IMG/VR virus record: IMGVR_UViG_3300033153_002448
Span: 1 to 36,713 of that record
Origin: a virus
DNA: 36,713 nucleotides
Direction: 5' to 3' (one strand)
The position numbers were made by a program, and so were the translations under genes. Below are positions 1 through 36,713 of the stretch, one piece after another (positions within the stretch are counted from its first letter, which is position 1; each line of letters starts with the position of its first letter). Under the pieces are notes generated by a model. It did not search any database and had not been told where the DNA came from. It saw only the letters and a program-made list of their open reading frames with translations.

Positions 1-1
1 T

Positions 2-2239
2 AGGTAATGGGTCGTTTCCTGCCGCATATGAGCCACGACCATTGATTGATACACCAGCGGTGTATGCGTGTGTATTACCAACATCGTCAAAGTCACGGCT
101 TATGGTGTATAAAAATACATCTATGTCCTCACCATCTGCATTTTGAATTATAGTTGGTGTGTATGAAGAAACAATAAGAAACCACTCAATCTCGTCTGCT
201 CCGGGTTGCAATAAAACAATGTCACCAAATTCAAATTCAGGACTATCTACATACATATATGTTTGTGAATCTGTAATATTCTGAGAAAGAACAGCTCCTT
301 TTGAAAGAGACATAACGCCAGCTATAGAAGACACCGCACTTTTTGTAAACACAAGAGTATCTAGTCTTCCCCTTGCTGTTATGTTTTCAAACTCAGCGTG
401 ACCGTCTGATGTAATCTTCCACTTATCAGAACCATAGTTATGAATCAATCCCTTTAAAGCTATTGTTTCTGCTGTTACTTGTCCTGCCGTGTTTACCATA
501 AACTTAGATGTTGTCTCATCCCAAGTTGATTCTCCTTCTGAACCCAACCAGAATCTATAATCAGCGTGGAAAGATGACATTCTAATTTCTGTATCTCCAC
601 CACCAGACAGTTGGATATATCCATCACCGTCAAGGATAACGTCACCTGTTACACTTTGAAGTTTATCTGATAAAATCTGCCAGTCAGCTATGTATCCTGA
701 TGTAGATGTCAGTGCGCCAGATTGTGTTACCTCAAAGGTAGAACCAATTGTAATACCATATTCATTTGATAAGGTAATATTACCAACATCAATCCATGTA
801 TCGCCTGTATCAGCAACAGCATCGTAGTTTGTCTTTATAAGAATCTCACCACCAGCACCTAAAGTAATTGCCGCATACTCCGCATGTGAAATAATTTGGA
901 GCGGGTACGAGTGTTCATACGCTGAGTACTCAGTAATTGTATCAATGTCAATTGTACAACCTGAACCACCAGCATCTGTTACATCTACAGTACAGCTACT
1001 TCCACTACCGCCTGTTGTTGCTGTTGCAGTAGACGACGCATACCCTGAACCACCAGCAGTTATTGTTATTCCTGTAACAATAGTGCCAGAAACACTGTCG
1101 ACACGTATCTTTGCATCATTGTTACCATCAGTTATGGTTAAAATATCACCAATAATATACCCAGTACCACCATTATTAACTGACACAGCAGTAACATCAC
1201 TGGGTGTTACAGTTGTTGGGCTTCCTGTTGATGTTGAGTAAGCAGAACCCTCAAGAATTATACTAACTGTAGCAACTGCGTCACCAGACAAAGTAAGCAC
1301 CTTTAAAGTACAGTCACTGTTACCACCAACTACAGTAAGTATATCATCTACTGCGTATCCAGTACCACCAACATTTACAGATACTGTAGCCACACCTTCC
1401 GGGTCTGTGTAAGATAGTGTTTGTAGAACAGCCTGTGCTGTACTCATTACTGGCTTCCAACCACTATTATCAACCATAGCTACAGATGCCTCTACCTCCC
1501 AACCAACATACTCATTAAAACTCTGATTATCGTCAGCTACATTAGAAAACTTCCACTTCTTAATAATTGTTTCTGTGTCGTCCCACCTTGTATAGATTGT
1601 GTGGTGGTCTGCTGATAGGTTTGTTAAGTTTGCATGGTTTATTTGCAGACCCATGTTAGCTGCACCAGAGTGTGTATGAGAACCAACATCAAGATTGTGT
1701 GGTGGTCTGCTGATAGGTTTGTTAAGTTTGCATGGTTTATTTGAAGACCCATGTTAGCTGCACCAGAGTGTGTATGAGAACCAACATCAAGACCATCAAC
1801 ATAGTTTGTAACGTTAATGCTTGTAAACGTAGGCACACTATTTTGGTAAGCTACATCATGTAACGTTAATGCTTGTAAACGTAGGCACACTATTTTGGTA
1901 AGCTACATCATCTGGAAGAACGGATGAAGGAAACACTGGATTACCTACACCATCATCTTGTAGTGGGTATAAGTCTCCGATAATAGCTACTGCTGTAGCT
2001 GTTAGATAATCATCACCAAGAGTGTCCGCATGTCCGCTACTGCTACCGCCCGATGAACCAGAAATATTATCAGAAACAATGCGGTCAGCATAAACAGTGT
2101 GAAATCTTTTTGTTGGAGAACCCAGTCTTATGGTAGCATCGTTATCAGGCTTCATGTCACCACCAATGACATTCTTTCCATCTAGTGAAAAAAAGTTTGT
2201 TCTTGCCTTTCTTATGTAACCACCATCTTCCTTATACAT
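2..2239 (-). CDS. Tail-tip / receptor-binding-type protein, partial, reading frame broken by two tandem duplications
   Basis: This reads leftward and leaves the window still open, so the C-terminus is missing. The N-terminus (from ATG at 2237-2239) contains LGSPTKRFHTVYADRIVSDN, a pattern common near the start of phage tail-fibre and tip proteins. It is followed by a Ser/Gly linker and by a DHANLTNLSADHHT-like motif (here INHANLTNLSADHHTI), also common in tail fibres. Around 930-1415 are repeated Gly-rich units (GGTGYAVDD, GGTGYIIGD, AGGSGYASS). The frame is open from 2239 to 1856 and again, in the same frame, from about 1593 to the edge. Between these, a 52-bp and a 98-bp direct duplication each shift the frame and introduce stops; together they add 150 bp, so the frame is restored. 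Removing one copy of each gives a single open frame. It starts 3 bp after the hub gene. Receptor binding is inferred from position and composition. Confidence 0.7.
1594..1789. repeat. 98-bp tandem direct duplication inside the tail-tip gene
   Basis: Copy 1 is 1594-1691 and copy 2 is 1692-1789. They differ at one base (C at 1646, A at 1744). As 98 is not a multiple of three, the duplication shifts the frame of the minus-strand gene. The duplicated part encodes the GSHTHSGAANMGLQINHANL segment and flanks. It may be a real tandem duplication or an assembly artefact; the single mismatch means the copies are not mechanically identical. Confidence 0.95.
1807..1910. repeat. 52-bp tandem direct duplication inside the tail-tip gene
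   Basis: Copy 1 is 1807-1858 and copy 2 is 1859-1910, with no difference seen. The unit encodes DVAYQNSVPTFTSINVT. Its length shifts the frame, and the minus-strand reading meets a TGA at about 1856-1858. It lies only 17 bp from the 98-bp duplication, and the two shifts cancel. Confidence 0.95.
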
Positions 2240-2242
2240 ACA

Positions 2243-5200
2243 CTAAACTCCCAATCTTTTAAGTAAGATATCTAATCTCTCGCCTGTTCCTAATGTAACA
2301 CTCATTGCTCTAGTCTTATGATTATAATTTGTTTTTGATACAAATGATATAGCTGAAAGCCTGTCACCACTCATTCCTTCTATACCAATATCAAAATCCA
2401 TAATACGAATTAAGTCTCCTGCTTTAATTTTCCACACAGGTGTTGGTACTCCATACCTAGTATACGCCTCACCAACAATATTTAATGTTGACGAATAAGT
2501 AGGGTTTACCTTATGTTCCATTATAAGTTCTTCAACAACATCAGCTATATCAGAATTGCCTTGTCCAATAGAAACAACATCTTGTCTCAAACCATATTTC
2601 TCAATACTATTTCTATCTTTAGAGCCTAACGTGTAGGAATTACCAGAAAGGTTTGGGTCATTATACTCAATCCACACTTGGTTTATAATATCCTTTGCAC
2701 TAATGTTCATCTTCAATGGTTGATTATCCTGTATATTGTTAATTGAAATCTCCCAGTCAGGCTCATCAATTGTAATGTCAGGAACTCTTTTTAGTTCTAA
2801 TATTCTTCTGTCATACATAACATAGAAAAAATATCTTCTTACGTGTGTAATATAATTTTCTGTATCTAGGTATCCAAACTTTTTAGATTCATCCAAAGCA
2901 CTTTTAATTTTATCTTTTCTTGTAAATACAAACGGACCAATTGGCATCCTGTCTAGTCTCTCTATGCGTGAGTAGTCATCTTGCCAGTATGGATTAAGGT
3001 CTGTCATAAATCTAGCTATATCATAAGCAGTAGAGCCTGTCTCTACAGCATCTATTGAGATAACACAACTTGAGCCACCGCCACCAGTTACAGCACTAGT
3101 ACCAGTTGAGTACCCATAACCGTAAGAATGTATAAGAACTTCTTCAACTTCTCCAGCACTTCCTACCCTATCTACCAGAACCTGTGCACTACTTCCACCT
3201 GTTGTGAGTGTAAGTATTTCATCAAGGGCATACCCAGTTCCTGCTGTATCAACACTTACAGTTACTATTCCACCAGACAGTTGCCCAGAAAAATACATTG
3301 GACCAGCTGCGATTTTATCTCCCTTATCGTAGTAGCCCTCTGTTGTAATTTGTATATTTTCTCCAGATATAATTGGTTTAGTGATAGAACCCTCATATAC
3401 CCTATCACCATATGTGTCATAAATAACTACGTGTTTATCTATCCAGTAGTTTATTGATATGTTATTATTATATGGTATAGAAAATTTAGAAGATGTATAG
3501 CCACCCTCTACATCTGTTTGAATTGTAACATCATTTCTAAGATTATTAACAATTAAATTATCTTCAACCACACCAACTTCTACGTCTAGGGTCATAGTCA
3601 TGTTGGCTGTACCTGCTCCATCCTCAAATAAGAAATGTAAAGAGTTTCCTGAGTTTGTTGGTACTAACCTAACTGGTGGCATTATGCCATCAACTGTTAC
3701 GTCACCCCTAAAACTAGATGTATATTCTTGTACGTATGGGGCTATCTTTCTACTATCATCAATAAGCTTATCCAAGATAAAGAATGGGACCGGTCCACAA
3801 TTTATATATCTAAATCCATTTCCAATTGGAATAAACTTAATGAAGTCAAGGTCTAATGTATACTCTATAATTGTATCAACACTATCATACACATCATCTG
3901 GTTTAATCTGAACTTGCAATATTACAGTAACATCTGGTGCACTATTTGTAGAACCAGATGGTGGCATCATTATTGAACCAAAGTCAAATAATGCATCGGT
4001 CTGTGCATTAGGTGTCTTCCAATCTGTCTTATCCATTTCAATAAAACTACTATCTTCTTCTGTTCTGTACCCAATCTTTACTCTATAATTAATACTTGTG
4101 TTCCACGCACTTCCAGTAGATGCTTCTCTGCCAACCACACGACATCTTTGATTTATAGTAGACACGTAATGTCTGTCCAAAGTCCACTCTACCAAATCCT
4201 GTGTACCTTGACCAAAAACGGTAATCTCCATGTAACTACTTCCAAGGTCGTCTGATGTAGAAGCGGTATCAGTTTCGGACACATTAGCAATAGCATCAAT
4301 ATCAAAAGTAGCTATGCCGTTATTAATAGAAACATTTGTATCAGATGCAGTATACCCACTTCCTGCGTCTGTAATTTCCCACGTTACTATAGCTCCCGTA
4401 TCCGATACTGAAAGTATTCTTGCTTTGGCGTTTGCATCACCATCACCCGTTAGTGTAAATATTTGGTTTACAACATAGCCAGTGCCATTAGTATTGATTG
4501 ACATTGAATCAATCAAACCAGTACGCATACTTGCTGTCGTACAATGAGACAGCCCACTATCCGCATCTAGGTCATATAGTGTTTGAACTGTAACTGCTGT
4601 TGTAGCTACATGTGCTGCTGGAGTGGATGAGTTATATCCCCTTACCACTGTCCATGCGCCAGCTTCTATTGCTATAATCTCTAGTTCCTCAGATTCAACA
4701 TCAACTGCAAACGGAACTAAAAGTTTCCCTGTATAGTCTTCGTCTACTGTAATTTCTGTTTCACTGTCATCAATTCCTACTGTCAAATTTGTTTCTAGTG
4801 CGTGAGTTCCTGTGCCTATGTATATTTTTTGTGTACCGCTAGAGTACTTACCTACAAATTCCAATATAGTTTCTGTTGTAATATCTCCAGCTATGTCTGT
4901 AATAGATACCGAAGCACCATTATCAACTGTTGTATCAACAACCCTTGCTACATCAATTTCGTTTTCGTAAGATGCGTAGTCTGTAAAAAATGGTGCAGTT
5001 TCTAAAGAAAGTTTAAAGTCATGAAGAACGTAAGTATCGCCCTCTTTCCAGTGAACTCCTTCCATACTAAACATTTGTTGTGGAATAACTATCTCACCAC
5101 CAATGATTTTCAAATAGCTTGTACTACTATCCTGTGTTTGTAGTATAAGATTTACCTCACCACCAGTGTTAGCTTCTTGAATTAGTTTAGAAACTGTATT

Positions 5201-5440
5201 AACATTGCTCATAAGTGTTGCGTATGAAGAACCATACACCGAGAAAGTAAGAGACACTGCTCTGTTTTGGTAATCAACACTGGAGTATTTAGTTCCGTGA
5301 GAGCCAACCAAAGGGGCAGATGCTGTCTTCTTGCTTTTAGTAGATGATAAATTGAGACCACCCTCTGTAAGGCTGTAACTACCGTCTAACAGAAAATCTA
5401 CCTCAGTTTTTCCATTTGAAATTTTTATAGTAAATGTCAT
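2243..5440 (-). CDS. Tail hub / distal tail protein with inserted decoration domains (1065 aa)
   Basis: A large protein directly after the tape measure gene, where siphophages keep distal tail (Dit) and hub proteins. Residues 1-165 resemble a Dit-like start (SLTFSVYGSSYATLMSNVNT, then SLETAPFFTDYA). Residues 215-285 match a domain seen in many virion proteins (IDDSETEITVDE...VESEELEIIAIE...WTVVRGYNSSTPAAH). Residues about 310-385 and 722-798 are Gly-rich GTGY/GSGY modules like those in the tail-tube paralogs. The C-terminal third (810-1065), containing LNPYWQDDYSRIERLD and ending VTLGTGERLDILLKRLGV, looks like a baseplate-hub domain. The start codon overlaps the tape measure stop (TAATG at 5438-5442), which suggests translational coupling. 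The structural role is inferred from order and architecture; I see no enzymatic motif. Confidence 0.75.
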   Translation of the reverse strand: MTFTIKISNGKTEVDFLLDGSYSLTEGGLNLSSTKSKKTASAPLVGSHGTKYSSVDYQNRAVSLTFSVYGSSYATLMSNVNTVSKLIQEANTGGEVNLILQTQDSSTSYLKIIGGEIVIPQQMFSMEGVHWKEGDTYVLHDFKLSLETAPFFTDYASYENEIDVARVVDTTVDNGASVSITDIAGDITTETILEFVGKYSSGTQKIYIGTGTHALETNLTVGIDDSETEITVDEDYTGKLLVPFAVDVESEELEIIAIEAGAWTVVRGYNSSTPAAHVATTAVTVQTLYDLDADSGLSHCTTASMRTGLIDSMSINTNGTGYVVNQIFTLTGDGDANAKARILSVSDTGAIVTWEITDAGSGYTASDTNVSINNGIATFDIDAIANVSETDTASTSDDLGSSYMEITVFGQGTQDLVEWTLDRHYVSTINQRCRVVGREASTGSAWNTSINYRVKIGYRTEEDSSFIEMDKTDWKTPNAQTDALFDFGSIMMPPSGSTNSAPDVTVILQVQIKPDDVYDSVDTIIEYTLDLDFIKFIPIGNGFRYINCGPVPFFILDKLIDDSRKIAPYVQEYTSSFRGDVTVDGIMPPVRLVPTNSGNSLHFLFEDGAGTANMTMTLDVEVGVVEDNLIVNNLRNDVTIQTDVEGGYTSSKFSIPYNNNISINYWIDKHVVIYDTYGDRVYEGSITKPIISGENIQITTEGYYDKGDKIAAGPMYFSGQLSGGIVTVSVDTAGTGYALDEILTLTTGGSSAQVLVDRVGSAGEVEEVLIHSYGYGYSTGTSAVTGGGGSSCVISIDAVETGSTAYDIARFMTDLNPYWQDDYSRIERLDRMPIGPFVFTRKDKIKSALDESKKFGYLDTENYITHVRRYFFYVMYDRRILELKRVPDITIDEPDWEISINNIQDNQPLKMNISAKDIINQVWIEYNDPNLSGNSYTLGSKDRNSIEKYGLRQDVVSIGQGNSDIADVVEELIMEHKVNPTYSSTLNIVGEAYTRYGVPTPVWKIKAGDLIRIMDFDIGIEGMSGDRLSAISFVSKTNYNHKTRAMSVTLGTGERLDILLKRLGV

Positions 5441-8400
5441 TACACCACCTCTTCTGCAATTCTGTACATTATTGTATCTACTAGCGTATCTATGTCACTG
5501 TCGTCACGAACAACAGGGTTGTTTATTGTTATGTTCCAACTTCCAGAGCCTGCACCAACGCCAGCACTAACATCACGCATCATTTTCTCGGTCAGTGAGT
5601 GGGAAGTAATTTTACCAGCCACTGGTGCAGAGAATAGCTCTCTACCAGCTTCTCCAATCAAACCGAAAGCTCCTGCGTGTGGTCTACCACCACCCTGCCA
5701 ACTGTCTACATCAGGGAAATTTACATGAATATACGGTAAGCCCATAGTTTCGTCAAGGTTACTAACATCGAGCATATTATTATAAACATCAATAAGCTTC
5801 TGTAGTGTATCAAATATTCCCCTTGCGAAGTTTTTAATTGCACTCTTTCCTTTAGCAAATAAGTTTAGGTTCTCCAGTGCTACACCAAATCCAGCAAATA
5901 AAGTAGGTAATTTTATTAGTAAGAACTCATCCATTTTAGGATAGAAAGTTCCAAACAACCAAGTTATAAATTTATCAAACGGTCCTGTATCAACCTCAGG
6001 CAAAGTTATAGACTTCATCACTTTTCCACCACCTTCCCCACCCTCAGCCCCTAATCCTAAATCGCCACCAGCACCAAATCCTACTCCTAATGGATTTTTA
6101 AGGAATTCAGTAACAGGAAGGAACTTTGCTGCCATAGTTACTAGCCAAGCTCCTATCGCTGAGTCAACATCACCTAAATCTTTAAGATTACTAAATATAC
6201 TTATTATCTGACCAACTATACTAAACTCGAAAAGAGTACCAGCTACTTCAATAATAGTATTAATGCCATCAATAAACGCCAACAGCCCATCAAGTAGCAC
6301 AGTGAGCTTACCAAGCATAGTGTCTTCTCCTGACACAGAATCTCCCAGTAGGAAGTCTGCAAATTTCTCTGCTAAAATACCAAGTTGTTCTAGTATATCT
6401 GGAACTCTATTTACCAACAAATCTGCGAACTGCCCTATGTTGTACCCCACAGAAGCTAGTGGGTTACTGCTTGAGTCTCCCGACATATCAAACCCAGCCT
6501 CAATAGGAACACCTATATTATTAATTCCTGGCATATCTTCGCCATTATACCCAGCACCAAAAGCTGACAATATATCCCCAACACCTTTCTTTAAATCTGC
6601 ACCAATTGGTGACATCTCATCTGCCCAAAATTTAAATTTAGGAATTAGGTCATCGAATAGCATCTCAGCATCAGACAGTGGGGTAAATGTTTCGTAGCTA
6701 AAATCTTCTCCCATTGTTCCCATCATTGGAATTTCGTGAAAATCTGTAAACCCTGCTCTAACTGCTTCTTCCAACCCTGCTCTAATATCTTCATCAAGGT
6801 CAGGGAAACTAGTGTCTACCCAATCATTGAAAGCAATCATTCCGTCTTGCATGTTCATTACACTAGACAAAGAATCTGCTATCTTCTTACCAATAGCTTG
6901 TGAATCAATCTCAAACATTTCAGGGTCAATAAGAGAATCTCCATATGCATCAGCAATATCGTCCATCCAACTGACAGCAGCCTCAGCCGCACCAGAAGCA
7001 GCCATAATATTCTTTTCAAAATCTTCCCACATAGCCCCTAAGTCTGCATCTGGATTCATAAGAGCTGCCCAAAAAATCTTAGCTACTCCTATTAGCGTAA
7101 ATAAAACTATTTTAAATTTAGTCGCTGCTACGTTCAGGTCAACAAATCTTAGTTGAGCCTCTTTTAGCTTATCTGATATACCAGTAATTGAAGTTGTGTC
7201 AAGATTAAACCCAGAACTTTCTCCCAAATCGCTATCACCGCTACCGCCACTAGTAGCAGCTTGCATTGTTAGTAGTTCTTTCCACAAATCTGATTGTTCT
7301 TGAAGAGCGTCCAACAAAGCACCCTGTAACTCAAGCTGTGCTTGGAACATCTCCTCTCTTTTCTTAAGAAGTTTTTCTTCTTCCGACAAAGCACTAAGAC
7401 TTTGGTCTCTCTCATAAGCCGCAGAAGCAATACTCTCAACCATATCTTCTGCTGTATCGCCGGATAAACGAATAGTTTGTACTTGGTCTTCATACATATC
7501 ATTTGTTGCTGTGCGCTCTTCCTCAATTGCAGCAAGTCTCAACTGAACTCTTTCTAGGTCAAGGTGCGCTTTGATTAATTTCTTAATCTCATCTTTACTA
7601 GTACCGAATCCCTCAACCAAGCTATCAAGATAGCTATCTGTAATCTTTACGCCTCTCTTGTTATCTTTTAGAAGCTTACTGAATATTTCTTTAAATTTAA
7701 TAATACCCTTTAGTACTTTCTTTCTTTCGTCTTCATCATCTTCGCCAGATGGTGTGAAGTGCAAAGAACCTAACATACTCTCTACCCTACCTGCAACATC
7801 AGACAAGATACCAAAATCTGCCTGCCCAAATCCCTTTAGGAAGGTGTTCATAAGAACAGCACCCCACATATCAATACCAGACAGAGGTCCTTGCTCTGGT
7901 GGTGAGTGTGCCTCTAAGAAGCTAGCAATTGTTTGTGCTACTGCTGAGATAGCTCCTATAACAGCCTTAGAGCCAGCAACAATTCCACCAGCAAACGTAT
8001 CCATTATAGTCTTGCCCCAATCTCCTACGTTCTTTGACAACTTTGATAACATGTCGTCTACCTTACCAGCAATACCTTGAATACCTATTGTATAATTTTC
8101 AAACAACTTGAATAACACACCACCAACTAACATTAGTATTGGATTAAGTGTAAGTAATCCAACAACAAGTTTACCAAATAAACCAACCAGTGGCATAATA
8201 AACGAGCCTAATCTCATTAGACCATTTGCTATCATTGTCACACCAAATATTGTTTGTGACAAGAACCAAGACACCGGACCATATAGAGCTGCGAAAGATA
8301 TGAACTGTCCTATTGTTTTTTTAATTCCAGGACCTATTGTTTTATATAATTGTGAGAACGCAAGAGCACCAGCAGATGCTACATCTATAAGTTTATTCAT

Positions 8401-10152
8401 CAAAGGAATAATATCATCTCCAACAACTATGCTAAGATTTTCAAATCCATTCTTTAACATTTGAATATTAACTGTTGTGCTGTCCAAGTACTTATTATAC
8501 TCTGACATCAACGAACCGCCGTGCAACCAAGCTTCGTTAGCACTTTCCATGATATCGTTGTATCTTGATAATTCCATTTGTCCACCTTGGAAAGCCTTTT
8601 TCGCTTTCACAAGGTTTTGCAACATCCTACCACTGCGTACTCCCAACAACTCAGTAGAAGCACCAACAGTATTAAGTGCATCTGTATCTTTGGCTAGTAC
8701 TGTAACCAAGTCATCAACTGTTCCATAGAAATCTTGATGAAGTCTTGTTAGGAATTGTGTTGTAGATGCGAATGTTTCACCCTTTATATTAAGTTCATCA
8801 ATAGCATCGGCGTTATTCAGTAAGTGTGCAGGAAGTCTACGCATAGCAGTTCCAACCTCAGAAGCTGTCATACCCATTTCTCTACCAATAGTTACCCAAC
8901 CAGCTATCTGACCCATATTCATTTCTACAGACATACCACTATCATCAACAGCACCAGTAAGACCTGAGAAAGTAGAGCCAATATCTTTCAACATTTCTAC
9001 AATCTCACTAGCTGTACTTCCTGCTGTGTTTTCAAGGGCATTAATTACTTCTGCTGTTCTGTCAATAAAGAATATTGTATCTTCTAGAGCCTCACCAGAA
9101 AAGCTTAGTGAGTGACCAAACGCATTGGCGATAGAACCTAAATCAGTAGCAATGCTATCAGCTGCTATATCAGTAGCTGCCGCAACAACATCCATAATTG
9201 CAACCATTTGCAACATACCGTTCTTATCTCTTAGTCCCATTTGACCAAGCTGTTCTGTAAACTTAGCTAATTGCTCCATACTTGATGCAGACACAACACC
9301 TAATCTTGCTAACTCATCACGGTACTTGCCAATAGAACCAGCTTCTTCAAACAAATCACCAGTAACTTTAGCAACACGAACCAAAGCATCTTCCATCTTA
9401 AGTGCTGCTTCTGTAGCTTCTTTTAGGAACAGTGTTATTGGTGCTGACACAAAGAATGTCATTGAACGTGCAACAGTTAGAACACCTTGTGCCATAAGTC
9501 TGAAAGCACCAACAGAATTCTTTAATCCACCCCACAGTTGTTTAATACCTTGACTAAAATCTTTAAGCTGTTTGCTCCACTTTTCAAATATCCACTTCGC
9601 TGCTTTTGCTGCCATAGCAACACCAGCAATGACAGCACCAAGAACTGGCAAAGCTACACCAAGAGCTGCACTACTAGCCACAGCCTCAGTCAAAATTCCA
9701 GAGAACTTACTAATATCTATTCCTGCACCAGACAACTTAGTTGAGAAGTCTCCTACCTGCTTAGCAGCTCCAGACTCTCCTGCCGCATCACCGTATTTGG
9801 CAACCTCTTGCGCAGCTTCCTTGTATTCTTCCTGCAATTTGTTAAGATTATTTAATGTAGCTCCTGTAGGCTGTGTCATTACCTTAACACGCTCTACCTC
9901 TTTGCCATATTTTTGTTGAGCTACTTTAAGCCTCTCAATAGCTTGTTGGGCTTGTGGGTTATTTATAACTTTTTTAAATTCACTAGCATATCTTGTTGCT
10001 TTCTTAAAAGATTCATCTATACCTTTAAATCCTTTAGGTGGCTTAGATAGAACTGTATTTATCTTTTGAATTTTTTTAGTTAACTCATCAACTCCAGTTG
10101 TTTTAGCAACTGTATCTATAATTAACTTAATTGTTGTGGCACGTTTCCCCAT
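5440..10152 (-). CDS. Tail tape measure protein (1570 aa)
   Basis: By far the longest gene, lying between the chaperone pair and the tail hub as in most siphophages. The first 130 residues are helical and coiled-coil-like. Residues about 240-600 resemble the TP901-type tape measure core (WVTIGREMGMTASEVGTAMR and LGVRSGRMLQNLVKAKKAF). Hydrophobic stretches follow at about 150-200 and 620-700. A charged coiled coil (ERVQLRLAAIEEERTA) lies in the middle. Near the C-terminus, GAFGLIGEAGRELFSAPVAG is a motif frequent in tape measure proteins. The protein sets tail length and is expected to leave the tube during DNA injection. At the usual ruler of about 1.5 angstrom per residue, the tail would be roughly 235 nm, an inference only. 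Confidence 0.93.
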   Translation of the reverse strand: MGKRATTIKLIIDTVAKTTGVDELTKKIQKINTVLSKPPKGFKGIDESFKKATRYASEFKKVINNPQAQQAIERLKVAQQKYGKEVERVKVMTQPTGATLNNLNKLQEEYKEAAQEVAKYGDAAGESGAAKQVGDFSTKLSGAGIDISKFSGILTEAVASSAALGVALPVLGAVIAGVAMAAKAAKWIFEKWSKQLKDFSQGIKQLWGGLKNSVGAFRLMAQGVLTVARSMTFFVSAPITLFLKEATEAALKMEDALVRVAKVTGDLFEEAGSIGKYRDELARLGVVSASSMEQLAKFTEQLGQMGLRDKNGMLQMVAIMDVVAAATDIAADSIATDLGSIANAFGHSLSFSGEALEDTIFFIDRTAEVINALENTAGSTASEIVEMLKDIGSTFSGLTGAVDDSGMSVEMNMGQIAGWVTIGREMGMTASEVGTAMRRLPAHLLNNADAIDELNIKGETFASTTQFLTRLHQDFYGTVDDLVTVLAKDTDALNTVGASTELLGVRSGRMLQNLVKAKKAFQGGQMELSRYNDIMESANEAWLHGGSLMSEYNKYLDSTTVNIQMLKNGFENLSIVVGDDIIPLMNKLIDVASAGALAFSQLYKTIGPGIKKTIGQFISFAALYGPVSWFLSQTIFGVTMIANGLMRLGSFIMPLVGLFGKLVVGLLTLNPILMLVGGVLFKLFENYTIGIQGIAGKVDDMLSKLSKNVGDWGKTIMDTFAGGIVAGSKAVIGAISAVAQTIASFLEAHSPPEQGPLSGIDMWGAVLMNTFLKGFGQADFGILSDVAGRVESMLGSLHFTPSGEDDEDERKKVLKGIIKFKEIFSKLLKDNKRGVKITDSYLDSLVEGFGTSKDEIKKLIKAHLDLERVQLRLAAIEEERTATNDMYEDQVQTIRLSGDTAEDMVESIASAAYERDQSLSALSEEEKLLKKREEMFQAQLELQGALLDALQEQSDLWKELLTMQAATSGGSGDSDLGESSGFNLDTTSITGISDKLKEAQLRFVDLNVAATKFKIVLFTLIGVAKIFWAALMNPDADLGAMWEDFEKNIMAASGAAEAAVSWMDDIADAYGDSLIDPEMFEIDSQAIGKKIADSLSSVMNMQDGMIAFNDWVDTSFPDLDEDIRAGLEEAVRAGFTDFHEIPMMGTMGEDFSYETFTPLSDAEMLFDDLIPKFKFWADEMSPIGADLKKGVGDILSAFGAGYNGEDMPGINNIGVPIEAGFDMSGDSSSNPLASVGYNIGQFADLLVNRVPDILEQLGILAEKFADFLLGDSVSGEDTMLGKLTVLLDGLLAFIDGINTIIEVAGTLFEFSIVGQIISIFSNLKDLGDVDSAIGAWLVTMAAKFLPVTEFLKNPLGVGFGAGGDLGLGAEGGEGGGKVMKSITLPEVDTGPFDKFITWLFGTFYPKMDEFLLIKLPTLFAGFGVALENLNLFAKGKSAIKNFARGIFDTLQKLIDVYNNMLDVSNLDETMGLPYIHVNFPDVDSWQGGGRPHAGAFGLIGEAGRELFSAPVAGKITSHSLTEKMMRDVSAGVGAGSGSWNITINNPVVRDDSDIDTLVDTIMYRIAEEVV

Positions 10153-10153
10153 A

Positions 10154-10579
10154 TTATCCCTTTACAATCTTAGTATCTTTGTTTGCTACAGACCTAGCCA
10201 AGCCTGCCTCTCCAGCTCCGTACACAATTGCTATCTCACCAGCACCAATACCATATTTCTTTTTGTATGCCTTTCTACGTTCCTCATGTGCATTTTTCCA
10301 AGGAGTAAACGCAGACATAAGTGAAGTTCTAAATTCTTTTTCTGCTTTATTCATAGCCTTACCACCAGCTTTAGACCAAGGAGTTCTTGCAAATGGAATG
10401 ATGTTCATTTGAATAGTCCAATTCTGTAACTCATCCTCTTTGCAAAATCTATATTGTTTATTTAACCAACCCATTCCTTCTTCCTCTACCATATCGAGTA
10501 TGTCTTCATCTTTCCATCCGTAAACTTTACGAATAGTATGCATGACATACCCTGCCCTACCATAAAGGTAATGCTTTAG
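10154..10579 (-). CDS. Tail assembly chaperone, -1 frameshift extension (gpT-like part)
   Basis: This has a plausible ATG at 10541-10543, but its frame stays open upstream to the TTTTTTC slippery site that ends the preceding gene, giving LKHYLYGRAGYVMHTIRKVY across the junction. It is therefore best read as the downstream part of a fusion made by -1 ribosomal frameshifting, like lambda gpGT. The fusion would have 287 residues (146 + 141). It is rich in Lys, Glu and Trp, has no membrane segment, and ends 1 bp before the tape measure start. In lambda, gpG and gpGT bind the tape measure protein and recruit tail-tube subunits. Independent initiation at 10543 cannot be excluded. Confidence 0.8.
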   Translation of the reverse strand, partial: LKHYLYGRAGYVMHTIRKVYGWKDEDILDMVEEEGMGWLNKQYRFCKEDELQNWTIQMNIIPFARTPWSKAGGKAMNKAEKEFRTSLMSAFTPWKNAHEERRKAYKKKYGIGAGEIAIVYGAGEAGLARSVANKDTKIVKG

Positions 10580-11016
10580 AAAAAACGATTTAGTACTTTA
10601 GCATATTCCTCTTGTGATAACAAAGCTTGAGCACCGTCAACCAACGTACCGATACTAAAGAACTTTTCAGCCTCTTTATCTGAACAACCAATAACAACTA
10701 CAAATAAATCTAGCAAAGCTTCCTGAGAAGAAACCTTTCCAATAGCTGCTATCAACGCCCATGTACTACCAAGAGCAGAAGCTGGGTTAGTATCATCTGT
10801 TACAAGTACACCCGCCAACCTATCGCCATAATCTCCAATCCAATTTAACAAATCAGAAACCTGTTTAGCCTGTGCTACACCAGTCTTAATTAGATTATAT
10901 TCTTTATCTCCTACCATCACTGTCTCAGGCAAAGACTCTTCTTCTTCAACTAGTTCCACTACTTCCTCTAGTTCTTCTTCAATTATTTCTTCTTCTTTCT
11001 TAATATCTTCTGCCAT
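10576..11016 (-). CDS. Tail assembly chaperone (gpG-like), 146 aa
   Basis: Lies between the major tail protein and the tape measure gene, the standard place for the shorter tail chaperone. Residues 1-35 are extremely acidic (EEEIIEEELEEVVELVEEEE). The rest is a compact helical domain (VAQAKQVSDLLNWIGDYGDR; LLDLFVVVIGCSDKEAEKFF). The gene ends CGT TTT TTC TAA, which places a slippery heptamer directly before the stop. A terminator-like hairpin lies between this gene and the third major tail protein gene, so it is probably transcribed at a lower level than the tube protein. No sequence motif is diagnostic by itself; the call rests on position plus frameshift architecture. Confidence 0.82.
   Translation of the reverse strand: MAEDIKKEEEIIEEELEEVVELVEEEESLPETVMVGDKEYNLIKTGVAQAKQVSDLLNWIGDYGDRLAGVLVTDDTNPASALGSTWALIAAIGKVSSQEALLDLFVVVIGCSDKEAEKFFSIGTLVDGAQALLSQEEYAKVLNRFF
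10579..10585 (-). other. -1 programmed frameshift slippery heptamer TTTTTTC
   Basis: On the minus strand, codons CGT TTT TTC TAA place T TTT TTC in the zero frame, matching the X XXY YYZ pattern. Slipping back one base gives an open frame running 141 codons to the stop at 10154. The stop codon follows the slippery site at once. Confidence 0.85.
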
Positions 11017-11032
11017 TTCCTCATCTCCTTAT

Positions 11033-11083
11033 ATATAAAAACACCCCACAACAACTCCATCGTGCTTGGAGCTACTGTAGGGT
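11033..11083 (-). terminator. Rho-independent terminator after the third major tail protein gene
   Basis: On the minus strand, a 16-bp stem including several G-U pairs (arms 11068-11083 and 11043-11058, 9-nt loop) is followed by a T-rich run at 11033-11042. It lies between the tail protein and chaperone genes and probably lowers expression of the downstream tail genes relative to the tube subunit. Confidence 0.8.
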
Positions 11084-11106
11084 ATTAAATTTATTACTTG
11101 TTTAGT

Positions 11107-11637
11107 CTACGGGAAAGTTGCTGGTTTTTCTGTACGATACAGTTCTCCGTCTCCAGAGAAATCCACATCTAATGTTACATAATCTTCATTAGGTGTTGAC
11201 ATATCAATTGAACCCAAAATTATTTTCCCTAACCAATATTGTGCTGGTTCTGTGTCATCTGTAGGAGCGTCGTTAGTTTTACTGTTGATGAACATTACCC
11301 ACAAGCTTACGCCTGCTTTCATTTCAGTAAAGATTGTATCATTAGTTGTGTCAAGGTATCCTGACATGCTTCCTGACCAATCCATATAAAGTCTAGCCTT
11401 GCCTACCCAAGCGTCTGCTGGGTCTTCAACGAATACTTTATGTTCTGCAATATCTACTGAAATACTTATTGAAAACTCATTTCTTTCTGGAAACTGAACC
11501 CAGTTATAATTCGTTGGGTAATCTGTATCCCATACTAGAGTATCTGTACTCCATTTAGGTAGTTCGCAGGTTTCTCCCGATGCGTCTGTATCTGAAACAA
11601 ACAAAATATCGGCATCAATTCCTATAATAGCTGCCAT
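11107..11637 (-). CDS. Major tail (tube) protein, undecorated paralog C (176 aa)
   Basis: The last and shortest of three tandem paralogs. All begin MAAIIGIDADILFV and share the block FPERNEFSIS...DTTND and GSIDMSTPNEDYVTLDVDFSG. This copy has only a short loop where the other two carry an 80-residue Gly-rich insert. Position just before the chaperones and tape measure gene, and size, fit a tail tube subunit. It is the only paralog with a late-type promoter directly upstream (11725-11739) and a terminator directly downstream, so it can be transcribed as a single gene. I infer it is the main tube subunit. Many codons differ from the other copies while the protein is nearly unchanged. Confidence 0.85.
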   Translation of the reverse strand: MAAIIGIDADILFVSDTDASGETCELPKWSTDTLVWDTDYPTNYNWVQFPERNEFSISISVDIAEHKVFVEDPADAWVGKARLYMDWSGSMSGYLDTTNDTIFTEMKAGVSLWVMFINSKTNDAPTDDTEPAQYWLGKIILGSIDMSTPNEDYVTLDVDFSGDGELYRTEKPATFP

Positions 11638-11676
11638 GTTTTTATCTCCTGTTAATAGTTTGTCCTATAAACCCTC

Positions 11677-11712
11677 CTAAATGATTACAACCTCTACACA
11701 GTTCTCAGTCAT
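11677..11712 (-). CDS. Possible 11-residue leader peptide before the major tail protein
   Basis: In the leader between the 11725-11739 promoter element and the tail protein, ATG at 11710-11712 opens MTENCVEVVII and stops at 11677-11679. The stop overlaps a TTTAGGAGG sequence that could be a ribosome binding site. A weak purine-rich stretch precedes the ATG. It may be a translated leader or chance. Confidence 0.2.
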   Translation of the reverse strand: MTENCVEVVII

Positions 11713-11724
11713 TTTTCTTCTCTC

Positions 11725-11739
11725 ATTAACTATAATCAT
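11725..11739 (-). promoter_or_regulatory. Phage-specific late-type promoter element, site 1
   Basis: The minus strand reads ATGATTATAGTTAAT, identical to three other sites in the window except for one A/T position. No -35-like hexamer is shared upstream. It lies 88 bp before the start of tail protein paralog C. Twelve bases of it, with flank (11733-11744), are repeated inverted at 11676-11687. Confidence 0.7.
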
Positions 11740-11760
11740 TTAGGTATACTAGTAGTGAAA

Positions 11761-12546
11761 CTAGTAAGGCATTTCGGAACGGTACAATTGTCCACTACCA
11801 GAGAAGTCTACGTCAAGTGTAACGTAGTCCTCATTAGGAGTTGACATGTCGATTGAGCCTAGAATAATCTGCCCAAGCCAATACTGCGCTGGCGCAAAAT
11901 CATCTGTAGGTGCATCATTTGTTTTGCTGTTTACAAACATTGCCCAAATATCTTCTCCTGCTTTCATCTCTGTAAAAATTTCATCATTAGTTGTGTCTAG
12001 GTAACCACTCATACTACCAGACCAGTCCATGTAAAGTCTAGCTTTACCAACCCATGCGTCAGCGGGGTCTTCTACAAATACTTTATGCTCGGCAATATCA
12101 ACTGAGATAGAAATTGAAAATTCATTTCTCTCAGGAAATAATGTCCAAGAATAAGTACTATCATTTACTAACACTGTCCACTCTGTGTCGTCTGTACTCC
12201 AAGGTGGTAGAACCAAAGAGTTAATTGTTAAAGTATCAATTGTAAGACCTGTACCACCTGCTGGTGATACTGTTGTTGCCATTGCATCATCCCCTATTAC
12301 ATATCCAGAACCAACTTCAATTCTGGTAATACTATCAGGAACGCCAGCAGTTGCTAACATTGAAAAAGTAGCTGCTACGTCTTGGCTTGCTCCGCCAGTT
12401 ACGGTGATTACGTCACCAGTATCATTATAGCCAGAACCTGCCACAGCAATACCAGCTGTTGCAATACCACCTTGTAGTGTCTCTGCATCTACTGTACTTT
12501 TCTTTACGAACAGGATGTCAGCATCTATACCGATTATTGCTGCCAT
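11761..12546 (-). CDS. Major tail protein paralog B with inserted Gly-rich domain (261 aa)
   Basis: Same fold signature as paralogs A and C (MAAIIGIDADILFV at the start; FPERNEFSIS block; GSIDMSTPNEDYVTLDVDFSG near the end). Residues about 25-105 are an insert absent from C: GGIATAGIAVAGSGYNDTGD, then VTGGASQDVAATF, then VGSGYVIGDDAMATT. The first 39 bases are nearly identical to those of paralog A, whereas the rest has many silent differences. It sits 28 bp after paralog A, with no promoter seen between them, so it probably depends on transcription from upstream. I infer a tail-tube subunit carrying a surface domain; decorated tube subunits are known from lambda gpV and SPP1 gp17.1*. Confidence 0.8.
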   Translation of the reverse strand: MAAIIGIDADILFVKKSTVDAETLQGGIATAGIAVAGSGYNDTGDVITVTGGASQDVAATFSMLATAGVPDSITRIEVGSGYVIGDDAMATTVSPAGGTGLTIDTLTINSLVLPPWSTDDTEWTVLVNDSTYSWTLFPERNEFSISISVDIAEHKVFVEDPADAWVGKARLYMDWSGSMSGYLDTTNDEIFTEMKAGEDIWAMFVNSKTNDAPTDDFAPAQYWLGQIILGSIDMSTPNEDYVTLDVDFSGSGQLYRSEMPY

Positions 12547-12574
12547 ATTATTTACTCCTATTTACTAAGTTTTA

Positions 12575-13372
12575 TTACGTCTGTACGCCAGAGCCATAAG
12601 GCATCTCTGAGCGATACAGTTGACCACTTCCAGAAAAGTCAACATCCAATGTCACATAGTCTTCGTTAGGGGTTGACATATCAATAGAACCTAATATAAC
12701 TTTTCCTAACCAATACTGTGTTGGTGTTTCGTCGTCGTTTGGTGCATCATTTGTTTTACTATTAATGAAGATTACCCATAGGTCATCTCCAGATTTCATG
12801 CTTACAAAGATTGTATCATTAGTTGTGTCCAAGTAACCAGACATTGAGCCTGACCAGTCCATATACAACCTTGCTTTTCCTACCCACGCATCTGCTGGGT
12901 CTTCCACGAATACTTTGTGTTCCGCAATGTCCACCGAGATGGAAATACTAAACTCATTTCTTTCAGGGAATTGTACCCAAGAATACGAAGCATCATCTAC
13001 TAGTACTGTCCACTCTGTATCATTTGTGCTCCAGATTGGTAAGCATAGTGGGCTGATTGTATCAACATCAATTGTAAATGCATCATCACCACTACCTGTA
13101 ATCTTTGTGGTAGCAATACCTGTATCTGATGTTTGATACCCAGACCCTGGATTTGTAATTACAAATGACGTAACTGCGCCAGTTCCTGTGCATGTTAAAA
13201 TTGCTGGATAATCTACTGCTGCTCCACCAGTTACACTAACGGTATCACCGTCTGCGTAGCTAGCACCACCTACTGCAATTGAAGCAGTAGCAATTCCGCC
13301 TTTTGTAATAGCACTTATTGTATCGTTTGCAACGAATAGGATGTCAGCATCTATACCGATTATTGCTGCCAT
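12575..13372 (-). CDS. Major tail protein paralog A with inserted Gly-rich domain (265 aa)
   Basis: First of the three tandem tail protein genes. It has the conserved start MAAIIGIDADILFV, an insert at residues about 24-107 (GGIATASIAVGGASYADGD; VTGGAAVDYPAIL; NPGSGYQTSDTG), and the common core. It ends with a short extra tail, YGSGVQT. Its ribosome binding site AGGAG lies inside the end of the preceding gene, which it overlaps by 13 bp, suggesting coupling. Its insert is clearly homologous to that of paralog B, so the domain was probably acquired before A and B separated, or was copied between them. Confidence 0.8.
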   Translation of the reverse strand: MAAIIGIDADILFVANDTISAITKGGIATASIAVGGASYADGDTVSVTGGAAVDYPAILTCTGTGAVTSFVITNPGSGYQTSDTGIATTKITGSGDDAFTIDVDTISPLCLPIWSTNDTEWTVLVDDASYSWVQFPERNEFSISISVDIAEHKVFVEDPADAWVGKARLYMDWSGSMSGYLDTTNDTIFVSMKSGDDLWVIFINSKTNDAPNDDETPTQYWLGKVILGSIDMSTPNEDYVTLDVDFSGSGQLYRSEMPYGSGVQT

Positions 13373-13761
13373 AGTTCACTCCTTTCTTCTTCTTCGATTA
13401 TTTCTTCTGTGATAAATTCAAACACTTCTTCAAATGTTTCCTCTTCAACTACTTCCTCTACAACTTCTTCTCTCTTTATAAATTCTATGTTCCATCTTTT
13501 CTTTACTTGTTTTACACCACTCATCAAGTTAGGCAAGTCGCCTACCTCTTCAAGTACCCACTTTCTAACTAGGAACTTGTGAGATGATGCTTTGAAAGAA
13601 GCAATCAAAGCTTCACGTAGAACTCTCTTGTTATTTATCTTTTCTTTATACTTCTCTTTCTTTGGGGCAAACTCAATAACCTCTATTGTATCAGCAGGTA
13701 TTCTAAAATCAGGTGTTGACATTCTTATTACATCCCCAAAAAACATCTTATAATATTCCAT
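13360..13761 (-). CDS. Unassigned neck/tail-region protein with glutamate-rich tail (133 aa)
   Basis: I do not recognise a family. The N-terminal two thirds are basic and mixed (KKEKYKEKINNKRVLREALI). The last 35 residues are dominated by Glu (EEVVEEVVEEETFEEVFEF), similar in style to the acidic start of the chaperone. The gene overlaps the preceding one by 1 bp (TAATG type) and the following tail protein by 13 bp. Position between a tail-terminator candidate and the tube protein would fit a tail completion or neck protein; this is inference only. Confidence 0.6.
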   Translation of the reverse strand: MEYYKMFFGDVIRMSTPDFRIPADTIEVIEFAPKKEKYKEKINNKRVLREALIASFKASSHKFLVRKWVLEEVGDLPNLMSGVKQVKKRWNIEFIKREEVVEEVVEEETFEEVFEFITEEIIEEEERSELWQQ

Positions 13762-14219
13762 TACGTTTTACCTCCGCTGTTAGCCATCAATGTAAACGGC
13801 ATAAAATAGAACGGGTGTTCTCCAACAGCTGCTTTCTCAGGTCTCTCAATTCTAATTATAGAAACCTTATCAGTACCAGTTAGTATTTTAGTTGAACCTC
13901 CGTCAAAGGCACGATACAGTAGTTCTAGTAGAGTATTCTTATCTGCCTCTGTGTTGTCTCTACCTTCAAATTGTAGTATTAGCATCCCCCCTATGTAAGT
14001 GTCCCAGCGGTCTTTAGGTGCTCTTCCGCTGTCTGTTGTGTGTGGTACTGCATATAAAAAATCTAATACAAGACCAGCACTTGTGTCCGCATCGTCATAC
14101 ATAGCTCTAATAACAGCGTCAATGTCTGCAACTGTAGAAGTGGCAGGCGTTAGTTCTGTTATTTGCGCAACTAGAAAATCTTTTACCGTAGTAACTATGT
14201 CTGCGTAAGTAGCCATCAT
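13761..14219 (-). CDS. Probable tail terminator / tail completion protein (152 aa)
   Basis: Lies two genes before the major tail protein and after a head-tail connector candidate. Its size and layout fit tail-terminator (gpU-like) proteins: an N-terminal helix (ADIVTTVKDFLVAQITELTP), a central strand region (TYIGGMLILQFEGRDNTEAD), and a late strand (HPFYFMPFTLMANSG). It starts inside the end of the previous gene (4-bp overlap) and its stop overlaps the next start by 1 bp. There is no catalytic motif. A head-closure role is the main alternative. Confidence 0.6.
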   Translation of the reverse strand: MMATYADIVTTVKDFLVAQITELTPATSTVADIDAVIRAMYDDADTSAGLVLDFLYAVPHTTDSGRAPKDRWDTYIGGMLILQFEGRDNTEADKNTLLELLYRAFDGGSTKILTGTDKVSIIRIERPEKAAVGEHPFYFMPFTLMANSGGKT

Positions 14220-14809
14220 CTTATCTTAACCCTATTCTTTTTTCCAATTAGTTGGTAGAGTATAGTATTAAGGTGTGAAATCAAACCTATGTTCTGGTTA
14301 CCAGTAACATCACTACTAAGACGTTGCCCAACAACACCCCATTCAATATCTCTATCCGCTCCCTTTCTTCCTTCATAGTTAATCATAGCAGTAATCATTG
14401 TTACAACAGCTAAATTATAAATGTCTTGGTCAGGCACAGTAGTATCATAATCAATTATAACATTTCTATACCCTTTTGGAAATCCCTCATATTGGTTTGG
14501 AACTGTAAGCACATCTTTAGCTATTAGTTCCCTACCAACTGTGTCATAACCTGTAACAGAGTAAGACACCTCATTTATAACTACAGAGTTCAGCGTGTCG
14601 ATAGGATAATCGGTAAGTAGAACTCTACCACCCGTACCTGATAAGTACTCAACAAAATTAGATGTTGTGGTAATGTCGGCTACGGATTCTTTGCCCAAGT
14701 ATTCAAGTAATAACGATTCTGCCCAACTACTCCATCTATCTTGTAATAACTCCACATCAATAGAGTAAAGGGAAAGAACGTCTGCCTTAGTGGCTACTGT
14801 CCAAGCCAT
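14216..14809 (-). CDS. Probable head-tail connector / adaptor protein (197 aa)
   Basis: First connector-type gene after the capsid region. The protein has a helical N-terminus (WSSWAESLLLEYLG), a middle strand part with LLTDYPIDTLNSVVINE and YRNVIIDYDTTVPDQD, and a helical C-terminus (AVVTMITAMINYEGRK). The pattern 'V.L..YPI..I.SV.I.G' followed by '...I.Y.AG....P..I..A....' is typical of HK97 gp6-like and related adaptor proteins that bind the portal. It overlaps the tail terminator candidate by 4 bp. Function is inferred from this pattern and gene order. Confidence 0.65.
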   Translation of the reverse strand: MAWTVATKADVLSLYSIDVELLQDRWSSWAESLLLEYLGKESVADITTTSNFVEYLSGTGGRVLLTDYPIDTLNSVVINEVSYSVTGYDTVGRELIAKDVLTVPNQYEGFPKGYRNVIIDYDTTVPDQDIYNLAVVTMITAMINYEGRKGADRDIEWGVVGQRLSSDVTGNQNIGLISHLNTILYQLIGKKNRVKIR

Positions 14810-14818
14810 TGTAACTCC

Positions 14819-15139
14819 TTATGCTGTACGTGATACTAGTCTTTGGTAGGCTACTTCGCCGATTAGAGCAAATACGCCCCAGTATGCAGCAAATTGGTCG
14901 AATGTCCATGCAATTCCAGCAGGGTCAATTTGTCCAATAAGAACCATAATCAGTGCTGCAAGAGCACCGAAGAAAGCTACTACTGCTACATGCATTTTGC
15001 TGTCTACCCAACCAGTCTTTTCCTTTAACCATTCAAGAATATTCACTGATGGGAAAAATGCGAATAGTGCGCCGAGCGCACCTATAATCAGTTGTTCTGC
15101 TGAGTACCCTGCAAAAAAGTTTGTTAAAAATTCAATCAT
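14819..15139 (-). CDS. Small membrane protein, holin-like (106 aa)
   Basis: Three hydrophobic stretches are visible: residues about 14-34 (QLIIGALGALFAFFPSVNIL), 50-70 (HVAVVAFFGALAALIMVLIG), and a weaker one at 82-98 (FAAYWGVFALIGEVAYQRL). Charged residues lie between them and the C-terminus is basic. Size and topology resemble small phage holins, but no endolysin gene is nearby and the position, between capsid and connector genes, is unusual for lysis. It is the first gene after a terminator that follows the capsid gene. It could equally be another inner-membrane or virion protein. Confidence 0.6.
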   Translation of the reverse strand: MIEFLTNFFAGYSAEQLIIGALGALFAFFPSVNILEWLKEKTGWVDSKMHVAVVAFFGALAALIMVLIGQIDPAGIAWTFDQFAAYWGVFALIGEVAYQRLVSRTA

Positions 15140-15162
15140 CTTCCTCTCCTTTATATTTCCAC

Positions 15163-15207
15163 TCTAAAAACTAAAGGGGAGACAGAGCTTTTCGCCACCG
15201 CCTCCCC
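15163..15207 (-). terminator. Terminator after the major capsid protein gene
   Basis: On the minus strand, GGGGAG (15202-15207) pairs with CTCCCC (15176-15181) over a GC-rich 20-nt loop, followed by TTTAGTTTTTAG. It lies in the 108-bp gap between the capsid and membrane protein genes and would partly separate the abundant capsid transcript from the connector genes. Confidence 0.65.
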
Positions 15208-15247
15208 AAGACGAGCTTTAGCCCGTAGCGTTCTTATTCAATTACTG

Positions 15248-16561
15248 TTACGCAGTCTTTACATGTCTCAGAACAGAGAATAGTAAAGGATTCACAATTT
15301 TCATGCATAGATATGATTTCAGCATAAAGTCATATGAATCTTTTGTTCTTGCTAGAGGTACGTAACTTACCATGCCCTCTTTTTGTGCGCCCATGCTATC
15401 AACTAGACCAAGGTATGAAGCACCATTTCTGTTGCTTGAGTTGGCTAGAACAATAGCTTGTTCGCCTGTTTCCAGACATTGTACGTTAGTGTTCACAACT
15501 GAAAAATCAGCATAAGTATATGTTTCAACAGAACCATTCACTGTTCCTGCTGAATCATATGTAAATGCTGGAATAATGTCAATCAGGCTGTGTCCGCCGC
15601 CACCAACTGGCTCAACGAAAAGCATGTATGCGTATGCGTCAGCATCTGCTGTCCATGTTACGTCTACGTCATAGTCTGCTGTTGGAGTAACTGTTGCTTC
15701 CGCAACACCTACTTGCTCACCAGCATATGTAACTGACGAAACTCTGAAACCATACTCGGAGTTTGCTGCACCAGATGTAACATCAGAACCAGCAGCTGCA
15801 CCCAGCCCTGTTACACCAGAGTCGCTTGATTTCATCATATTTGTTTTAAAGATTGGAAGACCGTCATATGTTCCCATTGTGATTTTGCCGTCAAACAACT
15901 GTGCCGAACTGATTGGCATTTGAACAATTGTTTGTAGACCGTCAACAACAGTTTTCATGTTGTTAGCCATTAGGAAGAATTTTGGGTCGTTCTCTGTACC
16001 ACGATAATCAATTAAGTCTATCATGCTGTCTAGCATAGCTAGAGTAATCTTTGCACCAGCAGCGTCTAAAATGTTGCCGGGAGCATCACTGTAAATTGCG
16101 TTTAGGATACCTGAGTACATGTATTCGTCACCAGAAAAATCTCTATCGTCAGCAACACCAAACAGTGTTGACCATTCGATAATATCTGATAGACCCTGTA
16201 CGGACAGGTCAATCTCTAGTGCTAAGGCATCTAGGTCAGCAGCTGTAACAGCTTGGTTGAATCCAGTTACCTCACCCCAGTTACGCAGGATTTTTAATTG
16301 CACAGTCTCACGGCTGTAAGTACCCTTTCTTGCGTTAGCTGGAGTGCTTTCGCCCTCGAACCAACCCTTAGGATGGGATGTAATCTTACGATATTCGTGT
16401 ACTTTGCCTTTTGCTTGTTCAACATCGAACAGACTTAGAAGCGGTTGTTTCTCAACTAGTTCGTCGTGTAGAACTGGGTCAAGGTCTTCTGAACGAAGGT
16501 CCGCAGTATCCGCTGATGTCAAAGCCTTTCTCAACATAGTTGGTTCATCAAACAGTTTCAT
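15248..16561 (-). CDS. Major capsid protein, HK97 fold, with an inserted domain (437 aa)
   Basis: It directly follows the prohead protease gene, as in HK97-type head modules. Size and overall pattern fit the HK97 fold: a helical N-arm (LRKALTSADTADLRSEDLDP), an E-loop-like region (SHPKGWFEGESTPANARKGT), a spine-helix-like region (DALALEIDLSVQGLSDIIEW), and P-domain strands (DPKFFLMANNMKTVVDGLQ; YDGLPIFKTNMM). Residues about 250-350 look like an Ig/fibronectin-III-like insert (FRVSSVTYAGEQVGVAEATV; DVTWTADADAYAYMLFVEP), probably a surface domain on the shell. The N-arm may be trimmed by the protease; no cleavage site is evident to me. The gene has its own downstream terminator. Confidence 0.85.
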   Translation of the reverse strand: MKLFDEPTMLRKALTSADTADLRSEDLDPVLHDELVEKQPLLSLFDVEQAKGKVHEYRKITSHPKGWFEGESTPANARKGTYSRETVQLKILRNWGEVTGFNQAVTAADLDALALEIDLSVQGLSDIIEWSTLFGVADDRDFSGDEYMYSGILNAIYSDAPGNILDAAGAKITLAMLDSMIDLIDYRGTENDPKFFLMANNMKTVVDGLQTIVQMPISSAQLFDGKITMGTYDGLPIFKTNMMKSSDSGVTGLGAAAGSDVTSGAANSEYGFRVSSVTYAGEQVGVAEATVTPTADYDVDVTWTADADAYAYMLFVEPVGGGGHSLIDIIPAFTYDSAGTVNGSVETYTYADFSVVNTNVQCLETGEQAIVLANSSNRNGASYLGLVDSMGAQKEGMVSYVPLARTKDSYDFMLKSYLCMKIVNPLLFSVLRHVKTA

Positions 16562-16579
16562 TGTATTACTCCTTGTAAT

Positions 16580-17959
16580 TTATAATTCCAAATTTTCTAA
16601 TACTTTTCTGATACGGGTCTCTGAGTCAGAATATTTCTTACGGTAAGTTATGGTTTTTTCACCAACAACTTCCTCTTCATCTTCTGAGATGCCAATATCC
16701 ATATTAGCTTTTCTATTTGAAGGTGTTGTAAGCTCTGTTTCAGCTAAGTCTTTTTCTTCTTGCTCAGTCACGGCTAGAGTTTCAACGTCCGCCTCTGCGG
16801 TTGCTGCCTCTACACCCTCTGTGCTTTCGCCCAAAAGTTTTTCTAACATAGCTTCAAGTCTTGCTAATCTATCAATAACATCTTCTTCTTCATTAACTTT
16901 AATCGAAAGTTCCGCCTCTTCGTTACTCTCAGGAAGCATTTCTTCCTCTTCCTCTTCCTCTTCTTCGGAATCTTCGATATGAAGTTCCTCTTCTGGAAGC
17001 TCAAGTAACTCTTCTTCGTCTACTTCCTCAACAATATCAAGCTCAACATCCGCTTCAACTTCTACTTCTAGGTCAGCTTCAACTTCTGCTTCTAGCTCTT
17101 CAACTGCTTCTTCTGGTTCAGGGTCAGCCTCAACTTCCACTGCTTCCTCTTCGGACTCAGCTTCTGCTTCCTCTTCGTCTTCTTCCTCTTCGTCTTCTTC
17201 TGGAACAATACCTTCATCTGGCATAGCTTGTTCTTTGTCCCAATCTCTTCCTTCTTTTTCAAGAACTTCTGTCTCTGCTCCCTCTTCAAGAATTTCCTTT
17301 TCTTCTTCAATTTGTACAGCTTCTTTTAGCATATCAATTTCCTTTTGTTCTACTGTAAGTGATTTCAAAAGAGGAACTAATTCTTCTGTTGATGTTGCAG
17401 AGCGAAGCACGTTCTTAAGTTCTTTCGAGAATGATTTAATATCACCCTCAACTTCCCCTAAAGCAGCTTCGATAACACTTGCATTTGGGTGAGCAGGGTG
17501 GTCAACCACACTAATCTCAGCCAGCATATACTCTTTAATCTTCCACCCGCCATCATCTAGCCATTCGCAAGATGCGGTGTCAAACGGGTTAAAAAGAATA
17601 CCAACAGAAAGCCCTTTAAGTACTCCCTCTTGTACTTGATGGATAGTGTCTTTATCCACCAATTTTACTACTACTTCATTCCATTCTAGGTCAGCACCAT
17701 CTTCTTCGCCGATGTGTTTTGCAAGTCCAACGGCTTTTGGTTGATGCATATATCTAATGTTGCGCCACTCACGATAGTCAGGTAGAGCACGGGTTGTGCC
17801 TTCTCTTGTAATGATGTCTCCATGACTGTCAGGAGTGCTATCAGTAAACCTAGCTTTTATTTCATAAGTACTTGGAATCTCATCATTAGCTACTGACTTC
17901 TTTAGTTCAGCCACAGCACCAGAATCAAAATCAAAATACTTGGTCTTGTATTTCAACAT
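16580..17959 (-). CDS. Prohead protease (S78-like) with acidic scaffold-like C-terminal half (459 aa)
   Basis: Residues 1-175 look like the HK97-type prohead protease: FTDSTPDSHGDIITREG, His in YMHQP (residue 72), Ser in LKGLSVGI (residue 118), and AEISVVDHPAHPNA (residues 147-160, D153/H154), the usual catalytic surroundings. Residues about 210-365 are almost entirely acidic, with long Glu runs. Then DVIDRLARLEAMLEKLLG forms a short coiled coil. A final 80 residues end near 459. I infer a fused protease and scaffold, in which the acidic part and coiled coil act as an internal scaffold and are degraded on maturation. No separate scaffold gene is seen between portal and capsid, which supports this. 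Confidence 0.85.
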   Translation of the reverse strand: MLKYKTKYFDFDSGAVAELKKSVANDEIPSTYEIKARFTDSTPDSHGDIITREGTTRALPDYREWRNIRYMHQPKAVGLAKHIGEEDGADLEWNEVVVKLVDKDTIHQVQEGVLKGLSVGILFNPFDTASCEWLDDGGWKIKEYMLAEISVVDHPAHPNASVIEAALGEVEGDIKSFSKELKNVLRSATSTEELVPLLKSLTVEQKEIDMLKEAVQIEEEKEILEEGAETEVLEKEGRDWDKEQAMPDEGIVPEEDEEEEDEEEAEAESEEEAVEVEADPEPEEAVEELEAEVEADLEVEVEADVELDIVEEVDEEELLELPEEELHIEDSEEEEEEEEEMLPESNEEAELSIKVNEEEDVIDRLARLEAMLEKLLGESTEGVEAATAEADVETLAVTEQEEKDLAETELTTPSNRKANMDIGISEDEEEVVGEKTITYRKKYSDSETRIRKVLENLEL

Positions 17960-17971
17960 AGGTTTCTCCTC

Positions 17972-18253
17972 CTAAGATACGGACACACGACTCATAGCAT
18001 CGACTATTAGTTGTGTACGCTTTTTAAAATAAATCTTTTCTAATTGCTCAACTGGAACTTTCTTCATCATAAGACAGGTTATTGCAGTAATGCCACCTCT
18101 CATGCTGATTGGTGTGTCCCAGCCATACTTAGTATGCCCTGCTCCCCATCTTTCATAAATAACCTCTAAGTCCTCAGCTGATAAATATAAATCTATTGCT
18201 GGACTTGTGTTTCTAACTGGAAATCTATCAACACTTATCTTCATATCGTACAT
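17972..18253 (-). CDS. Unassigned small protein in the head gene cluster (93 aa)
   Basis: I do not recognise a family. The protein contains YLSAEDLEVIYERWGAGHTK and ISMRGGITAITCLMMKKVPV, suggesting a compact helical fold. It lies 12 bp before the protease gene, in the same direction as the rest of the head operon, with a purine-rich ribosome binding site upstream. It might be a minor head component or a small regulatory protein. Confidence 0.6.
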   Translation of the reverse strand: MYDMKISVDRFPVRNTSPAIDLYLSAEDLEVIYERWGAGHTKYGWDTPISMRGGITAITCLMMKKVPVEQLEKIYFKKRTQLIVDAMSRVSVS

Positions 18254-18268
18254 ATCTCTCCTCTCCCT

Positions 18269-18574
18269 CTACTCTTGGTTTAGCTCTTGCTCTAGTATAC
18301 TATTAAGTTCCCTATGTACGGTATTTACTGCACGTTTTGAAATTATGTAAGACATTGTATCAAGGAACTGCTCTAATGAGCGCACCAACGGGCTTGACGA
18401 AAACCACACCTTTTCGTTAGCACACTTTGGACATTGTAAAATCAATGAGTTACCTTGTGTTCTTGTTGTAGACGGGTCTACGTCATCTGCTATGTGAAGT
18501 TCACCTGCTACTATGTATCCTATAACTCCACCACACTTTCTATCCGTACAATACCACTTTTTCAGCTCTTCCAT
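18269..18574 (-). CDS. Small zinc-ribbon protein in the head gene cluster (101 aa)
   Basis: Two cysteine pairs (CTDRKCGG at residues 9-14 and CPKC at about 48-51) form a probable zinc ribbon. The C-terminal half is helical (SLEQFLDTMSYIISKRAVNT) and ends in ELNSILEQELNQE. It follows the portal gene by 11 bp and precedes another small gene by 15 bp. Its function is unknown; zinc ribbons are frequent in small phage proteins that bind nucleic acid or protein partners. Confidence 0.6.
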   Translation of the reverse strand: MEELKKWYCTDRKCGGVIGYIVAGELHIADDVDPSTTRTQGNSLILQCPKCANEKVWFSSSPLVRSLEQFLDTMSYIISKRAVNTVHRELNSILEQELNQE

Positions 18575-18585
18575 GTTATCTCTCC

Positions 18586-20247
18586 TTAAACATCTCCAAC
18601 GTAAATATCTCTTCTTAGTTTTTCCAACTTACTAATGAATTCCTCTTTTGTCTCAGAATTAGACACGATAGTTTGCACTATCTTTATTATGTCAGGGTCG
18701 CCAGTATTCCAGAAGAAGTCAACATACTCTTCCCTTTTAGAATCCCAACGATTAATCATAAATCTTTGAAATGCACTTAACTCATCAATAACTAGAGAAC
18801 GCCTGTCCCCTCTTGGTGGGTCTTGGTCATCTATAGTTGGTTCTCCTGTATCGGATGGCTTATCAGGTCTATCTTCCCTGCCCTCTGGCGGAGAGCCTTG
18901 TTCTTCTTTCTGATTTTCTGGTGGGTCTGTATACACGTCTCCATCTCCATCGAGTCTCGGACCGTGCCCAAGTTCTAAACGAATTTCGTTTGCGTTGAAT
19001 ATCCCGTTCTGGCGATAACGCATGTGTACTGTAGCCCTTTCCACTGAATCAAGAAAGTCCAATCTTCCGAATTTGAATACCCAATCTTTAATATTAAACA
19101 GTCTGTTGTGTACTTGTTTTGTGAATCCATCTTCAACATACTTAAACAACGGAATCATTGTTGTTTCAAAAAATTCTCTTCTATCTTCTTTTTCTAACCC
19201 TTCCTCAGTAAGACCGAGCTTTCTTGCGCTAGTACCAATAACAGTAAAGATTTCTTCTCTGGTTTGTTTACGGGCTTCTAAATAAGGAATATCTTCTGGA
19301 AAGGATTCAAGTCTTTTAACTTGAATTTCACCTGAAACAACTAACGGAACTTTACCTATATTGTCTGGACCTTCATACTGGTCTTCAATGTAATCAGCTA
19401 ACTCGTCGAACTCGTCGTCACCTATTCCTTCTGGTACTTCCCAGATTGCTGGTGGCATCCTGCTTTTTTGCATGTAGCTGAGTGCTGCACTTTGTAGATA
19501 AATATCCAATGGTAGAGCATATTGTGACAGAGATTCTACCAACATATCTCCGTATGGTCTCCCTGAAATATCAGGGTTCACTATGAAAACAACTTCATCA
19601 GATGCGTACTCTGCTATCACATCTTTAGTCTCTAATGAAATTTGCACAAAGGCAGGATTTTTAAACTTACCTTCGTTGTCTACGTTTGGGTACACAAAAC
19701 CATATATGAACTCAAACCCCAGTGGCTTTCCACTTTCATCTTTTAGTACATGAAACGCTGCTTGACCAAAGAATCTTAAATAAATTAAGGCTGCTGAAAT
19801 TTTAGAAGGAGTACCATAAAAATCTTTTATGTTGTCCCATGCTGATGACGAATAATTATAAAAGTTATCTAACTTCTTTTTATTATCCTCTTTTGCATTT
19901 GTAAAAAAGTCATCACGCTTATCTATTGACCACCCAGCACCCACACCAGAGTTTGCTAACCTATCAATAGATGCCTTAAAGAATCCATCAACCTTTAGGG
20001 TATCCATTATATCATTGAATAAAATAAATCTGTGCAAAACATCGTTGTTTTCAATGACAGCTAGCAATTTTCCAGCTTTACTAGATAGACTACTCTCTGA
20101 TACATCTTTGTTAACTGTACCTTTGGTCTTCCTCTTGTGGAAAGAACTCACCTTAACTTTTTTTATAGATTTATCTAATGTAATAAATTGCATAGTAGGT
20201 AATTTCCTCCAATTCTCTTTACTCGTCTCTTCTCTAACGCCAAACAC
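18586..20247 (-). CDS. Portal protein (553 aa)
   Basis: The size and sequence features fit a phage portal: GRPYGDMLVESLSQYALPLD and YLQSAALSYMQKSRMPPAIW, followed by PLVVSGEIQVKRLESFPEDI and ARKQTREEIFTVIGTSARKL, the usual 'region before the crown' pattern. The C-terminus is Pro/Gly/Asp-rich, then helical (QRFMINRWDSKREEYVDFFW). The start is GTG at 20245-20247, preceded by AAGGA with a 5-base gap. That ribosome binding site lies directly after a late-type promoter element (20259-20273). The portal forms the dodecameric channel at the capsid vertex for DNA packaging and exit. Confidence 0.85.
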   Translation of the reverse strand: MFGVREETSKENWRKLPTMQFITLDKSIKKVKVSSFHKRKTKGTVNKDVSESSLSSKAGKLLAVIENNDVLHRFILFNDIMDTLKVDGFFKASIDRLANSGVGAGWSIDKRDDFFTNAKEDNKKKLDNFYNYSSSAWDNIKDFYGTPSKISAALIYLRFFGQAAFHVLKDESGKPLGFEFIYGFVYPNVDNEGKFKNPAFVQISLETKDVIAEYASDEVVFIVNPDISGRPYGDMLVESLSQYALPLDIYLQSAALSYMQKSRMPPAIWEVPEGIGDDEFDELADYIEDQYEGPDNIGKVPLVVSGEIQVKRLESFPEDIPYLEARKQTREEIFTVIGTSARKLGLTEEGLEKEDRREFFETTMIPLFKYVEDGFTKQVHNRLFNIKDWVFKFGRLDFLDSVERATVHMRYRQNGIFNANEIRLELGHGPRLDGDGDVYTDPPENQKEEQGSPPEGREDRPDKPSDTGEPTIDDQDPPRGDRRSLVIDELSAFQRFMINRWDSKREEYVDFFWNTGDPDIIKIVQTIVSNSETKEEFISKLEKLRRDIYVGDV

Positions 20248-20258
20248 TCTATTCCTTC

Positions 20259-20273
20259 ATTTACTATAATCAT
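20259..20273 (-). promoter_or_regulatory. Phage-specific late-type promoter element, site 2
   Basis: The minus strand reads ATGATTATAGTAAAT, followed by GAAGGAATAGA and the GTG start of the portal gene. It would drive the head gene operon. No consensus -35 box is seen at the right distance. Confidence 0.75.
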
Positions 20274-20317
20274 TCTTATTAAGATTTAGTTACTCTAGAC
20301 CCAGTTTCTCCCACTTA

Positions 20318-20353
20318 AAACCAAAAACCCCCACAATCTTACCATTGTAGGGG
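20318..20353 (-). terminator. Rho-independent terminator between the reductase block and the portal gene
   Basis: On the minus strand, CCCCTACAAT (20344-20353) pairs fully with ATTGTGGGGG (20328-20337, one G-U) over a 6-nt loop, followed by TTTTTGGTTTT. It separates the metabolic block from the head operon, which restarts at the promoter 45 bp downstream. Confidence 0.88.
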
Positions 20354-20374
20354 CTTATGCTTCGCAAGGCGTAA

Positions 20375-20572
20375 CTAATTCGCCACAATTATTTTATCTA
20401 CTCCACCAATTATAACTACCTTATCTCCAATCTTATCTTTTACAACATCTGCTAACTTCTCTAACTCAACTTGACTCACCTCTGACCTCAAGGTGATAAC
20501 TAGGGTTTCCCCCTCTTTTACGATAACTGAGTCCATGTAATTCTTCAACGCCCACCTCTGTATCCTGTTCAT
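20375..20572 (-). CDS. Small unassigned protein overlapping the reductase gene end (65 aa)
   Basis: It starts at ATG 20570-20572, preceded by a very strong AGGAGGAG ribosome binding site. The protein is mixed, with a strand-rich half (GETLVITLRSEV; KVVIIGGVDKIIV) and one helix (VELEKLADVVKDKIG). Its first 107 bp lie inside the C-terminal extension of the reductase gene in another frame. A terminator follows 22 bp after its stop, so it is the last gene of this transcript. Its function is unknown. Confidence 0.6.
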   Translation of the reverse strand: MNRIQRWALKNYMDSVIVKEGETLVITLRSEVSQVELEKLADVVKDKIGDKVVIIGGVDKIIVAN

Positions 20573-22505
20573 TCTCTCCTCCTAGTTGCCAATCTTTTAT
20601 CTCACACACATCGTCCTTACAAAATTTCTCAAGCTGTGCATCTTCGTGCCCGTTAACGTCATAATTTAAAACAACATCAATCTCTTCGTACTCTCCCTCT
20701 TCTACCTTCTCTAATGGCATCTGCTCGTAGAGGTCTGTAAATTCTGGAAGGAAGCTAATTGTTTTTAGCTTTACGTTCTTTATAATGTTTTCTATTGTTT
20801 CTTGTTTAGTTTCTTTAGGTATAACTACGGTAAGGCTTATTGCGTTATCTGCCCACCAATGTGCAAGCTGTTCTGCTATCTCAATCTGAACCATCATCGG
20901 GTCTTCTACATTGTCATACGCCAGTGTCTTGCTACTGAATGAGTACGGGAACGTATACACTGTAGTGTCGTGTTCATATACCGCTGGTTCGCTAGGTATG
21001 TCGCTATCCTGTAAACTCTCATTCAAAGAAGTCAAACCATTGGCAACCCTCATACGCTTTATCATATTGTTTGATAAAACTAAATGTGCGCCGGGGCTTG
21101 ACCCGGATAGTAACGATGTTGTTCCAGATGGTTTAATCGTTGTAAGCTTAATTGATTTACGTACTCCCAACATTTCTGAAATAACTTCATCCTGTTCTCT
21201 TAAAGACTTATAGCTTATATCACACCAAGACAACAACCTATCTAGGTCGTTCTCCCCAAGAAACTGAGCTACGCCACCCAAGCTAATTCCAATTCTTCTA
21301 TTTCTCTCTATAACCTCTGCTGACTTTTCCCAACGAGATTGTACTAGGTACTCTGTTATGGCTTTACCGTACAGGTGCGCTAGCTTTGTTACAGATACGA
21401 ATTCGCTAAGACTTTCTATGTTCGGTAAGACAACTTCAACAAGTAAACAATGTTCATATGATTCTAGATTCATCTCCGCACAGGCGTTTACTCCATTTGC
21501 CTTATCTCTTATCTTGCTAACACCATCAGCGAACCTTCCATATTCCTGTGACCTATCAAGCCACACAACAGCAGGTTCTCCGTTGGTCATTAGGTTCTTT
21601 GCTACGTTGGCGTAGTCTGTTATCTTCTCTCCAACTATAGAATGGTTAGCCAACCAACCATATGATTTTCTTTCTGGATACTTCTCGTAATCTTTTAGGT
21701 CTGAGTATTTCTCAGGCAGTAGTGCTAACAATGCAGTTCTTCTTACGTTACCAGATACCACAGCCTTGCCTATCATTGTAAACAAATCTGTTATGTGTCT
21801 TTCGTTTATATCTTCTCCAACCAAAGGGATTAGGTAATCTATAAGGTCTTCAACTACATCTATAAGTGGTTGAGGTCCGGGGCAGATACCACCAAAGGTT
21901 TTGATGGGCGCACCCTTCTCTCTTATCTTACTGAAATCATAATCATATATTTCTCCACCAAAGAAGAACGCATCTATCACAGAACCAACTGCGCTGACCC
22001 ACCCCTCTCTTGTGTCCTCAACAACAAAATCCATTTCATAATACTCTGGATGTTTTATCGTAAGGTTTCCTGCACCTAACGTATCAAACCCCAACCCAAC
22101 TCCTAACATGGACAAGTCCATCATAAATCTAAATGGAGTGGAGTCGTACATATCTTCCGTGCTAATGAAAGCGCAACTTGATAGTGCTTCAACCAAACCA
22201 TTATCTTTTACTATCCCTGTACCAAGTGCCCAAAACCCTCTTCCTGATGGAACTAGTTTGAAATGATAAATAGCATCGTACATATTTTCTGCCAATCTTT
22301 TCAAATCACCATCTTCAATCTTTTCTTCATATACTGACATGATGGCTTCCGTAACTCTTCTCACTGTTTCCCACCATCTCTCTTTTGACCCGTTCTCTTT
22401 CTTTCTCGAATATGTTCTATAAAACACTACCTCACTCAATCCGCCAAACCCCCAATTGGGTGTCTTATCCTGATACTTACTAATAAATTCTTTAGACAAC
22501 CTCAT
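20466..22505 (-). CDS. nrdJ: Class II (adenosylcobalamin-dependent) ribonucleotide reductase (679 aa)
   Basis: The sequence matches the monomeric ribonucleoside triphosphate reductase type of Lactobacillus leichmannii. SGRGFWALGTG is followed by SSCAFIST (Cys 111). NACAEMNLES gives Cys 342 and Glu 344, with Cys 353 eleven residues on; this spacing mirrors Cys408/Glu410/Cys419. IKPSGTTSLLSGSSPGAH is the conserved loop. A C-x4-C pair (CKDDVC) near the end matches the shuttle cysteines. It converts ribonucleotides to deoxyribonucleotides without oxygen, using B12. ATG at 22505 has AAGGAG upstream and is preferred over an earlier in-frame start. Unusually, about 45 residues follow the cysteine pair and run over the next gene. 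Confidence 0.92.
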   Translation of the reverse strand: MRLSKEFISKYQDKTPNWGFGGLSEVVFYRTYSRKKENGSKERWWETVRRVTEAIMSVYEEKIEDGDLKRLAENMYDAIYHFKLVPSGRGFWALGTGIVKDNGLVEALSSCAFISTEDMYDSTPFRFMMDLSMLGVGLGFDTLGAGNLTIKHPEYYEMDFVVEDTREGWVSAVGSVIDAFFFGGEIYDYDFSKIREKGAPIKTFGGICPGPQPLIDVVEDLIDYLIPLVGEDINERHITDLFTMIGKAVVSGNVRRTALLALLPEKYSDLKDYEKYPERKSYGWLANHSIVGEKITDYANVAKNLMTNGEPAVVWLDRSQEYGRFADGVSKIRDKANGVNACAEMNLESYEHCLLVEVVLPNIESLSEFVSVTKLAHLYGKAITEYLVQSRWEKSAEVIERNRRIGISLGGVAQFLGENDLDRLLSWCDISYKSLREQDEVISEMLGVRKSIKLTTIKPSGTTSLLSGSSPGAHLVLSNNMIKRMRVANGLTSLNESLQDSDIPSEPAVYEHDTTVYTFPYSFSSKTLAYDNVEDPMMVQIEIAEQLAHWWADNAISLTVVIPKETKQETIENIIKNVKLKTISFLPEFTDLYEQMPLEKVEEGEYEEIDVVLNYDVNGHEDAQLEKFCKDDVCEIKDWQLGGENEQDTEVGVEELHGLSYRKRGGNPSYHLEVRGESS

Positions 22506-23043
22506 CAACTTGCTCCTTCTGCTTTTGTGTATTCTTAATATTTTCCCACAGCCTGTGCCCTGCTGGTATCTCCCACTGCTTATTTCCTGCCCACTCCAAT
22601 TCGTACTCTTGTATTTCTTCACACCCAACAGGTATAGATTTTCTATCTAAAGAATCTTTAAGTTCTAAGAAAAGCTCAAAAGGAATAAGGAAAGTTCTTC
22701 TAGGATGTTTCTTACCACCTATCCTATTTCCAATACTAAACCACAACCACATATCATATAGCTCTACCTTCTTGTGATACCACATGATTTGTTTATCATC
22801 TACCCTATTAAAGGCTAAACTTGTATTTGTTCCATTCTTTACCTCAACTGCTCCCCAATAGAACTGCCCGAAAGCTACTGGATACGCAATCACTGTATCA
22901 AATCTCCCTGCAACTGAATCAGGAAAAATAGAATAGTAGCACCTAGGGCAACGCATGAAGTCTCTGGTAGTGTCTACCTGAAACCCGTACCCATGTCTAA
23001 ATGTTGCTGATGCCTCTGGCTGTATATTCTTACGTTCATTCAT
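22492..23043 (-). CDS. PD-(D/E)XK nuclease, possibly a Holliday-junction-resolvase-like protein (183 aa)
   Basis: Residues 47-90 show a PD-(D/E)XK pattern: Asp 49 in GRFDTVIA, Glu 67 and Lys 69 in WGAVEVKNG, and Gln 85 in DDKQIMWYH. This arrangement is shared by archaeal Hjc-like and phage resolvase-type nucleases. A CPRC pair lies before it (residues 32-35). The gene overlaps the reductase start by 14 bp and follows the HNH gene at once. A role in resolving branched DNA before packaging would be consistent with its location, but a restriction-like or recombination-related nuclease is possible. Confidence 0.6.
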   Translation of the reverse strand: MNERKNIQPEASATFRHGYGFQVDTTRDFMRCPRCYYSIFPDSVAGRFDTVIAYPVAFGQFYWGAVEVKNGTNTSLAFNRVDDKQIMWYHKKVELYDMWLWFSIGNRIGGKKHPRRTFLIPFELFLELKDSLDRKSIPVGCEEIQEYELEWAGNKQWEIPAGHRLWENIKNTQKQKEQVDEVV

Positions 23044-23454
23044 TTATTCCCCCAAAAAATATTCAATGAACTCCTCTTCTGTTAACTTAAATAAATGTTC
23101 TCTAACCTTTACTTCTTCTTCTGATAAGAAATTAAATAACCCTATGTATCTCCAATATGCCTCAAATAAAATATCCCAATGTTCCTTTCTTCTGCTATAT
23201 TCCTCAACAGAGGACAATGGTGGATACTTTTCATGGTGCGGAGTGCATAGAGGTATGACTCCAAACACAGATTCCCTCACATGCTTCGGATTATATGTAG
23301 CTCTACCGAATATATGGTGTAACTCTGATATTGGTCTTACTGCTGTTATTTTATTCTTATTGTTGTTTATGCATATTGGACAAAACGAACTTATTGTAGA
23401 CGCTCTTGCTCTAACGAAACGCCTATGTTCATCTATTCCATTCCCTCTTGGCAT
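23044..23454 (-). CDS. HNH-type endonuclease-like protein (136 aa)
   Basis: The sequence has a zinc-binding HNH pattern: CPIC (residues 25-28), then SELHHIFGRA with the central His pair, then PLCTPHHEKYP. The HH..G and C..HH arrangement is typical of phage HNH proteins associated with packaging or free-standing homing. The C-terminal half is helical and acidic (EVKVREHLFKLTEEEFIEYF). It overlaps the preceding gene by 26 bp. It lies in the same transcription unit as the terminases, where HNH proteins commonly assist DNA cleavage; here it is several genes downstream of terL. Confidence 0.65.
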   Translation of the reverse strand: MPRGNGIDEHRRFVRARASTISSFCPICINNNKNKITAVRPISELHHIFGRATYNPKHVRESVFGVIPLCTPHHEKYPPLSSVEEYSRRKEHWDILFEAYWRYIGLFNFLSEEEVKVREHLFKLTEEEFIEYFLGE

Positions 23455-23866
23455 ACTCTATCTCTTTTACCCAAGTTCCACTAGCTAGGCTTGGGTACGC
23501 CCCTATATCTTTTAAATGTTTTGGGATGTTGTATATACGCTGGTCTACCACCACTTTTCCAGTAGGGTTAACCTTAAAGAATCTGTTAGTATCATCTTCA
23601 AATTGTGAAAACTCTTTATAATTTATTCTGTATTCTATTAGTAGTTGCCTAAATAACCAAGTGATTCTACGTAACGAAGACTCAAAATAGTCTTCCTTAA
23701 TAAAATCATACTCATCCCTCTTCTCCATCTCTGATATAATAGCAAACAACTCTGCTATTTTTATCAAAGCATCTTGACTGAGGTTTCTTTTATCATTCTT
23801 AAAAATCAATGAGTGCTTTGCAAAGAACCCAGCCATATTAGCTAGGCTAGAATTAATCCACTCCAT
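23429..23866 (-). CDS. Unassigned helical protein (145 aa)
   Basis: I do not recognise a family. The protein is mostly helical (DALIKIAELFAIISEMEKRD; SLRRITWLFRQLLIEYRINY) and ends in a basic stretch. ATG at 23864-23866 has a weak GGTGA upstream. A GTG at 23876-23878 in the same frame is the alternative. Both starts lie inside the end of the previous gene, and the stop lies inside the HNH gene, so translation is probably coupled. Confidence 0.55.
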   Translation of the reverse strand: MEWINSSLANMAGFFAKHSLIFKNDKRNLSQDALIKIAELFAIISEMEKRDEYDFIKEDYFESSLRRITWLFRQLLIEYRINYKEFSQFEDDTNRFFKVNPTGKVVVDQRIYNIPKHLKDIGAYPSLASGTWVKEIEYAKREWNR

Positions 23867-24113
23867 CGTACCATTCACCAGATATGCAGAAAACTTCGTT
23901 CCCCGCTACAGTAATTGGAACACCATCAAACCCATCTGATGTGTCCATCACCCTAGAAAAAATCACAGGGAATGGAAAATACTTTACAAATGGTCTTTCT
24001 TCGTTTGCTTCTTTCAACTCTTCTTCTGAATCAAACACGTAGTTCTCAAATGGTAAGACAATCTCATTCTTACCGAAGGGTCCACCAGTAAACACTGGTA
24101 TAAATTTACTCAT
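23853..24113 (-). CDS. Unassigned small protein (86 aa)
   Basis: It begins MSKFIPVFTGGPFGKNEIVL, has an acidic middle (DSEEELKEANEE), and ends GNEVFCISGEWYDGVD. A clear AGGAG ribosome binding site precedes the ATG. No family is recognised. It is the first gene after a GC-rich hairpin that follows the SSB gene. Confidence 0.55.
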   Translation of the reverse strand: MSKFIPVFTGGPFGKNEIVLPFENYVFDSEEELKEANEERPFVKYFPFPVIFSRVMDTSDGFDGVPITVAGNEVFCISGEWYDGVD

Positions 24114-24131
24114 CTGCTTCTCCTAGCGTAA

Positions 24132-24175
24132 GGGAGCAGGTTTCGGGTAACGCTTACGTATCCTCTCCTGCTCCC
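24132..24175. other. Strong GC-rich hairpin between the SSB gene and the next gene
   Basis: GGGAGCAGG (24132-24140) pairs fully with CCTGCTCCC (24167-24175). A second 6-bp pairing, CGTAAG at 24127-24132 with CTTACG at 24153-24158, overlaps it by one base, so the two could be alternative structures. No T-run follows on either strand, so this is not a classical terminator. It could be an RNA-processing or translation-control element. Confidence 0.5.
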
Positions 24176-24190
24176 ATTTACTAACTTAGT

Positions 24191-24832
24191 TTAAAAGGGC
24201 AAATCATCCTCAAAGGACTTCTGCTCTGCTTCCTGTGGAGTCTGTGCAGACTGCGCTGGAGCTGGAGCATATTCTGTTACTTCTACTGGTACTACTGCTG
24301 TTGCTGTGAATGAAGTGTACCAATCGTCGCCACGACCTTTAACACGACTAACTCTTCCAGCAACCATAACAGTCTGACCTTCCACCATTTCAAGAACTTT
24401 ATCTGCTACGTCTTCAAAGGCTACCATACTATGCTTAGATTCACTGTCACCACGAAAATCAACTACCTTTTCCTCTACAGTAAACTTAGCCATGTTACCT
24501 GACTTGGTTTGCTGTGGAGTAATCTTTAGAATTTTTCCAGAAGTAACAAAAGTAATCTTTGCTGTTTCTTTCTCTTCTTTCTTTTTATTTTGGAGAACTG
24601 TTACATTACCCGTAAGGTTAATGTATTTCTGCCAATCACCAGAACCATCTTTGGCGTAATTGACAGAACCTGATGCTAAGATTGCTGCACCGTCTGATAC
24701 TTTACTAACTATCTGCTCACCAAACTGACCGTAAGCGTATAGGAATGGACCACCACCGTGCAACTTCAACGATGCTGACTTTCCTTTCATTGTGGGTGTA
24801 CCGTTAACTACACCAGAAACATCTACTCTCAT
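24191..24832 (-). CDS. ssb: Single-stranded DNA-binding protein with two OB-like domains (213 aa)
   Basis: The C-terminus ends KSFEDDLPF, the acidic, aromatic-ended tip used by bacterial SSB proteins to recruit replication partners. Before it is a flexible Pro/Ala/Gln linker (YAPAPAQSAQTPQEAEQ). Two similar strand-rich domains precede it: residues about 1-85 (VDVSGVVNGTPTMKGKSASL; ILASGSVNYAKDGSGDWQKY) and about 90-185 (TFVTSGKILKITPQQTKSGN; MVAGRVSRVKGRGDDWYTSF). The duplication is unusual, as most SSBs have one OB fold per chain. It has its own consensus promoter just upstream (24872-24900), so it can be expressed apart from the terminase genes. Confidence 0.8.
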   Translation of the reverse strand: MRVDVSGVVNGTPTMKGKSASLKLHGGGPFLYAYGQFGEQIVSKVSDGAAILASGSVNYAKDGSGDWQKYINLTGNVTVLQNKKKEEKETAKITFVTSGKILKITPQQTKSGNMAKFTVEEKVVDFRGDSESKHSMVAFEDVADKVLEMVEGQTVMVAGRVSRVKGRGDDWYTSFTATAVVPVEVTEYAPAPAQSAQTPQEAEQKSFEDDLPF

Positions 24833-24871
24833 TTTGTACTCTCCTATATTATGAAATTGTTAACTATATAC

Positions 24872-24900
24872 ATTATACTATTAATTGTGAAATTTGTCAA
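24872..24900 (-). promoter_or_regulatory. Consensus sigma70-type promoter for the SSB gene
   Basis: The minus strand reads TTGACA (24895-24900), a 17-bp spacer, then TATAAT (24872-24877). It lies between the terminase stop and the SSB start, and suggests early expression of this replication gene. Confidence 0.88.
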
Positions 24901-24905
24901 GTACA

Positions 24906-26555
24906 TTATCTTATACGGACACTTCTCCTATTTTTATTTTTATATTTCTTTGAACCTTTCGAGACCTCTTTGCCTCTCAAGACCTTCACACGAACTTTAT
25001 TGTTACCGCCCTCTATGCTTCCGATAACTGCGTATAATAAAGCGTGCGCTAAGTGGTCTGGTCCGACATGTCTCCAAGTAACTTTTTGGTCTACTCCTAA
25101 TGGGGTTGTTGTTTCTTCAACATCCCTTCTCATGTTACCTATGTGAGTAAACAATAGCGTTGCCCATTCAGGAAGTTCTCCATCTTCGGATGAAATGAAT
25201 ATCTCACCCTTCTTAATCATTTCCATAACTAGGTCAAACGCCTGACTTCTTCTAATTGTAACGTGCTCCACACCTTTCTCAACATCTTTTGTAACCTTGA
25301 ATAGACCTTTGATTCTTGTATGGTAATCAGCAAGTTTCAACATACCTTTGCTTTTCTTGGCTATTTGCGTAGCTGTATTTCTATTAGGGTCTGCATCAAG
25401 TACACCACCAGAAAACTTACGTTGTTTCAGTATTCTCTCTAGCTCCTCAAACCCATCTTCTTCAATCTCATCTGCATAGACAACTTCTATATCGTCACCC
25501 TTTACAGCAACAATAACAAGACTTATTGTATTGGCTTGGTCTATACCAATGTATAATCTACCTTCATCAATGCCACCCTCATGAACTGCGTTATCCATCA
25601 ACCAATCATAATTAACATCTGTGTTCCCAGAAGAGTAGGGTATTCCTATTCTTTTCCTATAGAACTCTTGTACGGTAGCATTAGGGTCTACGCTATTTAG
25701 ATACAACTCCATTGGGTCATAGAACATCATCTGATTGATGTGGTATCCTTTGTGGAAGTTCACCAAGTCTGGTATCTGCGCCACCCACTCACCACTAAGA
25801 AAGTCCTGAGTTGTCATTGGTCCTTCACACCTGTGGCAGATGTAGTTTGCTGTATCTGGGTTAAGTTTCATACCAGTGATTCTCATATTCTTTTTCCAAT
25901 CAAGAACCTGCTGGTGTCCGCAACGAGGGCACTTAACCATCCACTCATACTGACACGATTTAGTGTACAGCGCATCTACCCCATAACCTTTGATAGTTGG
26001 TGTAGAATAGTTTAGTGTAAGCTTCCAGTCGCTATCGTCCATACGGTTTTGCATAGTAGCAACGTGGTCTGGATTTGATAAGTCAACCTCATCGTTCATA
26101 ACAACATCAGCACTAAGCATCCTAGGCTCTGTTGTCATAGCCATCATGTACATGAAAGCTGAACCTATCTGCTTCATCTTTACAGCATCAACACTTCCCT
26201 TCCTAGATTGCAAGTAAGGACTGTATGTAATTATTGGATTTAGTTTTGCTCTTACCAAGTCAATAACATCTTGGTCTCTTGGCAACGAATAGGCTATGTT
26301 AAGATTAAACTCTGTCATCATATGCATAGCCTTAACCAGACCAGCAGTAGTCAGACCACTTTGGGTTGACTTGATGATTGTTGTTTTCCTTGACCTATCT
26401 TCTCCATTCTGAATTTTATATGGATTCAGTGTGTCATAAATAGCAGGAAGCCAAGGTCTATATTCCCACTTAACTTTGCTAGGTAAAGTAATGTAAGTCA
26501 TACCATACGAAAACGGGTCACGGGTAGCCTGCTCTTTTAGTTCCTTATCAATCAT
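24906..26555 (-). CDS. Terminase large subunit, lambda gpA-like (549 aa)
   Basis: The ATPase half has a deviant Walker A (KSTQSGLTTA, residues 62-71) and a Walker B (VVMNDEVD, acidic pair 155-156). A zinc ribbon follows (CPRC near residue 209 and CHRC near 240), as in the lambda gpA family. The nuclease half has IGIDQAN (Asp 339), LDADPN (Asp 387/389) and DHLAHALLYA near the end. The C-terminus is strongly basic. Together with the small subunit it cuts concatemeric DNA and drives it into the prohead. ATG at 26555 overlaps the previous stop (ATGA) and is preferred over an in-frame TTG at 26570. Confidence 0.9.
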   Translation of the reverse strand: MIDKELKEQATRDPFSYGMTYITLPSKVKWEYRPWLPAIYDTLNPYKIQNGEDRSRKTTIIKSTQSGLTTAGLVKAMHMMTEFNLNIAYSLPRDQDVIDLVRAKLNPIITYSPYLQSRKGSVDAVKMKQIGSAFMYMMAMTTEPRMLSADVVMNDEVDLSNPDHVATMQNRMDDSDWKLTLNYSTPTIKGYGVDALYTKSCQYEWMVKCPRCGHQQVLDWKKNMRITGMKLNPDTANYICHRCEGPMTTQDFLSGEWVAQIPDLVNFHKGYHINQMMFYDPMELYLNSVDPNATVQEFYRKRIGIPYSSGNTDVNYDWLMDNAVHEGGIDEGRLYIGIDQANTISLVIVAVKGDDIEVVYADEIEEDGFEELERILKQRKFSGGVLDADPNRNTATQIAKKSKGMLKLADYHTRIKGLFKVTKDVEKGVEHVTIRRSQAFDLVMEMIKKGEIFISSEDGELPEWATLLFTHIGNMRRDVEETTTPLGVDQKVTWRHVGPDHLAHALLYAVIGSIEGGNNKVRVKVLRGKEVSKGSKKYKNKNRRSVRIR

Positions 26556-27340
26556 ACAATCTCTTCCCAAAGGACGTTGTAGACTTCTTCGTAGGTATCT
26601 TTATTTACATTATGCGTACCTATGTGCCCTGTTATAGCCTGCTTACTTCTAAAATCTTCGCCACAGATGTGGCAAATAATACCACCAGTCTCAGTGTAAG
26701 ACCAGCTACCAAATACGCCGTGATGTGGTAAGCCCCTGTCATCCAACAAAGAAACGTTGGCAATAAATTGTGGCTCTTGTTCTGGCATTACCAATTTCTG
26801 CCCACCCACCATACCCCGCTTTAAATAATCAAGTGCCGAAGTACCATCAACATTAAGAACAATGTTCACATCTCCGTCACCAGTTTTGTTGATGCTCAGA
26901 CCCTCAAGGGGATTACTGTTCATCATCTTCATGAATGTATTTATAACCCACTCTGCGTGAGTAATCTTTTTTAGATATATAGATGTTTGGCTTTTCCCCA
27001 ACTCACTGTCTGCTGGGTCTTCCAACAAAAAGATATTAGATACCTCTAGTGCTCTCAGCATTTGCTTCTGAAATTTATTCAACATCAAAGCTAACATCAT
27101 CTTCTTTTTGTGGGTCAAGGCACTTTGAATAACTTCGCTATCCTTGATGTGTCTTCTCCAAGTTGTTGGAGAAATGCCTGCCATATTTGCGCTTTCTGGT
27201 ATACTGTAACCAACCAGAAGATATGACAAAGCTTCTGCGTCCTTATCAGTAAGACTCTCTGTATCAATATTATTAATTATATCGTCCCAGCTAATGTCCT
27301 CTATGGTAATCTCTTCTGTGTACGCCTGTATCTCACTCAT
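26552..27340 (-). CDS. Probable small terminase subunit with a C-terminal C2H2 zinc finger (262 aa)
   Basis: It directly precedes the large terminase gene, overlapping it by 4 bp. Residues 35-70 form a helix-turn-helix (YLLVGYSIPESANMAGISPT then TWRRHI) as in small terminase DNA-recognition domains. The middle is helical and likely oligomeric. Residues 223-243 are CHICGEDF...H...H with spacing C-x2-C-x12-H-x3-H and hydrophobic residues at the expected positions, a classical C2H2 finger, rare in bacterial viruses. The role in DNA recognition at the packaging site is inferred from position and domains. A transcription-factor role is the alternative. Confidence 0.7.
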   Translation of the reverse strand: MSEIQAYTEEITIEDISWDDIINNIDTESLTDKDAEALSYLLVGYSIPESANMAGISPTTWRRHIKDSEVIQSALTHKKKMMLALMLNKFQKQMLRALEVSNIFLLEDPADSELGKSQTSIYLKKITHAEWVINTFMKMMNSNPLEGLSINKTGDGDVNIVLNVDGTSALDYLKRGMVGGQKLVMPEQEPQFIANVSLLDDRGLPHHGVFGSWSYTETGGIICHICGEDFRSKQAITGHIGTHNVNKDTYEEVYNVLWEEIV

Positions 27341-27347
27341 ACTCCCC

Positions 27348-27587
27348 CTAACTCAGATATCTAAATTCCTCTTGTAAATACTCTATACTAACCTCACGCT
27401 TTCCTGCCCTAATAACATCTCTTCTTCTTCTTTGCTTCTCGTTCCACATGTACCGCAACCACTCGTCCCAATCTTCTGGCTTAGACCCATACTGCTCAAA
27501 ATGTTCTGAGCACAGCGGGAACGGGTAAGTTATATTCTTACCACATATAAGACATTCTTTTTTCATTGCTTCTGGATACAGCGTCAT
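27348..27587 (-). CDS. Small zinc-finger protein upstream of the terminase genes (79 aa)
   Basis: CLICG and PLCSEH give a Cys/His zinc site (residues about 12-29). The C-terminal half is basic and helical (WNEKQRRRRDVIRAGKREVS). It begins within the end of the preceding HTH gene (ATGA overlap), behind GGGGAG, so the two are probably made together. The shape, a small zinc knuckle plus a basic helix, suggests nucleic acid binding. No family is recognised. A second in-frame ATG at 27566 is possible but lacks as good a ribosome site. Confidence 0.6.
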   Translation of the reverse strand: MTLYPEAMKKECLICGKNITYPFPLCSEHFEQYGSKPEDWDEWLRYMWNEKQRRRRDVIRAGKREVSIEYLQEEFRYLS

Positions 27588-27922
27588 ATCGTCTCCCCAC
27601 CTAACATTTCAAGAGTCTTGTCTTTTAGAATTTCCCGTGCTTTTGCGATACGCTTGGTTACCCCAAGTCTGGATATGTTGAGGACTTCTGCTATTTCTCT
27701 GTGTGTAAAGTTTGAGATACTGAGTATCAGCATTTCAATTTCTGTGTGGTACTCAGGATATACTTCTGATAACATATTTTTTATAAAGATTTGTTTGTCA
27801 ATCTCTTCTCTCATATCTTCTGACATAGCACTAATAAGCCTTCTTGTGCTTTGCTTTCTTGTTTTGGCATCATCACCTTTTTCTGTGTAAACGCCTACAT
27901 CACTACTTCTATAAAATCCCAT
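27584..27922 (-). CDS. Sigma-region-4-like HTH regulator (112 aa)
   Basis: Residues 70-105 read LILSISNFTHREIAEVLNIS and then RLGVTKRIAKAREIL, the pattern of sigma-factor region 4 or ArpU/RinA-like phage late regulators. The N-terminal part has no sigma region 2 motif, so it is not a full sigma factor. The frame is open to 28003, but the start at 27922 is chosen because GAGGGGG lies just before it and because a late-type promoter element (27941-27955) occupies the upstream sequence. It is the first gene after that element. I infer a regulator of packaging and structural genes, possibly acting at the four matching elements; this is untested. Confidence 0.65.
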   Translation of the reverse strand: MGFYRSSDVGVYTEKGDDAKTRKQSTRRLISAMSEDMREEIDKQIFIKNMLSEVYPEYHTEIEMLILSISNFTHREIAEVLNISRLGVTKRIAKAREILKDKTLEMLGGETI

Positions 27923-27940
27923 ATCCCCCTCTCTTTCCGT

Positions 27941-27955
27941 ATTAACTATAATCAT
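27941..27955 (-). promoter_or_regulatory. Phage-specific late-type promoter element, site 3
   Basis: The minus strand reads ATGATTATAGTTAAT, then ACGGAAAGAGAGGGGGAT and the start of the HTH gene. It would drive the HTH gene and the terminase operon, and could allow autoregulation. Confidence 0.75.
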
Positions 27956-28029
27956 AAAATTCCAACATTGGTTACCGACTTTTTGCTCAATGAACATTAA
28001 CAATTTCTACCCTTGACAAATACTAACTA

Positions 28030-28117
28030 GTGTGTTACCCTATATATACTATATACTTAATAATACTATATATTATAATACTACAACTATACACCTTAGA
28101 ATAAAGAATCAATATAA
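28030..28117. other. Very AT-rich intergenic stretch between early and packaging genes
   Basis: About 90 bp made of repeated TATATA, ACTATA and TAATA runs, with no open reading frame I would defend. A TTGACA lies at 28014-28019 on the plus strand, but no good -10 box follows at the right distance. It lies just beyond the point where the two arms diverge. An easily melted replication origin or an upstream element for the left arm are options; neither is shown. Confidence 0.35.
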
Positions 28118-28336
28118 CTATATATTATTTATAATGCTTTTCTTTTTCCAAGCTTCGACTCCCTTTGGAAACCAACTTACCGAGACAATATCATACCACC
28201 ACAAGAAGCGGAATGAAAATACTGTAACCCATTTATATTCATCTACCCAATGCCCATACGACAGTCCATCAAAAGAAAATATAAAAGCGAATCCGCACCC
28301 CATGTCCCAACTATGTCTGATATGTAGTTTTTTCAT
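28118..28336 (-). CDS. Small early-type protein, unassigned (72 aa)
   Basis: ATG at 28334-28336 is preceded by AGAGGTGATG and a perfect consensus promoter (28355-28383). The protein starts MKKLHIRHSWDMGCGFAFIF and is unusually rich in Trp, Phe and Tyr (FSFRFLWWYDIVSVSWFPKG). No signal peptide or clear membrane anchor is seen, though the centre is hydrophobic. Placement next to the strongest divergent promoter suggests an immediate-early gene, perhaps acting on the host; that is inference. Confidence 0.65.
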   Translation of the reverse strand: MKKLHIRHSWDMGCGFAFIFSFDGLSYGHWVDEYKWVTVFSFRFLWWYDIVSVSWFPKGVEAWKKKSIINNI

Positions 28337-28354
28337 AACATCACCTCTATAAAC

Positions 28355-28383
28355 ATTATATCATTAAAAGAACGTCTTGTCAA
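28355..28383 (-). promoter_or_regulatory. Consensus sigma70-type promoter, leftward early
   Basis: On the minus strand, TTGACA (28378-28383), a 17-bp spacer, TATAAT (28355-28360). It drives the 72-residue gene. Its -35 box is only 4 bp from the -35 box of the rightward promoter. Confidence 0.92.
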
Positions 28384-28387
28384 GCCC

Positions 28388-28416
28388 TTGACTTTTATAA
28401 TAGTCTGTGATATAAT
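28388..28416 (+). promoter_or_regulatory. Consensus sigma70-type promoter, rightward early
   Basis: TTGACT (28388-28393), a 17-bp spacer, TATAAT (28411-28416), followed by a short leader and AAAGGGG before the recombinase gene. Confidence 0.92.
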
Positions 28417-28446
28417 GTATATAGAGACCATAATAAAGGGGTGAAT

Positions 28447-29388
28447 ATGAAATTGTTATCGCTTGACAAAATAAATATGGGCATTGAGTTCGTGCCCACG
28501 GGAATACCAGTGTTTGACTACTACTACAAAGGCGCACCTATTGGAAAGTTGATAAGTGCTTTTGGTGCGGAAGATGCTGGTAAATCAACGCTTGGGTTCT
28601 ACCTTATGAAAGCTTTTCAAGATTACTTTCCAAATAAGCAAGTCTTATTCTTAGACTACGAAAAGAAATTAGACCCTAACTACCTAGAACTAATTGGTGT
28701 TGATTTTTCTAGGGTACTGTACGCAGATGTGAATACAATTGAAGAGGGGCTTGAGCTTGCTAGACAGCGTATGAAAAAAGAGAACGACATCTCACTTATA
28801 GTCGTTGATTCTATTGCTGGTGCTAGCACAAACCAAGAGATACTGGGTGACATTGAGGATGCTAACATTGGTGTCAAAGCCAGAAAGATAAGTCAGTCTT
28901 TGCGTATGGTTATAGGACTTATGAATGAAACTAGAACAACCATGCTAATGATTAACCAGATTAGAGATAGCATTGGTAGCTACGGTGGTGGCATTACAAC
29001 TCCAGGTGGTCATGCTGAAAAGCACCACTCAATCCTTAGAATGTTTATTACACAAGCTAAGTGGAAAGACAAAGATGATGGTCAGCTAATGAACATCCAT
29101 GTCAACAAGAACCACGCCGGTCCTAAGGGAATCAAGGCTACTGTTCACATTGACACTTCAAGAGTTTGGAAAGGACTACCGCCTATCAACCCTGTTCTTG
29201 AAAATACTTACTTAGCTATTGATAAGGGACTACTACATCGTGCTGGTTCTTGGTATAAGTGGAACAAGGAAGATGAAACAAATATTGCTCAGGGATTCAA
29301 CAACCTAGTTGAACACTTTGAAATAAATCCAGACGACTATGATAAACTAATAGCTATGCTATATGGTAAACCACTTGACACAGAATAA
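28447..29388 (+). CDS. RecA/UvsX-like recombinase (313 aa)
   Basis: The Walker A is GAEDAGKST (residues 40-48), close to RecA GPESSGKTT. Walker B is ISLIVVDSIAG (Asp 121). FLDYEKKLDPNYLELIGVDF matches the RecA 'AFIDAEHALDP.YA..LGVD' region, with Glu in DYEKK. QIRDSIGSYGG with TTPGGHAEKHHS matches the DNA-binding L2 region and its neighbours (RecA 'Q.R.K.G...TTGG.ALKFYAS'). It should form filaments on single-stranded DNA for strand exchange and recombination-dependent replication. ATG at 28447 is preferred because AAAGGGG lies 5 bases upstream; an in-frame GTG lies at 28441. It is first in the rightward operon. Confidence 0.9.
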   Translation: MKLLSLDKINMGIEFVPTGIPVFDYYYKGAPIGKLISAFGAEDAGKSTLGFYLMKAFQDYFPNKQVLFLDYEKKLDPNYLELIGVDFSRVLYADVNTIEEGLELARQRMKKENDISLIVVDSIAGASTNQEILGDIEDANIGVKARKISQSLRMVIGLMNETRTTMLMINQIRDSIGSYGGGITTPGGHAEKHHSILRMFITQAKWKDKDDGQLMNIHVNKNHAGPKGIKATVHIDTSRVWKGLPPINPVLENTYLAIDKGLLHRAGSWYKWNKEDETNIAQGFNNLVEHFEINPDDYDKLIAMLYGKPLDTE

Positions 29389-29403
29389 AATCTATGATAC
29401 AAT
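29375..29403 (+). promoter_or_regulatory. Consensus sigma70-type promoter inside the end of the recombinase gene
   Basis: TTGACA (29375-29380), a 17-bp spacer, TACAAT (29398-29403). It starts in the last codons of the recombinase gene and would allow independent transcription of the downstream replication genes. Confidence 0.8.
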
Positions 29404-29419
29404 GATATTGAGGTGACAT

Positions 29420-30040
29420 ATGAAAAAATACATCTTGGATGTTTACACAAAAAGAAATGAAATAATGCTTTCCAAACTTCTAAGGGAAGCAACAGATGAT
29501 TCAAAAGATGAACTAGGGAGACTAGAGTGGCAGATAGATAACTCTGACACCGATGTACTAGTCAGTGACTTAGTTGCTGTTGCTGTTTACAGACCTAGCA
29601 TGGAAGCTATTGATAAATACAATGATGGTATAGCTTTCTACAGTGGTGACGATTTAGTTGAGAAGCTTGAGAAACTAATGATTGCTACTGAAACACAGAA
29701 CAACGTGTTCGCTGGGTGGGGAATCAAATCATACGTAGTTCCTGTTCTATACCGCTCATTCATTATGAATGGATTACCGCTTCGTGTTCTTGGTACAGTA
29801 TTCAACACTTATCCTTTTGAGGACAGAGACACCATTGACTTGAACAACATGTATAACTTCAATGGACAAATGAGCACAGTGAGGGCAAGAAACAGATACT
29901 CTCTGGAAGAGACAGCATACGCATATGGATATGAAAATGCGTTTGAAGAAGACATTGACCCAAGCCCTGAGAATATTCTCAGGAGAAGAATCAAGTTACA
30001 AAGATTCTTGTTTGACTTAAGGGGACTGTCGTGGGAGTAG
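29420..30040 (+). CDS. Unassigned early protein, faintly DnaQ-exonuclease-like (206 aa)
   Basis: The gene has a strong GAGGTGACAT ribosome site. The middle, FAGWGIKSYVVPVLYRSFIM followed by NGLPLRVLG and DTIDLNNMYNFNG, is laid out like the exo II region of the exonuclease at 34129 (CGFNSINYDWSVILRRIAIL, then IDIMNLAWNF). The catalytic acids are not evident: the exo I D-x-E and exo III acid are missing or out of place. If related, it is probably an inactive DnaQ-fold protein, but this is a weak by-eye resemblance. It lies between recombinase and primase, so a replication role is likely. Confidence 0.55.
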   Translation: MKKYILDVYTKRNEIMLSKLLREATDDSKDELGRLEWQIDNSDTDVLVSDLVAVAVYRPSMEAIDKYNDGIAFYSGDDLVEKLEKLMIATETQNNVFAGWGIKSYVVPVLYRSFIMNGLPLRVLGTVFNTYPFEDRDTIDLNNMYNFNGQMSTVRARNRYSLEETAYAYGYENAFEEDIDPSPENILRRRIKLQRFLFDLRGLSWE

Positions 30041-30378
30041 AAGACGCAACCATCATTACGCTGTACGATAGATTTCTTGATTCAGACAACTTGTTTGATG
30101 TTGTTATTGGTGTGTATGAGATTAATCATATAGTAAAATACGAGAGGGACTCGAACAGCGTAAGGTATAATCTCATTATGGATTGTGAGACAAGACTTTT
30201 GATAGAGTTCCTCTGCTATTCTTGGGCTTCCAAGATAAGAGCTACTGTATTCAAGAAAGCTATAGAGGAGTGGATTTCCACACAACAAATTCCTTATTAT
30301 ATTATACCTAAAAAGGATTTTACAGAATATGTCAGAGAAAATGATTTTCTACAATGTCCAGAAGGATTTGATGTATGA
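30031..30378 (+). CDS. Unassigned early protein (115 aa)
   Basis: It starts at GTG 30031 behind AAGGGG and overlaps the previous gene by 10 bp. The protein is helical, with FLDSDNLFDVVIGVYEINHI, CETRLLIEFLCYSWASKIRA and KKAIEEWIST. No motif is recognised. Tight overlap on both sides indicates coupled translation in the replication operon. Confidence 0.6.
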   Translation: MGVEDATIITLYDRFLDSDNLFDVVIGVYEINHIVKYERDSNSVRYNLIMDCETRLLIEFLCYSWASKIRATVFKKAIEEWISTQQIPYYIIPKKDFTEYVRENDFLQCPEGFDV

Positions 30379-30943
30379 TGATTACTTTGAGCTTGAGTTA
30401 CTAGACGGAAGAACACTCCGTTGGAAGAACTTTGGTCAAGTAGTTACTGTTGATAATCTGGATGCAAGAAAGTTACGCATTGGAACTAGCGGAGCTGTCT
30501 TGAACAAAGAGGATTTCGAAGCTATTACAGAAATAAATTTCGAGTGGCTTATAAATGCACAAGAGTTTGGATATGGTAAAGAAGAGAGCTACATAAATCT
30601 TACTTTTCCAAGAGACTGGATTGAAATTAAGTTGCACGCCAAGTATGATACAAGAGACGAAGAATACCCAGAGAGAGACTACTTCTATTGGATAAATGAA
30701 TATATTTTATTTGGTGAGTATGTGAAGAGATTGAATGTTACAGAAGATAAAGCCATTGACTACTTATTGAATTGGAGAAGACCTAAACTAAAAACAAATG
30801 GTTCTATTCAAGCAGTCGTGTATCATAATGGGACACCTGTCTACGTAGGTATGCTTGACAATGAGAAAAAGAAAGCTTGTGTTGATTCATTCTTTAGATT
30901 AATTTATGGAATACAGCTACACGGAGAAGATAATGTACGATAA
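30371..30943 (+). CDS. Unassigned early protein (190 aa)
   Basis: The ATG at 30371 is chosen because AGAAGGA lies 4-5 bases upstream; the frame is open further to 30329. The protein has strand-rich parts (FELELLDGRTLRWKNFGQVV; SIQAVVYHNGTPVYVGMLDN) and an aromatic acidic centre (EEYPERDYFYWINEYILFGE). No family is recognised. It overlaps its neighbours by 8 and 11 bp and directly precedes the primase, so a role near replication is plausible. Confidence 0.6.
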   Translation: MYDDYFELELLDGRTLRWKNFGQVVTVDNLDARKLRIGTSGAVLNKEDFEAITEINFEWLINAQEFGYGKEESYINLTFPRDWIEIKLHAKYDTRDEEYPERDYFYWINEYILFGEYVKRLNVTEDKAIDYLLNWRRPKLKTNGSIQAVVYHNGTPVYVGMLDNEKKKACVDSFFRLIYGIQLHGEDNVR

Positions 30944-32630
30944 GAAAGATGTTATCAAGATAAACTTATCACAAGTAGTTCAAGCACTAGGTATACAATT
31001 AGAAGACAAAGGAAACTATAGGACAGCTCAATGTCCTTATCACAATGATGAGCACGCTTCGTTCATTGTTTACGATAACCTTGATAAAAGTATTCAAGGC
31101 ATCTGGCAATGTTTTACGTGCGGTGTGCGTGGAGATTCAATTGACCTTGTTATGAAAGAAAAGAAACTTACCTTCTCTGAGGCTGTTGATTGGATTGGTG
31201 AAACATTTGACTTGACCAAAACTCCGCTAACACCAGAGCAAGCTAGGATGTATGCTCTTAGGGCGGAGATTGCCCCAATATTAGTGGAAGCTAACAGATG
31301 GTTCAGAGAGCAAAAAAATGAGTGGTTCTTTGAGTATCTAGATGGGCGTAGTTTTAGCGAACAGACTATTAAAGAATTTGATTTTGGATACGCACCAAAC
31401 AGTGTTATTGAACTAAAGAAACACTTGTATGACAAAGGATTCACAGACGAGCAGTTGGTTGGTTCTGGTCTATTTGTTAATAAACCAAGTGGAGTAGAGC
31501 CTGTGTTCTATGGCAGGCTGATGATTCCCATAAAAGACAAGTCGAGCAACATTGTTGGATTTGCTGGAAGAACGCAAAATCAATATGATACATCAAAATA
31601 CATTACAACAACAGCTGTCTTTACAAAGAAATCTAAAGTAGCTTATGGACTTAACCGTGTACGTGCTAGCAAATTACCTGTAACTAAACTATACATTACA
31701 GAAGGAAACCTAGATGTTCCTAAGCTAATGCAGAACACAGATGAGAAAGCTGTGTCTGTTATGGGGACTTCAATAACACACGCACATATAAAAGAAATCT
31801 GTGCTTCACTTCCAGACCTTAATACAATTGTCATAGCTCTTGATGGAGATGATGCTGGTAGGTCTGGTGTAAAAAAGTTTGTTGATAAGGTATATAGTTC
31901 TGAGGAGTTTACATATAAAAAGAAAATAGACTTCTATGTATTTGATACCCCAGATGGGGAAGACATAGATAGTTTGGTAACAGATAATGTTGAAGAGTTC
32001 CATAAACTTAGTAAAGAACTTACGCATGTTATTGACTACACTATCAAAGCTCTTAGAGAAGAGTTCGATAAAGAAGATAAAACCAAGAACGATAAGTACG
32101 TTGCTAAGTGCTTAGAGATTATTGCATCTGTGGAACAGTTCAGAGTTTCTGGGTTCATTGTTAGACTGGCAGAGTTATCTGGCTATAATATTGATAGGCT
32201 AAGAAAAGAACTGTACGTATACAGAATAAGGCAAAGAAACATTACTAAAGAACTATATGAAAAGAAAGTTCTTAGATATTTAGTAGATAACATGGACGAC
32301 CTGCCTATTATAGAAACAGAACTAGGTATGCCGTTGTCTAAGGTATTGTCAGAGCGTGGTCAAAAGATTTTGATGGGAGACTTCGCTAAGTATGCAACTA
32401 AGTTACTGTATGTTTCAGTACTAGACACAGAAGAAATTAACTACGACGATGCTGTTTTCTTTGGGCTACTGTTAGTGGCTTCTAATATATTTGAACTTAT
32501 GATTGAGTATGAGAACCTGTCACCAGAAGCAACAAGACAGATAAATAAAAAGACAGACAATGCAGTAACTGGTGTAGATGAGATGTATAAAAACATAATG
32601 AAAAACATTATTAGGAGAATTGATGGGTAA
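30933..32630 (+). CDS. DnaG-type DNA primase (565 aa)
   Basis: The N-terminal zinc-binding domain is CPYHNDEHASF with Cys 34, His 37, Cys 60 and Cys 63 (WQCFTCGVRGDSIDLV). The catalytic core follows with YGRLMIPIKDKSSNIVGFAG and the TOPRIM motifs LYITEGNLDV (Glu 257) and VIALDGDDAGRSG (acids 304-307). The C-terminal 230 residues are helical, like the helicase-binding domain. It makes RNA primers for lagging-strand synthesis and normally acts with a replicative helicase, which is not in this window. The start at 30933 has GGAGAAG upstream and overlaps the previous gene by 11 bp. Confidence 0.93.
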   Translation: MYDKKDVIKINLSQVVQALGIQLEDKGNYRTAQCPYHNDEHASFIVYDNLDKSIQGIWQCFTCGVRGDSIDLVMKEKKLTFSEAVDWIGETFDLTKTPLTPEQARMYALRAEIAPILVEANRWFREQKNEWFFEYLDGRSFSEQTIKEFDFGYAPNSVIELKKHLYDKGFTDEQLVGSGLFVNKPSGVEPVFYGRLMIPIKDKSSNIVGFAGRTQNQYDTSKYITTTAVFTKKSKVAYGLNRVRASKLPVTKLYITEGNLDVPKLMQNTDEKAVSVMGTSITHAHIKEICASLPDLNTIVIALDGDDAGRSGVKKFVDKVYSSEEFTYKKKIDFYVFDTPDGEDIDSLVTDNVEEFHKLSKELTHVIDYTIKALREEFDKEDKTKNDKYVAKCLEIIASVEQFRVSGFIVRLAELSGYNIDRLRKELYVYRIRQRNITKELYEKKVLRYLVDNMDDLPIIETELGMPLSKVLSERGQKILMGDFAKYATKLLYVSVLDTEEINYDDAVFFGLLLVASNIFELMIEYENLSPEATRQINKKTDNAVTGVDEMYKNIMKNIIRRIDG

Positions 32631-32943
32631 CACACAAGCGATACTGAAAAAGATGAGAGAGCTTATCAACCAACCTTGTTGGTCAAAGTCTTGGGAATTA
32701 TACGATGAGCTTGAACAAATCCTCACCGCACAAGAGGGAACTAGAACGCATGTGACTAGCCCTGCAAGTTATCCCACATCAGTTTTACAGAAAGAATTGA
32801 AACGTAGAAATATCCTCACCGCCCAAGAGGTGAAGTTACCAAAGGGAAAACCCTCAACTATGGAAGATATAGTAATGGAATACCCCGCCCCACCGAAGGA
32901 AGGTAAATATGTGGGCAGTTGTGTGGATTGGGAGAAGGAGTGA
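32623..32943 (+). CDS. Small protein with repeated TAQE and PPKE boxes, copy 1 (106 aa)
   Basis: The ATG at 32623 follows AGGAG with a 5-base gap and overlaps the primase end. Three boxes stand out: ILTAQEG, ILTAQEV and YPAPPKEG. The same three boxes, in the same order and frame, occur in the next gene, although the sequences between them (here ELINQPCWSKSWELYDELEQ and HVTSPASYPTSVLQKELKRR) are unrelated. The box DNA uses GC-rich codons (CTC ACC GCC CAA GAG) in an AT-rich gene. The function is unknown. Confidence 0.6.
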   Translation: MGNTQAILKKMRELINQPCWSKSWELYDELEQILTAQEGTRTHVTSPASYPTSVLQKELKRRNILTAQEVKLPKGKPSTMEDIVMEYPAPPKEGKYVGSCVDWEKE

Positions 32944-33119
32944 GTAATGAATAAACGCACGATACTGAAAGAGTTGCCAGTAATGACAGACAGTGATGGT
33001 AGAGAGTTCTACTGGAAAGATGATGTTGAGTATGTCCTCACCGCCCAAGAGAAAATACACTATAGTAAACTAGCTAATGCAATTCTAAACGCTCCGCTAG
33101 ACTTCACCGCCCAAGAGGG
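32719..33119 (+). repeat. Four dispersed TAQE-box repeats (about 18 bp each)
   Basis: Near-identical copies of CTCACCGCCCAAGAGG start at about 32719, 32812, 33034 and 33100. All lie in the same reading frame, encoding LTAQE, LTAQE, LTAQE and FTAQE. Their GC-rich codons contrast with the surroundings, so the conservation looks like DNA- or RNA-level constraint, or recent spreading, not only protein-level. Confidence 0.8.
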
Positions 33120-33250
33120 AGAGGGTGATGTTAGTAAACTTATGACCAACTTTATGAAGGAGTACACCCACACACCAAGTCAGGCTATATTTGGAATCAA
33201 CTTTACACGATGGGTGCACCAGCAACCACTCCCAACCCCACCGAAGGAAG
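32888..33250 (+). repeat. Two copies of a 15-bp PPKE-box repeat
   Basis: CCCCACCGAAGGAAG is identical at 32888-32902 and 33236-33250, encoding the PPKE ends of two neighbouring small proteins. The GAAGGAAG part of the second copy also sits where the ribosome binding site of the RNase H gene should be. Confidence 0.8.
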
Positions 33251-33258
33251 ATGAATGA
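32947..33258 (+). CDS. Small protein with repeated TAQE and PPKE boxes, copy 2 (103 aa)
   Basis: It starts at ATG 32947 behind AAGGAG. It contains YVLTAQEKI, DFTAQEGEG and a C-terminal PTPPKEDE, the same three boxes as the preceding gene but with different sequence between them (VMTDSDGREFYWKDDVEY; GDVSKLMTNFMKEYTHTPSQ). Length is almost the same. The stop overlaps the RNase H start (ATGA). The two genes may be an old duplication with only the boxes kept, or unrelated genes into which the boxes were inserted. The function is unknown. Confidence 0.6.
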   Translation: MNKRTILKELPVMTDSDGREFYWKDDVEYVLTAQEKIHYSKLANAILNAPLDFTAQEGEGDVSKLMTNFMKEYTHTPSQAIFGINFTRWVHQQPLPTPPKEDE

Positions 33259-33743
33259 TGACTAAGAAAGAACTAGTAGACCACGTTGATGTGTGGGCAG
33301 ATGGAAGTATCCGAGGAAACCCTGACGGTGCTGGAGGACTTGGAATATTCGTAGAGAGTAAGAGACTAAACTTTGTTAAAGCTATAGGAATATACGTTCC
33401 AGAAAGGGACGGTAACACAAATAATAGAATGGAACTGACTGCTGCAATAGAGGCTTTGAAAGCTCCAAAAGATGTACCACTAGTAGTTAATATGTACCTA
33501 GATAGTATGTATGTTATAGGCGGAATCAGGGCAAAGGGCTATCAGTCTAACGTAGACCTATGGCGAAAGTTTTTTAGTGTTCTCAGGTCAAGAGACTACT
33601 ACCTAAATGTAAAACACGTTAAGGGACACAGCGGTGTTAGCCGAAATACAGTAGTAGACAGACTAGCTAACTTAGCTAGAGAGAAAGAATCAAATGTAGA
33701 GTTTGTTGGTCATTCAGAAGAAATTATAAAAAGGTTTAGCTAA
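33255..33743 (+). CDS. rnhA: Ribonuclease HI (162 aa)
   Basis: All RNase HI catalytic positions are visible: Asp 16 in VWADGSIRGNP, Glu 60 in NNRMELTAAIEAL, Asp 83 in MYLDSMYVI, His 125 in KHVKGHSG, and Asp 135 in NTVVDRLANLA. It degrades RNA in RNA-DNA hybrids, which fits removal of primers made by the primase encoded two genes upstream. Length matches the family. It overlaps the preceding small gene by 4 bp. ATG at 33255 or the next codon at 33258 could be used. Confidence 0.93.
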   Translation: MMTKKELVDHVDVWADGSIRGNPDGAGGLGIFVESKRLNFVKAIGIYVPERDGNTNNRMELTAAIEALKAPKDVPLVVNMYLDSMYVIGGIRAKGYQSNVDLWRKFFSVLRSRDYYLNVKHVKGHSGVSRNTVVDRLANLAREKESNVEFVGHSEEIIKRFS

Positions 33744-33744
33744 T

Positions 33745-33939
33745 ATGAAGGAAGCAAAGTTTTACTGTGATTGTTGTGGGGAAACTAGTATGTTCTTAAA
33801 AGCAGAATATGAATGTCCTTTTTGTGGTCATGAGTTATTTGATTCAGAGGAAGAGCTTAGAGAGTATATAGATTATCCAGAGGTAAACTATAAAGTACCT
33901 TTTGATAAACCAAAGAGAGGGAAAGAAAGTGGAGACTAA
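33745..33939 (+). CDS. Zinc-ribbon protein 1 (64 aa)
   Basis: Two knuckles, CDCCG (residues 8-12) and CPFCG (24-28), form a zinc ribbon, followed by an acidic then basic tail (DSEEELREYIDYPEVN; KPKRGKESGD). It starts 1 bp after the RNase H stop and overlaps the next gene. Such small ribbons are common in phage operons; the function is unknown. Confidence 0.7.
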   Translation: MKEAKFYCDCCGETSMFLKAEYECPFCGHELFDSEEELREYIDYPEVNYKVPFDKPKRGKESGD

Positions 33940-34132
33940 ACAATGTCCTAAATGTAAAGAGACTGTAGAAGTCCCTGAGAAAAAGTGGGGAGAGGACACA
34001 CCGCCTTGCCCTTATTGTGGAGAGGTGGTAATGTGGTGGTTGGATGGAGAATATAACGTAGACTTCCGTGTTGCAGGTGGCACTGGTGCTTACAGGCAAG
34101 GAAGGAAAAAATTTGGGGGACATAAGACATGA
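33929..34132 (+). CDS. Zinc-ribbon protein 2 (67 aa)
   Basis: CPKC (residues about 6-9) and CPYCG (about 27-31) make a zinc ribbon; the rest is Gly/Trp/Arg-rich (GTGAYRQGRKKFGGHKT). GTG at 33929 is preferred because GAGGG lies 7 bases upstream; the frame is open to 33902. It overlaps both neighbours. It may be a paralog of the preceding ribbon, though only the cysteine spacing is shared. Confidence 0.6.
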   Translation: METKQCPKCKETVEVPEKKWGEDTPPCPYCGEVVMWWLDGEYNVDFRVAGGTGAYRQGRKKFGGHKT

Positions 34133-34824
34133 GTAACATAGATAATGTATTTTTCTTTGATATTGAAACAGTTGGTACTAAAGACGAGAGGATAATAGAC
34201 CTTCTCTTTCCTCTACCTGAGAGACGTTCAATGTATAAAGCACCCGCTAATTATAAAAAAGATGAAGCTAAGGCTAACTGGGTGGAGAGAGAATATCTTA
34301 AGGATATAGAGAAGAGAGAGAAAGCCACAGAAAGAGGAGCACTAGATATTGATACAGCAGTTGTAAGGTCTATTGCTTGGGCTTCTGGAAACAACAACAT
34401 TGTTTGTAGTGTTGGCAAAGAACAACAAGTTCTTATTGACTTTCTTAAAGCATGGGGCAACCACCTTAGCAGGGCACAGGGTGGAGTATCTTGTGGGTTC
34501 AACTCAATCAACTATGATTGGTCAGTGATTCTAAGACGCATAGCTATTCTAGGGTTAGGAGATTACTTATTAGGTAAGCCTAACTTTAATAGGTATACTG
34601 GCGAGATAGATATTATGAACTTAGCTTGGAACTTTGGGTACTCAGCTGGTAAAATAAAATCAATGAAGGTGTTGGCTAAGGTATTGGGAATCAGTGTACC
34701 AGCTGGTGATGTTTCTGGAAAAGATGTTTCGTCATTGACAGATGAGGAACTGTTCGAGTATAATGTAAGTGATGTATATGTTCTAAGGGAAATTTATAAA
34801 AAGTTTGATGGAATTTATCTGTAA
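34129..34824 (+). CDS. DnaQ-type 3'-5' exonuclease (231 aa)
   Basis: The three exonuclease motifs are intact: exo I in FFFDIETVG (Asp 11, Glu 13), exo II in CGFNSINYDW (Asn and Asp), and exo III in EYNVSDVYVLREIY (Asp). This is the DEDDy-like arrangement found in PolB-associated proofreading exonucleases. It could proofread for a phage or host polymerase, or process DNA ends in recombination with the RecA-like protein. It is the last gene of the rightward replication operon and overlaps the previous one by 4 bp. Confidence 0.85.
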   Translation: MSNIDNVFFFDIETVGTKDERIIDLLFPLPERRSMYKAPANYKKDEAKANWVEREYLKDIEKREKATERGALDIDTAVVRSIAWASGNNNIVCSVGKEQQVLIDFLKAWGNHLSRAQGGVSCGFNSINYDWSVILRRIAILGLGDYLLGKPNFNRYTGEIDIMNLAWNFGYSAGKIKSMKVLAKVLGISVPAGDVSGKDVSSLTDEELFEYNVSDVYVLREIYKKFDGIYL

Positions 34825-34853
34825 TATTTCTTAGTAACAAAACAACCCATTGC

Positions 34854-34868
34854 ATGATTATAGTAAAT
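34854..34868 (+). promoter_or_regulatory. Phage-specific late-type promoter element, site 4 (rightward)
   Basis: ATGATTATAGTAAAT, the only plus-strand copy. It is followed by GAAGCTAAAGGA and an ATG at 34886. The next signal downstream is a terminator at 35029-35060, so it would make a transcript of about 190 nt. Confidence 0.7.
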
Positions 34869-34885
34869 GAAGCTAAAGGAATATT

Positions 34886-34990
34886 ATGTATACACAAATA
34901 CAACTCTCAGTCTTAGTTACAGCCATTACCCCCTCGGAACATATAAATATCCGTAGTGGTAAATTTTGGTTGGATAAAGTCGGTGTGTAG
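34886..34990 (+). CDS. Possible 34-residue protein between late element and terminator
   Basis: ATG at 34886 has AAAGGA 5 bases upstream and opens MYTQIQLSVLVTAITPSEHI, ending after GKFWLDKVGV. It is the only ORF on the predicted short transcript from the site 4 promoter. If not translated, the transcript may act as a small RNA. The 313-bp gap from 34825 to 35137 otherwise holds only the promoters and terminator listed here. Confidence 0.4.
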   Translation: MYTQIQLSVLVTAITPSEHINIRSGKFWLDKVGV

Positions 34991-35028
34991 TATTAGTGTA
35001 AGATAAAGTAAGTATATTTACACACAAG

Positions 35029-35060
35029 CACCGATTGGGAAAACTCAGTCGGTGTTTTTT
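35029..35060 (+). terminator. Rho-independent terminator before the tRNA cluster
   Basis: CACCGATTG (35029-35037) pairs with CAGTCGGTG (35046-35054, one G-U) over an 8-nt loop, followed by six T. Confidence 0.88.
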
Positions 35061-35068
35061 ATTTCCCC

Positions 35069-35097
35069 TTGACAAGATAAGTGGGGTGTGCTATAAT
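35069..35097 (+). promoter_or_regulatory. Consensus sigma70-type promoter for the tRNA cluster
   Basis: TTGACA (35069-35074), a 17-bp spacer, TATAAT (35092-35097). It restarts transcription directly after the terminator. Confidence 0.92.
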
Positions 35098-35137
35098 GTA
35101 AGTGAGTGGAAGAATATAATCCTGTGTAGCTCAGTAT

Positions 35138-35210
35138 ACTTGTGTAGCTCAACGGACAGAGCAGTAGGTTCTTACCCTATTGGTTGGAGGTTCGAATCCT
35201 CTCACAAGTA
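35138..35210 (+). tRNA. tRNA-Lys(CTT)
   Basis: A full cloverleaf: acceptor ACTTGTG/CACAAGT, D-arm GCTC...GAGC, anticodon loop TTCTTAC (anticodon CTT), T-arm with TTCGAAT, discriminator A. No CCA is encoded, so the host must add it. An 11-base piece of its 5' part (TGTGTAGCTCA) is repeated 18 bp upstream at 35123-35133, perhaps a remnant of a duplication. Confidence 0.92.
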
Positions 35211-35212
35211 CT

Positions 35213-35578
35213 ATGAAAAATAAAAATGAGTATATGAATAAGTACGTTACTGAAAAGTATAAGAAAAGAAGAATAGATATTATTTCATATCTTGGTGGAG
35301 CGTGTGTTGTTTGTGGGGCTAGGCATCTACTAGAAATAGACCACATAAATCCAAACACAAAAGAATTTGCAATAGCCAAAAGATTAGCTGGCATTGCAGA
35401 GGATAAGCTATGGCAAGAGGTAGACAAATGCCAACTGCTTTGTAGGAAACACCATATTGAAAAATCTATTAGAGAAGGTTCTTTCAATGATATAGCAAGA
35501 GAAATGATTTGTGAATGTGATAGAATATTTGACAGTATTAAAGCTTATGCAGGACACAAAAGATGGTGTAAAGAATAA
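35213..35578 (+). CDS. HNH endonuclease directly after tRNA-Lys (121 aa)
   Basis: The HNH fold is clear: ACVVCGARHLLEIDHINPNT gives the first cysteine pair and the DH motif, and CQLLCRKHHIEKS gives the second cysteine pair and the final His. The N-terminus is basic (KNKNEYMNKYVTEKYKKRR). The frame extends upstream into the tRNA, so the first ATG outside it, 35213, is chosen, only 2 bp after the tRNA; the ATG at 35234 is another option. No good ribosome site is seen for either. Free-standing HNH genes next to phage tRNAs are often homing elements; that is inference here. Confidence 0.8.
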   Translation: MKNKNEYMNKYVTEKYKKRRIDIISYLGGACVVCGARHLLEIDHINPNTKEFAIAKRLAGIAEDKLWQEVDKCQLLCRKHHIEKSIREGSFNDIAREMICECDRIFDSIKAYAGHKRWCKE

Positions 35579-35582
35579 ATTA

Positions 35583-35654
35583 CCTTTCTAAGCATAGATA
35601 GCGATGCTCTGGTCTTTTAAACCAGATAGGTCGGCGCAAGTCCGGCAGGGGGGA
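35583..35654 (+). tRNA. Atypical tRNA-Lys(TTT)
   Basis: It folds as a cloverleaf: acceptor CCTTTCT with AGGGGGG (three G-U pairs), D-stem GCAT/ATGC, anticodon stem CTGGT/ACCAG with loop CTTTTAA (anticodon TTT), and T-stem GTCGG/CCGGC. Unusual points are the T-loop CGCAAGT in place of the standard TTC-type loop, A at position 8 in place of T, and a D-loop without the GG pair. The acceptor 3' strand AGGGGGG also sits where a ribosome binding site for the next gene is expected. It could be a divergent tRNA or a tRNA-like element. Confidence 0.55.
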
Positions 35655-35656
35655 CT

Positions 35657-36202
35657 ATGGAGAAGAGAATGAAGAAGAGAGAGAGAAAGTTTTGGTTAAC
35701 AACCGATACCCACTTAGGTCACGCAAAGATGCACACCTTCTGCGACAGACCGGAAGAATTTGAATGGAAGGTTCTTAAGGGGTTTGAGGTACTACACGAA
35801 GAAGACATACTTATCCACTTAGGAGACTTTGCGTTTACTGATGATGAGTATTGGGCAGAGAAATTCTTTGAACATGTCCCGTGCAAGGCGTGGTTACTAA
35901 AAGGAAATCACGATAAGAGAAGTGACTTCTGGTACTTAGACAAAGGGTTTAGTTTTGTTGGTCGTTCTTTAACATTGAAAAGATTTGGATATAAAATACT
36001 ATTCTCACATATGCCACAAGAATGGCACGGTCAGTTTGATTTGAATTTGTTTGGACATTTTCATAATAATGACCACAGATTTTGGGAGACTTGGTTAGTA
36101 AACAGAATAACCCCTGAATACCACCAGCTCTTAGCCCTAGAAGATATGGACTACAAACCCTTACGTCTGAAAAATATTGTTGAGGAGCACAGAGGGGTGT
36201 GA
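35657..36202 (+). CDS. Calcineurin-like metallophosphoesterase (181 aa)
   Basis: The metal-binding motifs are in order: TTDTHLGH (Asp 17, His 19), LGDFAF (Asp 57), KGNHDK (Asn 84, His 85), FSHMP (His 118) and FGHFHNN (His 134, His 136). This small single-domain type occurs in many phages and bacteria; the substrate is unknown. Possible roles include hydrolysis of a nucleotide or of RNA/DNA ends. The start at 35657 or the downstream ATG 35669 (behind GGAG) could be used. Its last codons overlap the 5' end of the next tRNA. Confidence 0.85.
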   Translation: MEKRMKKRERKFWLTTDTHLGHAKMHTFCDRPEEFEWKVLKGFEVLHEEDILIHLGDFAFTDDEYWAEKFFEHVPCKAWLLKGNHDKRSDFWYLDKGFSFVGRSLTLKRFGYKILFSHMPQEWHGQFDLNLFGHFHNNDHRFWETWLVNRITPEYHQLLALEDMDYKPLRLKNIVEEHRGV

Positions 36203-36272
36203 GATAACGTGAGCTGGGGCTTGCAGTAGACTCCAAACCTACGTCTTGAGGGTTCGATTCCCCACACCTCTG
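36191..36272 (+). tRNA. Atypical tRNA-Trp(CCA)
   Basis: The anticodon loop CTCCAAA (anticodon CCA) and discriminator G match bacterial tRNA-Trp. T-loop TTCGATT is standard. The acceptor AGAGGGG/CACCTCT has one G-A mismatch, the T-stem pairs fully only if one A is bulged (TG-A-GGG with CCCCA), and the D-arm is unusually long. The 82-nt length is above normal. It overlaps the stop of the phosphoesterase gene. Either a divergent functional tRNA or a decaying one. Confidence 0.6.
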
Positions 36273-36373
36273 CCTAAGTAGTTTATGACCTAGAAATAGG
36301 CAGTTGCTGGTTCTACTATAAAAGAAATCAGCTATGGTTTTATGCAAACCGTTTCCATATAAAAAACGGAACA
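36273..36373. other. Structured spacer between tRNA genes
   Basis: Contains CCTA-GAAA-TAGG with a tetraloop (about 36291-36302), enclosed by AGTAG and CTACT, and two further small hairpins (GGTTT/AAACC and CCGTTT/AAACGG). I see no tRNA or ORF. It may contain processing signals. Confidence 0.3.
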
Positions 36374-36446
36374 TTCCCAAGTAGTTCAACGGTAGAACGC
36401 TTGCCTGTTAAGCATGAAGTTGGTGGTTCGAATCCACCCTTGGGAG
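36374..36446 (+). tRNA. tRNA-Asn(GTT)
   Basis: Acceptor TCCCAAG/CTTGGGA, D-stem GTTC/GAAC, anticodon loop CTGTTAA (GTT), T-arm GGTGG/CCACC with TTCGAAT, discriminator G. One mismatch in the anticodon stem. No encoded CCA. Confidence 0.92.
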
Positions 36447-36616
36447 CTAGTACAGGTACGTAACTGTACAGGACTGTGCCTGTAAAGGGTGGTAAGAGAA
36501 ATGAATGTCGCACATTCGCCACGCTAAACCTTACATACGCAGGAAGCCATAGTCCGACATGCCTTAAACGTAAGCAGGGACGCTAGCCTGTGGTTCGATG
36601 TAAACTTCCCCTTCAT
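36447..36616. other. Spacer with overlapping hairpins, no gene recognised
   Basis: GTACAG/CTGTAC and ACAGG/CCTGT (36449-36484) overlap and are mutually exclusive. Further on, GAATGT-CGC-ACATTC (about 36503-36517) is enclosed by GTGG and CCAC. I looked for a further tRNA and did not find a convincing cloverleaf. Confidence 0.3.
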
Positions 36617-36689
36617 GCCCCTATAGTGTAAAGGATTACCACGCAAAGCTACGAACTTTGAGATGTAGATTCGAATTCTACTGGGGGTA
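36617..36689 (+). tRNA. tRNA-Arg(ACG)
   Basis: Acceptor GCCCCTA/TGGGGGT (G-U pairs included), anticodon stem CAAAG/CTTTG with loop CTACGAA (ACG), T-arm GTAGA/TCTAC with TTCGAAT, discriminator A. The D-stem has three clear pairs. No encoded CCA. Confidence 0.88.
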
Positions 36690-36713
36690 CTTGGGACAGG
36701 CGGTGAAACGTAA

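Follow-up and report, generated by a model that had tools for sequence, protein, structure and literature searches.

Three adjacent genes in a phage genome from IMG/VR encode tail tube proteins with one common core, two of them decorated with a glycine-rich module close to the N-terminus and the third plain. The copies are old and intact and match one another at the protein level, as would be expected of co-assembling subunits. The explanation we favor, at a probability of roughly two in three, is one mixed tube built mostly from plain and a few decorated subunits, an outcome known from phage SPP1 that would have been reached here via gene duplication. The three paralogues, named W1, W2 and W3 in the order of their transcription, would assemble into the same non-contractile tail tube. 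The plain W3 would be the main subunit, with an additional promoter and a terminator of its own. W1 and W2 would be made in smaller amounts because they are predicted to depend on the transcript of the long structural operon alone, and they would enter the tube as minor subunits carrying the module of about 90 residues on the outside, giving rise to a sparsely decorated tail.

Three tube genes and a glycine-rich module

The DNA analysed, referred to as the window, is the linear IMG/VR record IMGVR_UViG_3300033153_002448 from position 1 to 36,713, that is 36,713 nucleotides. Its minus strand encodes in order a terminase, a ribonucleotide reductase, a portal, a protease-like gene, the major capsid protein and small connector and tail genes, followed by the three tube genes, two chaperone ORFs, the tape measure gene and tail-tip proteins. 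The tube genes are found in the gene order of their family, namely connector or tail completion genes, tube, frameshifted chaperones and tape measure.

24906-26570, minus strand: terminase
18586-20247, minus strand: portal
16580-17959, minus strand: protease-like gene
15248-16561, minus strand: major capsid protein
12575..13372, minus strand: W1, decorated tail tube protein of 265 aa, transcribed first, start overlapping the upstream gene (phrog_1407)
11761..12546, minus strand: W2, decorated tail tube protein of 261 aa, transcribed second (phrog_1407)
11107..11637, minus strand: W3, plain tail tube protein of 176 aa, transcribed last, probable major subunit (phrog_1407)
10576..11016, minus strand: probable tail assembly chaperone, G-like (from its position and a -1 slippery heptamer at its end)
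10154..10543, minus strand: probable tail assembly chaperone, T-like extension (-1 frame from the G-like gene)
5440..10152, minus strand: tape measure protein of 1570 aa (phrog_28, 1e-22)
2243..5440 (ORF 2246-5494), minus strand: tail protein 3' of the tape measure gene with two copies of the insert module (insert profile)

The slippery heptamer T_TTT_TTC at 10579-10585 (minus strand) lies at the end of the G-like chaperone gene and opens the -1 frame into the T-like ORF. This slip site, the usual -1 type for chaperones, is kept in the window and in two related phages, A (L007) and B (L010). As no tail sheath was recognised among the scanned proteins between capsid and tape measure, the tail is likely of the siphophage type.

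W1, W2 and W3 are complete, separate ORFs, each with its own start and stop. Their first 14 residues are identical, and their cores are 88-91% identical over 120 residues, including one stretch of 52 residues without any amino-acid difference. Chance is excluded as the origin of three genes with one common tail-tube core. All three proteins match the family phrog_1407, ‘major tail protein’ (W3 with E=1e-7), as do all eight tube copies of the window and phages A and B, the first three phages compared (best E=1e-9). The first-pass annotation had described three adjacent genes with one tube core, and their coordinates, strand, shared core and family matches bear this out. It had also suggested structure prediction as a check. 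The AF2 model of W3 is weak (pLDDT 59), and its PDB matches by Foldseek are almost all solved tube proteins, among them monocin MttP, 80alpha, SPP1 and lambda V, with a best E of 9.5e-4 for this low-confidence query.

The two decorated proteins differ from W3 by their insert, for which an HMM delimits the following regions:

13043..13312, minus strand: Gly-rich module of W1, residues ~21-110
12211..12486, minus strand: Gly-rich module of W2, residues ~21-112

A glycine-rich domain of 80 residues inserted after residue 14-24 had been noted before. Its presence in W1 and W2 and absence from W3 stand, and its dimensions need correction to about 90 residues starting after residue ~20. This N-terminal insert is rich in GGxGY/GSGY-like motifs, and its profile finds two more copies each in ORFs 2-1753 and 2246-5494 (both minus strand; E 3e-6 to 4e-10). 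These four further copies lie in proteins of the tail-tip region, where ORF 2-1753 runs off the window end. In PHROG the insert matches segments of families for head decoration, head closure and the baseplate wedge; Pfam returned no Ig or FN3 family match for it, and the AF2 model of the decorated form reaches a pLDDT of only 51. Because of the tail-tip copies and the matches to head and baseplate families, the insert is a module common to several virion proteins. From this recurrence we infer that it faces outward on the tube, and by analogy it probably engages weakly with the host surface.

Copy number and transcriptional frame in related phages

How common is such a set of tube genes? IMG/VR searches with the tube protein, with the capsid protein and with a wider alignment as starting points yielded, after removal of duplicate loci, 24 distinct phages including the window, and hence 23 further relatives. 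Eighteen of the 23 carry a single plain tube gene of ~138 aa. A decorated and a plain copy form a pair in three others, phages B (L006/L010), C (L027) and E (L031), and two decorated copies together with a plain one occur in the window (W) and in one relative, phage A (L005/L025). The remaining phage F (L035) has two copies, whose N-terminal parts of 63 and 36 residues are devoid of the Gly-rich module. On this 87-kb relative the two tube genes (L035 4983-6042) also come without leader and strong terminator, and phage F thereby counts against the mixed tube. Indistinguishable tube proteins were observed in different IMG/VR samples (L027/L029 and L031/L032), and therefore these phages recur. 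Outside this set, tblastn of W3 against 50,697 annotated phages gave no match and that of W2 a single one that is not significant, no match to the major capsid protein was found in annotated phages, and GTDB species genomes contained no relative.

The first-pass annotation spoke of a gene triplication and proposed to look for it in related genomes. Three copies are indeed present here and the same set of two decorated and one plain copy recurs in phage A, but the term is too specific given relatives with one, two or three copies, of which 18 have the single plain one. The recurrent unit is rather the pair of a decorated and a plain copy. The plain copy always comes last in the decorated phages, namely W, A, B, C and E; the position of the second decorated copy differs between the two phages with three. 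In the module region, W2 corresponds to A1 (support 100/99), and pairing W1 with W2 is rejected (p 7e-5). Among the W genes, W2 is transcribed second, yet its counterpart A1 is the first in phage A (L005); the extra decorated copy was therefore gained or lost separately in both lineages.

Variation in copy number, together with a module sequence that diverges faster than the core, would also fit alternative tubes, in which the decorated copies serve other conditions or hosts or act as a reservoir of surface variants. We consider this very improbable: no switching element was noticed around the tube genes, all copies share a single strand and order, and the plain copy is always retained.

The plain copy is set apart by its flanks, for which these features were annotated:

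11638..11760, minus strand: untranslated leader of W3, 123 nt, the gap between W2 and W3
11040..11086, minus strand: strong intrinsic terminator hairpin 3' of W3 (z -4.8)
11724..11759, minus strand: promoter-like element GTAAC-N15-ATGATTATAGT before W3, with a degenerate -35-like half (TTCAC)
20258..20293, minus strand: another copy of this element, before the portal gene; phage B has one at the same place
27940-27975, minus strand: copy of the promoter-like element near 27.95 kb
34834-34869, plus strand: copy of the promoter-like element at 34.85 kb, ahead of tRNA-Lys

All five decorated phages show a leader of 105-130 nt 5' of the plain copy and a strong hairpin 3' of it (-20 to -30 kcal/mol). 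Among single-copy relatives the leader measures 96-155 nt in 16 of 18 and 53 and 56 nt in the other two, and a hairpin of -17 to -30 follows the tube gene in all 18. For the decorated copies, the 5' gap measures -13 to 42 nt, and the 3' fold is weaker (-2 to -15). Judged from these flanks, it is the plain copy of the five decorated phages that retains the transcriptional setting of a single-copy gene.

The promoter-like element, which can also be given as GTAAC-N15-ATGATTATAGTNAAT, is found four times in the window. Its 9-mer GATTATAGT has four exact copies versus 0.4 expected, a number reached in none of 100 shuffles. Of the two closest relatives, phage B carries the element at the same two structural-gene positions (L010 6253, 13969), before the plain gene and before the portal, and phage A a variant before its plain gene A3 (L007 6878). 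We read it as a putative phage promoter that would add transcription of the plain gene only. A scan for sigma-70 promoters found sites no more frequent than in shuffles. The element is not recognisable before the plain copy of the more distant phage C, and this counts against the mixed tube, as does codon usage: codon adaptation was considered as a sign of higher W3 expression and dismissed, with plain and decorated copies being alike. A role of the leader as conserved RNA structure was likewise rejected, given that it folds in B (z -2.5) and not in W (-0.8) or A (0.6); Rfam had no match near the W3 leader. The leader also contains a perfect 12-bp inverted repeat, CCTAAATGATTA...TAATCATTTAGG, at 11676-11744 (minus strand), which overlaps the promoter-like element; a similar stem is predicted for phage B and none for A.

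Core evolution within and between phages

In each of the six multi-copy phages, the cores cluster with those of their own phage; support for this is good in C, E and F and weaker in W, A and B. Clades of all plain and of all decorated cores are both rejected (p 0.0013 and p 0.0008, respectively), and the cores of the five decorated phages form one clade versus the single-copy relatives. Amino-acid identity of multi-copy cores within a phage is 0.79-0.89; for C, E and F, the closest protein from outside the phage reaches just 0.56-0.67. C1 and C3 share 30 core residues missing from all eight copies of W, A and B, and the opposite pattern, in which plain and decorated types would differ, occurs at 0 sites. 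When the W, A and B copies are divided by genome, this division has the most fixed amino-acid columns of 280 partitions, and for synonymous columns it ranks 180 of 280. In the weak W3 model, the phage-specific sites 71, 72, 79 and 84 map to a long loop before strand 86-96. Known tubes have an inter-ring β2–β3 loop (PMC8718954), and the resemblance is only suggestive; hhalign matched the tube protein neither to lambda V nor to gp24 of Microbacterium phage Count, which precludes a reliable placement of the inter-ring loop.

Can this agreement be attributed to a recent exchange of DNA? Within phages, synonymous codons agree at 0.33-0.51, with 0.38-0.48 expected from independent draws, and only the pair A1-A3 lies slightly above expectation (P 0.02). 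For the W cores, codons of identical residues agree at 0.40-0.49 versus 0.42 expected. Since agreement is at the level of independent draws, recent gene conversion fails to explain the match and can be excluded for the core; an active avoidance of shared codons was rejected too, as agreement does not fall below random expectation. Counterparts across phages keep some codon signal (W3-A3 0.60 versus 0.41, P 1e-4). There are hints of some exchange in the first 42 nt of W1 and W2, which differ by just 2 nt, and in the core of A1, which shares codons with plain-type cores. The match itself could go back to old conversion or to old separate duplications. Either way, with dN/dS at ~0.05-0.08 where measurable, strong purifying selection holds the copies in one phage to one core, as the subunits of a polymer need.

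The same clustering by phage and traces of recombination would be seen if each lineage had undergone its own old duplications, with the module lost or swapped by recombination. The core match would then reflect common descent and be uninformative on co-assembly. This is unlikely, as five phages with cores in one clade share the position of the module and have, downstream of it, a plain copy with a leader of similar kind, and as W2 and A1 are counterparts across phages. Somewhat less remote, though rather unlikely as well, is a position-specific use, in which the decorated paralogues form only the first ring on the tip or the last one under the head-tail joint, and W3 the remainder. The low predicted expression of the decorated copies fits this idea, and tube initiators are named in a paper on an extracellular contractile injection system (PMC8894135). 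It is at odds with the 18 relatives for which one copy suffices, with the presence of two decorated copies with differing inserts in two phages and of one in the others, and with decorated cores that are unspecialised and match the same phage's plain core at nearly all constrained positions. Finally, that the decorated copies lack their own promoter-like element and terminator might suggest dead or dying duplicates, a notion that is hardly tenable: tube copies are intact in all relatives found, including the five decorated phages, with synonymous changes saturated and amino-acid changes few. A pattern of one intact copy next to decayed ones, which had been named as refuting the mixed tube, was looked for among the relatives and is absent from all.

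The first-pass interpretation is partly supported overall. Its proposal of mostly plain and minor decorated subunits now has independent support, from the leader and terminator that only the plain gene possesses, like the single gene of the relatives, and from the close match of the cores inside each phage. A more general statement has to be phrased tentatively. A siphophage lineage may keep two to three tube subunits matched by co-assembly selection alone, with synonymous sites at random and the ratio set via the extra promoter. Though we hold this for possible rather than probable, the plain-to-decorated ratio would then depend on the additional promoter instead of frameshifting, and synonymous drift would also guard the tandem genes from recombinational loss.

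Relation to known tail tubes

One of the closest parallels is SPP1, whose two major tail proteins gp17.1 and gp17.1* derive from one gene by frameshifting and occur at 3:1 in the tube; the FN3 domain of the longer form is dispensable and was proposed to touch the cell wall (PMC8718954). Both systems encode a tube protein in plain and decorated versions, the excess of the plain form being only predicted here. In contrast to SPP1, separate genes are used, there are two different decorated forms, and the module is located near the N-terminus and not in a C-terminal FN3/Ig domain. For making mixed tail tubes, the present genes would do by gene copies what SPP1 does by frameshifting. Built-in decoration is also found in the tube proteins lambda gpV, T5 pb6 and YSD1 (PMC8718954), which likewise combine a tube core with a surface domain; unlike here, they are made from one gene, every subunit is decorated, and the domain is C-terminal and Ig-like.

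That siphophages normally encode one tube protein, as the first-pass annotation assumed, has published exceptions. All 56 Gordonia phages of cluster DJ have two tube genes, 43% identical, one with 51 additional C-terminal residues (PMC12859696), and Microbacterium phages of cluster EL, for example Damascus, have two major tail protein genes (PMC11080557). Phage Count (MH153801) even has three tube paralogues of 294, 215 and 257 aa that are 41-47% identical. These actinobacteriophages resemble our case in having neighbouring tube paralogues, one longer than another. They differ in a C-terminal extra segment, lower identity and another gene between two copies, and the tube proteins of Count belong to phrog_2645, those of the W family to phrog_1407. 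For annotators, this is a warning that several adjacent ‘major tail protein’ genes may all be real.

More than one tube-type protein per tube is also described for contractile injection systems (PMC8894135); different from the tail discussed here, these are contractile, have a specialised initiator and are not known to carry a Gly-rich insert. Outside of phages, duplicated yeast histones are kept alike in a coadapted complex, and according to that study (PMC4700949) paralogues of one complex are closer to each other than to their counterparts in other species, as observed for the tube cores. The mechanism given there is gene conversion, whereas synonymous sites here are without a recent trace of it. 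The tube genes are a clean case for asking about the long-term compatibility of paralogous subunits in one polymer without DNA homogenisation, and the related phages, with one, two or three tube copies, form a natural gradation. Multi-copy tube genes are already known from actinobacteriophages (PMC12859696); new are the different protein family, the N-terminal decoration, the regulatory split between plain and decorated copies, and the matching at the protein level with randomised codons.

Follow-up and report, generated by a model that had tools for sequence, protein, structure and literature searches.

Two small phage genes sharing short DNA boxes

How do two neighbouring phage genes come to share a few short, nearly identical stretches of DNA when the coding sequence between these stretches differs? 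Small genes without relatives abound in phages, and the origin of new ones is poorly known. The gene pair w1/w2 lies on a 36,713-nt viral contig (IMG/VR record IMGVR_UViG_3300033153_002448; this whole stretch of DNA is called the window) between a primase gene and an RNase H gene. The pair, its boxes and its neighbours are as follows.

30906..32630, + strand: DnaG-type primase gene, upstream of w1 (Pfam DNAG_N, E 3.7e-25)
32623..32943, + strand: w1 (gene 1), 106 aa, MGNTQAILKK-V1-LTAQE-V2-LTAQE-V3-PAPPKEG-tail
32629..32652, + strand: N-box of w1, AACACACAAGCGATACTGAAAAAG, protein NTQAILKK, core CAAGCGATACT
32721..32737, + strand: TAQE box 1 of w1, CCTCACCGCACAAGAGG
32814..32830, + strand: TAQE box 2 of w1, CCTCACCGCCCAAGAGG
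32884..32904, + strand: PPKE box of w1, ending in AAGGAAGGT
32947..33258, + strand: w2 (gene 2), 103 aa, MNKRTILKE-V1-LTAQE-V2-FTAQE-V3-PTPPKEDE
32960..32973, + strand: N-box of w2, CGATACTGAAAGAG, protein RTILKE
33036..33052, + strand: TAQE box 1 of w2, CCTCACCGCCCAAGAGA
33102..33118, + strand: TAQE box 2 of w2, CTTCACCGCCCAAGAGG (FTAQE)
33232..33260, + strand: PPKE box of w2 with the linker AAGGAAGATGAATGATG, serving the RNase H gene as Shine-Dalgarno and start region
33258..33743, + strand: RNase H gene, downstream of w2 (Pfam RNase_H, E 5.2e-21; an alternative start at 33255 is possible)

The start of w1 overlaps the primase stop codon (ATGGGTAA). At the other end of the pair, the second PPKE box closes w2 and doubles as the Shine-Dalgarno region for RNase H (AAGGAAG..ATGAATGATG). 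Neither w1 nor w2 had a significant match among Pfam, PHROGs, NCBIfam and PADLOC models (best, Pfam AIP3, E 0.18), and a profile search of solved structures gave nothing below E 0.3.

The first-pass annotation of the window had reported TAQE, TAQE and PPKE boxes in the same order in both tandem genes, with nearly identical DNA and GC-rich codons, and each of these observations was reproduced. The TAQE box CTCACCGCMCAAGAGG was found in four copies (at 32722, 32815, 33037 and 33103), each on the + strand and read in one common codon frame, and the PPKE box CCCCACCGAAGGAAG in two exact copies (at 32888 and 33236); both were absent from the rest of the window. With up to three mismatches allowed, the TAQE box had four matches against 0.08 expected and the PPKE box three against 0.43. 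As none of 100 shuffles reached either count, the recurrence of the boxes exceeds chance. The box codons CTC, ACC and GCC make up 2% of the Leu, 8% of the Thr and 7% of the Ala codons of this AT-rich phage. It had also been claimed that everything between the boxes differs. That is true of the interiors in w1, w2 and the whole family described below, but a third shared box had been overlooked: CGATACTGAAA follows the start in both w1 (32639, encoding QAIL) and w2 (32960, encoding RTIL).

Other features of the window were noted in passing. Three tandem paralogous genes at 11107-13372 all start with MAAIIGIDADILFV, and in the part they have in common their DNA is 73-77% identical. Close together, at 1594-1789 and 1807-1910, a 98-nt and a 52-nt stretch are each duplicated in tandem almost perfectly; these could reflect the assembly or recent duplication events. 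Genes for tRNA Lys, Asn and Arg lie at 35138-36690, and Rfam gave a further tRNA match at 35583-35654, absent from the ARAGORN list. The Rfam scan had no match at the box genes.

Box genes in two otherwise unrelated contigs

We searched IMG/VR for genes with the same plan, QAIL followed by TAQE and often by PPKE. Among the matches listed, this plan was found in only two other contigs, G001 and G002, giving a family of eight genes on three contigs. G001 came from a scan for the 14-base TAQE core TCACCGCCCAAGAG, again among the matches listed; its locus (L027) was picked out among loci screened for clustered copies of this core. It has three adjacent genes (g1a, g1b and g1c) that start with NQAIL or KQAIL and bear TAQE or TSQE. 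G002 (locus L122) was added by a two-box pattern, and a search of the whole contig then gave three dispersed members, A, B and C. G002 is probably a complete genome because it ends in a 114-bp direct terminal repeat (L130 1-114 and L133 5883-5996); A, B and C would therefore lie within about 11 kb across the junction.

The window phage, G001 and G002 are otherwise unrelated, their best shared proteins being 21-33% identical when the box genes are set aside. With lenient scoring, the box genes were the top DNA match in each of the three contig pairs: 69.6% over 138 nt between the window and G002 (E 1.9e-8), 68% over 128 nt between G001 and G002 (E 1.1e-6), and a match with E 0.005 between the window and G001. 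At the protein level, w1 and g1c showed some similarity (42% over 36 aa, E 5e-5). The N-box of w1 is near-identical in A, B and C, and the likeness of its first TAQE box to B and C reaches upstream across CTTGAACAA.

Within IMG/VR, no further member came from scans with the N-box, with a longer TAQE pattern or with a degenerate pattern that accepted any codon for most box residues. Across some 85,000 prokaryote genomes the combined pattern matched five times, never in a gene of this plan. Phage and plasmid collections gave no relative, and single-protein searches with w1 and w2 found none either; since the scans require exact patterns, diverged members could be missed. Several candidates were set aside. 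Two loci with multiple copies of TCACCGCCCAAGAG (L103 and L060) have unrelated contexts, a TAQE scan match (L149) is GC-rich and unrelated, and both matches in a Bacillota sample of 398 genomes fall in GC-rich unrelated genes. A Photobacterium plasmid match, LEQMFTAQE, is isolated and lacks an N-box; we took it as chance.

Conservation of the boxes at the nucleotide level

The first-pass annotation had named two outcomes that would count against it, namely relatives in which the boxes are kept only as protein with free codon change, and relatives without the boxes. Neither was seen: the boxes are present in G001 and G002, and their rare codons are fixed there. Among the 11 TAQE copies, Leu is CTC in 10/10 cases (2-5% of synonymous codons in each phage), Thr is ACC in 10/10 (8-12% in each phage) and Glu is GAG in 11/11 (29-41% usage), while the Ala of QAIL is GCG in 8/8 (4-11% usage). 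Copies within one phage may share recent ancestry, so we also counted one copy per phage. From the product of each phage's own usage, the probability of CTC, ACC, GAG, GCG, ATA and CAA all being retained in the other two phages was about 4e-10.

In the boxes, silent sites were no more variable than replacement sites. Of the variable sites in the 15-nt TAQE core, three fall at first and two at third codon positions, with none at second positions, hence no excess of silent change. The base preceding the core, a third codon position, is C in 10 of 11 copies although the amino acid is variable, and in the N-box of w2 two residues are changed while CGATACTGAAA is retained. The boxes are not merely frozen, since silent variation does occur at some positions (GCA/GCC, CTG/CTA/CTT). 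All 11 TAQE and nine QAIL/RTIL boxes are in frame within the one gene family. Read from these letters, conservation of the boxes is at the nucleotide level.

Unrelated segments between the boxes

We then compared the interiors. Over 210 cross-gene segment pairs the mean z was 0.11, with no detectable similarity. For segments between the N-box and the TAQE box (V1-V1) a first test gave a mean DNA z of 1.22. After trimming this was 0.66, against 0.52 for a control with reversed codon order and 0.04 for other segments. As the trimmed value is close to the control we claim no residual homology, and the apparent similarity of the first interiors was dropped. No interior segment was common to two genes among the eight genes on three contigs.

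As the earlier annotation had proposed to check, the number of boxes varies among relatives, and so does their arrangement. There are two TAQE boxes in w1, w2 and g1a and one in g1b, g1c, A, B and C; g1c has an additional QAIL box near its C-terminus; and PPKE or PPNE is present in w1, w2, A and B only. CxxC zinc-ribbon-like segments lie directly behind TAQE in A and C, and A gave weak zinc-ribbon matches in a family-model search.

Base composition and probable lateral acquisition

The gene pair forms an island of raised GC content.

32623..33258, + strand: GC island of w1 and w2, 44.2% against 39.1% for the phage, a value reached by 0.6% of same-size windows

Similar islands were found in the other contigs. 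The G001 block has 44.7% GC (reached by 0.1% of windows), G002 gene A up to its PPNE box 45.7% (1.2% of windows) and gene B 44.2% (1.3% of windows); gene C is a weak island (41.4%, 11.5% of windows). The interiors also have raised GC3, which in the eight genes exceeds that of 9/10, 9/10, 13/14, 14/14, 14/14, 48/49, 47/49 and 49/49 other small genes of the same phage. Together the islands and the raised GC3 point to lateral acquisition of the box genes.

Gene A of G002 is GC-rich up to PPNE and not beyond. B ends in ...AAAGGAAGGTGAATGATGGTTTAC where A reads ...AAACGAGGGTATGGTTTAC, which suggests that A is fused to a downstream gene by way of a small deletion. In G001, a GC-rich stretch (L134 19658-20000, on to G001 20093) lies behind the box genes and ends at the linker AAGGAAGGTGAGTGATGAATAA; just past this linker, at G001:20094, GC falls abruptly to 27%. 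Within the stretch lie two reading frames, one small and CxxC-containing, the other GC-rich, and it looks like part of the same foreign block.

Comparison with known systems

Four kinds of repeated or boundary DNA resemble the boxes in part. The Start-Associated Sequences (SAS/ESAS) of cluster K mycobacteriophages comprise a 13-bp motif of the GGGATAGGAGCCC type that precedes the start codon by 3-7 bp, outside the reading frame, with many sites per genome (PMC3203893). Like the boxes, they are short, asymmetric, repeated motifs that came to light through nucleotide comparison; they mark the starts of small non-structural genes in phages and mostly share one orientation. The boxes differ in lying inside the reading frame, also mid-gene and 3', in having few sites and in being common to otherwise unrelated phages; the N-box lies behind the start codon and has a different sequence. 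PARCELs are tandem 25-residue amphipathic repeats with dyad-symmetric DNA (PMC2996958). They are likewise repeated coding sequence with nucleotide-level features, a patchy distribution and inferred lateral spread and shuffling, whereas the boxes encode 5-8 residues, are non-palindromic and are separated by variable unrelated segments, at a spacing of 66-222 nt.

The integron cassettes (CALINs) of phages carry attC with GTTRRRY core sites outside the gene (PMC9892861). They too are small gene units bounded by conserved DNA, but the boxes lie inside the gene and lack GTTRRRY. Cassette borders carry paired GTTRRRY and RYYYAAC core sites; between 32591 and 33280 we found one stray GTTRRRY, at 33025 inside w2, and no RYYYAAC. 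A diversity-generating retroelement has a near-identical template repeat of its variable region elsewhere in the genome, and a self-comparison of the three contigs gave no second copy of any interior segment. Conserved boundary sequences, as cited in one paper, are short conserved DNA flanking non-homologous phage segments and are proposed sites of homologous recombination (PMC3029335). Near-identical short DNA flanks non-homologous segments here as well. Boundary sequences are proposed for junctions of mosaic modules, whereas the boxes also split single small genes. By analogy, the boxes may work most like boundary sequences, but inside genes.

Possible explanations for the boxes

The annotation had offered three options for the boxes: mobile micro-elements, RNA-level signals, or joints for swapping protein segments. 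The last fits best because the boxes are near-identical, the segments between them unrelated and the box number variable, and we tentatively favour it as quite possible. In this proposal the genes are a laterally moving family of small phage genes, and the boxes are recombination joints. Its members lie among or near replication genes and share a constant plan: an N-box close to the start, a single TAQE box or two, and in many cases a PPKE box at the 3' end that is able to supply the following gene with its ribosome site. Given a 5' overlap with the upstream stop and a 3' Shine-Dalgarno, both visible in the window, copies could join an operon and leave translation unbroken. Copies that meet might then recombine at the boxes by short-homology exchange, with the aid of recombinases from the phage or its host; among the genes of the window phage is one for a RecA-family protein. 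The boxes would stay near-identical because they are the sites of recombination between copies, and the segments between them would in consequence be replaced. The products would probably be small accessory early proteins. The box plan in eight genes of three otherwise unrelated contigs, with rare codons fixed, argues for the joints, but no exchange event was caught, and we found no empty site or close relative; copies inside one contig may moreover be non-independent in this sample of eight genes. As to free mobile elements, the boxes are not free-standing. Since they are always in frame within one gene family, the whole gene is the better candidate for a mobile unit, and its lateral movement is supported by the GC and GC3 islands and the patchy occurrence.

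Nucleotide conservation alone would fit a regulatory site equally well. In this main rival, which we judge rather unlikely, the boxes are functional sites in mRNA or DNA, such as binding sites for phage or host regulators, or translation control by rare codons and Shine-Dalgarno-like runs; selection keeps their letters and the rest of the gene drifts freely. Conservation without excess silent change, the N-box directly behind the start codon and the purine runs AAGAGG and AAGGAAG are all as expected of such sites, and the SAS of cluster K mycobacteriophages set a precedent, as short motifs recur there where small phage genes start (PMC3203893). The purine run of the PPKE box plausibly serves as a ribosome site where some members end (w2 and G002 gene B). 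However, a pure DNA or RNA site need not be in frame, as every TAQE and QAIL/RTIL box is. The idea of an RNA hairpin proved weak: there was no covariation, only a 3-5 bp CCUC/GAGG hairpin was predicted, and whole segments folded no better than shuffles (z 0.19, 0.30). We consider it unlikely that the genes are an ordinary fast-evolving protein family with QAIL, TAQE and PPKE motifs from a recent GC-rich donor, whose codons persist unameliorated in the boxes. Raised GC and GC3 in the interiors, the similarity of w1 to g1c and the constant frame speak for such a family. After a recent transfer, however, one would expect the interiors to align at silent sites, which is not the case; after an old one, silent box sites should have drifted, which the retention chance given above opposes. 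In the TAQE core, moreover, replacement differences are no less common than silent ones. Interiors and boxes would thus need very different ages, which disfavours the donor-codon account. Chance resemblance or an assembly artefact seems barely credible. Although the family is in only three contigs, no shuffle yields as many boxes, the gene plan recurs in separate contigs with different neighbours, and the cross-contig matches exclude such an origin for practical purposes.

A more far-reaching form of the recombination-joint proposal, which we regard as improbable, is a gene-assembly system that would place unrelated coding segments between constant N-, TAQE- and PPKE-boxes and whose genes would spread among unrelated phages. 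New small proteins would arise in this way while the start, the frame and the ribosome site of the next gene were preserved. If the boxes are regulatory sites, they would represent an undescribed control system common to unrelated phages. If instead constant DNA boxes hold an exchanged remainder, they would provide a concrete and testable route to new small proteins inside operons.
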